Below are positions 1 to 64,000 of a stretch of 64,000 nt of DNA, one piece after another. The stretch's first letter is position 1; the number at the start of each line of letters is the position of its first letter. The position numbers and the translations under genes were made by a program. The stretch covers positions 1 through 64,000 of the forward strand of contig NZ_JALJCJ010000006.1 of assembly GCF_022899935.1 (NCBI RefSeq), in the 5' to 3' direction. Source of the stretch: Shinella curvata (GTDB taxonomy: Bacteria > Pseudomonadota > Alphaproteobacteria > Rhizobiales > Rhizobiaceae). The notes beneath the pieces were generated by a model, which saw only the letters and a program-made list of their open reading frames with translations, was not told where the DNA came from and did no database searches.

Positions 1-137
1 GCTTCCTCGACCGAGATCTCGTCGAACGGGTTCATCGACATCTTCACATTCGCAAGTTCGACACCCGAACCATCCGACTTCACGCGGATCTTTACGTTGT
101 AGTCGACGACACGCTTGATCGGTACGAGCAGTTTCAT
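1..137 (-). CDS. etfB: Electron transfer flavoprotein beta subunit, partial (N-terminus only)
   Basis: Reading leftward from an ATG at 137, the 45 visible codons begin [19 protein letters not shown] and include [13 protein letters not shown]. This is the characteristic N-terminus of EtfB, the AMP-binding subunit of the ETF heterodimer that takes electrons from acyl-CoA dehydrogenases to ETF-quinone oxidoreductase. The gene runs off the left edge, so the rest and any etfA are not visible. An AGGAGAATT-like ribosome site (GGAGAA) precedes the ATG. It is the last visible member of a leftward operon headed by an acyl-CoA dehydrogenase, its natural electron donor. Confidence 0.85.
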
Positions 138-153
138 AAAATTCTCCTTGTCG

Positions 154-1017
154 TCAGCAGAGGGTGCGAAAACGATCGACCATCACGTCGAGAACCTCGC
201 CGGGATCGCGCCTCCACCAGTTGTTTGCGGAAAAAATCTCGACCTCGCAGGGGCCGGCATACCCTGCGCCTTCGACGCTCGCGCGGATCGCCTTGAGATC
301 CGCGACACCATCGCCCATCATGCCGCGGTCCAGCAGCACGTCACGCGTGTCGGCAAGCCAATCGCAGAGATGATAGCCGAAAATCCTGTCCTTGCCGGCA
401 CGCCGCAACTGCGCGTCCAAATCACTGTCCCACCAGACATGATAGACATCGACGGCGATGCCAAGGTTGGGCGCTTCGACCGTGTCGCAGATATCCAGGG
501 CATCCCGCACCGTTGTCAGGCAGGAACGGTTGCCGGCATAGACGGGATTGAGGGGTTCCAGCGCCAGTTTGACATTGCGCCCCGCCGCATAGGGCGCGAG
601 GTCGGCGACGCGGTCCGCCACAATCTTCAGGCTCTCTGCCGTGCCCTTGCTGCCCGGATGCACGCCGCCCACCACGATCGTCAACACGGCGGCTCCGAGG
701 CCGGCAGCCATCTCGATAGCGGCTTTCGCCTCATCGAGAACAGCTGCTTTATCAACGGCATCCGATCCGACCAGAAACGGTGTGCGGCAAAGGCCCGCGA
801 CGGAAAGACCCGCCTTGCGTGCACGATCACCGATCTCCAAGGCGCGCGAACCGATCTCCCGACGCCAGAAGACGATCGAGCCAAAACCGCGCGCTGCGCA
901 AGCGTCGATGACACGCTCCGGTTCCCATTCGGCGCCATGGCCTTCGAGATTATGGCCTAGGCTGGCGGTGTTGAGCGCGAGCGCCGAATGGTCGTGTAAA
1001 AAATCACGCATCGTCAC
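154..1017 (-). CDS. Sugar phosphate isomerase/epimerase family (xylose isomerase-like TIM barrel)
   Basis: A 287-residue protein with the AP-endonuclease-2/xylose-isomerase-like TIM-barrel pattern. Metal-ligand type segments are visible: ALEPLNP (Glu), DVYHVWW (Asp/His), YHLCDW (His) and a C-terminal CEVEIFS (Glu). Such enzymes isomerise or epimerise sugars, or dehydrate keto-acids derived from them; the substrate cannot be read from sequence. The start is GTG at 1017, overlapping the upstream DUF993 stop as GTGA; an ATG lies two codons later. It sits between the DUF993 gene and etfB in the acyl-CoA dehydrogenase operon, so it probably acts on an intermediate of the same pathway. Confidence 0.8.
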
Positions 1018-2162
1018 GCGCCATAGACGGCGAGCAGCTTCTTCATGCGCGTGATCGCACGTTCCGGATCACGCAGGAGCCCGCATTGATCAGCGAGGCG
1101 GAAAACCTCGACAAAATAGGGCAGCGGCCGCATGGCCTGGGCGCCGTTCAGCATCACGAAATGATCCTGGAAGCCGTTCAGCCAGGCGAGGAAGACGACG
1201 CCCGTCTTGTAGTATTGCGTAGGCGCGCGGAAAATCAGGCGGGCAAGCGGTACTGTTGGATCGAGTGTCGCGCGGAAGCCTGCCTTGTCGCCCTCGCCCA
1301 ACCGTTCGACCGCATGGGCCGCGGCGGGTGCGAGCGGGTCGAAGATGCCGAGCAGCGCATGCGAAAACCCTTCGCTGTCGCCTTCGATGAGTTCAGGATA
1401 GTTGAAGTCGTCCCCCGTATACATTTTGACGCCGGCCGGAAGCCGGCGGCGCATCGCGATCTCCTTCTCCTTGTCTAGCAGGGAAATCTTGATGCCATCG
1501 ACCTTGCCCGCGTTCGCTTCGATGACGGCAAGGGCCGTCTGCATGGCGGGCTCAAACGCCGTGTCGCCCCAGTAACCAGCGAGCTGCGGGTCGAACATAT
1601 CTCCAAGCCAGTGCAGGATTACCGGTTCGTCACAGGCGGCGAGCACATCGGAATAGACCTTGAGATAGTCTTGCGGACCCTTCGCAACCCGCACCAGCGC
1701 GCGCGAGGCCATGAGGATCAGGCGGCCGCCGAGTTTCTGGATGGCCTCGGCCTGCTCCAGATAGGCGCGGCGCACGTCATCCAGGCATTTCACTGTTGAT
1801 GGGTCGAGATGATCCGTGCCGCAGCCATTGGCGACGAGGGCATCCGGAAGCTCTTCGCGCGTGCGGCGGATCAGCTCCAGCGCACCCGGCCAGTCGAGCC
1901 CCATGCCGCGCTGGGCCGTGTCCATCGCCTCGGCAATGCCAAGGCCAAGCCCCGCGAGGTAGCGGCGAAACTCCATCGTCTTTGCCCAGTCCACCGTCGC
2001 GCGGCCCGAGGGGTCGTTCGCGGTAAAGGGGTCGGCGACGACATGGGCGGCGGAATAAACGACGCGCGCCGGGTTTTTGCCAAGCGTTGCGGCCGCAATC
2101 GGCGTGCCGGTCAGGACATAATCGGCGTAGCGACCGGCGGCGTCGGGAAGAGCGATTTTCAT
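1014..2162 (-). CDS. DUF993 family protein (dihydrodipicolinate-synthase-like TIM barrel)
   Basis: A 382-residue soluble protein matching my recollection of the DUF993 family, which annotation pipelines often label a dihydrodipicolinate synthase family protein. No characterised reaction is known to me. Visible features are an early GTPIAAATLGKNPARVVYSAAH-like segment (residues ~18-39), GCGTDHLDP (~114), VILHWLGDMFDP (~185) and KISLLDKEKE (~225). The Lys in KISLL is a candidate Schiff-base residue by analogy with DapA-type aldolases, which is inference. Its start follows a GAGG ribosome site and its end overlaps the isomerase gene by 4 nt, so the two are translationally coupled. An aldol cleavage or related step is a reasonable guess. 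Confidence 0.75.
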   Translation of the reverse strand: MKIALPDAAGRYADYVLTGTPIAAATLGKNPARVVYSAAHVVADPFTANDPSGRATVDWAKTMEFRRYLAGLGLGIAEAMDTAQRGMGLDWPGALELIRRTREELPDALVANGCGTDHLDPSTVKCLDDVRRAYLEQAEAIQKLGGRLILMASRALVRVAKGPQDYLKVYSDVLAACDEPVILHWLGDMFDPQLAGYWGDTAFEPAMQTALAVIEANAGKVDGIKISLLDKEKEIAMRRRLPAGVKMYTGDDFNYPELIEGDSEGFSHALLGIFDPLAPAAAHAVERLGEGDKAGFRATLDPTVPLARLIFRAPTQYYKTGVVFLAWLNGFQDHFVMLNGAQAMRPLPYFVEVFRLADQCGLLRDPERAITRMKKLLAVYGA

Positions 2163-2173
2163 GGCGAAGGACC

Positions 2174-2953
2174 TCAGAAGCGCGGAACGAGCATGCCGGC
2201 ATCGGCCGGGATAGACAGTCCGGTGGTGTAGGGAAGCCGCCCGGTGGCAAGCGACGCGATCAGCGTACCGACTTCGGCCGGCTCCCCGACGCGCGGGAAG
2301 AGCGTGAGACCCAGGGCGGCGCGCTCGCGGTAGGCCTCGATGACGGGGGCCGTCATTTCGGTCGCGATCAGGCCGGGCTGGACATCATAGACGGCGATGT
2401 TCTCCCGCCCGAGCCGAACGGCAAGTGTCTTGGACACCATCGAGGCGGCGGCCTTCGAGGCGCAATATTCAGCGCGCTGTTCTGCGACCGCAACGGCGTT
2501 CGACGAGGTGACGTTGACGATCGAATGGAAGTGGGAGGAGCGAGGAGGCGCAATCACGCGGCGCGCGAAGGCCTGGCTCAGGAAGAACATGGCTTTCGTG
2601 TTGACGGAAAAGCAGCGGTCCCAGCTTTCCTCCGAGACCTCAAGCATATCGCCGCGTCTGAGCACACCGACGCCGGCATTGTTGACCAGCGTGGTGAGTG
2701 GACCGAGTTTTTGCTCGATCGCATCGAGTGCCGAATCGTGGCCGCCGATCGCCGAGACGTCGAATGCGGCAGCAGCGACCGGAACATCATAGGCGGCGAT
2801 GCGCGCTACGGCAGCTGTAAGCTCGGCGTCTTCGACCGGCCCATTTATGGCAATCGCAAATCCTTCGCGCGCAAGCGCTTCGGCAACGGCAAGACCGATA
2901 CCGCGGGACGAGCCGGTGACCAGTGCAACCGGCCGAGCGTCTGACGCGCTCAT
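2174..2953 (-). CDS. SDR family oxidoreductase (FabG-like 3-oxoacyl reductase)
   Basis: A 259-residue short-chain dehydrogenase. It shows the NAD(P) motif TGSSRGIG near residue 14, NNAG near 90, a catalytic Ser in NVTSSNA near 147 and the YCASK Tyr/Lys pair near 162, followed by the usual PGLIATEM. The start overlaps the acyl-CoA dehydrogenase stop as ATGA. Family members interconvert 3-hydroxy- and 3-keto-acyl or sugar substrates with NAD(P)H. Placed directly after an acyl-CoA dehydrogenase, a 3-hydroxyacyl-CoA dehydrogenase role in a beta-oxidation-like sequence is plausible, but sugar dehydrogenase activity cannot be excluded. Confidence 0.85.
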   Translation of the reverse strand: MSASDARPVALVTGSSRGIGLAVAEALAREGFAIAINGPVEDAELTAAVARIAAYDVPVAAAAFDVSAIGGHDSALDAIEQKLGPLTTLVNNAGVGVLRRGDMLEVSEESWDRCFSVNTKAMFFLSQAFARRVIAPPRSSHFHSIVNVTSSNAVAVAEQRAEYCASKAAASMVSKTLAVRLGRENIAVYDVQPGLIATEMTAPVIEAYRERAALGLTLFPRVGEPAEVGTLIASLATGRLPYTTGLSIPADAGMLVPRF

Positions 2954-4092
2954 GCCCTTGCCCCCTTCTTCAGGAGTTCGCGCGCGATGATCATGCGCTG
3001 GATCTGGTTCGTGCCTTCATAGATCTGCGTGATCTTCGCATCACGGTAAAGACGCTCCACCTCGAAGCCGCGGATGTAGCCCGAGCCGCCAAAGACCTGC
3101 ACGGCATCTGCGGTGCGCTGCACGGCCATATCGCCTGCAAAGCACTTCGCGATGGAGCAGGCTTTCGTCGCATCCGCACCGCTGTCGATCTTCGATGCCG
3201 CGGAATGGACCAGCAGGCGCGCGGCCTCGATGTCCTTCGCCATGTCGGCGAGAAGCCACTGCACACCCTGAAAATCGGAGATCGCCTTGCCGAATTGCTT
3301 GCGCGTGCCGGCATAATCGAGCGCGGCCTCAAGACCGGCCTGCGCGATGCCGACAGCAAGCGAGGCAATACCGACACGCCCCTTGTCGAGCACCGACATC
3401 ATCATGTGGAAGCCACGGCCCTCCGTGCCGAGCAAGGCATCGGCCGACAGGCGAACATCCGAGAAGTTCAGCGCGCCTACCTGGCTCGCGCGCTGGCCCA
3501 TCTTGTGTTCCTTCGGCCCCTTTTCGACACCGTCAGCATGCAAATCGACGATGAAAATCGACATGCCGCGGTTGCCGGCATCCTTGTCGGTCCGAGCCAG
3601 AACGAAACCGTAGTCGGCCACCGGCGCGTTGTGAATCCAGATCTTGCCACCGTTCAGCCGCCAACCGTTTCCGTCACGCTCCGCGGTGGTGCGAATGCCG
3701 GAAACATCCGTGCCGGCTTCGGGCTCCGTGATGCAGTAGGCAACCTTTGAGCGCATGCCGAGAATTTCGGGCAGCAGCGCCTGCTGGCTTTCCGTGCCGT
3801 GGCGCACCAGGAGGCTCGATATCAGCTCGATCAGTCCGCACTGGTCGGCGACAGAGGCATAGCCGCGGCTCAATTCCTCCATCACGAGCGCGTAGGTCAG
3901 CGTATCGAAGCCAGGCCCGCCAAGGGCTTCCGGCACGCCGATCCCGAAAAGACCGAGCTTCGCCATTTCGTCATAAAGCTCGGCGGGAAAGCGCTCTTCC
4001 CGGTCAAGTTCCTCGGCCAAAGGACGGATCGTTTCGTCGGCAAAGGCGCGCGCCATCTCGCGCACCTGCTCCTGCGTTTCGGTGAGATACAT
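2950..4092 (-). CDS. Acyl-CoA dehydrogenase
   Basis: A 380-residue FAD flavoprotein of normal length for the family. It has the signatures YCITEPEAGTDVSG (residues ~118-131) and an IYEGTNQIQ motif whose Glu (~359) is the usual catalytic base. It oxidises an acyl-CoA to the trans-2-enoyl-CoA and passes electrons to ETF, whose beta subunit is encoded four genes downstream. It is the first gene of a leftward operon. The promoter region holds a perfect GTAACTA-TC-TAGTTAC palindrome 20 bp upstream of the ATG, so TetR-type repression is likely. The acyl substrate is unknown. Confidence 0.9.
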   Translation of the reverse strand: MYLTETQEQVREMARAFADETIRPLAEELDREERFPAELYDEMAKLGLFGIGVPEALGGPGFDTLTYALVMEELSRGYASVADQCGLIELISSLLVRHGTESQQALLPEILGMRSKVAYCITEPEAGTDVSGIRTTAERDGNGWRLNGGKIWIHNAPVADYGFVLARTDKDAGNRGMSIFIVDLHADGVEKGPKEHKMGQRASQVGALNFSDVRLSADALLGTEGRGFHMMMSVLDKGRVGIASLAVGIAQAGLEAALDYAGTRKQFGKAISDFQGVQWLLADMAKDIEAARLLVHSAASKIDSGADATKACSIAKCFAGDMAVQRTADAVQVFGGSGYIRGFEVERLYRDAKITQIYEGTNQIQRMIIARELLKKGARA

Positions 4093-4111
4093 TTGCCTCG
4101 TCTCGCAACTA

Positions 4112-4127
4112 GTAACTATCTAGTTAC
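4112..4127. promoter_or_regulatory. Predicted TetR operator, perfect copy (site A)
   Basis: The 16-bp sequence GTAACTATCTAGTTAC is a perfect inverted repeat with 7-bp arms and a 2-bp spacer. It lies 20 bp upstream of the acyl-CoA dehydrogenase start. Related copies occur at 4219-4234, 7744-7759 and 17615-17630, always between divergent genes of this cluster, the last next to the TetR gene. Confidence 0.7.
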
Positions 4128-4218
4128 ATACATTCGACCAATGGAGAACGTCAAGACGGAAAAATTCACGCGGGCTGAATGTCACTGCTTGCACAGCCCT
4201 TTGAGGCTGTGCATATTA

Positions 4219-4234
4219 TTCACTATTCAGTTAC
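4219..4234. promoter_or_regulatory. Predicted TetR operator, imperfect copy (site B)
   Basis: TTCACTATTCAGTTAC is a degenerate form of the GTAACTA-N2-TAGTTAC palindrome; read on the other strand it is GTAACTG-AA-TAGTGAA. It ends 14 bp before the start of the rightward aldo/keto reductase and just before its ribosome site, so a bound repressor would cover the initiation region of that gene. Confidence 0.5.
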
Positions 4235-4248
4235 TTAAGGAGGAAGAC

Positions 4249-5265
4249 ATGCACCCTGGAGAAAAGCGGAAATTTGGCCGGACAGACCTTGAGATCACCG
4301 CCTTCGGCTTTGGCACGGCGCCGCTCGGCAACATTTTTCGCGAGATCGACGAGGTGACCTCTCAGGAAATGTTCGCGCGCGCCTGGGAAGCTGGCGTGCG
4401 GTTCTTCGACACCGCCCCAATGTACGGCCACGGCCTTGCCGAACTGCGGACAAGCCATGCTCTCCGCTGGAAGAACCGGGACGATTTCGTGCTCGCCTCC
4501 AAGGTTGGACGCCTGCTGCGTCCGGCGCGCCGTGACACGATCAACTTCGCGCCGTGGACGAATGCCGCCCCCTTCACCATGCATTTCGACTACAGCTACG
4601 ATGGCACCATGCGCGCCTTCGAGGACAGCCTGCAGCGGCTGGGACTGGAGCGGATGGATATGTGCTTCATCCACGACATCGACGTTTTCACGCGCGGGAG
4701 CGAGCAGCCGGATGTTTTTGAGCAGGCCATGGACGGCGCCTGGCGGGCGCTGGAGCGGCTCCGCTCGGAGAAGGTTGTGAAGGCAATCGGTGTCGGCGTC
4801 AACGAATGGCAGGTCTGCCATAAAGCGCTTCTACGCCACGATTTCGACTGCTTCCTGCTGGCTGGCCGCTATACCCTGCTCGAACAGGAAGCGCTGGACG
4901 CCTTTCTTCCGCTCTGCGAAGCACGTGGTGCGGCAGTCGTTGTCGGCGGCGGCTTCAACTCGGGTATTCTTGCTACGGGGGCAAAGGACGGCGCGAAGTA
5001 CAATTATGCACCCGCACCCCGCGAGATCATGGAAAAGGTCGCGAAGATCGAAGCCGTATGCGCGGCGCATGGCGTGCCGCTTGCCGCAGCAGCGCTGCAA
5101 TTCGTCGTCGCTCATCCCGCCGTGCCGTCCTTCATGGCGGGCACGCGTACAATCGAGCAGCTCGACCAGAATCTCGCTTGGTTCTCCCACGCAATCCCAG
5201 CCGACTTCTGGGCGGACCTCAAGAAGAAGGGGCTGTTGCGCGAGGATGCACCTGTTCCGGTGTAA
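4249..5265 (+). CDS. Aldo/keto reductase (D-threo-aldose 1-dehydrogenase-like)
   Basis: A 338-residue AKR with the expected catalytic tetrad: Asp54 and Tyr59 in RFFDTAPMYG, Lys85 in VLASKV and His142 in CFIHDID. The sequence resembles the aldose/fucose 1-dehydrogenase and pyridoxal dehydrogenase branch, which oxidises sugar hemiacetals to lactones. I chose the ATG at 4249 because AAGGAGGA lies just upstream and the conserved KFGRTDLEITAFGFGTAPLGN start follows at once. The open frame extends further left but through the opposite-strand acyl-CoA dehydrogenase and the operator sites. It is transcribed divergently from the acyl-CoA dehydrogenase operon. Confidence 0.85.
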   Translation: MHPGEKRKFGRTDLEITAFGFGTAPLGNIFREIDEVTSQEMFARAWEAGVRFFDTAPMYGHGLAELRTSHALRWKNRDDFVLASKVGRLLRPARRDTINFAPWTNAAPFTMHFDYSYDGTMRAFEDSLQRLGLERMDMCFIHDIDVFTRGSEQPDVFEQAMDGAWRALERLRSEKVVKAIGVGVNEWQVCHKALLRHDFDCFLLAGRYTLLEQEALDAFLPLCEARGAAVVVGGGFNSGILATGAKDGAKYNYAPAPREIMEKVAKIEAVCAAHGVPLAAAALQFVVAHPAVPSFMAGTRTIEQLDQNLAWFSHAIPADFWADLKKKGLLREDAPVPV

Positions 5266-5274
5266 ATAGACATC

Positions 5275-5302
5275 AGCCCGCGTTGCGAGAGCGAGGCGGG
5301 CT
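5275..5302. terminator. Stem-loop between convergent genes
   Basis: AGCCCGC and GCGGGCT form a 7-bp stem with a 14-nt loop, starting 10 bp after the aldo/keto reductase stop. A second short hairpin (CGGGGC/GCCCCG) follows at 5308-5325. Together they fill the gap before the convergent enoyl-CoA hydratase end and could serve both strands; neither has a clear T tract. Confidence 0.45.
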
Positions 5303-5371
5303 TCCAGCGGGGCGCAATTGCCCCGAAATTTCAGTGTAGCCGCAAGGATTTGGATTTCGGATCGCTGGAAG

Positions 5372-6145
5372 CTACTTGCCAAAACGGGCAGGCCGCTTCT
5401 GCCGATAGGCAGCAAGTCCTTCTGTCAGATCGTCGGACGCTGCCGCCACGGCGCCGGCCAGGGCCTCCACGACCCGTTCGCTCTCCTCGCCTTCTGCGGC
5501 ATTGATCAGCATCTTGGTCAGTTCTGTCGCGCGCGGCGAGCGTCTCAACACACGCGCCGCGGCGGCCTCAGCAGCAGCAGCCCCCTCGCCCGTCGCCACG
5601 ACCTGATCGACGAGACCGAGCGCAAGCGCCTCCTGCGCCGCATAGACCTCGCCGAAAAGCGCCATGCGGCGAACAAGCTGCGCGCCAAAGCGGCGTGATG
5701 CGCGTTGCGTGCCGGACCAGCCGGGAATGATACCGAGGCCCGGCTCGGGCTGGCCGATCTTCACATGCGACTCGGCGATGCGCAGGTCTGCACAGGCGGC
5801 AAGCTCCAATCCGCCACCGAGCGCGTGCCCATTCAGCACCACGATCAGCGGCACGGTAAGGCGTGCCAGTGCGTCAAAGGCACCATGCCCGTCACGTAAC
5901 CAGCGGCGCGAAAACGTTTCAGCGTCGAGGCTGCTCCACGCTTCGATATCACCGCCCGCACAGAAGGACTCGCCGCCCTCGCCCGCAAAAATTGCGACCC
6001 GTGCATCCGAGCGTTCGATGATCCGGCACGCCTTCAGCAGCGCGTCGATCATCTCCTCGTCGATCGCATTCAGCTTTTCCGGACGGCGCAGAGTAATCCT
6101 TGCGACATGGTCCTCCACGGAAAGATCGACACGCGGATCGCTCAC
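5372..6145 (-). CDS. Enoyl-CoA hydratase/isomerase (crotonase family)
   Basis: A 257-residue crotonase of standard length. The oxyanion-hole segments FCAGGDIEAW and GHALGGGLELAACADLRIA are present, as are the Glu in GLELA and the Glu in QPEPGLG, matching the two catalytic acids of hydratases. It adds water to a 2-enoyl-CoA, the step after acyl-CoA dehydrogenase. The start is a GTG at 6145 overlapping the CoA-transferase stop as GTGA, so it is the second gene of a two-gene leftward unit. Confidence 0.87.
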   Translation of the reverse strand: MSDPRVDLSVEDHVARITLRRPEKLNAIDEEMIDALLKACRIIERSDARVAIFAGEGGESFCAGGDIEAWSSLDAETFSRRWLRDGHGAFDALARLTVPLIVVLNGHALGGGLELAACADLRIAESHVKIGQPEPGLGIIPGWSGTQRASRRFGAQLVRRMALFGEVYAAQEALALGLVDQVVATGEGAAAAEAAAARVLRRSPRATELTKMLINAAEGEESERVVEALAGAVAAASDDLTEGLAAYRQKRPARFGK

Positions 6146-7713
6146 AGCACCAGCCCCATGGGCTGCGCACGAAACAGCGCATCGTCCATCACCTTGAGCG
6201 ACGTCGAAACCCGCAACGGGGTTGCTGCCTGATTGAGAACATCGCGCTGGAGATCAAGACCCGGAGCGATCTCGGTAACGATCAGCCCATCCGTATCGAG
6301 CTCGATCACGCAACGTTCGGTGACATAGGTGATCTCCTGCCCCTGCGCACGTGCGCGCCTGCCGGAAAAGCTGACCTGATCGACCTTCGACACGAATTTG
6401 GCAATACGACCTTCCTTGTCGATCACCAGACGGCCATCCTCGATATGCATCTTCGCGCCGGCATTGAAATTACCCGAGAAGACGATCTTTTTCGCGCGTG
6501 AGGTGATGTCGACGAAGCCGCCGGCTCCCGCCGTGCGGTGCGGCGTTGCCGCGAGGCGGCTGACATTGACCGAACCTTCGGCATCGATTTCGAGGAAGGA
6601 CAGAAGCGAGCAATCAAAGCCGCCCGCCTGAAAATAACAGAACTGGTGGGGCGAGGCGACGAATGCTTCAGCGTTGGAGGCGCAGCCAAACTTGAAATCG
6701 AGAAGTGGCACGCCACCCACAGCGCCCTGCTCTATCACCCAGGTGACCTTGCCGTGCAGTCCCTCCTCGATCAGGATACGCGGCACATTGGCAGAAATGC
6801 CGAAGCCGATATTGACGGCCCAGCCATCCTTCAGTTCCTGCGCCACACGACGCGCGATGACCTTGCCCACATCGAGTTCCGGGAGGCGGAACGTTTCGAG
6901 CGGGCGGAAGAGTTCACCCGAGATTGCAGGATCATAAGGCGTCGCTGTCGTCTGCAGCTGGTCGGGCGCTTCGACGATCACATCGACGAGAATACCGGGG
7001 ACGCGAACATCATGCGGACGCAACGTGCCGCTTGCCGCCACGCGCTTGACCTGCGCGATAACGATGCCGCCGGAGTTGCGCGCCGCGAGCGCCATTTCCA
7101 TCGCGCCGAGCGTCGCGCCTTCCTGTTCGAAGGTGAGATTGCCCTTTTCGTCTGCGGTCGTTGCGCGGATGATCGCGACATCGGGACGGATCGCCGGAAA
7201 ATGCAGCCAGTCCTCGCCTTCGAAGGCAATGCGCTTGACAAGCGGAGCGGCACGCGCGCTGGCGTTCATCGCGCAACCGTCCTGATCGGGATCGACGAAC
7301 GTTTCCATGCCGACCTTCGTCAGCACGCCCGGCCGCTTAGCCGCCCCTTCGCGCAGCATGTCGAATACGATGCCAGACGGCACGTTCCAGGCGGCCAGCT
7401 CCTCCTTGAGGATCATCTGCCAGATGAGCGGCGGCTCGGCATTGCTCGGGCCGGAAGGATAGGAACCCCCAATGATCTTCACCAGCATGCCGGGCTTGGC
7501 GATGTGATCCACACCGCGCGTGCCGAAAAAGTCGCCGGCGGCAATCGGATGGATGGAGGTCAGGCCACGCGGATGACCTTCGTTATCGAAGCGCTCACCC
7601 AGTGCCTTCAGCACGGCGTCGGGGCAGCAAAGGCCGGAAGAAGAATTCACAGCAACGACCGCCCCATCCCTGACAAGCCGGACAGCCTCCTGCGCAGTCT
7701 TCACCTTCTTCAT
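6142..7713 (-). CDS. Acyl-CoA:acetate/3-ketoacid CoA-transferase (fused single-chain)
   Basis: A 523-residue class I CoA-transferase with alpha and beta halves fused, as in YdiF/SCOT-like enzymes. The N-terminal half carries GAVVAVNSSSGLCCPDAVL and GGSYPSGPS; the C-terminal half carries NIGFGISANVP and WVIEQGAVGG, whose Glu (~328) is the expected thioester-forming residue. It would activate a carboxylic acid by moving CoA from a donor such as acetyl- or succinyl-CoA, supplying the acyl-CoA dehydrogenase of the neighbouring operon. A near-perfect copy of the predicted operator lies 31 bp upstream of the start. Confidence 0.88.
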   Translation of the reverse strand: MKKVKTAQEAVRLVRDGAVVAVNSSSGLCCPDAVLKALGERFDNEGHPRGLTSIHPIAAGDFFGTRGVDHIAKPGMLVKIIGGSYPSGPSNAEPPLIWQMILKEELAAWNVPSGIVFDMLREGAAKRPGVLTKVGMETFVDPDQDGCAMNASARAAPLVKRIAFEGEDWLHFPAIRPDVAIIRATTADEKGNLTFEQEGATLGAMEMALAARNSGGIVIAQVKRVAASGTLRPHDVRVPGILVDVIVEAPDQLQTTATPYDPAISGELFRPLETFRLPELDVGKVIARRVAQELKDGWAVNIGFGISANVPRILIEEGLHGKVTWVIEQGAVGGVPLLDFKFGCASNAEAFVASPHQFCYFQAGGFDCSLLSFLEIDAEGSVNVSRLAATPHRTAGAGGFVDITSRAKKIVFSGNFNAGAKMHIEDGRLVIDKEGRIAKFVSKVDQVSFSGRRARAQGQEITYVTERCVIELDTDGLIVTEIAPGLDLQRDVLNQAATPLRVSTSLKVMDDALFRAQPMGLVL

Positions 7714-7743
7714 CGCCGAAATCTCCGTTACCGATTGCCTTAA

Positions 7744-7759
7744 GTAACTAACTAGTTAT
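7744..7759. promoter_or_regulatory. Predicted TetR operator (site C)
   Basis: GTAACTAACTAGTTAT is the same 16-bp palindrome as site A with one arm mismatch and an AC spacer. It lies between the CoA-transferase and the second aldo/keto reductase, which are transcribed divergently. Confidence 0.65.
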
Positions 7760-7851
7760 AGATTAATCGCAGATGAGGCAATCCGGCAAGCGAGATTTTC
7801 GTGCTGGATGAGAACCGGAATGGGACCAGATCGGTCCACAAAGGAGGAGGC

Positions 7852-8670
7852 ATGAACATCTATTTCCAGAAGGGTTTTCAGCGTGGTTTCGGCACCTATC
7901 CATTGAAAGGAGAGGAGCTCCGCAAGGCCATCGACGCTGCGATCGATGCCGGCTATCGGGCTTTCGATACGGCACAGATGTACGGCAACGAGGCCGAGAC
8001 GGGCACTGCCCTCGCAGCCTGCGGTGTTGCACGCGAAGAACTGTGCATCACGACGAAGGTGCATCCGGACAACTATTCGGAAGAGAAATTCCTGCCGTCG
8101 GTCGAGGCCAGCCTGAAAGCGCTGCAGATCGACCGCGTCGATGCGCTTCTGCTGCATTGGCCGCCCGTCGGGGGAGACGTGGCGCCATCCTTGCGCCTGC
8201 TACAGGCTGCGAGGGATCGGGGCCTCGCGGACACCATCGGCGTGTCGAACTACACGGCGCGTATGATGCATGTGGCACGCAATGTGATCGATGGGCCGCT
8301 CGTCACCAACCAGGTCGAGTTCCACCCTCTCGTCGACCAGCGGAAACTGCTTGCCGCCGCATCGGAGACCGGCATTCCGCTGTCGTCCTATGCTTCGATT
8401 GCCCGCGGCGAAGTGTTCAAGCACGGCCTTTTCGCCGAAATCGGCAAAATATATGGCAAGTCGGCCGCGCAGATCGTCCTGCGCTGGATCCTTCAAAAGG
8501 GTGTGCCGCTGAACACGATGTCGACGAAACAGGAAAACATCAAAGCGAATTTCGACATCATGGATTTCACGCTGTCATCGATCGACATGGACAGAATCGA
8601 TGCTCTGAACACCACCGGCTACCGGATCATCAAGCCAGGGCAGCTCCCCTGGGTTCCCGAATGGGATTAA
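7852..8670 (+). CDS. Aldo/keto reductase (2,5-diketo-D-gluconate reductase-like)
   Basis: A 272-residue AKR of the small DkgA/DkgB type. The tetrad Asp39, Tyr44, Lys69 and His102 is intact (AFDTAQMYG, ITTKV, LLLHWPP). It would reduce a ketone or aldehyde with NADPH, or oxidise the alcohol in reverse. The ATG at 7852 is preferred over an in-frame GTG at 7801 because AAGGAGGAGG precedes it and the alignable region starts there. It is divergent from the CoA-transferase operon across operator site C and stops just before a strong hairpin. It is distinct in subfamily from the other reductase at 4249. Confidence 0.85.
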   Translation: MNIYFQKGFQRGFGTYPLKGEELRKAIDAAIDAGYRAFDTAQMYGNEAETGTALAACGVAREELCITTKVHPDNYSEEKFLPSVEASLKALQIDRVDALLLHWPPVGGDVAPSLRLLQAARDRGLADTIGVSNYTARMMHVARNVIDGPLVTNQVEFHPLVDQRKLLAAASETGIPLSSYASIARGEVFKHGLFAEIGKIYGKSAAQIVLRWILQKGVPLNTMSTKQENIKANFDIMDFTLSSIDMDRIDALNTTGYRIIKPGQLPWVPEWD

Positions 8671-8674
8671 CGCA

Positions 8675-8700
8675 AAAGGGCGGCCGCAAGGCCGCCCTTT
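8675..8700. terminator. Strong bidirectional terminator
   Basis: AAAGGGCGGCC and GGCCGCCCTTT form a perfect 11-bp stem with a GCAA tetraloop. The A and T ends give U-rich tails in both directions, which fits its place between the converging aldo/keto reductase and GMC oxidoreductase genes. Confidence 0.85.
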
Positions 8701-8723
8701 CACGTGCAGGCCAGCGGGCACAA

Positions 8724-10322
8724 TCAGGCGTTGCCGCGGATCATGTCCGAGGCCTTTTCCCCGATCATGATCGTCGCCGCATTGGTGTTGGAGCCGACAA
8801 GGCTCGGCATGGTGGAGCTGTCGCAGATGCGGATGCCGTCAAGGCCGTGCACACGCAGTTGCGGATCGACCACTGACATCTCGTCGCGGCCCATCTTGCA
8901 GGTGCAGGTCGGATGATAGGAGGTGCGGCCGTACTGGCGCGCATAGGCCACATAGTCCGCTTCCGTCCGCACATTGCGGTCCGGGAAATGCAATGTCTTG
9001 ATATATTTTTGCAGCGACGGCTGCGCGAAAATCTCCTGGCTGATCTTCACGCCCTCGACCGAGATTTTTACATCGTCCGGGTCCGCAAGGAAATTCGGAT
9101 CAACGATCGGCAGGGCGCTCGGATCGGCCGAGCGAAGGCTAACCGTTCCACGCGATTTCGGCCGCAGCGTGTAGGAGTTGAGCGTGATGCCGGAAGACCC
9201 CTTCGGCACACCGGGAACGCCGGCCTCAGCGCCTGCACCTGCGAGGAAATGGAATTGCAGATCGGGCGTCGAGTTTGCCTTGTCGCCATACCAGAACGCA
9301 CCGCCCTCAACGACGTTCGACGTGATGGGGCCGGAATTGAAAAGGGTATATTGAATGCCCGCCCAGATCGACCAGTGCAGCTTGTTGTACTTGTCCAGGC
9401 TGTCGTGGTTCTTCAGCTCTGCGACGATATCGACACCAAAGTGGTCCTGCAGGTTCTGCCCGACGCCAGCCATATCCTGCACGACATCGATGCCTTGGCC
9501 GCGCAGATGATCCGCCGGCCCAACGCCCGAGAGCATCATCAGCTTCGGCGTACCAATAGCGCCTGAGGTGAGAAGCACTTCGCTGTCCGCCCGCGCCACC
9601 GTACGGCTGCCGCCGGCTTCATATTCAACACCAACGGCACGACGCCCTTCGAAAACCACACGCAGGACAAGCGCACCGGTGACGACAGTCAGGTTTGGAC
9701 GTTTCAACGCCGGCCGCAGATAGCCGACGGCCGCCGAGCAACGCCGGTTGTTGCGCGTGGTCGTCTGATAGACGCCCGCCCCCTCCTGCACCGGACCGTT
9801 GAAATCCGGGTTGTAGGGAATCCCGGCCTCCTGGCAGCTCTGCACGAAGGCGCGCGTCATACGCTGTGGTTCGGGAATGTTCGAAACGCCGAGCGGACCA
9901 TCCGTTCCATGCCAGGTGCCGGAAAGGATCGAATTGCCTTCCGAGCGCAGGAAATACTTGTGGATGTCCTTGAAGCCCCAGCCTTCGGCGCCCTCTTCCA
10001 CCCAGCGGTCATAGTCACCGGGAACGCCGCGGGTAAAAACCTCGGCATTGATCGACGAGCCGCCGCCGAGCACCTTGGCCTGCGCGTACAGGATCTCACG
10101 GTTGTTCGCATGCTTCTGGGGCGCGGTCTTAAGACCCCAGGTGAGCGGCCCCGTCGTCATCTTGGCGAAGCCGACGGGCATGTGGATCAGTGGATTCGTG
10201 TCACGCCCGCCCGCCTCGATGAGGCAGACCCGAACGGATGGATTTTCCGAAAGCCGCGCCGCCAGCACACAGCCCGCGCTGCCGCCGCCAACGATCACAT
10301 AATCATACCCCGTGGCCATCAT
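8724..10322 (-). CDS. GMC family FAD-dependent oxidoreductase (choline/alcohol dehydrogenase-like)
   Basis: A 532-residue GMC flavoprotein. The FAD-binding motif YVIVGGGSAGCVLAARLSE is at the N-terminus, the LGGGSSINAEVFTRG signature near residue 85, and the active-site His in SYHPTCTCKMG plus Asn in GSNTNAATIM near the C-terminus. These enzymes oxidise alcohols to aldehydes or ketones, passing electrons to a quinone, oxygen or another acceptor. The start ATG at 10322 overlaps the aldehyde dehydrogenase stop as ATGA; a second ATG is the next codon. It is the last gene of the long transporter operon. No signal peptide is seen, so it is probably cytoplasmic or membrane-associated. Confidence 0.9.
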   Translation of the reverse strand: MMATGYDYVIVGGGSAGCVLAARLSENPSVRVCLIEAGGRDTNPLIHMPVGFAKMTTGPLTWGLKTAPQKHANNREILYAQAKVLGGGSSINAEVFTRGVPGDYDRWVEEGAEGWGFKDIHKYFLRSEGNSILSGTWHGTDGPLGVSNIPEPQRMTRAFVQSCQEAGIPYNPDFNGPVQEGAGVYQTTTRNNRRCSAAVGYLRPALKRPNLTVVTGALVLRVVFEGRRAVGVEYEAGGSRTVARADSEVLLTSGAIGTPKLMMLSGVGPADHLRGQGIDVVQDMAGVGQNLQDHFGVDIVAELKNHDSLDKYNKLHWSIWAGIQYTLFNSGPITSNVVEGGAFWYGDKANSTPDLQFHFLAGAGAEAGVPGVPKGSSGITLNSYTLRPKSRGTVSLRSADPSALPIVDPNFLADPDDVKISVEGVKISQEIFAQPSLQKYIKTLHFPDRNVRTEADYVAYARQYGRTSYHPTCTCKMGRDEMSVVDPQLRVHGLDGIRICDSSTMPSLVGSNTNAATIMIGEKASDMIRGNA

Positions 10323-11815
10323 GCGATCCAATGCGTGCGCTTGCCGATTTCGACATGAACGGACTTCACCTGCGTATACTCCTCCACCCCGTAAATACCG
10401 GCCTCGCGGCCCCAGCCGGACTGCTTGAAGCCCCCGAGCGGCATTTCGGGGCCACCAGCCATGATCGTGTTGACCCAGAAGCGTCCGGCACGCACACGGC
10501 GGCTGACCGTCAGCGCCTTGTCGATATTCTTCGTCCAGACGCTCGCGGCAAGCCCATAAACGGTATCGTTCGCAAGCTGGATGGCTTCTTCCACCGTATC
10601 GAAATGCATGGAGCACAGAACGGGGCCGAAAATCTCGTCGCGGGCAATCGCCATGTCGCGAGAGACGCCGGAAAAGAGCGTCGGCGCGATGTATTGGCCG
10701 CGGCCGAGATCGATCACCTCGCCGCCGGTCAGCAGCTTGGCACCGGCCGCCTTGCCCTTTTCGATATAGTCGAGGATCGTCGCATTCTGCGCTTCGGTGG
10801 TAATGGCGCCGACCTGCGTGCGCTCATCGAGCGGATCGCCGACGCGGATCTTCTTCATCTTCTCGACAAGCAGTTTCTCGAATTCCACAGCGACGGAACG
10901 CTCGACAATCAGGCGCGAAGACGAGACGCAGCACTGTCCGGTGTTGAAGCTTATCCCGAAGGCCGCGCCATCGGCGGCGTCTTCGAGATCGGAGTCGGCG
11001 AAGACGATGATCGGGTTCTTGCCGCCCAACTCCAGGCCGAGCTTCTTGAAGTTGCTATCGGCGGCGGCGTGAACGCAGGAACGGCCGACGGCCGTCGAGC
11101 CGGTGAAAGAGAGCATATCGACGTCGAGATGCTCGGACAGCGCCTGGCCGATCGTACGGCCGGAACCGGTGACGACGTTGTAGACGCCGGACGGCAGACC
11201 CGCCTCGGCCAGCACTTCGGCAAGCAGCAGCGTCGTTGCAGCGGTGACCTCCGAGGGCTTCACGACCATCGTGCAGCCCGATGCCAGAATGAAGGGTACG
11301 CGCTCGCAGAGGATCAGGAACGGGAAATTCCACGGCGTGATGAGGCCAACGACGCCGATCGGCTCGCGCAGCACCATGCCGAAGAGATCGTCGCCGAGCG
11401 AATTGAAGCTGTCGCCATGCAGCATGCGGGCGGCACCGGCGCCGACTTCGAAGCAGGCAATGCAATGATCGATCTCGCCACGCGCCTGGGAAATCGGCTT
11501 GCCGTTTTCCAGGGCTTCCCAATAGGCGATCTCGTCGCGGCGACGGCGCAGGATTTCAGCGACCCGCAGCAGAACGCTGCCGCGTGCCGCGCCCGAAAGG
11601 CCGGCCCAGCGGCGATCTTCGAAAGCCCGGCGTGCGGCGGCGACGGCGGCATTCAGATCATCGACCGTGCAGCGAACCGTCCGCGTGACCGCCGTGCCGT
11701 GTCCGGGCGACGTGCGTTCGAAGTGCTCCGCGCCGTCCTTCCATTGCCCATCGACAAAAAAGCCGAAGGTGCGTGCCGCGGTCGGGGCAGAAAGAAACTG
11801 GTTTTTCTGGTCCAT
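10319..11815 (-). CDS. NAD(P)-dependent aldehyde dehydrogenase
   Basis: A 498-residue ALDH of full length. Visible motifs are TPWNFPFLIL near residue 155, the catalytic-base Glu in LELGGKNP near 255, and the nucleophile in FNTGQCCVSSSRL near 290. It resembles betaine-aldehyde and similar broad-range ALDHs. It lies between the zinc dehydrogenase and the GMC oxidoreductase in the CUT2 transporter operon, where it would turn the aldehyde made by either enzyme into an acid, which the CoA-transferase could then activate. Confidence 0.9.
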   Translation of the reverse strand: MDQKNQFLSAPTAARTFGFFVDGQWKDGAEHFERTSPGHGTAVTRTVRCTVDDLNAAVAAARRAFEDRRWAGLSGAARGSVLLRVAEILRRRRDEIAYWEALENGKPISQARGEIDHCIACFEVGAGAARMLHGDSFNSLGDDLFGMVLREPIGVVGLITPWNFPFLILCERVPFILASGCTMVVKPSEVTAATTLLLAEVLAEAGLPSGVYNVVTGSGRTIGQALSEHLDVDMLSFTGSTAVGRSCVHAAADSNFKKLGLELGGKNPIIVFADSDLEDAADGAAFGISFNTGQCCVSSSRLIVERSVAVEFEKLLVEKMKKIRVGDPLDERTQVGAITTEAQNATILDYIEKGKAAGAKLLTGGEVIDLGRGQYIAPTLFSGVSRDMAIARDEIFGPVLCSMHFDTVEEAIQLANDTVYGLAASVWTKNIDKALTVSRRVRAGRFWVNTIMAGGPEMPLGGFKQSGWGREAGIYGVEEYTQVKSVHVEIGKRTHWIA

Positions 11816-11839
11816 GAAATAGCTCCACTTCGATAGGTC

Positions 11840-12880
11840 TTACGCCGCGATGGCGATCTGTGTCTTCAGGTCCCGCGGCCGTTCGCCGAGGGTTTCGAAC
11901 GCCTCCTGGATCCTGTCCAGGGAATAGCTCGCCTTGGTAAAATCATTCGTATGGAAACGGCCGTGCGACAGAAGGGTCAGCGCATCGTGCATATCCTCCC
12001 CCATGCCGGCGACGGACCCCTTGAGGCTGCCCTCTTCCAGAACCGTGCGGAGGATATCGACGGGGACGGTTTCGCCCGGCGGCGTGATGCCGAAAAAGGC
12101 GACATGTCCGCCACGGCGCGCCAGATCGAAAGCCTGCTCATAGAGTTTTCGATTGCCGACGCTTTCGATGACGACATCCGCACCGCGTCCACCGGTCATC
12201 CGAAGTACGGTCGCCTTCAGTTCTGCAGGATCGGAGACGGCGGCATCCGCGCCGGCTTCGAGCGCCATGCGGCAACGATCGGCCGAGAGATCCGCGACGA
12301 TGATGGGGGCGGCTCCGACAAGCCGCATCATCTGCACATGCAGGTTACCGATCGGCCCGGCACCGAAGATGACGACGGACTGGCCGAAGGCGACCCCCGC
12401 CTTGCGCGCGGCCCGAACGACGCAGGCAACCGGCTCCGTGAGAGCCAGAACCTCGTCGGAAATAGCGCCATCGACCGGAATTGCGAGGCGCGCGGGCACG
12501 GCGACGAATTCGGCGAAGGCACCATCCCGGCCGATACCGACCTGCGTGACTTCGGCACAATTCAGCACCTCGTTGCGACGGCACCAGAAGCAGGTGCCGC
12601 AGCCGATATTGATGTCGACGACGACACGCGTACCGACCGCGAGATGACGAACATTGCTGCCACACTTCGCGATCGTCCCGCAGAACTCATGCCCCGGTAT
12701 GAGCGGCAATTTGTCAGAGGCGTAGTGACCATTGAAGATATGAATATCCGTGCCGCAGATACCCGTGCGCGTCACCCGCACGAGGACATCCTCCGGCCCG
12801 ACGGCTGGCACAGGGACATCGCGCAGTTCAAAACGCTTCGGTGTGGTCAGGACGGCAGCGCGCATGGTGCTCATCGCCAT
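11840..12880 (-). CDS. Zinc-dependent alcohol dehydrogenase (sorbitol/threonine dehydrogenase-like MDR)
   Basis: A 346-residue medium-chain dehydrogenase. Catalytic-zinc ligands are visible in GICGTDIH (Cys42) and GHE (His64/Glu65). A complete structural-zinc loop is present with Cys at 94, 97, 100 and 108. The nucleotide motif GAGPIGN follows. It would oxidise a secondary or sugar alcohol using NAD(P). It starts 3 bp after the permease stop in the same operon, so its substrate is probably what the transporter imports or a close product. Confidence 0.88.
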   Translation of the reverse strand: MAMSTMRAAVLTTPKRFELRDVPVPAVGPEDVLVRVTRTGICGTDIHIFNGHYASDKLPLIPGHEFCGTIAKCGSNVRHLAVGTRVVVDINIGCGTCFWCRRNEVLNCAEVTQVGIGRDGAFAEFVAVPARLAIPVDGAISDEVLALTEPVACVVRAARKAGVAFGQSVVIFGAGPIGNLHVQMMRLVGAAPIIVADLSADRCRMALEAGADAAVSDPAELKATVLRMTGGRGADVVIESVGNRKLYEQAFDLARRGGHVAFFGITPPGETVPVDILRTVLEEGSLKGSVAGMGEDMHDALTLLSHGRFHTNDFTKASYSLDRIQEAFETLGERPRDLKTQIAIAA

Positions 12881-12883
12881 CCC

Positions 12884-13825
12884 TCACTTTACCGTGCGCA
12901 GCTTGGCGCGGTCGATGGTCAGTGCGATGGCGACGATCAGCACGATGCCAAACACGATCTGCTGGCGTGTCGCATCAATCTCGAAATAGAGCATCGAGGC
13001 GCGGATGACGGCGACGATGAGCGTGCCGATCACCGTATTGACCACACCGCCCACACCGCCCGTCAAAGGCGTGCCGCCGACAAGAACGGCAACGATGGCC
13101 GGCAGCAGAAAGCCGTTGGCGATGGTTGGCGCGCCGCCCGAGAGTTTGACCGCGAAAAGGAGGCCGGCAATGGCCGCAAGCGCACCCGAAATCGCAAAGG
13201 CGAGTATCTTGTAACGTGCGACGTTGAGGCCGGAAGCGGCAGCGGCGAGTTCGCCGGCACCGACAGCTTTCAGGGCACGACCGAGCGTCGTGCGGCGTTC
13301 GATGAAGAGGCAGATTGCTACAAGCACGGCGGCAATCAGCAGTTCGTTCGGCACGCCCCAGGTGTGGCCGATCATCCAGCCGAAGGTCTCGTTGCGCTGC
13401 GTCGCATCCATGTTGAGCGCCCGCTGGCCGGAAAGCCATTGCGCGATCGAGAAGGCGACGCCGCCGACGGCGAGCGTCGAGATGAACGACGGCACGAAAA
13501 GGCGCGTCGTCACATAGCCGGAGAGCATGCCGAGCAGGAAGCCTGCGAGCACGCAGAACACGGCGACCCAGGCTCCCATCGAAGCAAGATAGACAGAGGC
13601 AACGACCGTTACCATGTTGGCCACGGACTGGGCCGAAAGGTCGATGCCGCCGATATAGATGGCGAAGGTGAGCCCAAGCGCCATGATGAACAACGGCACG
13701 ATATCGCCGGCAATACCGAGAAGGTTCGAAGGGCGCAGGAAACCCGGATCGTTGATGCCGACGATCGCGACGAGCACGACAAGCGTGATCCAGGGCAGGT
13801 GCGGTTTGAGGCGCTGAATATCCAT
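12884..13825 (-). CDS. CUT2-type sugar ABC transporter permease
   Basis: A 313-residue inner-membrane permease of the RbsC/AraH/RhaP type, with about eight to ten hydrophobic segments. The IYIGGIDLSAQSVANM region near residue 55 and the LLPAIVAVLVGGTPLTGG region near 240 are typical of the family. I chose ATG 13825, which opens MDIQRLKPHLPW, 8 bp after the ATPase stop; the longer frame upstream lacks family similarity. With the permease at 15348 it should form the heterodimeric channel, as in rhamnose-type systems that carry two permease genes. Confidence 0.9.
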   Translation of the reverse strand: MDIQRLKPHLPWITLVVLVAIVGINDPGFLRPSNLLGIAGDIVPLFIMALGLTFAIYIGGIDLSAQSVANMVTVVASVYLASMGAWVAVFCVLAGFLLGMLSGYVTTRLFVPSFISTLAVGGVAFSIAQWLSGQRALNMDATQRNETFGWMIGHTWGVPNELLIAAVLVAICLFIERRTTLGRALKAVGAGELAAAASGLNVARYKILAFAISGALAAIAGLLFAVKLSGGAPTIANGFLLPAIVAVLVGGTPLTGGVGGVVNTVIGTLIVAVIRASMLYFEIDATRQQIVFGIVLIVAIALTIDRAKLRTVK

Positions 13826-13833
13826 CTTGTCCC

Positions 13834-15339
13834 TCAGATCATGTAGTGCAGCAGGTCGAAGGGCGTGGGCTTGGCGCCCGGTTCGCAAGCGAATTCCTTC
13901 TGCATGCGCCCATCCTTGACGACGATGATAGTGTGCGACAGGCCGATGGCCTCTTCCAGCGTATCGGCGACGAGAACGATGCCGACGCCAGCCGCGCTCA
14001 TCGCACGGACCATGTCGTAAACATCTTCCTTCGCGCCGATGTCGAGACCGCGTGTCGGATGGTCGAGCAACATGATATCCGACCCACCCGAGCGCCACTT
14101 GGCGAGCACGACCTTCTGCTGGTTGCCGCCCGAAAGGTTGCCGCAATCGGCAAATTCCGAATGTGCCTTGATCGAGAGCTTCCTGATCCACTCGCGCGCC
14201 AGCGCCCGCTCTTCCCCAACGCGCAGAACACCGCTGCTGGAATGGTTCTTCATCTGCGAGAGCGTCATGTTCTCGTAGACGTTCATGCCGGCAACGATGC
14301 CTTCGATCTTGCGCTCGCGCGGTACGTAACCCACACCGCTCGCAACCGACTGACGCGGCGAATAGCCGTTGGCATCCCTGCCCTTGATCTTGAGGCGCCC
14401 CGTCACTGGTGTCAGCATGCCGTAGATCGTGCGCAGGATCGCCTCACGTCCGGAGCCTTCCGTGCCGACGAGGCACAGGACTTCGCCGGCATGCACTTTG
14501 AACGAAATATCCTGGATACGCCCCGGCAGGCCGACACCAGTCATCTCGACCAGCACTTTCGAACGGTCGAACGGCGTCTGCAGGTGTTCCCTGTAATATT
14601 GCTTGTCGACGTTACGGCCGACCATTTTGTGCTGGATGGCCTCCGCGGTCGCGCCGCCACGCTCCACCACGTCGACCACCTCACCGTCCTTCATGACATA
14701 GATGCGGTCGGACAGTTCCATGACCTCATCCATGCGGTGCGAGACAAAGATGAAGGAAGCACGGGTCGTCAGTTCACGAACGAGCTTGAAGAGCAGTTGC
14801 ACCTCGTCCTTGGAGAGCACGGAGGTCGGCTCATCGAGCAGGATGACGAGATCGCCCTTGACCCGCTCCTCCAGCGTCAGAACCTTGGCAAGTTCAACGA
14901 GCTGTCGCTGAACGAAGGACAACTTCGACGTCACCGTCGCGGGGTCGATATCGAGCTTCACCTTGGCGAGCTGTGCTTTGGCCGCCGCCGCCATCGCCTT
15001 CCAGTCGACGATGCCGAAGCGCACGAACTGGCGCTCGTAGCCGAGGAAGATGTTTTCCATGACAGTCAGGTTGGGGATCAGGGACTGCTCCTGGAACACC
15101 ATCCCGATGCCCTTTTCCATCGCCTGACGCGGATTGGAAAAACGCACGCCCGCACCATTGATGAGGATCTGGCCGCCGTCCGGCTGATAGGCTCCGTAGA
15201 TGACCTTCATCAGAGTGGATTTGCCGGCGCCGTTCTCTCCCACAAGCCCGACGATCTCGCCGCGCTTGATATGAAAGTTGATGGACTTGAGTGCGTGGAC
15301 ACCGGGGAACTTCTTATCGACAGCCTTGAGTTCGTACAT
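13834..15339 (-). CDS. CUT2-type sugar ABC transporter ATP-binding protein (two nucleotide-binding domains)
   Basis: A 501-residue tandem ATPase typical of ribose/xylose/rhamnose importers. The first domain has an intact Walker A (GENGAGKST, ~33-41), LSFVQRQLVELAKVL and a LLDEPTS Walker B. In the second domain the Walker A is degenerate (GTEGSGREA) while LSGGNQQKVVLAKW and LLDHPTRGLD remain, the usual asymmetry in this family. The ATG at 15339 opens MYELKAVDKKFPGV; the frame extends further upstream but there it overlaps the permease gene. Confidence 0.92.
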   Translation of the reverse strand: MYELKAVDKKFPGVHALKSINFHIKRGEIVGLVGENGAGKSTLMKVIYGAYQPDGGQILINGAGVRFSNPRQAMEKGIGMVFQEQSLIPNLTVMENIFLGYERQFVRFGIVDWKAMAAAAKAQLAKVKLDIDPATVTSKLSFVQRQLVELAKVLTLEERVKGDLVILLDEPTSVLSKDEVQLLFKLVRELTTRASFIFVSHRMDEVMELSDRIYVMKDGEVVDVVERGGATAEAIQHKMVGRNVDKQYYREHLQTPFDRSKVLVEMTGVGLPGRIQDISFKVHAGEVLCLVGTEGSGREAILRTIYGMLTPVTGRLKIKGRDANGYSPRQSVASGVGYVPRERKIEGIVAGMNVYENMTLSQMKNHSSSGVLRVGEERALAREWIRKLSIKAHSEFADCGNLSGGNQQKVVLAKWRSGGSDIMLLDHPTRGLDIGAKEDVYDMVRAMSAAGVGIVLVADTLEEAIGLSHTIIVVKDGRMQKEFACEPGAKPTPFDLLHYMI

Positions 15340-15347
15340 GGCGCGCC

Positions 15348-16331
15348 TCACTTCACAAAGGAAACCATCTTGCGGTCGGTCGAGAGCACCACCGCAAGAA
15401 TGACGAGGAGACCGAGCACGCCGTCCTGAAGGAAATCGGGCAGGCCGATAACGACCATGCCATTGTCGATGACATTGACGATGAGCACGCCGACAAGGGC
15501 GTTCCAGACGCCGCCGATGCCGCCCCACAGCGCCACGCCGCCAACGACCACCGAGGTGATGGAGACGAACATGAAGTTTGCGCCGGTCACGGATTCAGCC
15601 TGTCCGATGCGGGCAACGACGAGCATCGCGGCGATGGCGTAGAAGACGCCGGCAAGTGCAAAGCCGGTCACGCGGACACGGGTGACGTTGAGACCGGAGG
15701 CGTGTGCGAGGTCTTCGCCGCCACCGACCGCGTAGAAGTTGCGGCCAAGCGTCGTGTGGGTCTGGATGAACCAGCCGACGAAGAGAAAGAAGGCCGCGAC
15801 ATAGACCATCAGCGGGAATCCGAGCCAGCGGACCGTGAGCAGGCCGCGGAACGTCGCATCACTCACCTTCACAATGTCGCCGCCGGTGAGCAGGATCGCC
15901 GCGCCCGTGCCGACGAAGCCCATGGCAAGGCTCGCCATGAATGACGGGATCTTCAGTTTCACATGCACCAGCCCGTTCAAGAGCCCGATCACGCCGCCAA
16001 TAACGAGCACCAGCGGAATGGCAATCCAGCCGAGACCCGCAAGCGAGCCGCCGAGCTGGGCGAAGATGAAGGCGAAGGAGACGGCCGTGAGCGAGACCGT
16101 GCCCTCCATGGAGAGATCAATCGACCCCATGACGATGATGAAGGTGACGCCGACGGCGACCATGAGCGCTGGAGCCGCGGCAATCGCGATACGGGCGAAG
16201 TTGCGCAGCGAAAAGAACGTCGGGTTGAGCGCGGTGAAAAAGATCACAAGCGCGATCAGCACCAGGAGCGGCGCCCATTTGATCATGGTTTCGCGCGATA
16301 GGCGACGTGTCACGTCAGACACCCCTCTCAT
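15348..16331 (-). CDS. CUT2-type sugar ABC transporter permease
   Basis: A 327-residue permease, the partner of the one at 12884. It carries IVMGSIDLSMEGTVSL and SITSVVVGGVALWGGIGG, both characteristic of the family, and about nine membrane segments. The start at 16331 opens MRGVSDVTRRLSRET and lies 52 bp after the binding-protein gene; an internal ATG at 16286 is possible, as neither has a strong ribosome site. Expression of the channel genes may depend on read-through from the binding-protein gene. Confidence 0.9.
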   Translation of the reverse strand: MRGVSDVTRRLSRETMIKWAPLLVLIALVIFFTALNPTFFSLRNFARIAIAAAPALMVAVGVTFIIVMGSIDLSMEGTVSLTAVSFAFIFAQLGGSLAGLGWIAIPLVLVIGGVIGLLNGLVHVKLKIPSFMASLAMGFVGTGAAILLTGGDIVKVSDATFRGLLTVRWLGFPLMVYVAAFFLFVGWFIQTHTTLGRNFYAVGGGEDLAHASGLNVTRVRVTGFALAGVFYAIAAMLVVARIGQAESVTGANFMFVSITSVVVGGVALWGGIGGVWNALVGVLIVNVIDNGMVVIGLPDFLQDGVLGLLVILAVVLSTDRKMVSFVK

Positions 16332-16383
16332 GAAAGTTCGCAGGAGATGTGGCGGCAGCACCCATGGCCGCCGCCCTGCCCAA

Positions 16384-17499
16384 TCAGGCCTTGTACTGAA
16401 TCCGGCCGTTCGACGGCCCCCAGAAGTCCTTCCAGTCATAGGCCGGAACGGAATCGAGGTACTTCGCCTTGAACTCCGCAGCATCCTTGGCCGTGATAAG
16501 GATCGTCGGGCCGTAAAATTCGCGATGTTCCTTGGGCTCTTCGGACGGCTTAAAGGTGCCGATGGCGGCATGATAGGCAAGGGCTGCACTGATGCCGCCG
16601 CCCCAATGCGGATTGGTGAAGACGGTGGCGAGCAGCTGGCCGTCCATGACCATCTGTACAGCTTCCGGATTGCCGTCATAGGCAACGATCGGCATGTTCT
16701 CGATGCCCTCGGCACGCAACGCCTCGATCACGCCATAGGCGATGTTGTCGGCGGCGCAATGCACGCCCTTGATCTTGTCGCCGTAGCGCGTGAGGAACGA
16801 GGCCATGAGGGCCGCGCCCTTCTGGGTGTCCCAATCGGCCGGCTGCGCGTCGAGCAATTCGATCTTCGGAAAATCCTTCAGCGCATTCTTGAGGCCGGCA
16901 AGGCGCTCGACCGCGGGATTGTTCGCCGCAATACCGCCGAGATGAACCACGCCGCCCTCGCCGCCCATGGCTTCGAAGAGGATGCGTGCGGTCTGTTCCG
17001 CCGGCTTCTCGTCCGACCAGGTCATGTGCGAGACGTAGTTGTCGCCGAAATCCCAGGGATGCAGGTCGTCGGTCTTGTTCCAGATCGTCGAGACATAGGC
17101 GCCGGCAGCCTGAACGGCCTCAACGATGGGGCGCGCATTCGGGCTGTCATTGGCGTCGCACGCAATAGCGCAATTGCCATTGTTCTTCGCGAGGAAGGCC
17201 TTGATGTCGGACAGCGACTTTTCCGTGGAACCTTCGTTGATCAGACTGACCAGCGCACTTTTCGGCTTGCCGAGCGATTCCACAAAGGCCTCTCCACCCG
17301 AAACGACCGAGTTCCAATAGGCCGAAGCGCGATCACGGTAGCTCCAGGCAATCGCCGGATCCGTCAGCGCGGCACGCGCACTTCCGCCACCGAACAGACC
17401 GGGCACCGCAACGGCGCCCATGCCGGCCGCAGCGGCGAACAGAAAATTGCGGCGACTGACCGTCTCGCGCTCGATGAAATCCTTGATAAAGGTCGACAT
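16384..17499 (-). CDS. Sugar-type ABC transporter substrate-binding protein with Tat-like signal
   Basis: A 371-residue periplasmic-binding-protein-I type sugar receptor. The N-terminus holds a twin-arginine motif, VSRRNFLFAAAAG, then a hydrophobic stretch ending GGGSARA, so export by the Tat route is likely. The body has CAIACDANDSPNARPIVEAV, VHCAADNIAYGVIEAL and IVAYDGNPEAV, matching ribose/rhamnose-type binding proteins. The ATG at 17499 follows a GGGAGG ribosome site. It is the first gene of the operon, and its promoter region holds operator site D. The ligand cannot be told from sequence. Confidence 0.88.
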   Translation of the reverse strand: MSTFIKDFIERETVSRRNFLFAAAAGMGAVAVPGLFGGGSARAALTDPAIAWSYRDRASAYWNSVVSGGEAFVESLGKPKSALVSLINEGSTEKSLSDIKAFLAKNNGNCAIACDANDSPNARPIVEAVQAAGAYVSTIWNKTDDLHPWDFGDNYVSHMTWSDEKPAEQTARILFEAMGGEGGVVHLGGIAANNPAVERLAGLKNALKDFPKIELLDAQPADWDTQKGAALMASFLTRYGDKIKGVHCAADNIAYGVIEALRAEGIENMPIVAYDGNPEAVQMVMDGQLLATVFTNPHWGGGISAALAYHAAIGTFKPSEEPKEHREFYGPTILITAKDAAEFKAKYLDSVPAYDWKDFWGPSNGRIQYKA

Positions 17500-17614
17500 T
17501 CTTTCCTCCCAAATCCCCGATTGAAACGCTTCCCGCGTTACCGCTCGCCTGATTGCCAGCAAGGAGAACATCCCCTCGGGCGTGACGCTCCAGAGCGCCT
17601 CCCGCCGCAATTAA

Positions 17615-17630
17615 CGCACTAACTAGTTAC
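17615..17630. promoter_or_regulatory. Predicted TetR operator (site D)
   Basis: CGCACTAACTAGTTAC has one perfect arm (TAGTTAC) and one degenerate arm of the GTAACTA-N2-TAGTTAC palindrome. It lies between the transporter operon and the TetR gene, so the regulator probably controls both the operon and itself. Confidence 0.6.
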
Positions 17631-17773
17631 TTCTTTAGTTTTGCGCAAGTCAAGTGGTTTTCAGCGGGATGGCAACAGCCAATCGCACCACCCGGCTTTG
17701 ACGGATGGCAATACGTGCGTGTATGAGTTGCAGGAAAGACATCACGACTGCGCCAAAAGGACAGGCTGAAAAC

Positions 17774-18427
17774 ATGAGCGGCGAACAGACAGAAAAACCG
17801 GGACGCAAACCCCGCATTCGCGACGCCGAGGCCACCAAGGCACGCATTCTGGATGCCGCAAAAAAAGAATTTGCGAAGAATGGCTTAGGTGGCGCCCGCG
17901 TCGACGATATCGCCGAGAAGGCGAAAGCCAACAAACGTATGATCTATCACTATTTCGAGAGCAAGGAGGGCTTGTTCCAGACTGTTCTCGAAGACGCCTA
18001 TCTCGACATCCGCAGCGCAGAGCAGAAGCTGCATCTGGAAGATCTCGATCCCAAGGGAGCGCTTGAAAAGCTGGTGCGTTTCACCTGGGAATATTATCTC
18101 AAAAACCCGGAATTCCTGACACTGGTCAACAGTGAGAACCTGCACCGCGCGAAGCACCTCAAGAAATCTGAGATCATCAAGGTTTCAAGCCGCAAGCTCG
18201 TCAGCCTGGTCTCGAGCATCCTGGAGCGTGGCGTGACGGCGGGCGTCTTCCGGGACGGCGTCGATCCCGTGCAACTCAACATCACCATTGCCGCAGTCGG
18301 CTACTATTATCTGACGAACCGCTTCACCGGCACGATCATCTATGAGCGCGATCTCATGGCGAAGGATGCGCTGGAACAGCGCATCCAGTTCAATATCGAT
18401 ACGATCATGCGACTCGTCACGATTTAA
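17774..18427 (+). CDS. TetR/AcrR family transcriptional regulator
   Basis: A 217-residue regulator. The N-terminal helix-turn-helix is clear: ATKARILDAAKKEFAKNG, GARVDDIAEKAKANKRMIYHYF, then ESKEGLFQTVLEDAY. The C-terminal ligand domain resembles the TetR_C group found in repressors of catabolic operons. I chose ATG 17774 because an AAAGGACA-like site precedes it; an in-frame ATG at 17705 would add 23 residues without family similarity. It is divergent from the CUT2 operon. The repeated palindromes in the cluster make it the likely repressor of at least five transcription units; the inducer is unknown. Confidence 0.9.
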   Translation: MSGEQTEKPGRKPRIRDAEATKARILDAAKKEFAKNGLGGARVDDIAEKAKANKRMIYHYFESKEGLFQTVLEDAYLDIRSAEQKLHLEDLDPKGALEKLVRFTWEYYLKNPEFLTLVNSENLHRAKHLKKSEIIKVSSRKLVSLVSSILERGVTAGVFRDGVDPVQLNITIAAVGYYYLTNRFTGTIIYERDLMAKDALEQRIQFNIDTIMRLVTI

Positions 18428-18459
18428 CATGACCTGTCGTTAAATCATGCCACGAAACG

Positions 18460-18474
18460 CTCTCGGATCGAGAG
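18460..18474. terminator. Short hairpin after the TetR gene
   Basis: CTCTCG and CGAGAG form a 6-bp stem with a GAT loop 33 bp after the TetR stop. It is short and lacks a T tract, so it is only a weak terminator candidate. The rest of 18428-18636 holds no gene I can support. Confidence 0.3.
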
Positions 18475-18636
18475 AGTCGCAGCCGGCGTATCGGTTGTTA
18501 TTCAAGCGGTTCGACGATGCGAGCGCGGTGCTTGAAAGCAGGTCAAAAATTGATTTTTCAGTCAAATTAAAGAGTACCTGGATCTGCGGCCCCTCGACAA
18601 ACGCGCCCGCAGCCACAAAAAAGGGGGCAAGGAGCA

Positions 18637-19140
18637 CTAATTGAATTGATCGACGACTTCCTCCTGCCGCAGCCGCCGCATGTTCGGCTGAGCCCAGATG
18701 ATCTCATGCAAACGATGATCCGCCCTCTCCAGCGGCGTCTCCTTTCGACAGTCGAGGAGATCGGCGACACAGAACCGATCCATGAAAGCGAGAAAGGTCG
18801 CTTCCGCCGCACCGACGATCATGCTGAAGACAGCAGCCGGCGCATCGGTCCCGGCATTGCCTTCCCGCGCACAATTCTCGAACAGTTCCGGCTGGATGCG
18901 ACGGAGAACGTCTCCGAGCAATATCTCACGGGGTGGCAACGCCAGCGCCACGCCGCCGAACCTACCCCGCGTCGTGGTGAGAAATCCCTCCCGCGAGAGC
19001 AGCAGGATGACCTGGGCGGCGCTATCCTTGCTCGCATCCGCCCGTATGGCGATCTCGCTGGTGCGCATTGTCCTGCCGGAGGAGCGGGCACAGGCGACCA
19101 GAATGGCGATTGCGATTTCGGCTTGGCGATTGAGCCTCAT
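18637..19140 (-). CDS. Rrf2 family transcriptional regulator
   Basis: A 167-residue protein with the Rrf2 winged helix-turn-helix: MRLNRQAEIAIAILVACA, then TSEIAIRADASKDSAAQVIL and LLSREGFLTTTRGRFGGVAL. The family includes Fe-S or iron sensors such as IscR, NsrR and RirA. Here only isolated cysteines are visible (ENCAREG, DLLDCRKE, VACARSS), not the three closely spaced ones of cluster-binding members, so a cluster is doubtful. GGGGAAG precedes the ATG. No target is visible; the metal operon downstream on the same strand is the nearest candidate. Confidence 0.82.
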   Translation of the reverse strand: MRLNRQAEIAIAILVACARSSGRTMRTSEIAIRADASKDSAAQVILLLSREGFLTTTRGRFGGVALALPPREILLGDVLRRIQPELFENCAREGNAGTDAPAAVFSMIVGAAEATFLAFMDRFCVADLLDCRKETPLERADHRLHEIIWAQPNMRRLRQEEVVDQFN

Positions 19141-19527
19141 GGCTTCCCCTTTGATTTCAAACCGCGCACCGCCTTGCTCTGAGATGCTTCATCGGTGCTC
19201 ATTCATTAAGACGATTGAAGAGGCCATTTCTCCCACCCACGACACAACTTTTTGTTGGTCTGGATACCCTCGTCCTGGAGTTTTCGTATCGATCATCGCT
19301 TTGCCGCCACCGCGAGAGGCCGCCATCACGGGATGACTTCAAGGGATGGAAGACCAATCTGGAGGTGAGCGGGCGTGGCAATCAGGCAACGGCCCTGGAG
19401 AGATTGACGCACCCTGCACCCTCGATACCGTCGTCCGCCCCTTTGGCGCACACCTGCGCCGGGCCTTGGCAAATCGAAAACCTACGGCCGTTCGCAGTGG
19501 CCTGTAGGGACGCATGGCGAAAATGTC
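19141..19527. other. Intergenic region without a supported gene
   Basis: This 387-bp stretch lies between the Rrf2 gene and the 3' end of the metal operon. Short open frames occur on both strands, but none has a ribosome site, compositional signal or recognisable domain. No tRNA cloverleaf was apparent. It should contain the Rrf2 promoter. Confidence 0.5.
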
Positions 19528-20541
19528 TTACCGATGGCAGATCAAGGACGGAGTATAGGGGATCCGGCACCCAGATCGCGACGGCTTATGGTAGCGGAAT
19601 GCAGCCCGAAGCGCGCCGATGTTGCGCTCCACCGCGGCGACAATATCGGGTTCCTCCCCTTCAACGATGGAAAGCCTGACGAGCCTGTATTCTTTAAGGG
19701 CATCCACGAGCGCCGGTTCAGGCTGGGTATCGAGGAGGACGACCGATACGTCATTGGCCTTCAGCCAGTCTGCCAATCTGGTAATTCGTTCCGCTGTCCA
19801 CTCATTGGGCGCGGCGGTGATCGACGCCCGCAGGTCGATACCGAGATCGGCGGCGAGATAGGCGAAGTGCGGCGAGAGTGCGATGGCGGAGAGGTCGTCG
19901 GCTTCCGCAAGCGCCGTGTCGGCTTCAGCTTTGAGCACGAGGAGTCTCTGTTTCAGCGCGGCCACGTTGGCTGCGATAGCCTTGGCGGAAGAGGGATCCA
20001 GGCGAGAGAGGTCGGCTGCGAGCACGTCGGCCATGCGGCCGAGGCTGCTCGGTGCGAGCCATGGTGCGGATCCTTCGCCCGTCGCCGGCATCGGTGCCAG
20101 ATCGAGCGCAGCATAGATCGCACCATCATCCGATGGCTCGGCGATCGCGATGCCGTTGAGTGCGCCATCGAGCGGCCGGCCGGCGTCGATCTCGACGATG
20201 CGGATATTGCTGCGGCGCGCGTGCGGATAAAGCGGATCCTCCGGCCAGAACGAGCGGAAAGTGATGACCGCATCGGCATTGGTGGCCGCCGCTTCCAGGG
20301 TCGTCTTGCCCCGCCCGGCAAGGTAGGATGCGAGCCGCGTCGCCGGCAGCTTCGCCGGCTGGATCGCCTCAACGGTGATAGCGCTGTTTCGGGCCAATAT
20401 GGAGGCGAGCGAGAAGGCTGCGGGATGGGCGGTCAGCACGCGGATGATGACTTTAGGGTCCGACGCCGCGACCGGCCCGCTCAGGACAGGTGCGGCGATC
20501 ATGGTGGACAGCATCGTCCGGCGAGAGAGCAATCCGCTCAT
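19528..20541 (-). CDS. Second, divergent metal-ABC-type substrate-binding protein
   Basis: A 337-residue exported protein that looks like a diverged ZnuA/cluster A-I binding protein. The signal peptide is LSRRTMLSTMIAAPVLSGPVAA. Parts align with the family (VIIRVLTAHPAAFSLASILAR, SPHFAYLAADLGI, TAERITRLADWLKANDVSVVLLDTQPEP), but the usual central His ligand segments are not evident, so metal binding is uncertain. The start overlaps the permease stop as ATGA. It is the last gene of an eight-gene operon that already encodes a better-preserved binding protein. Confidence 0.65.
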   Translation of the reverse strand: MSGLLSRRTMLSTMIAAPVLSGPVAASDPKVIIRVLTAHPAAFSLASILARNSAITVEAIQPAKLPATRLASYLAGRGKTTLEAAATNADAVITFRSFWPEDPLYPHARRSNIRIVEIDAGRPLDGALNGIAIAEPSDDGAIYAALDLAPMPATGEGSAPWLAPSSLGRMADVLAADLSRLDPSSAKAIAANVAALKQRLLVLKAEADTALAEADDLSAIALSPHFAYLAADLGIDLRASITAAPNEWTAERITRLADWLKANDVSVVLLDTQPEPALVDALKEYRLVRLSIVEGEEPDIVAAVERNIGALRAAFRYHKPSRSGCRIPYTPSLICHR

Positions 20542-21443
20542 GCCGCATCTCCTTTGAGGGCGGGCAGCGCAGCGCGGATGGCCGCGCATCCGAGGAAGAT
20601 GATGCCGGCCGACAGGATGATCGCCGCGCCCGAGGGGATCGGCAGGTCGAGTTCCATGGGGATCAGGATACCGGCGATCGTCGCGGTGAGAGCAAAGAGG
20701 ACGGAGAACATGAAGAAACCTTTGAGAGAGCCCGACACGGTCCGCGCCGCAGCGGCGGGGATGACGAGCAGTGCCCCGACGAGGATGGCGCCGATGATCT
20801 TGACGCTCGCCACCGTCACCACTGTCACAAGCATGACGAAGAGATAGTCGAGCGCCTTTACCGGCACGCCGCGCACCGCAGCCAGCGTCGGATTGAAGCT
20901 CGCCACCATGAAGCGATTGAAGAACAGAACCGTCAGTGCAAGCACCATCAGGCCGACGCCGGCGAGAATGGCGATATCCATGCCGGAGACGGTGAGGATC
21001 GAGCCGAACAGCACATTTTCCAGAATATGGATGTTGATGCGGCCCGCCAGCACGAGAAGGATGCTGGCGCCGAGTGCGAGCGACATCGACAGGAAGACGC
21101 CGATCAGCGTATCGGCCGAGAGACCGGTGCGGTTGCGCAGATAGTTGAGCGCGATACCGAAGATCAGGCAATAGCCGAACAGCGAACCATAGGGGCCGGT
21201 ATAAGGCTCGCCCAGCAGGATGCCGATCGCCACGCCCGTCAATGCCGCATGGCCGACGGCCTCGGAGAAGAAGGCGTGGCGCTTGACGACGACGAGCGTG
21301 CCGAGCCCGCCCAGCACCGGCCCAGCGATAAGGCCGGCCAGCAGCGCATTGACCGCAAAGCCATAGGCCAGCGAGGGCGGCAGATACCCTTCCGCCGCCA
21401 GGGCCATCACGGCCTCACGGAAAGCATCGAACCAGGGGCTCAT
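20538..21443 (-). CDS. Metal ABC transporter permease (ZnuB/ABC-3 family)
   Basis: A 301-residue inner-membrane protein with about eight to nine hydrophobic segments. It has the ABC-3 motifs VVVKRHAFFSEAVGHAALTG near residue 51 and SVKIIGAILVGALLVIPAAAA near 215. Family members transport zinc, manganese or ferrous iron. The start overlaps the ATPase stop by 4 nt and the end overlaps the next gene by 4 nt, so synthesis is coupled. Confidence 0.9.
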   Translation of the reverse strand: MSPWFDAFREAVMALAAEGYLPPSLAYGFAVNALLAGLIAGPVLGGLGTLVVVKRHAFFSEAVGHAALTGVAIGILLGEPYTGPYGSLFGYCLIFGIALNYLRNRTGLSADTLIGVFLSMSLALGASILLVLAGRINIHILENVLFGSILTVSGMDIAILAGVGLMVLALTVLFFNRFMVASFNPTLAAVRGVPVKALDYLFVMLVTVVTVASVKIIGAILVGALLVIPAAAARTVSGSLKGFFMFSVLFALTATIAGILIPMELDLPIPSGAAIILSAGIIFLGCAAIRAALPALKGDAA

Positions 21444-22198
21444 GCCGCACCTCCCGCCCGGTGCGAGAACAGCGCGAGCACCCGTTCCGGGGTTAGTTCC
21501 GCCTCCGGCGGACCATCGAAAAGCAGGGTGCGGCTGAGGCCGGTCACGCGATCGGCCAGGCGCCGGACAACGGCAAGGTCATGTTCGACCCAGAGGATCG
21601 TGGTGCCGCGCGCCTTGAGCGTGCCGATCAGCCGTTCAAAGATCTTTGCACCCGCCTCGTCGAGGGCTGCCATCGGCTCGTCGAGCACGAGGAGATCGGG
21701 TGCCGGCATCAGGCCCTGCGCCATCATCACGCGCTGGCGCTCGCCGCCCGACAGCGCCCCCATGCGCCGCCCCGCCTTGTCCTCCATGCCGACCTCGGCA
21801 AGAGCCGCAAGGATCGTCACCTTCACCGAAGGCCTCGGCGCAAGGAAGGCCGGGCGATCGGCAACGAGCGCGGCGAGGAAATCCATCACCGTCATCGGCA
21901 AGCCACGGTCGAATTCCAGTGCCTGCGGCACGTAGCCGATGCGGCCCTGCTCGCCCGGCCAGTCGATGGCGATTGATCCCGCGTGCGGCGCCTGGCCGAG
22001 CAGGCAGCGGATCAGCGAGGATTTGCCGCCGCCATTGGGGCCGACAACCGCATGCACCTTACCCGGTTCGGCTCGAAGCGAGACCTCGCAAAGAACCTCG
22101 GTGCGCCCGAGCACCAGCGAGACCCCGTCGAACACGACGGCGGGACCTGATCGAATGCTCGTCCTGGCTGGCACAGGCTGTGGAATGACTGCATTCAC
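21440..22198 (-). CDS. Metal ABC transporter ATP-binding protein (ZnuC-like)
   Basis: A 252-residue ATPase with Walker A GPNGGGKSS, Q-loop region IGYVPQALEFDRG, signature LSGGERQRVMMAQGL, Walker B LLVLDEPMAALD and the switch His in WVEHDL. It energises the permease encoded next. Both ends overlap neighbouring genes as ATGA. The ~20-residue N-terminal extension before the first strand is a little longer than usual. Confidence 0.92.
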   Translation of the reverse strand: MNAVIPQPVPARTSIRSGPAVVFDGVSLVLGRTEVLCEVSLRAEPGKVHAVVGPNGGGKSSLIRCLLGQAPHAGSIAIDWPGEQGRIGYVPQALEFDRGLPMTVMDFLAALVADRPAFLAPRPSVKVTILAALAEVGMEDKAGRRMGALSGGERQRVMMAQGLMPAPDLLVLDEPMAALDEAGAKIFERLIGTLKARGTTILWVEHDLAVVRRLADRVTGLSRTLLFDGPPEAELTPERVLALFSHRAGGAA

Positions 22199-23142
22199 GG
22201 GTTGGCCTCCGCACCGCCCTGCTCGCGGATCGCCTTCACCACGGTCGAAAAGTTCTCGGCCATCTCGACCTCGAACTTTTCCGGGCGATACGCGCCATAG
22301 ATGATGTGGGAGAGCGGATAGAGCCTGATGCCCGTCTCGCGCTCGATGGTCTCGACATAGGTCGAGGGAAAATTCAGCTCGGAGAAGATGGCCTTCACGT
22401 CGAGCGCCTTGATGGCGTCGATGGTCTTGGCGAGCTGGGCCGGGCTCGGTTCGATGCCATGCGCCGGCTCGACCACCGCCGTCACCTCGAGGCCGAATTC
22501 GCGCAGGAGATAGTCATAGGCGCCGTGGATCGTCGCGACGCGGAAGCTCGCGCCGGGCATGGCGGTGAGTTCGGAGAGTGCCGCAGCCCGGATCTTGCGC
22601 AGGCGTTTGGCATAGGCGCGGGCATTGGCGGCATAGGTGGCTGCGTTGTCGGAATCGAGTTTGCCCAGCTCGCGGGCGATCGTCTGCACCTGCTGGATGG
22701 CACCGGCAATCGACAGGAAGGTGTGCGAGTTGACCACCTGACCGGAGATCGTGCGGCTGTTGCCCATGCGGCTCGAAACGCCGCCGACGGCGGCGAGCAG
22801 CGGCACGTCGCGGTTCGCCTCGATGACGGGTATATCGGGGTTCTCCGAGGCCGCGATCATGCGTTCGGCAAAATCGTCATGGCCGATGCCGTTCAGCACC
22901 ACCACGTCGAGTGTGCCGATCCGGCGGATATCCTCCGCACGCGGCTCATAGGCATGCGGATTGAAGCCGACCGGGATCAGCGGCACCACCTCGGCCCTGT
23001 CGCCGACGATGTTGACGACGTAGGAATAGTAGGGATGCAGCGTCACGCCGATCCTGAGTTTTTTGCCGGACGCGCGCGAGGCGGTGGCAGCGAACGCCAT
23101 GGCACCCACCAGAAGCGTACGGCGCGAAACTAGAATGTTCAT
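22195..23142 (-). CDS. Metal ABC transporter substrate-binding protein (ZnuA/cluster A-I)
   Basis: A 315-residue binding protein with an N-terminal export signal (VSRRTLLVGAMAFAATASRASG). Likely metal ligands are the His in GFNPHAYEP, in NSHTFLS and in IHGAYDYLL. The C-terminal ligand usually supplied by an Asp is not obvious; PLSHIIYG offers a His instead. There is no His-rich loop as in many zinc-binding ZnuA proteins. It could carry zinc, manganese or iron. GGAG precedes the ATG, which overlaps the previous stop. Confidence 0.85.
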   Translation of the reverse strand: MNILVSRRTLLVGAMAFAATASRASGKKLRIGVTLHPYYSYVVNIVGDRAEVVPLIPVGFNPHAYEPRAEDIRRIGTLDVVVLNGIGHDDFAERMIAASENPDIPVIEANRDVPLLAAVGGVSSRMGNSRTISGQVVNSHTFLSIAGAIQQVQTIARELGKLDSDNAATYAANARAYAKRLRKIRAAALSELTAMPGASFRVATIHGAYDYLLREFGLEVTAVVEPAHGIEPSPAQLAKTIDAIKALDVKAIFSELNFPSTYVETIERETGIRLYPLSHIIYGAYRPEKFEVEMAENFSTVVKAIREQGGAEANP

Positions 23143-23741
23143 TGGCCGGCTCCTCGTGTCACCGATGCATCGTATCGACTGACGATCTTCTTCCAGCCGG
23201 ACGCGATCAGCGCATCGTTGGAAAGCCCGGAAACGGCAGCGTCTTTTGCCCTGTTGAGCCAAACGGAAACGCCAGCCGCGTCGTGCGCATGCCCGTCCTT
23301 CGGTGCAATGCGCAGAAGCAGCGAACCGGCAATGTCCGTGGATGTGGTCCTGCCCAGCCAGCCGGAAAAGCCGTCAACGGCAGGCACGATGCTCCACGCA
23401 TGGCCGCCGCGGGCTGCGCGCGTGGCGTCCATCGCGAAGGGCGGCAGACCTTCGTCGGCTAGATCCTGCGGCGATGGCGCAGAACCGCTTTCAAGCGCGA
23501 AGGCGATGTCATCGGCCGCCACCGTCAGGTCGGCATTGAGGCCCTGCTCGGCCGCCGTCAGCCCGTCGCGGGCATCGACCTGCCATTCGGCGATCGACAC
23601 CACGTCAGGTGCCCGCGTGCGCAGGCCAACCACCGTTCCCGCGGCAAGCACGATGACGGCACACAGCAGCGCGACAAACAGCGTCTCCCGCTCGGCGCCA
23701 GCAGGGCGGACGAGCACACGGGTTGCGTTCTCCACCGTCAT
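23139..23741 (-). CDS. Membrane-anchored protein of unknown function (DUF6162-like)
   Basis: A 200-residue protein with one N-terminal membrane segment (LFVALLCAVIVLAAGTVVGL, ~21-40) and a periplasmic remainder containing DGLTAAEQGLNADLTVAADDIAF and GWLGRTTSTDIAGSLLLRIAPKDGHAHD. It resembles the DUF6162 proteins I associate with metal ABC operons, but I cannot confirm this. It is coupled by ATGA overlaps on both sides, immediately before the binding protein, so a role in metal delivery or sensing is plausible. Confidence 0.6.
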   Translation of the reverse strand: MTVENATRVLVRPAGAERETLFVALLCAVIVLAAGTVVGLRTRAPDVVSIAEWQVDARDGLTAAEQGLNADLTVAADDIAFALESGSAPSPQDLADEGLPPFAMDATRAARGGHAWSIVPAVDGFSGWLGRTTSTDIAGSLLLRIAPKDGHAHDAAGVSVWLNRAKDAAVSGLSNDALIASGWKKIVSRYDASVTRGAGQ

Positions 23742-24061
23742 GGGGTGAGCCCGTCTATATCGCGCCAGTCCACTTCCACGACATGGCCAGGACCGGCATC
23801 GAAGAGCACGTAGAATTCACCCGAGGGCTTGTCGAAGCGCACCACGGAATCAGCCCCGAACTTGCCGGGAACGAGGATCTGCTCATCATAGGAAATGACA
23901 TCGAGCGTCACGCCTTCAGCGCCCGTCCCGTCGGAAAAGCCGCCCTTGCAGGCCACCTTGCCATCCTCGAGCGCGCAGGTGCAGTAAGGGTAGTGAGCGA
24001 GGGCCGGTGAGGCGGTCGCCGAAGACAGCGCCGCGACCAGCCAAAGAATCTTGTTTCTCAT
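23738..24061 (-). CDS. Small secreted Cys-containing protein, unknown function
   Basis: A 107-residue protein with a signal peptide ending ASPALA, so the mature form starts HYPYCTCALEDGKVACKGGFSDG. The N-terminal His and three Cys suggest a metal or redox site, which is inference. The later part, ILVPGKFGADSVVRFDKPSGEFYVLFDAGPGHVVEVDW, looks like a small beta domain. I do not recognise the family. The ATG at 24061 overlaps the previous stop as ATGA, deciding the start against an upstream in-frame codon. Confidence 0.7.
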   Translation of the reverse strand: MRNKILWLVAALSSATASPALAHYPYCTCALEDGKVACKGGFSDGTGAEGVTLDVISYDEQILVPGKFGADSVVRFDKPSGEFYVLFDAGPGHVVEVDWRDIDGLTP

Positions 24062-24603
24062 CGCGTTTCTCCGCGCTGCTTCAGCCACGCGATCGTGGCG
24101 GGGGATGCTTCATCGAGGGGGATAGCCGCCTGATGCACCGTGCCATCCCATCCCTCGACGGTGAGCCATAGGGCGTCAGTGGGTTTCACGCGCTCGGGGA
24201 TCGGCACATCCGCCATCTGGCGATAGGGACCGCCCGACAGGACGACGCCGGCAGCACGCAGCGAGCGCGGCTTGCCGATCCGAAAATAGCTCGCCTTGAT
24301 ATGATCCGCGTCTTCGGCGTTCCAGCGGATCGCGAAGGTCTTCATATGGCCGGCAAGGCCCTGATCGGTCGGCGCATTGGCCATGTATTCCGCAACATGG
24401 ACATGCCAGGGGCCAATCGCCTTCTCGCCGAGCTCCCGCTGGCCGAGACCGGAATCGCCGAAGAACAGCGCCTCCTCCCGGAAGAATTTCGGGCTGAGCA
24501 CGATGGGGATGACAAGCAGCAGCACGCTCAGATGAAAGCGCCAGCGATGCCGCCCCCCGGGAAGGCCGGCATGCGGGTTGGTCTTGACCTTCACGCCCGT
24601 CAT
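24058..24603 (-). CDS. Membrane-anchored protein of unknown function
   Basis: A 181-residue protein with a single hydrophobic segment (FHLSVLLLVIPIVLSPKFF, ~23-41) followed by a periplasmic domain rich in aromatic and charged residues, including GPWHVHVAEYM and WLTVEGWDGTVHQAAIPLD. I do not recognise it. It lies between the PepSY protein and a small secreted protein with 4-nt overlaps on both sides, so it is an integral part of the metal operon and probably interacts with one of them at the membrane. Confidence 0.65.
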   Translation of the reverse strand: MTGVKVKTNPHAGLPGGRHRWRFHLSVLLLVIPIVLSPKFFREEALFFGDSGLGQRELGEKAIGPWHVHVAEYMANAPTDQGLAGHMKTFAIRWNAEDADHIKASYFRIGKPRSLRAAGVVLSGGPYRQMADVPIPERVKPTDALWLTVEGWDGTVHQAAIPLDEASPATIAWLKQRGETR

Positions 24604-25805
24604 TCCGCAGCCTCCCGCACGCCTTCGACCGATGGCAGGGCCCGCTCCGCGTTGATGTCGCGGACCAGCTTGGCCGTCGCAAGCGCCGTGCGCTTCAGCC
24701 AGATCATCATGCCGGAGAACACCATCATGGTGAGCAGCAGCCCGAAGAGGAAATAGACGAGCTTCAGCCAGAGGCCCGCGAAATCACCTGTGTGGAGCGG
24801 ACGCATGCTCTCGGTGACGAGTTCGAGCGCCGAACGGTCGGAGACGCGGCGCGTCCATTCGACCTCGCCGTTGTACGGGTTGACGTTGGCTGTCTCGAAG
24901 ATCAGCGGATAGGCCCCTCGCCCGCCGACGACGATATGACTGAAGGCATTGCTCGGCAGCGCAACGAAATCCGGGCTCAGATCCGGAAACTTCTCCCGCA
25001 CCAGTTGCCCGGCCCGGTCGAGCGAAATCCAGGGCGCCTTCGCGCCCCCCTCGGCCGGAACGTCCTCGCGCGCCACCACGGGCGGAACCCCGGCGGTCGA
25101 CACGGTAATATTGTTGTCCGCGAGAATATGCTGGATCAGGAACCATCCCGCCGTCACCGCCATGATGGCAATGAACGGCACGGACCAGATGCCGGCGAGG
25201 CGATGGAAGTCGCCCCAGAAGATGCGCGCACCATTGCGCAGGCGCAGGCGCGGATTGAGGTAGCCGCGCCAGAATTTCTTGTAGACGACGAGGCCCGTCA
25301 CGAGTGAGCCCAGCATCGGGATGGACAGGGCGGAGACGAGATACCACCCCCAGCTCGTCGCGCCGACGAAGGGCACGAGCAGCCAACCGTGCAGCGCACG
25401 CATGAAATAGCGGAAATCGAACACGCCGCCCACACCCTGGATCGCCCCCGTATAGGGATTGACGAAGAGCGAGCGCGTGCGCCCGTCCGGGTAGCTCACG
25501 AAGACATCCAGCGCGAAAATCGATTTGACCGGCCGCGAGATGAAGCTCACCGCCACGCCCGGCTCGGCCTTCTCGACGGCTGCGAGGATGGCATCGTACC
25601 CCAGGGGCACGGCATCGGGCGTCGGCCGGTTCGCCCGCACTTCCGGCTTGGCCAGCCAGACGATTTCCTGGCTCACCGTGGCGATGGTTCCCGTCAGACA
25701 GACGAAGAAGATCAACACCCAGAGCGGCAAGGCCAGCCAGCTATGGACGATCAGCCACAGGCGCGTCGCCTTCTTCTTTTCCTTCGCCGGCCGTGTCGTT
25801 TCCAT
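24600..25805 (-). CDS. PepSY-associated TM helix protein (iron-regulated membrane protein family)
   Basis: A 401-residue inner-membrane protein with four hydrophobic segments: the first after residue ~20 (RLWLIVHSWLALPLWVLIFF), two around 145-215 and the last near 365. The His residues in the helices (IVHSW, ALHGW, DFHRLAG, LHTGDF) suit haem coordination, as proposed for PepSY-type ferric-siderophore reductases. It is the first gene of the eight-gene metal operon and may reduce ferric substrates before ABC uptake. The ATG at 25805 is preferred to a TTG three codons upstream. Confidence 0.85.
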   Translation of the reverse strand: METTRPAKEKKKATRLWLIVHSWLALPLWVLIFFVCLTGTIATVSQEIVWLAKPEVRANRPTPDAVPLGYDAILAAVEKAEPGVAVSFISRPVKSIFALDVFVSYPDGRTRSLFVNPYTGAIQGVGGVFDFRYFMRALHGWLLVPFVGATSWGWYLVSALSIPMLGSLVTGLVVYKKFWRGYLNPRLRLRNGARIFWGDFHRLAGIWSVPFIAIMAVTAGWFLIQHILADNNITVSTAGVPPVVAREDVPAEGGAKAPWISLDRAGQLVREKFPDLSPDFVALPSNAFSHIVVGGRGAYPLIFETANVNPYNGEVEWTRRVSDRSALELVTESMRPLHTGDFAGLWLKLVYFLFGLLLTMMVFSGMMIWLKRTALATAKLVRDINAERALPSVEGVREAAE

Positions 25806-26161
25806 CAATTCCAAGCTTCCAAGATCATAAGTGGACGGTGCCTCTCCTGTATTAGACGAACAGAGGCCCGCCGCGTCCCACCTCCAGAAGTGAAATAATT
25901 TTCCAAGATTCCGCGATATCCGGCGTCACCGCGTGTCGGTGACGCCATGCTCAGGAGTCCGCTTCAGCACTATGAGCTCTTGGAGAATTTGAATATAGGA
26001 GCGTCACCAGCGATCATCTCGCAGGTCCCGACCGCTGATTATCAGACGTTACAACGCGGACGGCGATCGATTCCACCTGGTCCCGCTCGCCAGTGTAACG
26101 GCCGCCAAGATCAAGACGCATCCGTATATCAAATACCGAAATGACGCGTCGGCTGTTGTCG
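25806..26161. other. Intergenic region with the metal-operon promoter; no supported gene
   Basis: This 356-bp gap separates the PepSY operon from the 3' end of a siderophore receptor on the same strand. It contains a perfect hairpin at 25922-25946 and should contain the operon promoter between that and 25805. A 65-codon rightward frame starting at 25947 has no ribosome site or recognisable domain and is not called. I did not find a convincing Zur, Irr or RirA site. Confidence 0.5.
25922..25946. terminator. Perfect hairpin downstream of siderophore receptor 1
   Basis: GGCGTCACCG and CGGTGACGCC form a perfect 10-bp stem with a 5-nt loop. It lies 216 bp beyond the receptor stop and about 115 bp before the PepSY start. 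A T tract is missing, so it could be a terminator or a regulatory structure for the metal operon. Confidence 0.5.
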
Positions 26162-28666
26162 CTACCATTTATATGAAAGCGTCGCGTTCACCGCGCGACG
26201 TTGGCCAAAGAACACCGTCCTGGGCATGAACCCCGGCGTAAAGTATCTCTCATCGGTCAGATTTGTACCGCTCACGAGAAGATTAAGACCTTTCAGATCG
26301 GGGTTTTTAGCGCCGAAGTCGTAAGACAGGGTTGCATCGAGGAGGGTATACCCCGCAACCTCAACCTGCGATCCATCGCTGTAATCGTGTGCGTCCAACG
26401 AACTTCCGACATAGCGCACACCTGCACCAAGGCCCAATCCCAGAAGGGCATCGCCCTGGAATTGATAGTCGAGCCACAGCGAGGCTTGATGATAGGGTAC
26501 ACCCTCCGCCCGTTTGCCGACCTTGCTGTACCCCAGATCATTCTTGTTACCCTTGGTAATACGGGTATCGGTATAGGAATAACCCGCCGCCAGATTCCAG
26601 CCTTCGGCAATCTCCCCCTTGGCCTCGAATTCGAAACCGCGCGCACGCTCTTCGCCTTGCTGCACCGCATATCCGATATTGACCGGATCTGCTGTCGATA
26701 CGTTTTGCTGGGTAATCTGGAACACGGCGGCAGAGAGAAAACCATTCCAGGATCCGGGCTGATATTTGACGCCCGCCTCCCATTGCTGCCCCGTCGTCGG
26801 CTCGAAGGGTGAGCCACTGAAGTCCGTTCCCGCGACCGGATTGAACGATGTCGAATAGCTGGCATAAGGCGCCACGCCGTTGTCGAAGAGATAACCCAAG
26901 CCAACGCGTCCCGTGAAGGCATTGTCGCGTTGTTTTGCCACGACGTCCGGACCGCCCGAGATCGTACGCGAGTTGTAGTCGTTGGATGTTGCGCGCGCGA
27001 TGTCGTAACGCCCGCCAACCGTCAGGACCCAGTTGTCGAATTTCACCTGATCCTGTGCATAGAGCCCCACTTGGGACATTCTGCCAGCCGTATCCGAACC
27101 CGCTCCGCCGTACACGAAATCGAAATTTCCATATTTCGGGTCCAGGACGTCGATCACAATATGGTTTGTCGAGTTCGTCCGCGTTTCCCGGTCCGAATAA
27201 AAGCCGTAATCGACGCCGATCAGCAAATCGTGCTGTAGCGGCCCGATATCAAGTGTGCCACCAACATTGCTATCGATCACAAATGAGTTCGATGTCTTGG
27301 GACGCTCCTGAGCCATCATGCGTGCATAATGGCCGTTGTAGAGCGCCGCGGGATAGTCATAGAAAAAGGCCGATGAAAAATCGATATCGGAATGGGTGTA
27401 CCGCGCGCTCTGCTTGAACTCCCATCCGTTATCAAATGCATGTTTGAATTCGTAACCAAGCGAAGTGTTTGCAACGTCGTAGTGGCTCTGTCCGGGAACG
27501 CCGCCATAGAAATTTGAGGGAATGCGGACAGGATCGTCGAAGATCGTATTTGCCATCGGGAAATTCTGACTGGAGCCGCCATTCTCCGTCTTCTGATAGC
27601 TTCCCAGAATGGTGAAGCTGGTTGCATCGTCTGGCTGCCAAGTCAGGGCCGGCGCGAAATATCGGCGATTGTCCGGGGAGTGATCGACCATCGTTCCGCT
27701 ATCGCGCCAAAGCCCGGTCAGGCGATACAGAAATGTCCCGTCGCCATCCAGCGCCTCACCAAAATCCAGGCCGACCTGTTTGCGGTCATAGGTACCGTAT
27801 TGAACCTGAACCTCCCGGACAGGCGTCTCGGTCGGCCGCTTTGTCACCATGTTCACGAGGCCGCCGGGTTGCATGCGACCATAGAGGACGGACGAGGGAC
27901 CTTTTACGACATCGACACGTTCCAGGGCAAATTGCTCGACAACGGTATCGTAGGGGTTGAAGCTGTTGCGCAGACCGTCTCGGTAGTAGGCGGCGTTCAC
28001 ATCATAAAAGCCCCGGATGTACGTGTCGTTCATGCCCTGGCCACCGGGCTGATCCTTGACCCGGATACCCGGTGTGTAGGAAACGATGGCGTTGAGGTCC
28101 GTCGCACCGCGCTTGTCCATTTCTTTTCGCGTGACGACATTCACCGTTTGCGGAACTTCCAGTAGAGGCGTGTCTGTTTTGGTCGCGGACATGCCGCGTG
28201 TGGCAACGATGCCGACCGTGCCATCCGAGGCACCCTCCACCGTGACGGCTTGAAGCTCTGTCGAACCGTCATCGACGCGCCCCGTGGCCCCTGTCGCTGC
28301 CGGATCGATGATCGTGACCGTGCTCGCATCGGGAAAACGGTAGGTGAGACCGGTGCCGCTGAGAAGGCGAGCGAGCGCCTGCTCACGGGTCAGTGCGCCC
28401 GAGACGGCCGTGCTTTTCTTGCCACCGACAACACTCGAAGGCAGCAGCAGGCGCAGCCCGGCGCGATCGGAAAAGAGCGTCAGCGCGGCGCCGAGATCCT
28501 GCGCGGGAATGTCGAATGCCGCGGTCGCCGACCGGGCCGTCTTGGCCTGCGCTCCGGCAATGCCGGGCGCTCCTGCCACCGCGACGCAAAACGCGGCCGT
28601 GGCAAGCCATCCCTTTTTGCGCCACGACGCGCGCGCGTCCACCTTCGTTGCTGTCATCTTGCCCAT
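26162..28666 (-). CDS. TonB-dependent siderophore receptor with N-terminal signalling domain (cassette 1)
   Basis: An outer-membrane receptor of 834 residues. After a signal peptide (WLATAAFCVAVAGAPGIAGAQA) comes an STN signalling domain (FDIPAQDLGAALTLFSDRAG), a TonB box near AVTVEG, the plug (VPQTVNVVTRKEM, GPSSVLYGRMQPGGLVNMV) and the barrel. It ends in Trp (SYKW) rather than the more common Phe. The STN domain indicates that it signals to the FecR encoded just upstream as well as importing a ferric siderophore. I chose ATG 28666; the longer frame upstream has no signal peptide. Confidence 0.92.
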   Translation of the reverse strand: MGKMTATKVDARASWRKKGWLATAAFCVAVAGAPGIAGAQAKTARSATAAFDIPAQDLGAALTLFSDRAGLRLLLPSSVVGGKKSTAVSGALTREQALARLLSGTGLTYRFPDASTVTIIDPAATGATGRVDDGSTELQAVTVEGASDGTVGIVATRGMSATKTDTPLLEVPQTVNVVTRKEMDKRGATDLNAIVSYTPGIRVKDQPGGQGMNDTYIRGFYDVNAAYYRDGLRNSFNPYDTVVEQFALERVDVVKGPSSVLYGRMQPGGLVNMVTKRPTETPVREVQVQYGTYDRKQVGLDFGEALDGDGTFLYRLTGLWRDSGTMVDHSPDNRRYFAPALTWQPDDATSFTILGSYQKTENGGSSQNFPMANTIFDDPVRIPSNFYGGVPGQSHYDVANTSLGYEFKHAFDNGWEFKQSARYTHSDIDFSSAFFYDYPAALYNGHYARMMAQERPKTSNSFVIDSNVGGTLDIGPLQHDLLIGVDYGFYSDRETRTNSTNHIVIDVLDPKYGNFDFVYGGAGSDTAGRMSQVGLYAQDQVKFDNWVLTVGGRYDIARATSNDYNSRTISGGPDVVAKQRDNAFTGRVGLGYLFDNGVAPYASYSTSFNPVAGTDFSGSPFEPTTGQQWEAGVKYQPGSWNGFLSAAVFQITQQNVSTADPVNIGYAVQQGEERARGFEFEAKGEIAEGWNLAAGYSYTDTRITKGNKNDLGYSKVGKRAEGVPYHQASLWLDYQFQGDALLGLGLGAGVRYVGSSLDAHDYSDGSQVEVAGYTLLDATLSYDFGAKNPDLKGLNLLVSGTNLTDERYFTPGFMPRTVFFGQRRAVNATLSYKW

Positions 28667-28815
28667 GAAACTGTGTCCCCTGCTCTCATCGCTGCCAGGG
28701 ACCTTCGTGCCCGCCGATCGGCTGGCCTCGCGTCCCCTCATAGCCAAGGACGAGGCGGCATCGGCGAACTTGCAGCGCAAATTTCAAGAAAGATGATTTT
28801 TCCAGTCAACAACCC

Positions 28816-29778
28816 TCACCGCAGGATCGTGACGAGCGGCAGATAGGAGATGCGGACCGGAAGCGTCGCCTCGATGGTGCGCAGGATCGCGTCAGGATCG
28901 GACAGATCGAACACACCCGTTACCTTCAGCGCGCGCAGTCGCTCGCTCAGGATAATGATCTCGCCACCGCGATAGCGCCGGATTTCGGCAACGACCTCAC
29001 CGAGAGGCTTGCCGTTGAAGATGAGTTTGCCGCGGCGCCAGGCTGTTTCACTCTCCGCATCCACGGCCTCAGCGTGCGGTGCCTGGCCGGCAGCGTAACG
29101 GACCTGATGATCGGCGCTCGCCATGACCCGTTCGCCGCCGGCCTCGTCCGTCGAGACGGCGACGGTTCCTTCGACCACCGTAACGACGACTTCAGCGGGG
29201 CGCATGTCCACGTCGAAGACGGTACCGATGGCCTGCGTCCAGCCATTCGCCGCAGCGACCACAAAGGGGCGGCTGGCATCGTGCGCCACGGAGAACGTCG
29301 CCTGGCCGTGATACAGGGTAAGCGAACGCCGGCCGGCGGTGAAATCAACGGACAGGGCCGTGCGCGCATTCAACCGCACCGTCGAACCGTCCGGCAGGGT
29401 TTCCGTCCGCTGCTCACCCGTCCCGGTCGTGTAATCGGCGAAGAGCGCAGAGCCGACAAGGCCCGACCGATAGGTTGCGAAACCAAGGAATACGACACCG
29501 GCGGAGCCGAGAAGCGCCCGGCGGGTGGTAACACGGCGTTCCCTGCCCCGCGCCTCGTTGCCGACGACACCAAGACCATGCCAGATGGTTTCGGCCTCCT
29601 CGGCCGCAAGGGCGTGTTCCGGTGAGCGCTCGCGCCATGCGGCAAAGGCCGCGTGGTCGGCATCACCGGCCTTGCCGGAACGGAGCAGCACAAGCCATTC
29701 GATCGCCTGATCGCTCAGTGCAATATCTGCCTGTTTCCGTTTTTTCCCGGACACGTCTCGCCCTCTTCCGACTTGCAT
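28816..29778 (-). CDS. FecR family anti-sigma regulator (cassette 1)
   Basis: A 320-residue FecR protein. The cytoplasmic N-terminus (AIEWLVLLRSGKAGDADHAAFAAWR) should bind the sigma factor. A single membrane segment near residues 87-105 is preceded by a twin-arginine (TTRRALLGSAGVVFLG). The periplasmic part has the FecR signature TETLPDGSTVRLNARTALSVDF and a C-terminal STN-like region. It relays receptor occupancy to the sigma factor encoded before it. A GTG at 29754 with a better ribosome site is an alternative start. Confidence 0.9.
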   Translation of the reverse strand: MQVGRGRDVSGKKRKQADIALSDQAIEWLVLLRSGKAGDADHAAFAAWRERSPEHALAAEEAETIWHGLGVVGNEARGRERRVTTRRALLGSAGVVFLGFATYRSGLVGSALFADYTTGTGEQRTETLPDGSTVRLNARTALSVDFTAGRRSLTLYHGQATFSVAHDASRPFVVAAANGWTQAIGTVFDVDMRPAEVVVTVVEGTVAVSTDEAGGERVMASADHQVRYAAGQAPHAEAVDAESETAWRRGKLIFNGKPLGEVVAEIRRYRGGEIIILSERLRALKVTGVFDLSDPDAILRTIEATLPVRISYLPLVTILR

Positions 29779-29835
29779 CTGCCTATAACAAGGACGATGC
29801 CGCCTGTCCCGATTTGCAGCGGAAGAACAAAACGA

Positions 29836-30363
29836 TCATGCGGCCGCGCGAAAATGATCACGGCAATGGCGCAGCGCCTGCGCCAGATATTTCGCCACCA
29901 TGCTCTCGGAAACACGCAACTTTCCGGCGATCTCGCGATGGGAGAGGCCATCGCAGCGGCTGAGTAGCAGGGCCTTGCGGGCTTTCGCCGGCAACTCCGC
30001 CAGCGCCAGCGCAAGAAACCGCAGCTGATCCCGGTCGATCGCAAAGACCTCCGGCGAGGGATAGGTATCGGCGATCGCCTCGTAAAGCGCGTCGTCGCTC
30101 ACGCAGCGGGCGCGATGGCGGTTTTCCCGACGGGCAAGATCGATGGCGATATTGCCCGCGATGCGCAAGAGAAGCGCCTGATGATCATGAATGACGGCAG
30201 GTTCGTCCTTCATGCGCGACAGGCGAATCCAGGTCTCCTGCATCGCCTCCTCCGCCAGTTCATGCGAACCGGTGCGGCGCTTCAAGGCGCTGCGCAGCAT
30301 CTTCCAATGCCGCAGATAGACCGACATGAGGTCGTCTTGAAGGTCGGTTGCGGAGGTGGTCAT
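29836..30363 (-). CDS. FecI-type ECF sigma-70 factor (cassette 1)
   Basis: A 175-residue ECF sigma factor. Region 2 is ELAEEAMQETWIRLSRM through LLRIAGNIAIDLARRENRHRA, and region 4 is LAELPAKARKALLLSRCDGLSHREIAGKLRVSESMVAKYLAQAL. It directs RNA polymerase to the siderophore receptor promoter when FecR is released. The start is uncertain: ATG 30363 is used, with others at 30417 and 30327. The order sigma, FecR, receptor on one strand is the classic Fec layout. Confidence 0.88.
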   Translation of the reverse strand: MTTSATDLQDDLMSVYLRHWKMLRSALKRRTGSHELAEEAMQETWIRLSRMKDEPAVIHDHQALLLRIAGNIAIDLARRENRHRARCVSDDALYEAIADTYPSPEVFAIDRDQLRFLALALAELPAKARKALLLSRCDGLSHREIAGKLRVSESMVAKYLAQALRHCRDHFRAAA

Positions 30364-30433
30364 TGCGTCGGGCTCGTGCGGGAAATCGGTGCCGAAACCG
30401 CCGATCCGATCGTACACGTCCTGACGGTTGGTG

Positions 30434-30480
30434 CCCGACCCTATAAAGTTGCATTAAAATGTCAAGTTTATAGGGTCGGG
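30434..30480. repeat. Perfect 14-bp inverted repeat upstream of sigma factor 1
   Basis: CCCGACCCTATAAA at 30434-30447 is repeated exactly, inverted, at 30467-30480 with a 19-bp AT-rich spacer. Leftward, the spacer contains TTGACA, a possible -35 box. The element lies between the end of receptor 2 and the start of sigma factor 1. No T tract follows, so an operator or promoter role is at least as likely as termination. Confidence 0.75.
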
Positions 30481-30529
30481 ATTCTTTGCTCTCTCCCCAG
30501 ACAGGCGTCCCGGCGTGTCGCCCTCAGCG

Positions 30530-33025
30530 CTAGAACTTGTAGGTACCGGTGAACATGAAGCTGCGCGGCGCGCCAATTATGTTGGCATTGTCCGTATAGC
30601 CGACGCTCTTGTAATAGGACTTGTCAAAGAGATTGTAGACGTTGAGCTTGAACTCGGTGCGCTCATTCGGCTTGTACGCCGCCATGAGATCGACAAGGCC
30701 ATAACCTCCCTGTCTGGCGTTCGTATAACCGCGCACGTTGCCTTCGATTGCGCTCTGGAACCGCGCAGAGGCACCGACACGCCAGTCTTCCAGTTCCCCG
30801 GGAAGCGTGTAGACCGTCGACAAGGTCAGCATATGCTGCGGCTTGTCGCGACCATAGCGGTCGCCCTTGAGCCCCGTCGTCGAATCCTTCGCGAAACGCG
30901 CATCGACATAGGTGTAGCCTGCAAAGACCTGCCAATCGTCGGTGATCAGACCGGAGACTTCCGCCTCGAAACCACGGCTGCGCACCGCTCCAGCGGTCGA
31001 ATAGCACTCCGGCGCGCCACCGCACGCACCTATCGGAAGCTGCACGGGTAGATTCGTCTGGTCGATCTGGAACAGGGCAAAGCTCGCATTGAACCGGCCG
31101 TCCAGCGTCTCCGCCTTCACGCCGACCTCGTAGTTGGTACCCTCGACCGGCGCCAGTAGCCCGCCTCCCGCAGCCGTATAGTTCTGCGGCTTGAAGATCG
31201 ACGTCACGCTGCCGTAGACGGTGAACATGTCGGTGACGTCATAGGTCGCGGCAACATAGGGCGTGAACCTCGCATCCGCCGAGAAGGCCGAGCTTTCCGT
31301 GTAGGTCGCGCTGCGGAAGAACGACTCGCTGTCGTACCAGCTGACCCGGCCACCCAGGAAGAGGTTCAGCGGATCCGTGATATTGAACTTTGCTGTGGCA
31401 TAGGCGCCGTAATTGACGGCATTGGCCTGCCGCTCCCAGAGATAGTTGAAGTCCGGCATCGGCACGTCGATCGACGTCTGCCAGTTGAACGGATCGAACT
31501 GATAGGGGAAGGAGGACGGCCAGCCGCCCGGCCCGTCTTCATGATTGTCGCGCCGGTAGTTGGCACCGACCGACAGTTCGTGCGTGCGGCCCAGGAGATC
31601 GAACGAACCCTGCAGGTTCGCATCCAATGCGGTCTGCTTGTGGTGATAATGATACTTGCCAACATTGTACTCCAGCACGTCCTTGGTCGGATCGAGCCGA
31701 TAGAGCGAGGCACCGAGCATGTCCATCTCGGCATCGACATAGCTGCCCTTGAGATTCAGCACCCAGTCGTTTTCGAATTCGTGCCGCACCTCACCGAAGA
31801 CATTGGTATTCTCCTTGTTCCAGTAGGTCCAGGATGGGCTGGAGCGGACGGAACGGTCGAAATCATAGAATGAGCCGTCCGGCCGGGTCGGCAGGCCGTT
31901 CCAGTCGGCGCCCGGGTTCTTCTCCTTGTTGTAGAAGCCGCCGAGCGTGAGCGTCGTCGCCTCGGTCAGGTCGGCTTCAAGAACACCGTAATAGAGCTGA
32001 CGTTTGTGCTCATAATCCTGGGTGAACGTGTTGGCGTCCTGCAGAGAGGTGACCATGCGGCCGCGCAACGTACCCGCCTCGTTGAGCGGGCCGCTGGCGT
32101 CGAGCATGCCCATGTAATCCGCCCAGCTGCCGACGGAACCCGAAACGGAGATCTGCTGCGTATCTGTCGGGCGCTTGCGCACCAGATTGATCGACGCCGA
32201 GGGGCTTCCGGCCCCCTCCAGCAGCCCGGTCGCCCCGCGCACCACCTCGATATGATCGTACATGGCAAGCGTCGCCGAGCCGACCGTATCGGAATCGTGG
32301 CTGATAGGCAGGCCATCGACCATGAGGTTCTCGACCTGGAAACCGCGCGCATAATAATTGCTGCGCTCGCCACCCGTGGCGGAGACGGTAATGCCCGTGG
32401 TGCGGCTCAGCGCATCCTCGACGGTTGTCATGCCGCCGTCCTTGATGCGCGCGCTCGTCACGACGCTGACGGATTGGGGCGTCTCCTTGATCGACAGCGC
32501 AAGCCCCGTCGCCGAACGCATCTCGCCGATCGTGTAGGATTCCGTTCCCTCCGTCATGGCACCGGTGCCTTGAACGGTGATGGGTTCCAGAACCGTCGAG
32601 CCATCCGCCGCCGCACCGAGATCGGTAAGTTCGGAGGCATCGACCAGCGCAGCGCTCGCCGGCCCGGTCACGCGAATGCGCACATTCGTGCCGGCCAGCA
32701 TCGTCTGGAGGGCTTGTGCAGGCGACATCGCCCCGGACACCGCACGCGTCGTGGTGGACCGCGCGACCTGCGAGGAATAGCCGACCTGCCATCCCGTCAC
32801 ACGGCTGAAGGCATCGACGGCCGAGGACAAGGGCTGCGCTGGGATTGAAAAACGAACGACAACAGCACCGGCTTCCTGCGCCCACGCAGCCGGCGCCGGC
32901 GCTGAGACGGCGATAACCCCACCCAGCATCGTCGATCCCGCAAGCGCAACGAGCAGCCGCGATCCCGCCACGGCTCCACGCCCGCTCACCTTGCCGCCCA
33001 ATGCCCCAAGCCCCCGATACACCAT
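30530..33025 (-). CDS. TonB-dependent siderophore receptor with signalling domain, FhuE-like (cassette 2)
   Basis: A receptor of 831 residues. A long signal peptide ends at APAAWA, followed by an STN domain (FSIPAQPLSSAVDAFSRVTG), a TonB box near PITVQG, the plug (KETPQSVSVVTSARI, YDHIEVVRGATGLLEGAGSP) and a barrel ending in TGTYKF with the usual terminal Phe. It resembles FhuE/FpvA-type ferric-siderophore receptors, perhaps for hydroxamates. ATG 33025 has GAGGG eight bases upstream and is preferred to a GTG at 33067. Confidence 0.92.
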   Translation of the reverse strand: MVYRGLGALGGKVSGRGAVAGSRLLVALAGSTMLGGVIAVSAPAPAAWAQEAGAVVVRFSIPAQPLSSAVDAFSRVTGWQVGYSSQVARSTTTRAVSGAMSPAQALQTMLAGTNVRIRVTGPASAALVDASELTDLGAAADGSTVLEPITVQGTGAMTEGTESYTIGEMRSATGLALSIKETPQSVSVVTSARIKDGGMTTVEDALSRTTGITVSATGGERSNYYARGFQVENLMVDGLPISHDSDTVGSATLAMYDHIEVVRGATGLLEGAGSPSASINLVRKRPTDTQQISVSGSVGSWADYMGMLDASGPLNEAGTLRGRMVTSLQDANTFTQDYEHKRQLYYGVLEADLTEATTLTLGGFYNKEKNPGADWNGLPTRPDGSFYDFDRSVRSSPSWTYWNKENTNVFGEVRHEFENDWVLNLKGSYVDAEMDMLGASLYRLDPTKDVLEYNVGKYHYHHKQTALDANLQGSFDLLGRTHELSVGANYRRDNHEDGPGGWPSSFPYQFDPFNWQTSIDVPMPDFNYLWERQANAVNYGAYATAKFNITDPLNLFLGGRVSWYDSESFFRSATYTESSAFSADARFTPYVAATYDVTDMFTVYGSVTSIFKPQNYTAAGGGLLAPVEGTNYEVGVKAETLDGRFNASFALFQIDQTNLPVQLPIGACGGAPECYSTAGAVRSRGFEAEVSGLITDDWQVFAGYTYVDARFAKDSTTGLKGDRYGRDKPQHMLTLSTVYTLPGELEDWRVGASARFQSAIEGNVRGYTNARQGGYGLVDLMAAYKPNERTEFKLNVYNLFDKSYYKSVGYTDNANIIGAPRSFMFTGTYKF

Positions 33026-33135
33026 GTCTACAGCCCTCAAAATTCCGGTTCGAAGGCTGTGTCGCACCGCGCGGATACATGCCTTCGATACTGAGGACGA
33101 TCGAGTTTCGGGTCGTCACAAATAAAGTTGAGTTT

Positions 33136-34149
33136 TTAACGCAAGATCAAAACACCACCCGGAAGCCGGGTGACGGAAGCGCCGGCAGAGGCCGCCAGCG
33201 TGCGGATCGCCGCCTCCGGATCATCAACGCGGTAGTTGCCGCTGACGAGACGGTTCGCGAAACGTCCCGAGACGAGCAGCACCTGTCCGTCATAGTAGCG
33301 CTGAAGCTCGGAAAGCGCGGCGCGGAAGGCCCTGTCGTGGAAGACGATGCGCCCTTCCCGCCAGGCCAGCGACTGGGCGGGATCCGCACCCGTCACCGCG
33401 GAGAGCCCCTCATCGGTGGCGATGACCATCTGGCCGGGCTCCAGTATCGCCCGCTCCCCCCGCTCCGCCCGGCGCGTAACATCCACGCGTCCGCGTTCGA
33501 GCACGATCGTATCACGCGCATCTTCCGCCAGGACGCCGAAGGCCGTGCCCTTCACTTCGACATCGGAAAAATGCCCTGCCACGATGAACGGGTGTTCCGC
33601 ATCATGCCTGACGTCGAAATAGGCCTCGCCTCCCAGCAGCGTCACGCGCCGGGCACCCTTGTCGAAATCGATCGCGATGGCCGATGCCGTGTTGAGCACG
33701 ACGGAAGAGCCGTCCGGGAGGGTGATCGTCTGACGCTCGCCGGTTGCCGTCAGGTAGTCGGACCGCCATTGCAGGAGAAGGCCGGGGATCTGCTGCCAGG
33801 CCATGGCGGCAAGAACGATTGCCGCCATAGCGGCATATCCGAGCCGCCATGGCCGGATAGGCCGACGCGCTACCGTGGTCCGGCCGGCCTGCCGGCGTTC
33901 TTCACGCTGACGATCCCGATCCGCGAGCGTCGCCAGGCGCAGCGAGGCCATGCCCTGCATCCGCACGATCTCGTCGAAGGCCTGCACCCGGTCGGGACGC
34001 CCCTCGCCCCACGCATCGAAAGCCCGAAGGGTTTCCGGCGTATCCTCGTCCTGCAAACGCAGGAACCAATCCAGTGCCTCGTCCACGGCCGGATCCGGGT
34101 GTGTGTAGGTGCCGGCCCGCTGGCGGCTGTCTGCCTGTTCGTATCCCAC
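33136..34149 (-). CDS. FecR family anti-sigma regulator (cassette 2)
   Basis: A 337-residue FecR. The N-terminal helix (AVDEALDWFLRLQDED) and RAFDAWGEGRPDRVQAFDEI form the sigma-binding part. One membrane segment near 102-118 follows a twin-arginine stretch (VARRPIRPWRLG). The periplasmic part has QTITLPDGSSVVLNTASAIAIDF. It lies between its cognate sigma factor and receptor. The start is GTG at 34149, and a 145-bp gap separates it from the sigma gene, larger than in cassette 1. Confidence 0.9.
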   Translation of the reverse strand: MGYEQADSRQRAGTYTHPDPAVDEALDWFLRLQDEDTPETLRAFDAWGEGRPDRVQAFDEIVRMQGMASLRLATLADRDRQREERRQAGRTTVARRPIRPWRLGYAAMAAIVLAAMAWQQIPGLLLQWRSDYLTATGERQTITLPDGSSVVLNTASAIAIDFDKGARRVTLLGGEAYFDVRHDAEHPFIVAGHFSDVEVKGTAFGVLAEDARDTIVLERGRVDVTRRAERGERAILEPGQMVIATDEGLSAVTGADPAQSLAWREGRIVFHDRAFRAALSELQRYYDGQVLLVSGRFANRLVSGNYRVDDPEAAIRTLAASAGASVTRLPGGVLILR

Positions 34150-34294
34150 TCAAGCCACCCGAAAATCGACGAGCCGGACGCTCGTATGATGGAGACGATC
34201 AGCCGTGCCCATCGTCACAAAAATCTCCGGCCGACAGCGCGGTACCGGCGTCAGGGAACAAGTGGGAAGGTCTGCTTCAAAAGCCATCATACCG

Positions 34295-34810
34295 CTATCC
34301 CCTTTCCAGACGCGCCAATGCATCTCGGCAATACCCCATCGCCATCTTGATGTCGTTGTAGACCGTATTGCGTGAGACGCCGAGGTGATCGGCGATTTCC
34401 TGGTAGGTGCGCCCCCCTATATGGGAAAGCGCCCAGGCCTGGCGGGCGCGTAACGGCAATTCCGCCAACGCGGCCGCGAAAAGCCGCTGGCGTTCCCGCT
34501 CGATGAGCGCCTCTTCCGGCGACGCAATGTCCTGCGGAATGTTCTCGAGGTCTTCGGCGCTCAGCCCGGCATCCTCGAACCGGTCACGCACCTTGCGATG
34601 CCGCTGATGATCGAGCGCGAGGTTCCTGGCTGTCTGATAAAGATAACTTTCGAGATGCTCGATCGGTCGCGCGTCCAGAGCCTTCCGTGTCTTCACGTAG
34701 GTTTCCTGCGCGAGATCCTCCGCCGTCTGAGGGTCGCGCACGATGCGCATGACGGTCCACAGGAGCGAACGGCGGTGCCTTGCGAATATCGCATTGAGCG
34801 CGGCTGACAT
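34295..34810 (-). CDS. FecI-type ECF sigma-70 factor (cassette 2)
   Basis: A 171-residue ECF sigma factor. Region 2 includes PQTAEDLAQETYVKTRKAL and YLYQTARNLALDHQRHRKVRD; region 4 includes LPLRARQAWALSHIGGRTYQEIADHLGVSRNTVYNDIKMAM. It differs clearly from sigma factors 1 and 3 in the region 4 recognition helix, which suggests separate promoters. It is divergent from sigma factor 3 across a 222-bp intergenic region containing an inverted repeat. Confidence 0.9.
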   Translation of the reverse strand: MSAALNAIFARHRRSLLWTVMRIVRDPQTAEDLAQETYVKTRKALDARPIEHLESYLYQTARNLALDHQRHRKVRDRFEDAGLSAEDLENIPQDIASPEEALIERERQRLFAAALAELPLRARQAWALSHIGGRTYQEIADHLGVSRNTVYNDIKMAMGYCRDALARLERG

Positions 34811-34853
34811 GCCCTATTCCAACACTGTGCCGTGCGAAAGCCATCGGCCTCGA

Positions 34854-34880
34854 AAAACATGATTATTACATGCATGTTTT
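34854..34880. promoter_or_regulatory. Inverted repeat between divergent sigma-factor genes
   Basis: AAAACATG (34854-34861) and CATGTTTT (34873-34880) form an 8-bp perfect inverted repeat with an AT-rich 11-bp spacer. It lies 44 bp upstream of sigma factor 2 and within the shared promoter region with sigma factor 3. A site for an iron-responsive repressor is plausible, though it does not match the Irr or Fur consensus sequences I know. Confidence 0.5.
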
Positions 34881-35032
34881 GCCTATTGGCGGATTTCGAA
34901 AAAGAAGGCAAGTCTCCAGCCGCTCGGCATGCGCCGTGTCGAATTGTCGGACTTGCCACGGATTGCGAACGACGCGAAATCTGGATAATGCAATTCAAGA
35001 AATCCCATGATTGGAAGAACTGACCAGCCAAA

Positions 35033-35539
35033 GTGACGGTTAAATCGCTGAAGGGGCTGTTCCTCGCGCATCGGCGGGAGCTGCAAGCCTATCTCACCAA
35101 CAAACTCAAGGACGCGGAAGCGGCCGCGGATCTGACGCAGGAGGCGTTCCTCCGCTATGTCGAACAGGATTCGGCGGGCGGCGCGACGGTCCTGCACAGC
35201 CGCTCCTACCTTTACCGCACGGCGCACAACCTCGCAGTCGATCATGTTCGCCAGCAGGCTCGCCGCAGAACAGACGCGACAGCCGTCGATGACATGGCCG
35301 ACATAGCCGACGACCGCCCGACACAGGAAGACGAGGCCGACGCGAGGCAGAGGCTGGACCGACTGCGCTCTGCTGTGGCCGAACTGCCGGAGCGAACCCG
35401 GCAGGTCTTCGTTCTCAACCGGATCGAAGGGCTGAGTTATGCCCAGACCGCCGAACGCCTCGGCGTATCGGAAAGCTCCGTACAGAAACATCTCGCCAAG
35501 GCGCTGCTGCATGTTACGCAACGCCTTCGGCCGCAATAG
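35033..35539 (+). CDS. FecI-type ECF sigma-70 factor (cassette 3)
   Basis: A 168-residue ECF sigma factor starting at GTG 35033. Region 2 has AEAAADLTQEAFLRYVEQD and SYLYRTAHNLAVDHVRQQARR; region 4 has VAELPERTRQVFVLNRIEGLSYAQTAERLGVSESSVQKHLAKAL. It heads a rightward set of sigma factor, FecR and receptor, mirror image to cassette 2. The ribosome site is weak, suggesting low translation. Confidence 0.88.
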   Translation: MTVKSLKGLFLAHRRELQAYLTNKLKDAEAAADLTQEAFLRYVEQDSAGGATVLHSRSYLYRTAHNLAVDHVRQQARRRTDATAVDDMADIADDRPTQEDEADARQRLDRLRSAVAELPERTRQVFVLNRIEGLSYAQTAERLGVSESSVQKHLAKALLHVTQRLRPQ

Positions 35540-35620
35540 AAAAAAGCTGCCGGATATTACCGGATCGCGCCGAGTTGCACGTCCTATTGTGGACAGCGCC
35601 CGGCTGGCGGCACATAAGAC

Positions 35621-36631
35621 ATGGACCAGGGCGTGAACGACAAAGAGCAGATAGAAGCGGAAGCAGCGGAATGGGTGATCCGACTCGGCGCAGACACGTC
35701 GAGCGATCAGGATCACCACGCCTTCGAGCTCTGGCGATCCCAGAGTTTGCGCCACGCCCAGGCATTTCACTTCGCGCAGCAGACGTGGGGCGCGCTGGCC
35801 GCCCTGCGGGATGCGCCGGGTTCACTCGCCGCCGACATGAGACAGCCCACCGTCAGGCGCACAGCGCCACGCGGCAACCGACAGGGAAGACGGCTACGGC
35901 TTGCAGCAGGCGTGGCAATGACCTGTCTCGTGGCCGCGATCGGAATGACAAGCTTCTGGTACGGCAATCCCTTGACGCTGATGGCTGCCGATTATCGAAC
36001 GGCGCCGGGAGAGCAACAGACTGTGACGCTCCCCGATGGAAGTGTTGTCGAACTCGCCTCCGGCAGCGCCATTGCGCTGCATTTCAGCAAGGACGAACGG
36101 CGCGTCGAGTTGCTGGCCGGCGCCGCTTATTTTACCGCAGTTTCGATGGGAGGCCAGGAGCCTCGTCCCTTTGTCGTGGAGGGCGCCGGCGGCACGGCGA
36201 CAGCTCTCGGCACGCAATTTCTCGTGGACCGCTTGCCGGAGGCCGTCGAAGTCGTGGTGGCCGAACATGAAGTTCGTGTCGCACTGATTGATCGTGACGG
36301 CCCTGGTGGGGCCATCACCTTGTCTCCGGGCCAGTCCGTTCGCTATTCGTCGCAGAGTGGGCTTGGGGAGATCTCTGCCAAAAACGTCGATCAGGCGACA
36401 GCCTGGCGGCGCGGGAGACTAGTCTTTGACCAGGTCTCACTTGCTGACGTGGTTGCCGAACTCAACCGCTATCGTCGTGGACGTATTGTCATTGCCAATG
36501 CCGCTCTTGCAAGCCGGCAGGTAAGTGGTGTTTTCGAAACCAGAGATCTCAACCGCGCGCTCGATACCATCGCACGCGAACTGGGGCTGAGATCCACGTC
36601 GCTGCCAGCGCTGGTGACCGTGCTCTATTGA
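35621..36631 (+). CDS. FecR family anti-sigma regulator (cassette 3)
   Basis: A 336-residue FecR. The sigma-binding N-terminus has EAEAAEWVIRLGADTSSDQDHHAFELWR. A membrane segment near residues 92-112 follows RQGRRLRLAAG, again a twin-arginine. The periplasmic part has QTVTLPDGSVVELASGSAIALHF and a C-terminal AWRRGRLVFDQVSLADVVAELNRYRRG. It begins 81 bp after the sigma gene and precedes the receptor it should interact with. Confidence 0.9.
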   Translation: MDQGVNDKEQIEAEAAEWVIRLGADTSSDQDHHAFELWRSQSLRHAQAFHFAQQTWGALAALRDAPGSLAADMRQPTVRRTAPRGNRQGRRLRLAAGVAMTCLVAAIGMTSFWYGNPLTLMAADYRTAPGEQQTVTLPDGSVVELASGSAIALHFSKDERRVELLAGAAYFTAVSMGGQEPRPFVVEGAGGTATALGTQFLVDRLPEAVEVVVAEHEVRVALIDRDGPGGAITLSPGQSVRYSSQSGLGEISAKNVDQATAWRRGRLVFDQVSLADVVAELNRYRRGRIVIANAALASRQVSGVFETRDLNRALDTIARELGLRSTSLPALVTVLY

Positions 36632-36768
36632 CCGGCGCGAGCCTTTTCAGGCGCTCAGAAAAACATCAAAAAAAGCTTACCGGAAAACCTGACTGGATTC
36701 GTCTTATTTGCGAACACGCGGAAGAGGCCTTTCGCAAGCACCGCAGATAAGACGGAAAGGGATTTACA

Positions 36769-39264
36769 ATGGGGCCACATGCCAACAGAGCGCACAACGC
36801 GCGGCGGCAACTCGGATCGACGGCGAGCCTGATTGCCCTCTTGGTCGGCATGGTGCTCTCCGGGTCGCCGGCCAAAGCGCAGCAGGCGACGACCGGTAGG
36901 GTTGCCACACAGGAAGCAGTCGCATTCGACATTCCCGCTCAGGACCTCAACACCGCGATTCTCGCCTTCGCGGACCGCGCAGGGGTGCAGGTCTTCTATG
37001 AAGTATCGCGCGTCAACGGGCTGCGCAGCGTGGCCGTTCGGGGGAACTACTCTCGTGAGCAGGCGCTCGCGCAGTTGCTGGCGAACTCCGGTGTAACCTA
37101 TCGTTTCTCGGGCAACACGGTTTCGCTGCAAAGCCCGTCGAATGCCGGTGATTCAGCGCCTGTTGATGACGGCTCGACCGCTCTCAACACGATCACGGTG
37201 GACGGCGAAAACGCCTGGGGGCCGGTTCAGGGCGTGGTTGCGACACGGTCGGCCACCGGCACGAAGACCGATACGCCCATCGAGAAGATCCCGCAAACCA
37301 TCAATGTCGTAACGGCCGACGAGGTCACCGCGCGCGGCTCGGTAACGGTCTCCCAGGCTTTGCGCTATACGCCGGGCGTCAACGTCAATGGGTTTACCGA
37401 TGCCAACAAGATCGCCGACGAAGTCACGTCGCGAAGCTTTGCTCCGGCACCGCTCTATCTCGACGGCGCATACCTGCCCTATGCCGGCAGCCTGGGCGGG
37501 GCACTCCAGATCGAGCCCTACTGGCTGGAGCGGATTGAGGTTCTGAAGGGACCGAGTTCCGTTCTCTACGGCCAGAACCAGCCGGGCGGCCTCGTCAATC
37601 TTGTCACCAAGAAACCGCTTGAAGCGCCCTATCGGGAAGTAAAAATCGGGTATGGCAGCCACGATCAGAAAGAAGTCGCGGTCGATTTCAGCGGACCATT
37701 GAACGCCGACAAGTCGGTGCTCTATCGCTTGACGGGCCTTGCGAAAGGCGGCAACGAGCAGATCGATTTCACAGAAAGCAGCCGCGTCTTTCTCGCGCCA
37801 AGCGTCACGATCAAGGCTGATGAAGACACGTCGGTCACACTTTATGGTTCGTACCAGCGTGACAATGGCGTGCCAGACTATCAGCCCCTGCCCTATATCG
37901 GCACCGTGGTTCCCGGTCCGGACGGTAAATACATCGATCGCGATCTCTTCACCGGAGAACCGGGTTGGAACGACTTCAAACGGGAACAGTATGTTCTCGG
38001 CGCAGATCTCGACCACGCGTTCAGCGATCAGGCAAAGCTGCGGTCCCGCATACGTTATGTCGACGTCAAGGATGACTACAAAGGGTTTTATCTCCGCTAT
38101 TTCGTCGTCAACCCGGATGGAACGAGCGATTACTCCAGGGCCGTGCGCAACAAGCTGAATTGGGCCCAGCACAATTCGGTGTTGTCGCTCGATAACAACA
38201 TGGAGTTCGAATACGATACGGGACCGGTGCAGCACACAACGCTGGTTGGCATCGATTATCGTCGTTTCGGTCGCAAATACGATGGCTACAACGACTATGA
38301 GGCAGATCCGATCGACCTCTACAATCCCGTCTATGGCGGTGCGACGGAAGACCCGCCGCTCACCACCCGCTGGGACAATACGCTCGATCAGGTCGGCATC
38401 TATGCCCAGGACCAGATGGAATGGGACAGGTTCGTTTTGACCGTCGGCGGGCGATATGACTGGGCGTGGATCAACAACAAGACCTTGCCGGTCACCGATG
38501 GCGGAACAACGGTCGTCGACAAACAGAGCGACGGCGCCTTCACCGGCCGGATCGGCCTGACCTATCTCTTCGACAACGGCATCGCCCCCTATGCCAGCTA
38601 TTCGGAATCCTTCCTGCCGCAATTGGGCACGACCTTCGACGGCGAATCCTACAAGCCACTGACCGGGCAGCAATATGAGATCGGAGTGAAATACGCGCCT
38701 CAAGGCATGAACGCACTGTTCACGCTGTCGGCTTTCCAGATTACCCAGCAGAATGCCCTGACGGACGATCACGATCACCCCGGCTACTCGCTTCAGCAAG
38801 GCGAAACGCGCGCGCGGGGCATCGAATTCGAGGCCAAGGCGGAAATTCTCCCTCATTGGCAGGTCATTGGCGGCGTCACCTATACGGATGCGGAATACAC
38901 CGTAGATTCCTACTATCAGGGCAAGAAGACCACCTATCATGCCCCCTGGTCCGCCTCCCTGTGGAGCAACTACGAGATCCAGAACGGCGCCCTCGAAGGT
39001 TTGAATGTCGGCGCAGGTGTCCGCTACACCGGCCGGAAGTTTGTGGACGGCGCGAACACGATCAAGACGCGCGCCTTTACGGTTGTCGATGCCGCATTGA
39101 GCTACGATCTCGGCAAGATCCAGCCCCGCATGGAGGGGATAAAGGCCACCCTCAACGTCGAGAACCTGTTCGACAAGACCTATGTCTCGGATTGCGGCTA
39201 CGCGTTCGGCTGCTCCTACGGAAAAGCACGAACGATCAGCGCCGGCCTCTCCTTCCGGTTCTGA
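36769..39264 (+). CDS. TonB-dependent siderophore receptor with signalling domain (cassette 3)
   Basis: An 831-residue outer-membrane receptor. A signal peptide ends near PAKAQQ, then an STN domain (FDIPAQDLNTAILAFADRAG), a TonB box near TITVDG, the plug (IPQTINVVTADEV, GPSSVLYGQNQPGGLVNLV) and a barrel ending GLSFRF. It resembles receptor 1 more than receptor 2, for example in YLFDNGIAPYASYSESF and FQITQQN. The sequence GGAAAGGG precedes the ATG. A cysteine pair near the end (DCGYAFGCSYG) may form a disulfide in an extracellular loop. Confidence 0.93.
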   Translation: MGPHANRAHNARRQLGSTASLIALLVGMVLSGSPAKAQQATTGRVATQEAVAFDIPAQDLNTAILAFADRAGVQVFYEVSRVNGLRSVAVRGNYSREQALAQLLANSGVTYRFSGNTVSLQSPSNAGDSAPVDDGSTALNTITVDGENAWGPVQGVVATRSATGTKTDTPIEKIPQTINVVTADEVTARGSVTVSQALRYTPGVNVNGFTDANKIADEVTSRSFAPAPLYLDGAYLPYAGSLGGALQIEPYWLERIEVLKGPSSVLYGQNQPGGLVNLVTKKPLEAPYREVKIGYGSHDQKEVAVDFSGPLNADKSVLYRLTGLAKGGNEQIDFTESSRVFLAPSVTIKADEDTSVTLYGSYQRDNGVPDYQPLPYIGTVVPGPDGKYIDRDLFTGEPGWNDFKREQYVLGADLDHAFSDQAKLRSRIRYVDVKDDYKGFYLRYFVVNPDGTSDYSRAVRNKLNWAQHNSVLSLDNNMEFEYDTGPVQHTTLVGIDYRRFGRKYDGYNDYEADPIDLYNPVYGGATEDPPLTTRWDNTLDQVGIYAQDQMEWDRFVLTVGGRYDWAWINNKTLPVTDGGTTVVDKQSDGAFTGRIGLTYLFDNGIAPYASYSESFLPQLGTTFDGESYKPLTGQQYEIGVKYAPQGMNALFTLSAFQITQQNALTDDHDHPGYSLQQGETRARGIEFEAKAEILPHWQVIGGVTYTDAEYTVDSYYQGKKTTYHAPWSASLWSNYEIQNGALEGLNVGAGVRYTGRKFVDGANTIKTRAFTVVDAALSYDLGKIQPRMEGIKATLNVENLFDKTYVSDCGYAFGCSYGKARTISAGLSFRF

Positions 39265-39275
39265 TACGATCTCGC

Positions 39276-39297
39276 GTGCTGCCCTTCGGGGCAGCAC
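39276..39297. terminator. UUCG-type terminator after siderophore receptor 3
   Basis: GTGCTGCCC and GGGCAGCAC form a perfect 9-bp stem with a TTCG tetraloop, 12 bp after the receptor stop. A strong T tract is missing, but the very stable hairpin supports termination. Confidence 0.7.
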
Positions 39298-39311
39298 TGG
39301 TCACACGGGGT

Positions 39312-39335
39312 CGGCACCTACACTTCGAGGTGCCG
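39312..39335. terminator. Second hairpin between convergent genes
   Basis: CGGCACCT and AGGTGCCG form an 8-bp stem with an 8-nt loop, lying 12 bp beyond the end of the leftward DUF1176 gene. It probably terminates that gene. Confidence 0.5.
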
Positions 39336-39347
39336 TCATCCCGCGCC

Positions 39348-40418
39348 CTACTTCACCAAGCTGCGATAGAGTGGGATCCAGTCAGTCGAAGCGATGCCAC
39401 GGCATTCGCCCATCATGCTGAAGCCGGTTCGCGTGAAAGCCTCACCCGTCCAGGCAAAGCTGCCGATAATGCCGCAATCGCCAATGCCGCGCCCTCTTGA
39501 GAAGAAGTCCATCCGGCCGGTCTTCGGGTCGAAATTTACATTGACCAGCGTGTTGTCCGTATCGCTTTCGCCGTGCGGAAGACGGACCGGCTTTGCCGTC
39601 GACACATCCTTGCCCTTGATGAGCCAGAAGGCCGTCGTGAGATTGTAGGCGCCGCGCGAGCAGGCAAGACCGATCAGGTGGCGCCCGCCGTCCAGCGGCC
39701 AGGCTTCGTCCGAATCGATAAGAACCTCGTCGTCCTCGCAAAGGTCCTCACCTTGCCGCGTCAGCTCCTCACGCATCGCAGTGGTGAGCGCCTTGTTGTC
39801 CGCGTTCGAAAGCGTGCCGGCAGCGGCCTTGGCTGTCGTCACCGGCAACGGCAAGGCCGCGGGAACGTTCGTGCTCTTGCCCTTGCGGATGAGGGCTGAG
39901 GTGGTATCGAGCCGGCCCTGCTGCTCATCAATCCACAGCATCGCGGCGACGGAGCCCGAGAGGGAGACGGTTGCCGTCATGCCGGGAGCATCGACCGTCA
40001 GCTGCGTCGCCTTGCGGGCAGCATCGAGGAAGGCTGCGACCTCGGCGGGCTGGAAGGCCAGGGAAAGCGTGCCGTTCTCGTCCGCCACGGCCTGCGCGCT
40101 GACGGGGAAAACGACACCATCGAGCTTGAGATCGAGGGGAACGGACGGCGTCTTCCAATCACCGAGCACGCGCAGGACAAGCGCCGCCGGCGCATCCGCA
40201 CCCGCGCTTCGTTCGAAATGCAGGTAAGCGATCGAGCTGTCGTCTTCTTTCGGCAAGGAAAGCGCCGTGCAGTGCATGATGTTGTCGCAACCGGCCCGCC
40301 AATCGCGAAACTCCCTCACCTCCTCGGCCATCGCCTCCATCGACAACAACGTGAAACCGACGGCCAGCACCTGCGGCTTGAATATGCCTCTGATATTTTT
40401 TCCAGTTCTGCGCCGCAT
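39348..40418 (-). CDS. DUF1176 domain-containing secreted protein
   Basis: A 356-residue protein with a signal peptide (VLAVGFTLLSMEAMAEE). The mature start EVREFRDWRAGCDNIMHCTALSLP is the typical DUF1176 opening. Four or more Cys occur in pairs (GCDNIMHC, LCEDDE, ACSRG, DCGIIGS, GECRGIAS), suggesting disulfides in the periplasm. Its function is unknown to me. ATG 40418 has GAGGAAAC upstream and is preferred to a longer frame. It stands alone between the siderophore cassettes and the polyol region. Confidence 0.82.
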   Translation of the reverse strand: MRRRTGKNIRGIFKPQVLAVGFTLLSMEAMAEEVREFRDWRAGCDNIMHCTALSLPKEDDSSIAYLHFERSAGADAPAALVLRVLGDWKTPSVPLDLKLDGVVFPVSAQAVADENGTLSLAFQPAEVAAFLDAARKATQLTVDAPGMTATVSLSGSVAAMLWIDEQQGRLDTTSALIRKGKSTNVPAALPLPVTTAKAAAGTLSNADNKALTTAMREELTRQGEDLCEDDEVLIDSDEAWPLDGGRHLIGLACSRGAYNLTTAFWLIKGKDVSTAKPVRLPHGESDTDNTLVNVNFDPKTGRMDFFSRGRGIGDCGIIGSFAWTGEAFTRTGFSMMGECRGIASTDWIPLYRSLVK

Positions 40419-40650
40419 CGTTACCGTTTCCTCTGCTTCGGGCACCGCCATGAGCACCACGCGCAGCCACGCCCATATATTCGGCAGGAGGAAGACCTCC
40501 CCCTTCGATTCTGCCCTTCTGGCGACGGAAGTTGGGCTTGTCTCTTCGTCATAGGCATCAGCGCGCTCAGCCTGTCGGCGCGCCGAGCGATGCGGTTTCC
40601 GGCGAAGCAATACGCTAGAAAACGGCACCCATAGAGGGCCGCTCCCATTC

Positions 40651-42069
40651 TCAATCGCCGTTGAGCGACACGGTGGCAATACGGCTGCCGCGGAAAATCT
40701 CGTGGAAGGTGGCCGAAGGGATCGGTTCGTCGACATCCTTGTAGAGGCAGCGCGCCTCAACCACGATGTCGTAGCCGATGGTCGCCGTCTTTTCGCCGAG
40801 GGTCAACGACGGCAGGAAGCCATTCCAAACCTCGCCGTCACAGTGGAAGGGCAGCGCCTGCGGCCGTTCCTTCTGGGGCACCGCGATCTCCTCGGCCAGA
40901 TCAGCCGTCCATTGCGGCGCGTCCGTTTCGCACGCATCGGTGCAACGCGCGATGGCCGCTTGGCCATTGGCGGTCAGCATCGCGATATGCGGGCGACCTT
41001 CCTTGTCGAGGACGAGGTCCGTTCCCTCACCAACGCCCTTACCGGGATTGACGGCGTTGGCCGACCAGCCATCCTCCGTATCACATTTCTCGTTGCACCA
41101 GGCATAGAGAAGCTGGTGTGCGAGCCCCTCGACCTCGGTGCCGTCGCCGGCAAAGAGGGCAAGGCGCGGCTTGCCCTCAGGCGTGAAGGCCAGGTCCCAG
41201 GTCGGGCTGGGGATAGATCCGCCACCCGGTTGCACGATGAAGGTCCGCCGCCAGTTGGCCTTGTCGGTGCAATCGGCTTCGCAGCCATAATAATAGAGGC
41301 CCTGCTTCAGCTGGGTGCCGTCTTCGGCGAAGGGATAGAGACCCGCAACCACGCCCATCGCGCCGTTCTCGGCCACCGCGAGCGCCGGCTTGCTGAAGGA
41401 TTCGGTGCTGTAGCCGACATGCAGGGCAAGGTCCGTCTCGGTCCAATTCTGGCGCTCGGTGCAGCCGTCGTCGCAGGCCATGACGAATGCGCCGTAGTGG
41501 TCCGGTTCGATGATGTAGTTGCCATCGGTGTAGATGAAGCGCGGATTGCCCTTGCCGTCGAGCACGAAGGTGCGGTCCGGCACGCGCGGCGTCAGCGCGT
41601 CGCTGATGAGATTATCGCCGCTTTCGGCGATGCGCGTGAACGTCCAGTTGTCCGCCTCCGCGCAGTCCGTATCGCATTCGCCGTAGGAATAGGTCCGGTT
41701 ATAGTTCGTCTCCTCGGTCGGAGGCCGGGCGACGATATAGAGGCGTGGCTTGCCGTCCGGTGTCACGGCAAGTTGCAGCTTGATGGCGCTTGGAAAGGCG
41801 ATGGTCGCGACCGACCATTCTTTCAGACTCGTGCCGCAACCGGCACCCTCGCAGACGCCGTAGTAGATCTCGTTCTTCGTCTCGCCGTCATAACCGGTGA
41901 AGGCCATGTGCGAGCGGCCATCCGCGCCACGTGCCAGAGCGACGCTGGACGATTCCTGCAGCGGCGCGGGAAAGAAGCCGCCAGTCTCAGGGGCTGAGGA
42001 GCTGTCACAGGAAACAAGAAGGAGCGAAACGAGAGAGACGGCCGAAAACGCCGCGAACATCCTGAACAT
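40651..42069 (-). CDS. Lipoprotein with six Cys-pair/Trp repeats, probable beta-propeller
   Basis: A 472-residue protein with a lipobox (LLLVSC, Cys21), so it is probably membrane-anchored by lipid. The body has six similar units, each with two Cys three or four residues apart followed by a Trp five to seven residues later: CEGAGCGTSLKEW, CDTDCAEADNW, CDDGCTERQNW, CEADCTDKANW, CNEKCDTEDGW and CTDACETDAPQW. Each is followed by a PxxxLAxxxxGxPR-like strand. This suggests a six-bladed propeller with a disulfide in each blade. I do not recognise the family. The ATG at 42069 precedes another at 42060. Confidence 0.7.
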   Translation of the reverse strand: MFRMFAAFSAVSLVSLLLVSCDSSSAPETGGFFPAPLQESSSVALARGADGRSHMAFTGYDGETKNEIYYGVCEGAGCGTSLKEWSVATIAFPSAIKLQLAVTPDGKPRLYIVARPPTEETNYNRTYSYGECDTDCAEADNWTFTRIAESGDNLISDALTPRVPDRTFVLDGKGNPRFIYTDGNYIIEPDHYGAFVMACDDGCTERQNWTETDLALHVGYSTESFSKPALAVAENGAMGVVAGLYPFAEDGTQLKQGLYYYGCEADCTDKANWRRTFIVQPGGGSIPSPTWDLAFTPEGKPRLALFAGDGTEVEGLAHQLLYAWCNEKCDTEDGWSANAVNPGKGVGEGTDLVLDKEGRPHIAMLTANGQAAIARCTDACETDAPQWTADLAEEIAVPQKERPQALPFHCDGEVWNGFLPSLTLGEKTATIGYDIVVEARCLYKDVDEPIPSATFHEIFRGSRIATVSLNGD

Positions 42070-42218
42070 TATACGGAAATGCCTGTCGAATATGGTTGCG
42101 AATGCCGGATATAACGGCCCTCCGCCTCCTCGTATTCTCGCCTCATGCACAAATAAGCCGCCACTAAGACAAGATCAGTGTCCGGACAGAATGAAGAGCA
42201 CGGAGAGAATACATCCCA

Positions 42219-43142
42219 CTATACAGGCAGATGGTCTGCCGCGATCTGAGGTAACGGAACGGTTCTACGGTTGGTGGACAATTTCCGATACCTTGTCGGT
42301 GTTAAATTGTGGTGGCGGAGAAAGACCCGGTTGAAATTTGACAGATTGCGATAGCCCACCTCAAAGCAGATGTCCGTTATCGGCATAGAGGTATCGGTCA
42401 AGAGCTGACCCGCCTTCCAGATACGAAGCTTGTTGACGTGATCGGTGAAGCTGTGGCCACTGTTTTTCTTGAAGAACCGCGAGAAAGCGCTGTCGCTCAT
42501 GCCGACCATGCGCGCCATGACCGGCAACCGGATGTCCTCCGACAGATTGGCAAAGAGATAAGCGAAGACCTGTTGCAGCGCTTCGAGCGATCCATAACTC
42601 AGGTCCGGAACATAAGCTTCTGACGACAGCGTATCGAACTCGTCAGTGTCCCGCAGCAGGGAGAGCAATGACAGGAAGGTCGAAAGCCGCACCGAGCCGG
42701 TCTGGAATTCCATGTCGAGTATCAGTCCCTCCGCCCGTTCCCGCGCCCGGCCCTTGAAGGAGAGCCCTCGCTGCGCGCGGGTGAGAAAGTCATGCAGCCC
42801 CGCCAGCTCCGGAAGGAAGGCCGAAGCCTGCTCCAGCTTGGCCGGCAGAAACTGAATGACGATGTCGCGTCCTGGAATTCGCTCATCCGGTCCAAGCGGC
42901 GTCACCCAGTCGTGCGGCAGGTTGCTGCCGATGACGGAAATATGGCCTGGCGTAAACGCGCCGACGTGATCGCCTGCAAGCAGGACCCCGCTGGCGTTGG
43001 CAATGTAGTGGATCTCCACCTCCGGGTGGAAATTCCAGACGTTGCGCTCCCACGGATAGTCGTCGCGGCGCCACAGGAATGACTCGTCCGCGCCGGTCAA
43101 GACATATTCAAATCTGGCGACCGTTGGCGAAATAACGGACAT
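42219..43142 (-). CDS. AraC family transcriptional regulator (cupin plus HTH)
   Basis: A 307-residue regulator. The N-terminal half is cupin-like (NFHPEVEIHYIANASGVLLAGDHVG), and the C-terminal 100 residues carry the two HTH motifs (LPVMARMVGMSDSAFSRFFKKNSG and ITDICFEVGYRNLSNFNRVFLRHHNLTPTRYR). It is divergent from the pentitol transport operon and probably activates it in response to a polyol. The ATG at 43142 is preferred because GGGAGG lies nine bases upstream. Confidence 0.9.
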   Translation of the reverse strand: MSVISPTVARFEYVLTGADESFLWRRDDYPWERNVWNFHPEVEIHYIANASGVLLAGDHVGAFTPGHISVIGSNLPHDWVTPLGPDERIPGRDIVIQFLPAKLEQASAFLPELAGLHDFLTRAQRGLSFKGRARERAEGLILDMEFQTGSVRLSTFLSLLSLLRDTDEFDTLSSEAYVPDLSYGSLEALQQVFAYLFANLSEDIRLPVMARMVGMSDSAFSRFFKKNSGHSFTDHVNKLRIWKAGQLLTDTSMPITDICFEVGYRNLSNFNRVFLRHHNLTPTRYRKLSTNRRTVPLPQIAADHLPV

Positions 43143-43174
43143 TGCAGCCATCCTCCCGTGGTTCCGAACATGCT

Positions 43175-43209
43175 CGTTGCACCGACAATCAATATTACAT
43201 TGTGCAACG
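43175..43209. promoter_or_regulatory. Inverted repeat, candidate AraC-regulator operator
   Basis: CGTTGCAC (43175-43182) and GTGCAACG (43202-43209) are perfect inverted arms with a 19-bp spacer. They lie 33 bp upstream of the AraC gene and 177 bp upstream of the binding-protein gene, in the shared promoter region. Confidence 0.5.
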
Positions 43210-43385
43210 CACACAAGATTTCATGGATATTTTGGGCATTTCGCGCATGAGAGTATCAGTATCGCGCAACGGCCGCTCTTGTGTCCACCAGTTCTTTCTA
43301 CAACGATTAAGGTCCGTTGAGCGTGTCGGAGGAGAGTTTAGAGCGCGCAACCGGACCGATTTTGCGATCCAAATGGAGGAGAACA

Positions 43386-44816
43386 ATGAACAGTTTCGTC
43401 AAAGCCGTAGGCGTCGGCTTCATCTCGCTTGGCCTCTGGAGCTCCACCGCTCTTGCTGAAGATTCCTGGTGGAAAACTGCCGCCCAGCCTTATCAGGGCG
43501 CGACCATACGGGGCATTTCGGAATCGACCCCGGCGTCGAAATATGTCGAACAGGTCCTCGGTCCGAAGTTCACCGAGGAGACCGGCATCAAGGTCGAATT
43601 CGAGGCTACATCCTGGGACCAGATGTACGACAAGGCGATCAAGGACATGGAGGCCAATACCGGCATCTATGACTTCGTCTACATCGAGCAGGACATCGTC
43701 TATACCTATTTGGCCCGCAACTTCCTGGTCGACATCACCAAGTCGCTTGCCGACAATGCAAAGATCGCTTCGCCGGATTTCAAGCCGGAGAACTTCACCA
43801 CCTTCCTGAACTATTTCAAGGATCCGAAATCGGGCAACGTAATGGGCGTTCCGATGGAAGCGTTCATCAAGCCCTACCTCTACCGCAAGGATCTTTTCGA
43901 TGATCCAGCGATCCAGAAAGCCTACAAGGATGCGACCGGTGCGGATCTGAAGCCCGCGACGACGCATGACGAGTATGCCCAGATCGCCAAGTTCTTCACC
44001 GAATACGGTGCAGACAAGGAACTCTGGGGAACCACAGTCCAGGCTTCGTCGAGCCACCCTGCTGCCTTCTACGAGTTCTTCGAATCCATCGCACCAACCT
44101 TCGGAGTCTACAACTGGGGCATCGACGGCACGACCTTTGCAGCGACGGAAGCCAATGGCGGCCAGATGAACTCCGCCGCCGCGAAGAAGGCGCTCAACTA
44201 CTGGGTCGGGCTCTTGAAATACGCCCCGCCGGAATCGACGTCATCCACCTGGGACGAGGTTGCTGGCACGTTTGCCGCAGGCCGCGCGGCCCAGGGGCTT
44301 GTCTATGGTGAAAACGCAGCCTGGATCGCGACGGACGAAAGCAAGTCCACCGTGGTCGGCAAGGTGGGAGTGGCACTGCCTCCGGTCGAGGCGGGCGTCA
44401 TGGAAACAGCCGAATCCGGCAAGGGATATATCGGCTATTATGATGGTGGCGCGTTCGGCATCCCGCATTCGTCCAAGAACAAGGACGCGTCGCTGCTGTT
44501 CCTGCAGTACATCGGCCAGGCTTCGGTGCAGACCGATTGGGCACTGGCCGGCTCCCGCATCGTCATGAACTCGACCTACGAGGATCCCAGGATCGTCGAT
44601 CAGGACAAGAAGATGAACGGCTACTACACGCTGATGCGTGAGGATGGAAAGCTGTTCGCCGGTGCTCCGCCGTTCCCGTTCCACGCGCAGGTCCTGCAGG
44701 TGGTTGCGCCGTTCATCTACAAGGCGATCGTCGGCGAGATCAAGCCGGACGATGCGCTGGATCAGGCCGCCACCGCTGCCGAAGCTGAACTCGTGAAGCT
44801 CGGCTACCGCAAGTAA
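43386..44816 (+). CDS. ABC transporter substrate-binding protein, CUT1 family (polyol/sugar)
   Basis: A 476-residue periplasmic binding protein with a signal peptide ending SSTALA. The mature part fits family 1 extracellular solute-binding proteins: [57 protein letters not shown] and [35 protein letters not shown] precedes the ATG. It heads the operon whose later genes are pentitol-type dehydrogenases, so it probably binds a pentitol such as ribitol, arabitol or xylitol. Confidence 0.9.
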
Positions 44817-44839
44817 AGACCGCAACCTCCCGGCGGTTG

Positions 44840-44865
44840 GCGGTCGCCTTCAGCAAGGCGGCCGC
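44840..44865 (+). terminator. Attenuating hairpin after the binding-protein gene
   Basis: GCGGTCGCCTT and AAGGCGGCCGC pair over 11 bp with one T-G wobble and a CAGC loop, followed by CCCTTT. Placed 24 bp after the binding-protein stop, it would reduce read-through into the permease genes and keep binding protein in excess. Confidence 0.6.
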
Positions 44866-44951
44866 CCCTTTCCTGACGACGCATCGCGAGCCAGCTCGCG
44901 AGAGCGATAGTCGGGCGAACAAGGCTCAAGGACGATCTGACGGAGCACAAG

Positions 44952-45830
44952 ATGAGACAATCCAACATCGGATGGCTGTTTCTAGCACCAGCCACGCTAA
45001 TCCTGCTCGTTGTCGGGTTCATTCCCTTCATCTACATTCTTTATGTCGGCTTTTTCGACTGGAACACCAACGCAGTCGATCCTACCCTGCGCTGGGCCGG
45101 CCTGCAGAACTATCGCAGCCTGGTTTTTGACACGACCTTCCTGAACTCGCTTGCACGCACGCTGGTCTTCGCATTCTTCGTCGTCGTGAGCGAATTGTTG
45201 CTCGGCTATGTTCTCGCTCGCGCGCTGATGGCAGACCGTCTGTGGGTTCGACAGTTCTTCCGCACGATCCACACATTGCCGATCGTCGTCGCGCCCATTG
45301 CAGTCGGCGCCACCTGGCGGCTGCTTTGTGTTCCGGGCTTCGGGATCGTACCCTACTACCTGAAACAGTGGTTCGGCATCGACTACAACATCTCGACCAA
45401 TGCCTACCACGCCTTCGCCACGGCGATCATCATGGACCTGTGGCACTGGACACCGTTCGTCACATTGTCACTTATGGCGGGACTGACCGCGCTGCCGAAA
45501 GAGCCGCTCGAACAGGCGCAGATCGACGGCGGCAACAAGCTGCAGATTTTCTGGTACGTGATCGTTCCGATGTTGAAGCCGGTGCTGCTGACAACCGTCT
45601 TTATCCGGTTGATGGACGCGCTGCGCTCGGTCGACGAAATCTGGATGCTGACAAAAGGTGGCCCAGCAGAAGCGACCCGGTTCATCGGCCTTCATATCTG
45701 GATCAACGTCTTTCCGAAAACCGACTACGGCTACGGCGCGGCCATGTCGCTGCTGACGCTCTACGTCACGATCGTTCTAAGCTGGCTTCTGTTCGTCGCC
45801 ATGACCGGCCGCAAGGGAGATGCACAATGA
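44952..45830 (+). CDS. CUT1 sugar/polyol ABC transporter permease (MalF-like)
   Basis: A 292-residue inner-membrane permease with six hydrophobic segments, starting [22 protein letters not shown]. The EAA loop is visible as [28 protein letters not shown], which contacts the ATPase. Its stop overlaps the next permease start as ATGA. With the next gene it forms the channel of the importer. Confidence 0.9.
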
Positions 45831-46660
45831 GACGCTCCGGTATCGCCTCCTTCGTCCTTTGGATATGCCTGACCATTCTGACGCTGCTTCCAGTCTGGTG
45901 GATGCTGGTCGTTTCAATGCGCCCCCGCGTGAAGCTTTACTCGAAGTCATTCCTCATCGATGATCTGTACTGGGACAACTTCCTGGCGGTACTGAACAGC
46001 TCGACCTTCCTGCAGTATCTCTGGAATTCCCTGATCGTGGCGACATCGAACGCGGCGCTGGTCTGCGCGCTCGGCCTGCTCGCCGCGTTTGGGCTGTCGC
46101 GTTATAGGATCAGCGGCGGTGACAACGTCTTCTTCTGGCTGATCACCAATCGTATGGCGCCGCCGGCCGTATTTCTGCTGCCGCTCTTCCTGCTGTTCAC
46201 CAAGTGGTTCGTGTTCGGCGATTTCATGCTGTTCGACACGAAGATCGGCCTCATCCTGCTTTATTGCGTTTTCAACCTGCCCTTCGCCATCTGGCTCCTG
46301 AAGGGCATGCTCGACGGAATTCCGTTGGAGCTTGACGAAGCGGCGCGGGTCGATGGTGCGACAACCGGTCAAGTGCTGTCCAACGTCATCCTGCCGCTGG
46401 CGCGACCGGGGTTGGCCGTCACCTTCATTCTGACCTGGATTTTCGCCTGGAACGAATACCTGTTCGCAGCGACCCTGACATCGTCGGCTGACGCCAGAAC
46501 CGTGACAACGGCGCTTGCCGAATATGTTTCGGTCACCGGCACGAACTGGGGCGAGATGGCAGCGATGGCATTCCTGACCACGCTTCCGGCCCTGGTTGTG
46601 CTCGGCTTCGTCCAGAAGCACATCGTGGCCGGCCTCACGTTCGGCGCACTGAAAGGATGA
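45827..46660 (+). CDS. CUT1 sugar/polyol ABC transporter permease (MalG-like)
   Basis: A 277-residue permease with six membrane segments. The EAA loop is [31 protein letters not shown]. The start at ATG 45827 is set by the 4-nt overlap with the preceding permease and the motif [25 protein letters not shown]-like opening. The frame is open far upstream but there it overlaps the other permease gene. Confidence 0.9.
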
Positions 46661-46664
46661 GATA

Positions 46665-46862
46665 ATGGCTGGTGTTCCACTTAAAAAAACCGGCGGTTTC
46701 CTCCCCATCCGAACCAACGGCTTCGACCGGGGCTTCATCTCGGTCGTGATCCTGATCCTGGTGCATCTTCTGTGGATGCGCTTCCTGGAGGGCGTGTTGC
46801 CCCTATGGGTGGCGACCGGGCTCTGCCTGGCGCTGGCCGTGTTCATTATCCGCAAGGGCTGA
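46665..46862 (+). CDS. Small membrane protein in the polyol transporter operon
   Basis: A 65-residue protein with two hydrophobic segments, [18 protein letters not shown] and [20 protein letters not shown], and a short basic tail (RKG). It starts 4 bp after the permease stop and ends 4 bp before the dehydrogenase, so it is clearly in the operon. Small membrane proteins of similar position (for example DUF2160 types) occur in some polyol or glycerol ABC operons. I cannot confirm this family; an accessory transporter role is inference. Confidence 0.65.
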
Positions 46863-46866
46863 AGAC

Positions 46867-47907
46867 ATGAGATCACTCGTTCTCGAACGTAAAGACGAAC
46901 TGCGCATTCGCGACCTGGACCCCAAGGAGTCGCTCGGCCCCACCGACGTGCGCATCGCCATCAAGACCGTTGGCGTCTGCGGATCGGATGTTCACTACTA
47001 TACGCATGGCGCGATCGGGCCTTTCGTCGTGCGCGAGCCGATGATTCTCGGCCATGAAGCCGCCGGCGTCATCGAAGAGGTCGGCAGCGCAGTCCAGAAC
47101 CTGAAAGTGGGCGATCGCGTCTGCATGGAGCCCGGGATTCCCGACCCTCAAAGTCGCGCGTCGCGACTGGGTCTTTACAATCTCGATCCGGCGGTGCGCT
47201 TCTGGGCGACGCCGCCCGTGCATGGCGTCATGAGACCGAGCGTGGTCCATCCGGCGGCCTTCACTTTTAAGCTTCCGGACAATGTCTCCTACGCCGCCGG
47301 CGCGATGGTCGAGCCGTTGGCTGTAGGCTTTCACGCGGTCTCCAAGGCGCGGCTGACGCCCGGTGCGATCGCGCTGGTCACGGGGGCAGGACCGATCGGC
47401 ATGGTGACAGCGATCGCGGCGCTGTCGGCCGGCTGCGCCAAAGTTATCGTCACCGACGTTGTCGACGAAAAGCTTGCCGTGGCGCACAAGCTTGGCCCCG
47501 CCATCATGACCGTCAATGTCCGCTCGCAGGACCTGAAGAGCGTCATAGCCCGCGAAACCGATGGCTGGGGCGTCGATGTCGTCTTCGAATGTTCCGGCGC
47601 GGCCGACGTGATCGCAGACACGATAAACAATGGTTGCCCGGGCGGCTCCATCGTTCTTGTCGGTATGCCCCTGAAGCCGGTACCGCTCGATGTCGTCATC
47701 GCCCAGACGAAAGAGCTGCGCATCGAACACGTGTTCCGTTACGCCCATGTCTACCCGCGTATCGTCGCGCTCCTCGGATCGAACCAGATCAATGTCGATG
47801 CCCTGATCACAGATACCTACGCTTTTGAAGATGCCGTCGAAGCTTTCGATTACGCCGTGCGGCCGAAGCCATCCTCGGTGAAGATCCAGATCGAGCTTGG
47901 GAGGTAG
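46867..47907 (+). CDS. Xylitol dehydrogenase-like medium-chain dehydrogenase
   Basis: A 346-residue MDR. Catalytic zinc ligands are in [11 protein letters not shown] (Cys38) and LGHEAAG (His63/Glu64). The usual four-Cys structural zinc loop is replaced by [20 protein letters not shown], as is typical of xylitol and sorbitol dehydrogenases. The segment [21 protein letters not shown] is a further hallmark of xylitol dehydrogenases I know. It would oxidise a pentitol to a ketopentose with NAD. It lies in the pentitol operon. Confidence 0.85.
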
Positions 47908-47908
47908 C

Positions 47909-48679
47909 ATGTATCTGCAGAAGTTCGACCTCAGCGGAAGGGTCGCGGTCGTTACCGGGGCGGGTCGCAACATCGGCTACGCCTGTGCCGATGCCCTTTC
48001 GGAGGCCGGTGCGCATGTCGTGCTGACGGATATTGATGAAGTGCTCGGTCAGGCGGCCGTATCGAGGCTCGCCACGATGGGTCGCAAGGTCGAATTCGTC
48101 CGTCTCGATGTGACCGATTCCGGCGAAACCGACCGTGTCGCTGCGGCGATCGTCAGCGAGCTTGGCCACGTGGACATTCTGGTCGCCAATGCCGGCATTG
48201 CCTCGCATAGCCCTGCAGAGGACATGTCCGATACGGACTGGCTGAGGGTCGCGGACGTGAATGTCAACGGCGTGTTCTGGAGCAATCGCGCCTTCGGAAA
48301 GCTGATGCTGCAGGCAGGTAAGGGCTCGATCGTCAATATCGGATCGATCTCCGGCATCATCGCCAACCGGCCGCAGCCGCAGTCCGGTTATAACGCCTCG
48401 AAGGGTGCCGTTCACATGCTGACAAAGTCGCTTGCAGCCGAATGGGCCGAGCGGGGCGTCCGCGTCAACGCCGTCGCGCCGACCTATATCGCGACCGACA
48501 TGACGAAGACCGCGGTCGAAAAGACCGGTTGGGACAAGGACTGGACGTACATGACGCCGATGAAGCGCATGGGAGAAATCGAGGAGATTGCGTCCGTCGT
48601 CCTGTTCCTGGCTTCCGATGCCGCCAGCCTGATGACGGGCAGCATCGTCGTTGCGGATGCAGGATACACGACATGGTGA
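47909..48679 (+). CDS. SDR family polyol dehydrogenase/ketose reductase
   Basis: A 256-residue SDR with TGAGRNIG (~16-23), VANAGIAS, the catalytic Ser in NIGSISG and YNASK (~160). It resembles arabinitol and related sugar-alcohol dehydrogenases, but the exact substrate is unclear. ATG 47909 has GGGAGG immediately upstream. It follows the xylitol-type dehydrogenase gene by 1 bp. Confidence 0.85.
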   Translation: MYLQKFDLSGRVAVVTGAGRNIGYACADALSEAGAHVVLTDIDEVLGQAAVSRLATMGRKVEFVRLDVTDSGETDRVAAAIVSELGHVDILVANAGIASHSPAEDMSDTDWLRVADVNVNGVFWSNRAFGKLMLQAGKGSIVNIGSISGIIANRPQPQSGYNASKGAVHMLTKSLAAEWAERGVRVNAVAPTYIATDMTKTAVEKTGWDKDWTYMTPMKRMGEIEEIASVVLFLASDAASLMTGSIVVADAGYTTW

Positions 48680-48745
48680 AGCTTCTCGTTCACCCATTCC
48701 GAATGATCGGCGGCCCCGCCGCGACAACTGACTGAGGATTGACAC

Positions 48746-49816
48746 ATGGCGACGATCGAGCTCGACCAAGTCGACAAGCATTACGGCTCCTACCACGCAT
48801 TGCGCAACATCTCCTTCGATATCGCCGACGGTGAGTTCGTCGTCCTGGTCGGTCCCTCCGGTTGCGGCAAGTCCACGCTGCTGCGATCGCTCGCCGGCCT
48901 CGAGGAGATCACCGGTGGCACGATCAAGCTTGGCGGACATCGCGTCGACAACATCGCCGCCAAAGACCGTGATGTGGCGATGGTGTTCCAGAATTACGCG
49001 CTCTATCCGCACATGACGGTTCGGGAGAACATGGCCTTCGCGCTGAAATTGCGTGGTGAAAATCTTGCCGATCGCAACGTCAAAGTCGACAAGGCTGCCG
49101 AGATGCTGCGGCTGACGCCCTATCTCGAGCGATATCCGAAAGCGCTCTCCGGAGGCCAGCGGCAGCGTGTTGCCATGGGGCGTGCGATGGTTCGCAGCCC
49201 GAAGGCGTTCTTTTTCGACGAGCCACTGTCAAACCTGGACGCAGCGCTGCGTGTTGACATGCGTTCGGAGATCAAAGCTCTCCACCAGCGCCTCGGCGCG
49301 ACGTCCGTCTATGTCACGCATGACCAGATAGAAGCCATGACGATGGCGGACCGCATCGTCGTGCTGCGCGACGGCAAGGTGGAGCAGATCGGTGCACCGC
49401 TGGAGCTTTACGACAGGCCGGCAAACACCTTCGTCGCCGGTTTCATCGGATCGCCTGCCATGAACATGCTGCCGGCCACGATCGATTTGTCTGCGAACGC
49501 AGCACGGCTCGCCGACGGCTCGGCCCTGACACTTCCACACGGCATGCGGGCACGTGAAGGCCAGGAGGTGACATACGGGGTCCGCCCTGACCAGTGGATC
49601 CTGGCAAATGGTGAAGCCGGGGTGCCGGCGACTGTCGAGCTGATCGAACCGACGGGGGCCGAAATTCTGCTGGCAGCCCAATTGGCTGGCAAGCGGGTGT
49701 TGTGCGCCTTTCGCGAGCGCCACGCATTGAAGCCGGGCGACCGGATAAGGCTCGACGTCGATCCTGCCGCCGCGCATGTGTTCGACAAGCAGACAGACCA
49801 AAGACTTGCATTCTGA
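48746..49816 (+). CDS. CUT1 sugar/polyol ABC transporter ATP-binding protein (UgpC/MalK-like)
   Basis: A 356-residue ATPase. Walker A is GPSGCGKST (~36-44), the Q-loop VFQNYALYPHMT, the signature LSGGQRQRVAMGRAM and Walker B FFFDEPLSNLDA, followed by the switch His in YVTHDQIEAMTM. The C-terminal ~120 residues form a TOBE-type regulatory domain. It energises the permeases encoded at 44952 and 45827, although two dehydrogenase genes lie between. Confidence 0.93.
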   Translation: MATIELDQVDKHYGSYHALRNISFDIADGEFVVLVGPSGCGKSTLLRSLAGLEEITGGTIKLGGHRVDNIAAKDRDVAMVFQNYALYPHMTVRENMAFALKLRGENLADRNVKVDKAAEMLRLTPYLERYPKALSGGQRQRVAMGRAMVRSPKAFFFDEPLSNLDAALRVDMRSEIKALHQRLGATSVYVTHDQIEAMTMADRIVVLRDGKVEQIGAPLELYDRPANTFVAGFIGSPAMNMLPATIDLSANAARLADGSALTLPHGMRAREGQEVTYGVRPDQWILANGEAGVPATVELIEPTGAEILLAAQLAGKRVLCAFRERHALKPGDRIRLDVDPAAAHVFDKQTDQRLAF

Positions 49817-49841
49817 GCAACAGGCATCGGAAGGATCAACC

Positions 49842-50570
49842 GTGTCGGACTTCACAGGCAAAACAGTCATCATCACGGGTGCTGGTAAGGGTATCGGTCG
49901 GGCGTGTGTTGAGCTGCTCACTCACCGCGGCGCACGGATCGTGGCCCTGTCGCGTTCGCAAGCCGATCTGGATGATCTGGCCGCGAAATTCGGCGCAACC
50001 GTCATATCCGTCGATCTCGCCGACAATGTTGCAGCACGCGCTGCCATGAAGAAAGCGGGGCTGGCAGACGCGCTGATCAATTGCGCGGGAACCAACGTGC
50101 TTGAAAGCGTCATCGACATGACGGAGGAGGGCTATGAGCAGGTTCTTGGCATCAACCTGCGGGCCGCGCTGATTTGCGCGCAGGAGTTCGCGCGGGCTCG
50201 CATTGCGCACGGCGGCGGCGGCACGATCGTGAATGTGACCTCGATCGCCGGACATCGTGGTTTCGTGGATCACGTGGCCTACGCCGCCTCCAAGGCGGGA
50301 CTGGAAGGCGCGACACGCGTCATGGCCAAGGAACTCGGCGCCTATGGAATCCGGGTCAATGCAGTGGCGCCAACCGTTACGATGACGGAGCTTGCCGCGA
50401 AGGCGTGGTCCGCCCCCTCCAAACGTGACCCGATGATGGTTCGCCACCCGATGGCGCGTTTTGCAGAGGTGGACGATGTCGCACGCTCAATTTCACTGCT
50501 TATCTCAGAGGACGCGGCCATGATCAGTGGCGCGGTCCTACCAGTCGACGGCGGCTTCCTTGCTGTCTGA
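49842..50570 (+). CDS. SDR resembling L-xylulose reductase (DCXR-like)
   Basis: A 242-residue SDR starting at GTG 49842 with GGAAGG upstream. It resembles animal dicarbonyl/L-xylulose reductase along its length: VIITGAGKGIGRACVELL, ALSRSQADLDDL, INLRAALICAQ, KELGAYGIRVNAVAPTVTMTE and RFAEVDDVARSISLLIS. The YAASK catalytic pair is intact. This enzyme interconverts xylitol and L-xylulose, which fits a pentitol operon. Confidence 0.85.
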   Translation: MSDFTGKTVIITGAGKGIGRACVELLTHRGARIVALSRSQADLDDLAAKFGATVISVDLADNVAARAAMKKAGLADALINCAGTNVLESVIDMTEEGYEQVLGINLRAALICAQEFARARIAHGGGGTIVNVTSIAGHRGFVDHVAYAASKAGLEGATRVMAKELGAYGIRVNAVAPTVTMTELAAKAWSAPSKRDPMMVRHPMARFAEVDDVARSISLLISEDAAMISGAVLPVDGGFLAV

Positions 50571-50591
50571 AACCAAGAGGGGAGACAAAAG

Positions 50592-51320
50592 ATGACCAAA
50601 TCACTCGAAGGAAAAATCGCTGCGGTAACCGGCGCGGCCTCCGGTATAGGGCTGGCGACGACCCGCGCCCTGATCGATGCCGGCGCCAGGGTCGTGATGG
50701 TGGACTATAACGGACAGGCGCTGGAAGCATACGCTGCCGAGTTCGGCGACGCTGTCGTTACTCAGGTCACCGATCTTCTGGACGCCGCAAGTTGTGCGGC
50801 CATGGTGCCGGAAATCCTGGCAAAGGTCGGCCACCTCGACATCCTGCACTGCAATGCCGGATCCTACATTGGCGGGGATCTCATCGACACCGATACCGCG
50901 GCAATGGACCGGATGCTGAACCTCAATATAAACGCCGTCATGAAGAACGTTCGCGACATCGCTCCGCATATGATCGAGCGCGGGACCGGGGACATTCTGG
51001 TCACTTGCTCCGTAGCCGGCCATGCGCCGATTCAGTGGGAGCCGGTCTATTCCAGCTCCAAATGGGCGATTACCAGTTTCGTCCAGATCATGCGCCGGCA
51101 GTTGAAAAACCACGGCATCAGGGTCAGCCAGGTCTCGCCCGGCCCGGTCGTCTCCGCTCTGCTTGCCGATTGGCCCGCGGAAAACCTTGAGAGAGCAAAA
51201 GCCAACGGAAGTCTGATCGAGCCTTCCGAGGTCTCCGATGCCATCATCTTCATGCTGACACGCCCGCGAAACGTCACGATCCGGGACATGATTGTCTTGC
51301 CGACCAATTTCGACGTTTAG
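50592..51320 (+). CDS. SDR resembling ribitol 2-dehydrogenase
   Basis: A 242-residue SDR with TGAASGIG, CNAGSYIGG, the Ser in VTCSVAGHAPI and the YSSSK pair. The GDILVTCSVAGHAPIQWEPVY region and the C-terminus RDMIVLPTNFDV are typical of the ribitol dehydrogenase group. It would oxidise ribitol to D-ribulose with NAD. It is the last gene of the operon; no pentulokinase gene is seen in the window. Confidence 0.82.
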   Translation: MTKSLEGKIAAVTGAASGIGLATTRALIDAGARVVMVDYNGQALEAYAAEFGDAVVTQVTDLLDAASCAAMVPEILAKVGHLDILHCNAGSYIGGDLIDTDTAAMDRMLNLNINAVMKNVRDIAPHMIERGTGDILVTCSVAGHAPIQWEPVYSSSKWAITSFVQIMRRQLKNHGIRVSQVSPGPVVSALLADWPAENLERAKANGSLIEPSEVSDAIIFMLTRPRNVTIRDMIVLPTNFDV

Positions 51321-51401
51321 ACAATCATATCAAACCGTTACGGTAGCTCAAGTCCAAGCTTTACGCATAAGACAAGCGACAACGAACAAACGACCGCACC
51401 C

Positions 51402-51587
51402 GATCAGGCCATCGGCATCTCGTACGGTGGCAGAACCAGCAAGCTTGCGGCCGCCGCTGCCGGGCGCTTCGGCCGGCTCATCGCAGACGGCGGCTACGAC
51501 ACCAATGCCATCCGCGACCCTGTCACTGCCCGAGGCGCATCGGTCATTCGCCAAGCCTACAAGGCCCATGAACCTAAACGCCGATAG
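51402..51587 (+). pseudogene. IS5-family transposase fragment (decayed)
   Basis: This frame translates to DQAIGISYGGRTSKLAA, then LIADGGYDTNAIRDPVTARG, ending at a TAG. It matches the IS5/IS427-group transposase segments that normally read DQAIGRSRGGRTTKIHA and LADKGYDANAIR, but the ~40 residues between them are missing and no start or C-terminal domain is present. It overlaps the 3' end of the GntR gene by 14 bp. No terminal inverted repeats were seen. It is a relic of an insertion. Confidence 0.7.
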
Positions 51588-52287
51588 CGACAGGCATGCC
51601 CTCGGGCGCGGCATACATCGCCATATTCCTCCGCGACAGGTCGAGATGTGCGCGCACCAGTGCTTCGGCACGGTCGGCATCGTGGCCGGCAATGGCGTCT
51701 ATGATATCGTCATGCTGACGGCAGGCCTCTTCAAGGTTGTCCTGCATCTGTGCGCTGGCGGGTCTGTAAAAGATTTTCCCGATGCGCGCGTGGTCGATCA
51801 GCAGACGGCGCAGGCTGGGCAGAAGATAGGGGTTCCTTGCGACCTCGCCGATACGCAGGTGAAATTGGTCATTGTAGAAAACACGGCCATCAACGTCATC
51901 GCCGTCCACGGACTCGCGGAAGCTCGCCTGGATTTCCTTCAGGTTTGCGATGTCGGCTTTCGTCGCGACCTCTGCGGCAAGCCGGGTCGTCGCAGCATAG
52001 ATCAGCGGCGCCACCAGGAAGAAGTCCCGCAGCGACTGATAGCTCATAGACGTCACGCGCGCAGGCCGGTTGGCTTCGAGCTCGATAAAGCCCTCGCCGG
52101 CAAGCTGGCGCATGGCCTCGCGTACCGGCGGGCGTGACAGGCCGAATTCCTCGCTGAGCGCAATCTCGTCCAGCACGGACCCCGGCGCAATCTGCATCGT
52201 CAGGATGCGATGGCGCAAGCTCGCGCTCAGAGCAGTCTTGCGATCGCCTCCCGCACCTGCCTCGGTCGGAATTTGTTCTACGGCCAT
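51574..52287 (-). CDS. GntR family regulator, FCD (FadR-type) subfamily
   Basis: A 237-residue regulator. The winged HTH is LSASLRHRILTMQIAPGSVLDEIALSEEFGLSRPPVREAMRQLAGEGFIEL, and the C-terminal all-helical FCD domain has the metal-ligand pattern (NDQFHLRI, ACRQHDDIIDAI, VRAHLDLS). Such proteins repress catabolic operons and are released by a small organic acid. It is divergent from the DapA-like operon; similar candidate sites lie here and upstream of the second DapA-like gene. Confidence 0.9.
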   Translation of the reverse strand: MAVEQIPTEAGAGGDRKTALSASLRHRILTMQIAPGSVLDEIALSEEFGLSRPPVREAMRQLAGEGFIELEANRPARVTSMSYQSLRDFFLVAPLIYAATTRLAAEVATKADIANLKEIQASFRESVDGDDVDGRVFYNDQFHLRIGEVARNPYLLPSLRRLLIDHARIGKIFYRPASAQMQDNLEEACRQHDDIIDAIAGHDADRAEALVRAHLDLSRRNMAMYAAPEGMPVAIGV

Positions 52288-52311
52288 AGTGAACTCCTTT
52301 TGGCGGCAATC

Positions 52312-52320
52312 TGTCTACAA
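52312..52320. promoter_or_regulatory. Predicted GntR site, regulator promoter
   Basis: TGTCTACAA (TTGTAGACA on the other strand) lies 25 bp upstream of the GntR start. It fits the GT-N-AC type half-site pattern of FCD regulators and recurs at 52448 and 62361. Confidence 0.5.
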
Positions 52321-52432
52321 TCGGTAGGCGGGTCAATGCAAAGCCGGCTTTTCATCGCGCGCCGCACCGAAATTGCGAGCTCTTTCGCAGGTCTTTCGAG
52401 TGCGTTGCCGAGACAAGATATCAGCTCTCCCC

Positions 52433-52466
52433 TTGACAGTCTATCAATTGTCTACTTAATGTCTTT
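52433..52466 (+). promoter_or_regulatory. Promoter with overlapping predicted GntR site
   Basis: TTGACA at 52433-52438 is followed 17 bp later by TTAATG as a weak -10 box. The spacer and -10 are covered by ATTGTCTACTTAATGTCTT (52447-52465), which aligns with ATTGTAGACATTATGTCTT near 62360. A repressor bound here would block the operon. Confidence 0.55.
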
Positions 52467-52524
52467 TAAAGATAGCATTGCATGACGACACCGTTCAGCC
52501 GGCGCACGCAGCCGGACAACCTCA

Positions 52525-53430
52525 ATGAACCGCGGACCCGCTGCCATGACCGAATTCCTTTTTTCCGGCCTGAACCTCGCTATTGCCACACCCTTCGATA
52601 CCGAAGGTCGCATCGACTATGCGCGGCTGGAACAAAACCTCGAACGCTACCTGGCACTCGGCGTCCCTGGCTTTGTCCTCAGCTCAGGCACGGGCATGCA
52701 TGTCTATCTTTCACGCGAGGAATCGGACGAACTCGTGCGGCGCGGGTCGAGAATCATCAATGGGCGTGCGAAAGTCATCGCCCAGACATCCGCGCTTCTG
52801 TCCAGCGACGTCGTCGCCCGCACGAAACATGCGGCCGATTGCGGCGCGGACGGCGTGATGGTCCTGCCGCCCTTTTTCGAGGGCCCGACCGACGATCAGG
52901 GCATCATCGATTTTTATACGGAGGTTGCCGCCGCCGGATTGCCTGTCATCGGATACAACGTCCCGCACGCAGTCGGCGTCACGGTGACGCCCTCGCTTTT
53001 GCAGGATCTGTGCGCGATCCCGAACTTCTGCGCAGTCAAGGACAGCAGTGGCGACCTCGGCCGGCAGGCCTCCCTTATCCGCACCGGCCTTCCCGTCATG
53101 AACGGCGCTGACAATCTGGTGCCCTTTGCGCTGTTTTCAGGCGCGCGCGGCCTCATCTGGGGCGGCGCGAACATCGCCCCACGCACCTGCCTTGCGCTGG
53201 TGGCGGCGGCAGAGGCGCGGGACTGGAACACGGCGCGCGACATCTGGACAATTCTGGAACCCATTATGTCGTTGCTCTGGGAAGGCGACTACGTGCAATC
53301 GGTTTATGCCGCGGCAGCCCTCACCGGCTATGGCGCGGGCGACCCGCGCAAGCCGCTGCGCGGCCTTCCAGCCGAGCGGATCAAGACGCTGCGCACTACG
53401 CTTGGCCAGCTGATCGAGCTGGAGGGCTAG
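52525..53430 (+). CDS. DapA family lyase/deaminase 1
   Basis: A 301-residue DHDPS/NAL-family TIM barrel. The Schiff-base Lys is in CAVKDSSGD (~172) and the conserved Tyr in YNVPHAVG (~144), where the usual YNVPGRT Arg/Thr are changed. Family members cleave or deaminate 2-keto-acid-type substrates; in hydroxyproline breakdown a DapA homologue deaminates pyrroline-hydroxycarboxylate. The ATG at 52525 is used, with one at 52546 possible. It is the first gene of an operon with a FAD oxidase. Confidence 0.85.
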   Translation: MNRGPAAMTEFLFSGLNLAIATPFDTEGRIDYARLEQNLERYLALGVPGFVLSSGTGMHVYLSREESDELVRRGSRIINGRAKVIAQTSALLSSDVVARTKHAADCGADGVMVLPPFFEGPTDDQGIIDFYTEVAAAGLPVIGYNVPHAVGVTVTPSLLQDLCAIPNFCAVKDSSGDLGRQASLIRTGLPVMNGADNLVPFALFSGARGLIWGGANIAPRTCLALVAAAEARDWNTARDIWTILEPIMSLLWEGDYVQSVYAAAALTGYGAGDPRKPLRGLPAERIKTLRTTLGQLIELEG

Positions 53431-53434
53431 ACCT

Positions 53435-54781
53435 TTGGCATCCTCGGCGAAAAAGGTTTTCGCAGCCTCGCGACTCCCCCGGCACACCGGGCTGTCCGCC
53501 TGGGTGGCGATGCTGCCGCGACGCAAGGAAAAGCCGCACCTCGAAGGACACGCCACGGCCGACGTCGTGGTCATCGGCGGCGGCTTTGCCGGCCTTTCCG
53601 CCGCGCGCCGCCTGCGGGAACTGGATCCTACACTCAAGATCACGGTGCTGGAAGCCGGCGTGATCGGCGAAGCGGCGGCCGGACGCAATTCCGGTTTCAT
53701 CATCGACCTGCCACACGACGTCTCCTCGCAGGATTACGGCAGCGATACCGTAGCCAGGAGCCGGGAGGCGATCGAAATCAGCCGCACCGCCATTGCCCTC
53801 GCAAGCACGGTCGCTGCCGAAGAGGGTTGGAGCCGCGATGTTTTCGATCCCTGTGGACGATACAGCGTCTCTATCGGCAGCGAGGGCGACCACCATCTCG
53901 CCGACTACGCTAAAGCGCTGGTAAAGCTTGATGAAAAACACCAGCTGATGACTGCCAGCGACATCGCGGACGTAACCGGCACGACCACCTACACGTCGGC
54001 CCTGTTCACGCCCGGCACCGTCATGGTGCAACCGGCGGCCTATATCCGCGGGCTCGCCGACAGCCTTCGAGACCCCGTCCGAATCCATGAGAAAACCCCC
54101 GCGGTGCAGATCGAGGAGGCGGGCGCCGGGTGGCTGGTGAAGACACCGCAAGGCTCGATCGGCTGCGGCAGGATCATCCTCGCGAACAACGGTCATGCGG
54201 AAAGCTTCGGCTTCTTCAAGAGCCGGCTGCTTCACATCTTCACGTTCGCCTCCATGACGCATGAATTCGATCCAGTCCGGTTGCCGGGCCAGCGCAAATG
54301 GGCCGCGACACCCGCCCTTCCCATGGGCACGACGGTCAGGCGCGTCGAGGGTGGGACCGGCGACCGCATCCTGGTCCGCTCCCGCTACACCTATCATCCC
54401 AACATCGAAGCCGGCGAAGGAACGCTGCGCCGGGCCAGTGCCAAACACGATGAAAAATATCGGGCACGTTTCCCGGCGCTCAAGGATATCCCCATGCAAT
54501 TTCGTTGGGGCGGCGCGATGGCTGTGACGTTGAATGCGGTACCAGCGTTCGGTGAGATCGAGCGGGGCATCTTCGCCGCCTGCGGGTGCAATGGCGTTGG
54601 CGCGACGAAGGCGACGGCGAACGGTATCGCGGCAGCCGAGCTGATGCTTGGTCAGAAGACCAGAATGACCGAAATTTTCGCGCGGTTCGATGCGCCCAGA
54701 TCCCTGCCGCCGCAGCCCTTCCGGACGATCGGCGCGAAGGCGAACCTTGCATACCGAGAATGGAGGGCTGGCGCCGAATAG
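53435..54781 (+). CDS. FAD-dependent amine/amino-acid oxidase (DAO family)
   Basis: A 448-residue flavoprotein starting at a TTG 4 bp after the DapA stop. The FAD motif is DVVVIGGGFAGLSAARRLRE (~43-62), and AAAGRNSGFII follows. The C-terminal FAACGCNGVGATKATANGIAAAEL is typical of the DAO family, such as gamma-glutamylputrescine oxidase or D-amino-acid dehydrogenases. It would oxidise a C-N bond of the imported amine or its product. No close functional match can be claimed. Confidence 0.85.
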   Translation: MASSAKKVFAASRLPRHTGLSAWVAMLPRRKEKPHLEGHATADVVVIGGGFAGLSAARRLRELDPTLKITVLEAGVIGEAAAGRNSGFIIDLPHDVSSQDYGSDTVARSREAIEISRTAIALASTVAAEEGWSRDVFDPCGRYSVSIGSEGDHHLADYAKALVKLDEKHQLMTASDIADVTGTTTYTSALFTPGTVMVQPAAYIRGLADSLRDPVRIHEKTPAVQIEEAGAGWLVKTPQGSIGCGRIILANNGHAESFGFFKSRLLHIFTFASMTHEFDPVRLPGQRKWAATPALPMGTTVRRVEGGTGDRILVRSRYTYHPNIEAGEGTLRRASAKHDEKYRARFPALKDIPMQFRWGGAMAVTLNAVPAFGEIERGIFAACGCNGVGATKATANGIAAAELMLGQKTRMTEIFARFDAPRSLPPQPFRTIGAKANLAYREWRAGAE

Positions 54782-54874
54782 GCGCTGCCCGCCCGCACTC
54801 ATTGGTGAGATTCCGGTCGGATGTCGCGGCACTCCGGCGTTCACGGACCAAATGCCGCTGCAGAGGGAACGATA

Positions 54875-55876
54875 ATGAAGAAACTGCTTGCATCGACGTG
54901 CCTCTTTTTTGGAACGGTTGCGGGGGCCTCGCTGGCCCAGGCTGCCGATTGCGGGGATGTCACCATTGCCAGCATGAACTGGCAGAGCGCCGAGGTGATT
55001 TCCAATCTCGACAAGATCATTCTCAACGAAGGTTACGGCTGCAATGCCGAGATCACGATCGGCGACACCGTGCCGACGATCACCTCCATGGCCGAGAAGG
55101 GTCAGCCGGACATCGCGCCGGAGGCCTGGATCGACCTGCTTCCCGATGTCGTCAAGAAGGGCACTGACGAGGGCCGCATCGTGCAGGTCGGCTCGCCGCT
55201 GCCCGATGGCGGCGTGCAGGGCTGGTGGATGCCCAAATACTTCGCCGACGCCCATCCCGACATCAAGACGATCCAGGACGTGTTCAAGCATCCCGAACTG
55301 TTCCCCGATCCGGAAGATCCGAGCAAGGGCGCCATCTACAACGGTCCGCAGGGCTGGGGCGGCACGGTCGTGACCGCCCAGTACTACAAGGCCTACGGCG
55401 CCGACAAGGCGGGCTTCACCCTGATCGACACAGGCTCCGCCGCCGGTCTCGACGGTTCGATTGCCAAGGCCTATGAGCGCAAGGAAGCCTGGGTCGGCTA
55501 CTATTGGGCACCGACCGCCCTTCTCGGCAAATACGAGATGGTCAAGCTCGAATACGGCGTGGAAAACGACCCGGCCGAATGGAAGCGCTGCAACACCGTG
55601 GCGGATTGCCCTGACCCCAAGCCGAATGCATGGCCAGTCGACACAATCGTGACGCTGGTCGCCAAGCCCTTTTCCGAAAAGGCCGGTCCAGAGGTCATGG
55701 ACTATCTCAAGAAGCGCTCCTGGAGCAACCAGACGCTCGGCCAGCTGATGGCCTGGATGACGGACAACCAGGCGAGCGGCGAGGATGGCGCAAAACACTT
55801 CCTCGAAGAGAACAAGGATATCTGGAAGGACTGGGTCTCTCCGGAAGCCGCAGAAAAAATCGAGGCTGCGCTCTAA
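54875..55876 (+). CDS. Glycine-betaine-type ABC transporter substrate-binding protein 1
   Basis: A 333-residue OpuAC/ProX-family protein with a signal peptide ending SLAQA. Aromatic residues that may form the ligand box are in MNWQSAE, QGWWMPKY and GPQGWGG, and the segment YYWAPTALLGKYEMVKLEYG is typical. It should bind a quaternary ammonium compound. GAGGG lies upstream of the ATG. It is followed by a permease and an ATPase gene; a paralogue is at 60085. Confidence 0.9.
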   Translation: MKKLLASTCLFFGTVAGASLAQAADCGDVTIASMNWQSAEVISNLDKIILNEGYGCNAEITIGDTVPTITSMAEKGQPDIAPEAWIDLLPDVVKKGTDEGRIVQVGSPLPDGGVQGWWMPKYFADAHPDIKTIQDVFKHPELFPDPEDPSKGAIYNGPQGWGGTVVTAQYYKAYGADKAGFTLIDTGSAAGLDGSIAKAYERKEAWVGYYWAPTALLGKYEMVKLEYGVENDPAEWKRCNTVADCPDPKPNAWPVDTIVTLVAKPFSEKAGPEVMDYLKKRSWSNQTLGQLMAWMTDNQASGEDGAKHFLEENKDIWKDWVSPEAAEKIEAAL

Positions 55877-56008
55877 GCCTCGCCTGAAGGGCTGCATGAA
55901 GGCAGGCCTTTGAGAACCGGTGCGATGTGTCTGCGGGCGCATCGCACCTCATTTGCCGCGACAACAAGAAGAACAGGCAATCGGCTTCTTTCCGGATTGG
56001 GGAACAGG

Positions 56009-56896
56009 ATGGACTGGTTTTACAAATTTCCGCACATGGACGACAATTCGCTCAGGGACCTCAAGAAGGTCATCGACGATGGCTTTCGCGGCTTCACCCG
56101 CAGCTATGGCGACATCATCGAGGGTTTTTTCACGCCCCTGCAGCACTTCCTGATCGCAGCCGAGCGCTTCATGCTGAAGACGCCCTGGCCGATTATCACG
56201 CTGCTCATCCTCGCCATTGCCTATGCCGCGACGCGCAGCCTGAAGATTGTCGCCGGATGTCTCGCGACGCTGATGCTTATCGGCTATTTCGACATGTGGG
56301 ACGATACGATGCGGACGATCTCGATGATCTTCGTCTGTACCGTGCTGTCGATCGCCATCGGCATCCCGATCGGTATCCTGATGGCGCGCTCCGACAGGAT
56401 GCAGCGGGTCATCAATCCGGTGCTCGACGTCATGCAGACCATGCCGAGTTTCGTCTATCTCATCCCGGTCGTCATGCTGCTCGGCATCGGCAAGGTGCCC
56501 GGCCTGATCGCCGTTGTCATCTATGCCATCCCGCCGATGATCCGCCTCACCGACCTCGGCATTCGCCTTGTCGACAAGGACGTGCTCGAAGCCGCCGATG
56601 CGTTCGGCGCCGACAACAGGCAGAAGCTCTTCAAAGTCCAGCTGCCGCTGGCGCTGCCCACCATCATGGCCGGCATCAACCAGACGATCATGATGGCGCT
56701 CGCCATGGTGGTCATCGCCTCGATGATCGGCGTCCAAGGCCTCGGCCAGCCGGTCCTGAAAGCCATCGCCAACCAGTATTTCACACTGGGCATCTTCAAC
56801 GGCCTTGCCATCGTCGGCATCGCCATCATGTTCGACCGCGTCAGCCAGGCCTATGGCCAGCGCCTTCAGAAGCACCGGGAGATCGTCCATGGCTGA
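56009..56896 (+). CDS. Glycine-betaine-type ABC transporter permease (ProW-like)
   Basis: A 295-residue permease with about six to seven membrane segments. The family motif is present: DVMQTMPSFVYLIPVVMLLGIGKVPGLIAVVIYAIPPMIRLTDLGI and EAADAFGADNRQKLFKVQLPLALPTIMAGINQTIMMAL. The ATG at 56009 follows GGGGAACAGG. It overlaps the ATPase gene by 8 bp. Confidence 0.92.
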   Translation: MDWFYKFPHMDDNSLRDLKKVIDDGFRGFTRSYGDIIEGFFTPLQHFLIAAERFMLKTPWPIITLLILAIAYAATRSLKIVAGCLATLMLIGYFDMWDDTMRTISMIFVCTVLSIAIGIPIGILMARSDRMQRVINPVLDVMQTMPSFVYLIPVVMLLGIGKVPGLIAVVIYAIPPMIRLTDLGIRLVDKDVLEAADAFGADNRQKLFKVQLPLALPTIMAGINQTIMMALAMVVIASMIGVQGLGQPVLKAIANQYFTLGIFNGLAIVGIAIMFDRVSQAYGQRLQKHREIVHG

Positions 56897-57923
56897 TCAG
56901 GTCTTCGGCGGCATCAAGATCCGCCACCTCTACAAGATCTTCGGACCCAATGCGGGCGCCCATGTCGAGGCCGTGAAGAACGGCCTCACCAAGGCCGAAC
57001 TCAACGCCAAATACGGCCATGTGCTGGGCTTGCGCGACATCAATATCGAAATGCCCTCCGGCTCCATTCAGGTCATCATGGGCCTGTCCGGTTCGGGCAA
57101 GTCGACGCTCATCCGCCACATCAACCGGCTCATTGATCCGACGGCCGGCGAGGTCCTCGTCGACGGTGTCGACGTGGTGAAAATGAACGAGGCGGACCTG
57201 CGCGAATTCCGCCGCCACCAGACGGCGATGGTGTTCCAGAAGTTCGCGCTGCTTCCGCACCGCACCGTGCTCGACAACACGATCTTCGGGCTGGAGATCC
57301 AGGGCATTGCGCGCGACAAGAGCCTCGATATCGCCATGCGCTGGCTGGAGCGGGTCGGGCTCAAGGGGTTCGAGGAAAAGTATCCCAACCAGCTGTCGGG
57401 CGGCATGCAGCAGCGTGTCGGCCTGGCTCGGGCGCTGGCCAATGACGCACCTGTCCTCCTGATGGACGAGGCCTATTCCGCCCTCGATCCACTCATCCGC
57501 ATGGATATGCAGACGGTGCTGCTCGATCTGCAGAAGGAGATCAGGAAGACCATCGTGTTCATCACCCACGATCTCGACGAGGCGCTGCGTCTCGGCGACC
57601 AGATCGCCATCCTGCGCGACGGGGAGGTCATTCAGCAGGGCACCAGCCAAGACATCGTGCTGCGCCCCGCCGATGACTATGTCGCCAACTTCGTCAAGGA
57701 AGTGAACCGCGGCCGCGTCGTCCATGTCGAAGCCGTCATGACGCCGGCCACGTCACCCGTCTCGGGCAAGCCCGCCATCCCTATCGGCACCACCGTCGAA
57801 GACACTCTGCGCATACTCTCGCGAGAAGTCGCCGACGAGGGCGTCGTCGTCTCGCCCACAGGCGCGCCCCTGGGCATCGTCAGCCTCCGCCAACTCTCTG
57901 GCGCCATGGTCAATGCCCACTAG
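56889..57923 (+). CDS. Glycine-betaine-type ABC transporter ATP-binding protein (ProV-like)
   Basis: A 344-residue ATPase. Walker A is GLSGSGKST, the Q-loop VFQKFALLPHRT, the signature LSGGMQQRVGLARAL and Walker B LLMDEAYSALDPLIR; a DEAY Walker B rather than DEPF is typical of the QAT family. The C-terminus after ~270 carries one CBS-like segment instead of the two seen in osmoregulated transporters. A catabolic rather than osmotic role fits that. Confidence 0.92.
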   Translation: MADQVFGGIKIRHLYKIFGPNAGAHVEAVKNGLTKAELNAKYGHVLGLRDINIEMPSGSIQVIMGLSGSGKSTLIRHINRLIDPTAGEVLVDGVDVVKMNEADLREFRRHQTAMVFQKFALLPHRTVLDNTIFGLEIQGIARDKSLDIAMRWLERVGLKGFEEKYPNQLSGGMQQRVGLARALANDAPVLLMDEAYSALDPLIRMDMQTVLLDLQKEIRKTIVFITHDLDEALRLGDQIAILRDGEVIQQGTSQDIVLRPADDYVANFVKEVNRGRVVHVEAVMTPATSPVSGKPAIPIGTTVEDTLRILSREVADEGVVVSPTGAPLGIVSLRQLSGAMVNAH

Positions 57924-57934
57924 CGCTAAATAAA

Positions 57935-57960
57935 ATGACCGCCCCCGAAAGGGCGGTCAT
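57935..57960. terminator. Terminator between convergent genes
   Basis: ATGACCGCCC and GGGCGGTCAT form a perfect 10-bp stem with a CCGAAA loop, 12 bp after the ATPase stop and 31 bp before the end of the convergent flavin oxidoreductase. Confidence 0.75.
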
Positions 57961-57990
57961 CGTCAATTCCCATCTCGCCAAGTAACCTTT

Positions 57991-60018
57991 TCAGGCGACA
58001 CGGGTCTCGTTTAGGGTCTCCGCAGCCGCGGCCTTGATCGCCATGCCGGCGCGCCGCCCCTCGTAAAAGGCATAGGGCGCCTGGCGCGGCGCCACGCCGT
58101 CGCCGATCTCGACGAAGGGTATGCTCAGTTCCGCCAGTTCCAGCGCCAGCCAGTTCGCCGCGACATTGGTCGTAGCGAAGACCAGGCTGTCGGCTTCGAT
58201 CGTCTCGTGTTTTCCCGTCAGATGCGAGACGAGTGTCGCCGCATCGCCATACCAGCTCTCGACGCTCGTTTCCGTGCGGAACACGACACCGAGCTGGCTC
58301 AGCGTGCGGCGCAGGGCAACATCGGCGGCGGTGCGTTGCAGTTCCTTGCCGACCAGCGCATCTGGCGTCACAATGGTGACGTCATGGCCCTGCTCGGCAA
58401 GCTTCCAGGCCGTGCCACACCCTTTCCATCCCCCGATTTCGTCCACCACCACCACGCGGCGGCCGAGCCGCGCCTGCCGGGCCATGACACTTTCGGCGGA
58501 AAACACGTTGCCGCGCGCGATACCGTCGAGCGACGGATGATCCGGCCGCGCCTTCTGGAAACCGGTTTCCAACGGCAGGGAGCCGGTGGCGAGGATGACG
58601 ACGTCAGCGCCGATCTCCACGACGTCACCCCCTTCCAGATAGGCGTTCAGCCGAACTTCGACGCCGAGTTTTTCGAAGCGAGTTTCGTACCAGCGGATGA
58701 GATCGAGAATCTGCGCGCGGCGCGGCTGCTCGCCGGCAAGCCGGAAGGCGCCGCCGAGCTTGTCGGAGGCTTCCGCCAACACGACGCGATGCCCCCTTTC
58801 CGCCGCGACCCGCGCGGCCTCCAGCCCGGCCGGCCCACCACCGACGACCAGCACGGATTGCGGATCCGCCACACGCTCGAACCGGTCACCACCCCATTCG
58901 GCCTCCCGGCCGACCGAGGGGTTGATGAGACAGCTGATCCAGTAATCCCGCGACCGCCGCCCCCAGCACATCTGGTTGCAGGATAGACAGCCGCGAATGT
59001 CTTCCGGCGTGCCGGCCCTCGCCTTGTTGGCAAGATGCGGATCGGCGATCTGGCCACGCACGATGGAAACGAGATCGGCGGCCCCCTCGCCCAGCGTGAT
59101 CTCGGCATTCTCGGGGGTCCGGATGTGGCTCTCGGCGGTGACCAGGGCGCGGCTGACGACCTTTTTCAGCCGTGCCGAAAGCTCGATCCCGAGCCGTTCC
59201 GGATAGAGGAAGGTCGGCATCAGGCTGCCATAGTCGAAATAGCCACCGGAACCGCAGGTGACATAGTCGATCAGCCCATCCGCATCCAGGCCGGCGACGA
59301 TTTCCGTGATCTCGTCGCGCGCAACGGCGGTGGGACAGCCCGGCTCGTCGCTGACCGTCAGACCGACGATGAAATCCGGACCGCAGAGCCGGCGGATACG
59401 ACTCAGGATTTCGCGGGAAAACCGCATGCGGTTTTCCAGGCTGCCGCCCCATTGGTCCTCGCGCCTGTTGTAGTAGGGCGTCCAGAACTGATCGAGCAGG
59501 CCGCCATAGGCCGCCCAGACCTCCACGCCATCGAACCCAGCCGCCTGACAGCGCCGTGCCGCATTGACGAAGGCCGCGATGGTCTCCTCGATCTCGGCTT
59601 CCGTCATCGCGTGGGAGCCGTCGCTGTCGTGGTAACTCGCAGCACCTGATGGCGACCAGTGCGCATGAAAGGACAGATCGGAATCGCCATGGCTGCCGAC
59701 GTGATAGAGTTGCTGGATGACGACCGCGCCATGTCGCTTCACGCTCTCCGTCAATTTGCCGAAGGCTGGGATCACAGAATCGTCGCAGGTCCGAAAATTG
59801 CCGCGCGTCAGCACGGTCGCCGGATGCACCGGCATCGGCTCGACAACAATCATCGCCGCACCGCCAAGCGCCCGCTCGACATAATAGGCGATCGTCTGTT
59901 CACTCGGCAGTCCATCAATGGACATGTTGGCAGTGTGCGCACCGAAGACGATCCTGTTGCGCAGCGTATGGCCGGCGAGCTTGATTTCGGAAAAGGTCTT
60001 GGGAAACGGAGGAGTCAT
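57991..60018 (-). CDS. Fe-S/FMN/FAD oxidoreductase of the NADH:flavin oxidoreductase family (N-methylamine demethylase-like)
   Basis: A 675-residue protein. Residues 1-330 form an OYE-like FMN barrel (RNRIVFGAHTANMS, YNRREDQWGGSLENRMRF). Cys344, 347, 351 and 363 form the CX2CX3CX11C 4Fe-4S motif of trimethylamine dehydrogenase and dienoyl-CoA reductase. A C-terminal FAD/NAD domain has VLVVGGGPAGLEAARVAAERG. Within the family it resembles dimethylglycine and N-methylproline (StcD-type) demethylases. The neighbouring betaine transporter supports an N-demethylation role, which is inference. Confidence 0.88.
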   Translation of the reverse strand: MTPPFPKTFSEIKLAGHTLRNRIVFGAHTANMSIDGLPSEQTIAYYVERALGGAAMIVVEPMPVHPATVLTRGNFRTCDDSVIPAFGKLTESVKRHGAVVIQQLYHVGSHGDSDLSFHAHWSPSGAASYHDSDGSHAMTEAEIEETIAAFVNAARRCQAAGFDGVEVWAAYGGLLDQFWTPYYNRREDQWGGSLENRMRFSREILSRIRRLCGPDFIVGLTVSDEPGCPTAVARDEITEIVAGLDADGLIDYVTCGSGGYFDYGSLMPTFLYPERLGIELSARLKKVVSRALVTAESHIRTPENAEITLGEGAADLVSIVRGQIADPHLANKARAGTPEDIRGCLSCNQMCWGRRSRDYWISCLINPSVGREAEWGGDRFERVADPQSVLVVGGGPAGLEAARVAAERGHRVVLAEASDKLGGAFRLAGEQPRRAQILDLIRWYETRFEKLGVEVRLNAYLEGGDVVEIGADVVILATGSLPLETGFQKARPDHPSLDGIARGNVFSAESVMARQARLGRRVVVVDEIGGWKGCGTAWKLAEQGHDVTIVTPDALVGKELQRTAADVALRRTLSQLGVVFRTETSVESWYGDAATLVSHLTGKHETIEADSLVFATTNVAANWLALELAELSIPFVEIGDGVAPRQAPYAFYEGRRAGMAIKAAAAETLNETRVA

Positions 60019-60053
60019 CTTGGTTCCTGAAAGATGTCGGGTACGATGCGGTT

Positions 60054-60077
60054 GCGCGGGCCCCGAAGGACCCGCGC
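60054..60077 (-). terminator. Hairpin between binding protein 2 and the flavin oxidoreductase
   Basis: GCGCGGG and CCCGCGC form a 7-bp stem with a 10-nt loop just beyond the end of the binding-protein gene at 60085. It may attenuate read-through into the oxidoreductase gene. Confidence 0.45.
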
Positions 60078-60084
60078 CACGAAC

Positions 60085-61080
60085 TCAAAGGGCAGCGGAA
60101 ATCTTGTCCGCGACATCGGTGCTCAGCCAGGATTTCCAGAGGTCCGGATTCCCCTTGAAGAAATGCACCGCGCCATCCTCGCCGCTCGCCTGCGTATCGG
60201 TCATCCATGACATGACCGCGCTGACGGTCTGGTTGTCCCACGACCGCTTGCGAAGATAGTCGATCACACCAGCATTGCCACTGTCGGCGAGGCGTTGCGA
60301 GACAAGCGTCACGACATTGTCCTTCGGCCATTCGTTCTTCTTGGGATCGGCACAATCGGCGACGGTGTTGCAACGCTTCCACTCCGCCGCATCATGGGTC
60401 ACGCCGGCATCGAGGCGCACCATTTCGTATTTTCCGAGCAGCGCCGTCGGCGACCAGTAATAGCCCATCCAGCCCTCCTTGCGCTCGTAGGCCTTGGCCA
60501 TGGCACCGTCGAGACCGGCCTGGGTACCGGGGTCAACGAGGTCAAAACCCTTGGCCTCACCGCCATAGGCCTTGAACAGCTGCGCACTGACCACGGAACC
60601 GCCAGAACCCTGCGGGCCGTTGAACACCGCACCCCGCGCGGCATTCTCCGGCGCCGGGAAAAGCTCTGGATGGGCGAAGGCGTCGTCGACGGTCCTGATG
60701 GCGGGATGGGCGTCGACGATGAATTTCGGAATGTACCAGCCTTGGATACCGCCGTCCGAAAGCGCCGGTCCGATATTTACAATCCTTCTCTCGTCGACGC
60801 CGCGCTTGACGATTTCCGGAACGAGGTCCACCCAGGACTCGCCGGCAATGTCGGGCTGGCCCTTTTCAACCATGGACGTGATCGTCGGCACGGTATCGCC
60901 GGGCACGAATTCGACCTGACAGCCGAAGCCATGCTCCAGAATGAATTTGTCGACATGCGCGAGAAGTTCACCGCTTTGCCAGTTCATGTTCGCCACGGTG
61001 ACCGTGCCGCAATCGGCATGGGCGCCATGGGCGAAACCAACGGTCAGCGCGACCGTCGAAAGTGCGAGAAGCTTGTTCAT
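60085..61080 (-). CDS. Glycine-betaine-type ABC transporter substrate-binding protein 2
   Basis: A 331-residue paralogue of the protein at 54875, collinear over its whole length, with a signal peptide ending AHGAHA. Candidate ligand-box positions differ: QGWWMPKY is QGWYIPKF here and GPQGWGG is GPQGSGG, so the ligand may differ. No permease or ATPase lies beside it, so it probably shares the transporter at 56009-57923. It is co-directional with the flavin oxidoreductase and divergent from the GbdR-like gene. Confidence 0.88.
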   Translation of the reverse strand: MNKLLALSTVALTVGFAHGAHADCGTVTVANMNWQSGELLAHVDKFILEHGFGCQVEFVPGDTVPTITSMVEKGQPDIAGESWVDLVPEIVKRGVDERRIVNIGPALSDGGIQGWYIPKFIVDAHPAIRTVDDAFAHPELFPAPENAARGAVFNGPQGSGGSVVSAQLFKAYGGEAKGFDLVDPGTQAGLDGAMAKAYERKEGWMGYYWSPTALLGKYEMVRLDAGVTHDAAEWKRCNTVADCADPKKNEWPKDNVVTLVSQRLADSGNAGVIDYLRKRSWDNQTVSAVMSWMTDTQASGEDGAVHFFKGNPDLWKSWLSTDVADKISAAL

Positions 61081-61210
61081 CCTGTTCCCCTATTCGCATT
61101 TTTGATGAATTTGCCTGGCGGGGCGGAAACGGCTGTTTCCGGGTCCTGCATCGCGCCTTTCCACGCCCTTCCAACGCGAAACCAATGCTATTTGCCTTCA
61201 TCAGCGTCGT

Positions 61211-61229
61211 ATTGTACGTTTAGGACAAT
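61211..61229. promoter_or_regulatory. Inverted repeat in the regulator/binding-protein promoter region
   Basis: ATTGT (61211-61215) and ACAAT (61225-61229) flank 9 bp in ATTGTACGTTTAGGACAAT. It lies between the divergent binding protein 2 and GbdR-like genes and is a candidate regulator site. The arms are short. Confidence 0.35.
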
Positions 61230-61251
61230 TTCGGTGGCACGGAGACCCATC

Positions 61252-62277
61252 TTGCAGCGTGACTACGCCCCGCTGGGACCAAGCAAGCCACCACCGGATA
61301 TCGCCCCACCGCTCCGGGTCGGCATCGTCGTCGCCCCGAATTTCACGCTGATGCCACTCGGCTGCTTCACCGATTTCCTGCGGCTGGCCGGCGACGAGAG
61401 CGACTACAGCCGGCGGATCTATTGTGACTGGGATCTGCTGTCGCACACGCTCGACCCCGTGCGCGCGAGTTGCGGGCTGGAGTTGACGCCCGGCCGGACC
61501 TATGGCGACCCGCGCGACTATGATGTCATCGTCGTACACGGCGGTATCCTGCATGGCGGGCATACGGTCCCGCAGGCACTTTACGAGTTCGTGCTTTCCG
61601 CCGCGCGCCTGGGTGTTCCCGTCGCCGGAAACTGCTCGGGGAGCTTCATTCTGGCAGAAGCGGGCTTGCTCGCCGGCAAACGGTGCGCGGTGCATTTCTC
61701 GCTGGCTGGCGCTCTGCGTCAGACCTTTCCCGATGTCATTCCCGTCACGGACAGGCCGGTGGTGGCCGATGGCAACATCATCACCTGCCCCGGCGGCCTG
61801 GCATCAATCCGGCTTGCCATGTATCTCGTCGCCAATGCCTGCGGCGAATCCCGTGCTCACAAGGCCTTCCACTATCTGCTCGGCAACCAGGGTTTCGAGC
61901 AGAATGCGGCGGTCGAGGAACAGGATATCGGCCTCAAATGCGAGGATCGCCGCGTGGCCAATGCCATCGGTCTGATGCGCCAGAAAATGTACGAGCTCTG
62001 TTCCGTCGCCGAGATCGCAGCAAGCGTCGGCACGTCGGAGCGGGAATTATCCCGCCTGTTCCAAAGGCACCTGCAGGTGGCGCCCAGTCAATACTGGCGG
62101 CAGATGCGGCTGAAAGCGGCAAAATGGATGGTTCTGAACAGCGACCGTTCCATCGCCCAGATCGCCTATGAATGCGGCTTCACGGATTGCGCTCACCTCG
62201 TCAACTGGTTCCGGCGTACCTATCACATCACACCCGCAAAGCTGCGCCGCGAACACCGCGAACTCGGCCTGCGCTGA
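61252..62277 (+). CDS. GlxA/GbdR-like transcriptional regulator (DJ-1/PfpI domain plus AraC HTH)
   Basis: A 341-residue regulator. The N-terminal DJ-1/PfpI-like domain is RVGIVVAPNFTLMPLGCF with the nucleophile-elbow region PVAGNCSGSFILAEAG; the C-terminal AraC domain has SVAEIAASVGTSERELSRLFQRHL and RSIAQIAYECGFTDCAHLVNWFRRTY. This fusion is found in GbdR, CdhR and ArgR-type regulators of betaine, carnitine and arginine use. The start TTG 61252 has GGAG eight bases before it; the open frame runs further upstream but crosses the opposite-strand gene. Confidence 0.88.
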   Translation: MQRDYAPLGPSKPPPDIAPPLRVGIVVAPNFTLMPLGCFTDFLRLAGDESDYSRRIYCDWDLLSHTLDPVRASCGLELTPGRTYGDPRDYDVIVVHGGILHGGHTVPQALYEFVLSAARLGVPVAGNCSGSFILAEAGLLAGKRCAVHFSLAGALRQTFPDVIPVTDRPVVADGNIITCPGGLASIRLAMYLVANACGESRAHKAFHYLLGNQGFEQNAAVEEQDIGLKCEDRRVANAIGLMRQKMYELCSVAEIAASVGTSERELSRLFQRHLQVAPSQYWRQMRLKAAKWMVLNSDRSIAQIAYECGFTDCAHLVNWFRRTYHITPAKLRREHRELGLR

Positions 62278-62318
62278 TCACTCTCCCAGAACCGAGAGCC
62301 GGCACCGAATGCACGCGC

Positions 62319-62336
62319 CTGCGCCGGTCGGCGCAG
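62319..62336 (+). terminator. Hairpin after the GbdR-like gene
   Basis: CTGCGCC and GGCGCAG form a 7-bp stem with a GGTC loop, 42 bp after the stop codon. A T-rich stretch (TGTATTTTTATTG) follows 14 bp later. Confidence 0.45.
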
Positions 62337-62359
62337 CGCGTCTCGATCTGTGTATTTTT

Positions 62360-62378
62360 ATTGTAGACATTATGTCTT
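62360..62378. promoter_or_regulatory. Predicted GntR site upstream of second DapA-like gene
   Basis: ATTGTAGACATTATGTCTT aligns with the site at 52447-52465 at 12 or more of 19 positions and shares TTGTAGACA with the site at 52312. It lies about 90 bp before the second DapA-like start. Confidence 0.5.
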
Positions 62379-62468
62379 CTATCGCGCTACAGTAAGTCTA
62401 TTCCGATTGACCGATGAAACGGGGAAACTCCGGCTCGGCTATCGAACCGACAATCCAGGAGGAAATCC

Positions 62469-63374
62469 ATGAATTTTGACGGCATCTACACGCCGGTCAT
62501 CACGCCGCATCGCGCGGATGGTTCGATCGATCGGGACGCCTTCGGCCGCATGATCGAGCACCTGATCGCTTCCGGCGTTCACGGCCTGATCAATGGCGGC
62601 TCGACGGGCGAATATTACGCCCAATCGATGGACGAGCGCGTGGAGATGGCCAAACTTGCCAAGGACGTGATCGGCGATCGCGTGCCGCTCGTGGTGGGCA
62701 CCGTCGCAATCCGCCTGGAAGATTCGATCGTCATGGCAGAGACCGCAGCAAAGATCGGCGCAGCCGCCATCCTCGTCGGCTCGCCGCCCTATTCGGTGCC
62801 GACGGAGCGGGAGAATGCGTTGAACGCGCTGGCCATCGACCGCGCCGCCGACCTGCCGATCATGCTCTACAACTATCCCGGCCGCATGGGCATCAATATG
62901 GGCGAGGAATTCCTCGACCGCGTCGGCCGCAGCCGCAATTTCCAGTCGATCAAGGAAAGCTCGGGCGATATCAACCGCGTGCATCTGCTCGCCCGCGACT
63001 ATCCGCATATCCAGATGTCCTGCGGCATGGACGACCAGGCGCTCGAGTTTTTCGCCTGGGGGGCCCGGAGCTGGGTCTGCGGCGGCTCGAACTTCCTGCC
63101 CGCCGAACACATCGCGCTCTACAAGGCCTGCGTGCTCGAAGGCAACTTCGCCAAGGGCCGCCGCATCATGTCGGCGCTGATGCCGCTGATGCGCGTGCTC
63201 GAACAGGGCGGCAAGTTCATCCAGTGCATCAAGCACGGCTGCGAGATGAACGGCTTCGTCGCCGGCCCGCCGCGCGCGCCGCTCAAACCGCTGAACAAGG
63301 ATGACATGCGGCAACTGGAACAGGTGGTGCGCGTCGTCAAGCGCACGATTGCACAGATCGAAGCGGAGGCATGA
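62469..63374 (+). CDS. DapA family lyase/deaminase 2
   Basis: A 301-residue DHDPS-family TIM barrel. The Schiff-base Lys is in QSIKESSGD (~162), the Tyr in LYNYPGRMG (~134) and the GGSTGEYYAQS loop is near 43-53. The Arg in YPGRMG is kept, unlike in the paralogue at 52525, so the two probably have different substrates. AGGAGG precedes the ATG. It is coupled to an aldehyde dehydrogenase, the pairing seen in hydroxyproline catabolism (deaminase plus ketoglutarate-semialdehyde dehydrogenase), though this is not proof. Confidence 0.87.
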   Translation: MNFDGIYTPVITPHRADGSIDRDAFGRMIEHLIASGVHGLINGGSTGEYYAQSMDERVEMAKLAKDVIGDRVPLVVGTVAIRLEDSIVMAETAAKIGAAAILVGSPPYSVPTERENALNALAIDRAADLPIMLYNYPGRMGINMGEEFLDRVGRSRNFQSIKESSGDINRVHLLARDYPHIQMSCGMDDQALEFFAWGARSWVCGGSNFLPAEHIALYKACVLEGNFAKGRRIMSALMPLMRVLEQGGKFIQCIKHGCEMNGFVAGPPRAPLKPLNKDDMRQLEQVVRVVKRTIAQIEAEA

Positions 63375-63376
63375 GC

Positions 63377-64000
63377 ATGGGCGATCTTATGACACACGAC
63401 GAATACAAGGCGATTGCCGAAACACTCGAATTCCCGACGCAGGCCTTCATCGACGGCGCCTTCCGGCCGGCGATCTCGGGCAAGACCTTCGAGACGACCA
63501 ACCCCGCCACCGGCAAGGTTCTCGCCAAGATCGCCGCCTGTGGCCCCGAGGATGTCGACTTCGCCGTGTCCAAGGCGCGCGATGCCTTCGAGGACGGTCG
63601 CTGGTCGCGCCTGCATCCGACGGCACGCAAGGAAATCCTCATCGGCTTCGCCAGGCTCCTGAAGCGCAATGCCCGCGAACTGGCGGTGCTGGAAAGCCTC
63701 GACAGCGGCAAGACGATCTATGACTGCGAGAATGTCGACGTTCCCGAGACCATCCATTGCCTGACCTGGCATGCCGAACTGATCGACAAGATCTACGACC
63801 AGGTATCGCCGGCTTCCGACAATCACATCGCCCTGGTGGTGCGCGAGCCCGTCGGCGTCGTCGGCCTCGTGCTGCCGTGGAACTTCCCGCTTCTCATGCT
63901 CGCCTGGAAGATCGGCCCGGCACTCGCCGCCGGCAACTCGGTCATCGTCAAGCCGGCCAAGGAGACCACGCTGACGGCGCTGCGCGTCGCCGAACTCGCC
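63377..64000 (+). CDS. Aldehyde dehydrogenase, partial (C-terminus beyond the window)
   Basis: The first 208 codons of an ALDH: FIDGAFRPAISGKTFETTNPATG, RKEILIGFARLLKRNARELAVLESLDSGKTI and VGVVGLVLPWNFPLLMLAWKIGPALAAGN, followed by VIVKPAKETTLTAL. It resembles the PuuC/betaine-aldehyde type. The catalytic Cys and Glu lie beyond the edge. ATG 63377 has GGAGG seven bases upstream and is preferred to ATG 63371, which overlaps the DapA stop. It would oxidise the semialdehyde made by the upstream enzyme. Confidence 0.88.
   Translation, partial: MGDLMTHDEYKAIAETLEFPTQAFIDGAFRPAISGKTFETTNPATGKVLAKIAACGPEDVDFAVSKARDAFEDGRWSRLHPTARKEILIGFARLLKRNARELAVLESLDSGKTIYDCENVDVPETIHCLTWHAELIDKIYDQVSPASDNHIALVVREPVGVVGLVLPWNFPLLMLAWKIGPALAAGNSVIVKPAKETTLTALRVAELA

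Follow-up and report, generated by a model that had tools for sequence, protein, structure and literature searches.

A recurrent palindrome as the predicted operator of a TetR-family repressor in a catabolic gene cluster of Shinella curvata

Local TetR-family repressors of catabolism, such as RutR and AcuR, combine an N-terminal helix–turn–helix (HTH) domain of the TetR_N type with palindromes lying over neighbouring catabolic promoters. A similar arrangement is present in the window, the whole 64,000-nucleotide stretch of Shinella curvata DNA analysed here, where profile matches identify a TetR-family regulator (TetR_N and TetR_C_29), the proposed repressor, encoded on the forward strand at 17774–18427. 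The N-terminal HTH domain (PF00440) scores 55.1 bits, above the cut-off of 24, and the C-terminal domain (PF17938) scores 136.2 bits, above the cut-off of 26.2. The protein also matches the RutR model TIGR03613 (62.3 bits) and the AcuR model NF051457 (29.5 bits), weakly and under the equivalog cut-offs of 368 and 247. Unlike RutR and AcuR, it reaches the cut-off of none of the 19 matched NCBIfam models, and its C-terminal domain is TetR_C_29. The start codon at 17774 was picked by comparison with relatives; an in-frame ATG is located upstream at 17705. A palindrome found at the promoters of the adjacent cluster (AAGTAACYANNTRGTTACTT-like in relatives) is very probably the operator through which this TetR represses the cluster operons, since many relatives that carry the same TetR have it at the same promoters.

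Gene content of the cluster

The first gene of operon 1, on the reverse strand, encodes an acyl-CoA dehydrogenase family protein (ACAD, 2950–4092). It is followed on the same strand by genes for an SDR oxidoreductase (2174–2953; above the cut-off of NCBIfam NF009386), a DUF993 protein (1014–2162), with a solved homologue, PDB 4dnh, named only ‘Uncharacterized protein’, and a xylose-isomerase-like TIM barrel (AP_endonuc_2; 154–1017), just past which the contig ends. In some relatives, ETF genes come after the TIM-barrel gene. Aldo/keto reductase 1 (AKR1) is encoded on the forward strand (4249–5265). Operon 2, on the reverse strand, begins with a CoA-transferase gene (6142–7713), the product of which resembles the FadX model below its cut-off, and its second gene encodes an enoyl-CoA hydratase family protein (ECH, 5372–6145). 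Aldo/keto reductase 2 (AKR2; 7852–8670, forward strand) resembles the DkgB model, also below the cut-off.

The presumed transporter operon occupies the reverse strand. Its first gene encodes a sugar-type binding protein (16384–17499) with a Tat signal apparent by eye; then come CUT2-type permease 2 (15348–16350, upstream end approximate), the CUT2-type ATP-binding protein (13834–15339) and CUT2-type permease 1 (12884–13825), the last two with chosen, presumptive starts. A zinc-type alcohol dehydrogenase (11840–12880), an aldehyde dehydrogenase (ALDH, 10319–11815) and, as the last gene, a GMC oxidoreductase resembling choline dehydrogenase (8724–10322) complete the presumed operon.

Candidate operators in the window and the host genome

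The pattern GTAACTA-N2-TAGTTAC has exactly four matches with up to three mismatches in the 64-kb window, against a chance expectation of 0.11 (sd 0.31, largest value 1 in 100 shuffles). The original prediction had placed a perfect copy at 4112 and imperfect ones at 4219, 7744 and 17615; these coordinates and sequences are correct, with 0, 3, 1 and 3 mismatches, respectively. Its assignment of the sites to three divergent promoter regions, the last beside the TetR gene, agrees with the gene map. No strand is assigned to the sites. The ACAD/AKR1 interval holds the perfect palindrome GTAACTATCTAGTTAC (4112–4127), 20 bp before the ACAD start by coordinate difference, and the imperfect site at 4219–4234, which immediately precedes the AKR1 ribosome-binding site, 15 bp from the AKR1 start. 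The third site (7744–7759) lies in the CoA-transferase/AKR2 interval, upstream of both genes, at 31 bp from the CoA-transferase start and 93 bp from AKR2. The fourth (17615–17630), in the interval separating the binding protein and TetR genes, is asymmetric, with one intact and one defective half-site; by eye, it lies over the presumed −10 of the transporter operon and overlaps no evident TetR promoter, which leaves autoregulation of the TetR conjectural. Presumed promoters picked out by eye for CoA-transferase (TTGCCT-17-TAACTA), binding protein (TTGACT-17/18-(G)TAACT(A)) and ACAD (TTGACG-18-TATGTA) indicate that the operators overlap the presumed −10 region.

One palindrome was predicted to serve the ACAD, CoA-transferase and CUT2 operons and both aldo/keto reductases. 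Sites are indeed present for the ACAD operon, AKR1 and the CoA-transferase and CUT2 operons, but AKR2 has no site of its own in the window, the nearest being that at 7744, 93 bp away; in relatives, 13 sites lie closer to AKR2.

A conserved local regulon should have sites that are rare outside its target promoters and are kept at orthologous promoters alongside the factor. The 6.07-Mb genome contains 12 places within three mismatches of the plain consensus, four in the cluster and eight elsewhere. Only two places have two mismatches or fewer, with the degenerate consensus too, and both are in the cluster; the motif is thus not common elsewhere in the genome. The pattern read backwards, as a control, gave 74 places compared with 12 for the real pattern (up to three mismatches), and 19 compared with two for the degenerate consensus at two mismatches, so the genome holds fewer copies of the motif than of its reverse, with no genome-wide enrichment. 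Taken alone, the three-mismatch sites at 4219 and 17615 are indistinguishable from the eight three-mismatch matches elsewhere; they are credible only because their position is conserved in relatives.

Conservation in relatives and alternative explanations

Among 297 genomes of the family, perfect GTAACYANNTRGTTAC occurs in 16 of the 22 with the TetR, versus 3 of the 275 without it. The remaining six TetR genomes have 18 one-mismatch sites, 14 of them in the cluster by coordinates; in one of these genomes the sole such site lies 20 bp before ACAD. As the backwards control is as frequent there (28 matches versus 18, 19 of the 28 coming from one genome), only cluster position supports the one-mismatch sites of these six. 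In 38 further TetR-bearing genomes, hand-chosen from 80, a perfect site was found in 27, and 22 of 29 such sites lie before ACAD. Genome G202 has a perfect site without relation to the cluster, and G033 has one close to a different binding-protein gene. Sites are thus present in orthologous clusters with the same TetR, at orthologous promoters, and their positions are kept in records of several alphaproteobacterial groups.

The spacing census covers 122 sites, motif-retrieved loci (L156–L197) and double-counted sites having been left out. Distances to the same start codons are narrow, mostly 7–49 bp for the ACAD, AKR1, CoA-transferase, second GMC dehydrogenase (GMC2) and ALDH sites, and no site falls within mapped genes. 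In relatives, all 25 ACAD-class sites lie 13–24 bp from the start and 12 of 13 AKR1-class sites (up to two mismatches) 14–21 bp from it, both in loci retrieved independently of the motif; the 24 CoA-transferase sites lie at 14–38 bp. Of 73 non-redundant divergent regions between binding-protein and TetR genes, 71 contain YGCACYANNYRGTTACT, and the defective half-site of the transporter operator is conserved. The sites follow gene rearrangements: one genome (L053/L110) has a rearranged TetR-[site]-ACAD-SDR-TIM unit and another locus (L126) a TetR-[site]-CoA-transferase operon; a break in the operon ahead of ALDH likewise carries a site. A second GMC dehydrogenase also has sites upstream in relatives, as does an MFS transporter in two Gluconobacter genomes.

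At 9 of the 14 loci examined, more distant relatives of the TetR (42–55% identical) are accompanied by a site of no more than one mismatch directly before a Gfo/Idh-DUF993 operon; five lack this arrangement. The recognition-helix region reads NKRMLYHYF in five aligned sister TetRs, four of them from the nine loci with the site, versus NKRMIYHYF in the window TetR. This near-identity, and a genome (G257) in which both TetR clusters are present and have one operator type, would fit an operator type common to two related TetRs in some genomes, with cross-control between the cluster and its sister Gfo/Idh-DUF993-TIM cluster. Such cross-control is unlikely, albeit less so than the other alternatives. 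Among the candidates scored in the host genome (10 of 29), a single TetR match reaches E ≤ 1e-30, and no further site lies within two mismatches of the degenerate consensus, so cross-control is probably inapplicable to the window's own genome.

It is highly improbable that the palindromes are operators of another regulator encoded elsewhere, with the TetR merely a neighbour. One genome (G066, a fragmented assembly) has ACAD, CoA-transferase and sites with a best TetR match of 46% identity, and the TetR travels with the cluster, so that co-occurrence cannot fully part the two readings. Yet the TetR and the sites do co-occur across genomes, reduced units of TetR and site exist, sister TetRs whose recognition helix is almost identical have the same operator next to them, and the mapped cluster genes of the window yielded no regulator other than the TetR. 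Activation rather than repression at the sites is, if anything, slightly less probable still. Some TetR-family members are activators; however, the ACAD, AKR1, CoA-transferase, GMC2 and ALDH sites lie mostly 7–49 bp before starts and, judged by eye, on or next to the presumed −10, a position from which a bound dimer would obstruct polymerase.

In 88 non-redundant loci retrieved with the TetR protein (88 of 100 retained after dropping duplicates; degenerate consensus with gene masks), 73 sites with at most one mismatch were found, none within the 898 kb of mapped coding DNA, whereas 200 permuted patterns averaged 0.3; at two mismatches the figures were 109 and 7.5, and at three mismatches 8 of 241 sites fell in mapped coding DNA. 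With flanks from which most ACAD and CoA-transferase sites are missing, the contrast is weak (45 real, 25–34 for several permuted patterns, two mismatches). An origin of the repeats by chance, or as a non-regulatory element (a terminator or an insertion-related repeat, for example), can be practically dismissed: two of the four sites do have three mismatches, as at eight other genome places, but the permutation contrast, the empty coding DNA, the narrow start-codon distances and the positions kept across several alphaproteobacterial groups stand against it.

Proposed function and comparison with related clusters

Under repression by the local TetR, a dimer would, without inducer, occupy the −10/+1 region of the ACAD operon, AKR1 and the CoA-transferase operon and block transcription, and would likewise block the operon of the CUT2 transporter and the alcohol and aldehyde dehydrogenases. 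A single inducer would presumably serve all the operons. The TetR may be released by a pathway intermediate, perhaps near the DUF993/TIM-barrel steps, and the putatively weak half-site at the transporter may let the inducer's precursor enter at a basal level. The compound imported would be sugar- or polyol-like and could be oxidised by the GMC oxidoreductase, aldehyde dehydrogenase, AKRs and alcohol dehydrogenase, converted to a CoA ester, dehydrogenated and hydrated; the pathway may end at least partly in glycerate.

More broadly, and tentatively, the cluster could represent an undescribed alphaproteobacterial pathway in which a sugar or polyol is oxidised, CoA-loaded, dehydrogenated and hydrated, then passed to glycerate through DUF993/TIM steps that a sister sugar pathway also uses. 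A single TetR subfamily and its one operator might have been retained beside the DUF993/TIM module while the upstream enzymes were replaced, with the conserved half-broken transporter operator tuning basal uptake. The pathways for 1,4-butanediol/4-hydroxybutyrate, pantothenate, 2-deoxyribonate, apionate and C-glycosides were set aside, as none of them appears to contain the full gene set. The predicted regulon joins generic oxidoreductases and the domain of unknown function DUF993 into a single unit under a putative switch, in organisms ranging from Sinorhizobium meliloti to Gluconobacter, and a reporter on any cluster promoter would be a direct inducer screen, hence a substrate screen. From the operator, further members can also be predicted in relatives (the second GMC dehydrogenase, ETF genes, the Gluconobacter MFS transporter) that could escape gene-neighbourhood analysis alone.

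A search of the literature on DUF993/PF06187 and the presumed SMc0413x and SMa14xx tags found no functional account of the cluster; SMc04132 is presumably a DUF993 gene. One source lists SMc04132 as an uncharacterised protein (PMC12542648), and the carbon-source table of a pSymA deletion study, within the available part, does not separate the pSymA-dependent sources from the others (PMC4207669). Searching with the half-site sequence and TetR gave nothing relevant among the matches listed.

The sister TetR/Gfo-Idh/DUF993/TIM-barrel clusters share with the window cluster the operator type, an adjacent operon containing DUF993 and, in most, the TIM barrel. Unlike in the window, a Gfo/Idh-like dehydrogenase is their first enzyme and takes the place of the acyl-CoA dehydrogenase/SDR pair; across the 20-kb stretches of the nine loci, the listed matches include no ACAD, CoA-transferase or enoyl-CoA hydratase. 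The cluster of S. meliloti 1021 on pSymA (about 770.0–787.5 kb), compared from ACAD to TetR using a record without gene annotation there, differs in a glycerate kinase-like gene between AKR1 and ECH, absent from that place in the window, in having one site (up to three mismatches) in the ACAD/AKR1 interval whereas the window has two, and in an additional three-mismatch site before ALDH. Its genes from ACAD to TetR are nevertheless in the same order, its sites lie in the same three divergent regions and its TetR is 76% identical.

Putative operators and gene order of the cluster

A scan of the window with GTAACTA-N2-TAGTTAC at up to three mismatches returned four matches against 0.11 expected, confirming the palindrome copies noted in three divergent regions. 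The sites at 4112 (perfect) and 4219 (three mismatches) lie between the acyl-CoA dehydrogenase (ACAD) and first aldo/keto reductase (AKR1) genes, the site at 7744 (one mismatch) between the CoA-transferase and second aldo/keto reductase (AKR2) genes, and the site at 17615 (three mismatches) between the binding-protein and TetR genes. At three mismatches, the 6.07-Mb genome contains 12 matches, four of them within the window; at up to two, its only two matches are both in the window, in line with the predicted rarity elsewhere. With the consensus refined from relatives, GTAACYANNTRGTTAC, 4112 and 7744 alone are left in the whole genome at up to two mismatches. The reversed pattern, used as a control, is commoner genome-wide (74 places for the plain motif at up to three mismatches, 19 for GTAACYANNTRGTTAC at up to two), so the motif is simply rare in this genome. 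Sites 4112 and 7744 are strong by themselves; 4219 and 17615 require further support. Both aldo/keto reductases had been assigned to the regulon; this is supported for AKR1 by the 4219 site and AKR1-proximal sites in relatives. For AKR2, the window scan at up to three mismatches found no operator of its own.

The window starts at the contig end, toward which ACAD, SDR, DUF993 and TIM-barrel (AP_endonuc_2) genes run in that order on the reverse strand. After this operon come AKR1 (forward), CoA-transferase and enoyl-CoA hydratase (reverse), AKR2 (forward), a reverse-strand series encoding a binding protein, permease, ATPase, permease, zinc-type alcohol dehydrogenase, aldehyde dehydrogenase (ALDH) and GMC oxidoreductase, and TetR (17774–18427, forward). 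The next gene, for an Rrf2-family regulator (18637–19140, strand opposite TetR), showed no connection with the operators. The ACAD operon may be truncated past the TIM-barrel gene by the contig end at window position 1. ETF-like genes follow the TIM barrel in three of seven annotated left-flank stretches of relatives (L143, L146 and L147) and also in L090; Pfam, run on two of them, found ETF domains in both, and the remaining ETF-like genes and an ETF-QO-like gene were assigned by eye from sequence starts.

Co-occurrence with TetR and site positions

The TetR-regulon interpretation is supported well past the window evidence by co-occurrence, permutation control, site positions and sister TetRs. 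Judged from sequence, the putative regulon is widely conserved; literature searches (open-licence papers) found no published account of it. TetR, at 67% identity or more, is encoded in 22 of 297 genomes sampled from the family (the next best match has 55%). Perfect GTAACYANNTRGTTAC is present in 19 of the 297: 16 of the 22 with TetR versus three of the 275 without. In 15 of these 16, the perfect site lies 13–21 bp (coordinate difference) before ACAD, the window's own genome being placed by window coordinates; the sixteenth, in G233, stands before a second GMC gene. As for the three exceptions, G066 carries ACAD and CoA-transferase genes plus additional sites belonging to the same cluster, G033 has its site near a different binding-protein gene and encodes a 48% identical TetR relative, and the G202 site looks unrelated to the cluster. 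The reversed pattern gave single perfect matches in nine of the 297 genomes, two being TetR genomes. The six TetR genomes that lack a perfect site contain 18 one-mismatch sites; by coordinates, 14 are in the TetR cluster, two belong to a sister cluster in G257 and the last two lie outside both. The reversed control gave 28 matches in these genomes, 19 from one of them, so counts by themselves are no proof in those six. The single one-mismatch site of G156 is 20 bp before ACAD. A second ACAD copy in G156 (L222, G156:C1:3122854-3123972), 65% identical with one internal stop in the match, is possibly decayed.

The permutation control covered 88 non-redundant TetR-fetched loci (1.635 Mb, left after removal of 12 duplicates from 100), 200 permuted half-sites and masks of 898 kb of mapped coding DNA. 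At up to one mismatch, 73 sites were found versus a permuted mean of 0.3; 58 fall in the 75 bp preceding the start of a mapped cluster gene, and the mapped coding DNA contains none. Two mismatches gave 109 sites (permuted mean 7.5), with 84 near starts and none in coding DNA, and three gave 241, with 109 near starts and eight in coding DNA. None of 122 distinct sites with up to two mismatches, in loci fetched independently of the motif, is inside a mapped gene. They precede ACAD (25, at 13–24 bp), CoA-transferase (24, 14–38 bp), the second GMC (15, 7–16 bp, one at 31), ALDH (14, 35–49 bp), AKR1 (13, 14–21 bp, one at 197) and AKR2 (13, 30–83 bp); five are nearest TetR, two nearest the binding protein and 11 have no mapped gene nearby. 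Most of the defective transporter operators exceed two mismatches and therefore fall outside this count.

Wider relatives and rearranged candidate targets

As expected, the motif recurs in orthologous clusters with the same TetR, among the family genomes, the TetR-fetched loci and 38 wider genomes. The latter, hand-picked, mainly isolates and searched whole, were taken from the genomes behind 80 named loci kept from 429 relatives, with titles naming Rhizobiales, Rhodobacterales, Gluconobacter and others. A perfect site occurs in 27 of the 38, and 28 of the 29 sites were placed (all but the second site of G327): 22 before ACAD, two before ALDH (one by coordinates against L135), two before an MFS transporter, both in Gluconobacter, one before an ETF-like pair (by eye) and one before a small gene beside TetR. 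In L196, a small gene adjoining TetR (ORF 1535–1963) has a perfect operator right before its start. The sole perfect operator of two Gluconobacter genomes (L171, L172), at 1501, precedes the MFS transporter gene, and the fetched Gluconobacter TetR cluster stretches (L132, L142) contain no CUT2 genes; this transporter is predicted to be a replacement uptake system. In several loci, a second GMC dehydrogenase gene, its product about 50–60% identical to that of the cluster, has a separate operator a short way ahead of its start, sometimes several kb away from TetR (L044, 19553; L045, 326; L101, 16826; L148, 8812; and others).

Sinorhizobium meliloti 1021 (L215, pSymA 770000–805000) has a cluster with matching sites and a glycerate kinase-like gene, which offers a genetically tractable strain for this regulon. 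The glycerate kinase-like protein (DUF4147 and MOFRL) has matches of more than 45% identity in 13 loci, two in same-genus genomes. Because its gene occurs in S. meliloti, Gluconobacter and others, glycerate is suggested as an end product.

Putative transporter operator, sister TetRs and proposed repression

Of the 73 non-redundant regions between divergent binding-protein and TetR genes, 71 have YGCACYANNYRGTTACT at the binding-protein promoter, and the remaining two (L060, L139) have close variants. This operator is asymmetric, with one half-site intact and the other reading GCAC versus the expected GTAAC. That a defective half-site has been kept over such distances hints at selection, which may favour leaky uptake; alternatively, a transcription-start constraint may keep it. 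GTCAAG (the TTGAC element on the other strand) stands at promoter distance in most of the alignment rows listed.

Fourteen loci were examined around TetR relatives 40–55% identical to the window TetR. Nine have a Gfo/Idh-like gene, with DUF993 after it, immediately downstream of a site at up to one mismatch; the TetRs near these sites are 42–55% identical to the window TetR. L203 has sites and lacks the Gfo/Idh-DUF993 genes, L212 has Gfo/Idh and TIM genes and lacks the site, and L207, L210 and L213 have neither those genes nor a site at up to one mismatch. The recognition-helix region reads NKRMLYHYF in five aligned sister TetRs (four from the nine loci) versus NKRMIYHYF in the window TetR. 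Operator and helix thus stay together even where the target operon begins with different enzymes, and this co-conservation is the best computational link of the proposed repressor to the palindrome. In G257 (L051, L211), a window-type TetR cluster and a sister one coexist and share the operator type, which poses the question of cross-regulation.

The presumed promoters, read by eye, are TTGACG-18-TATGTA for ACAD, TTGCAC-17-CATATT for AKR1, TTGCCT-17-TAACTA for CoA-transferase and TTGACT-17/18 for the binding protein; by the same reading, the operators overlap or adjoin the presumed −10 elements. This placement fits repression through polymerase block, in which TetR on the operators would prevent transcription. 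A pathway intermediate would then release TetR, as is usual for catabolic TetRs.
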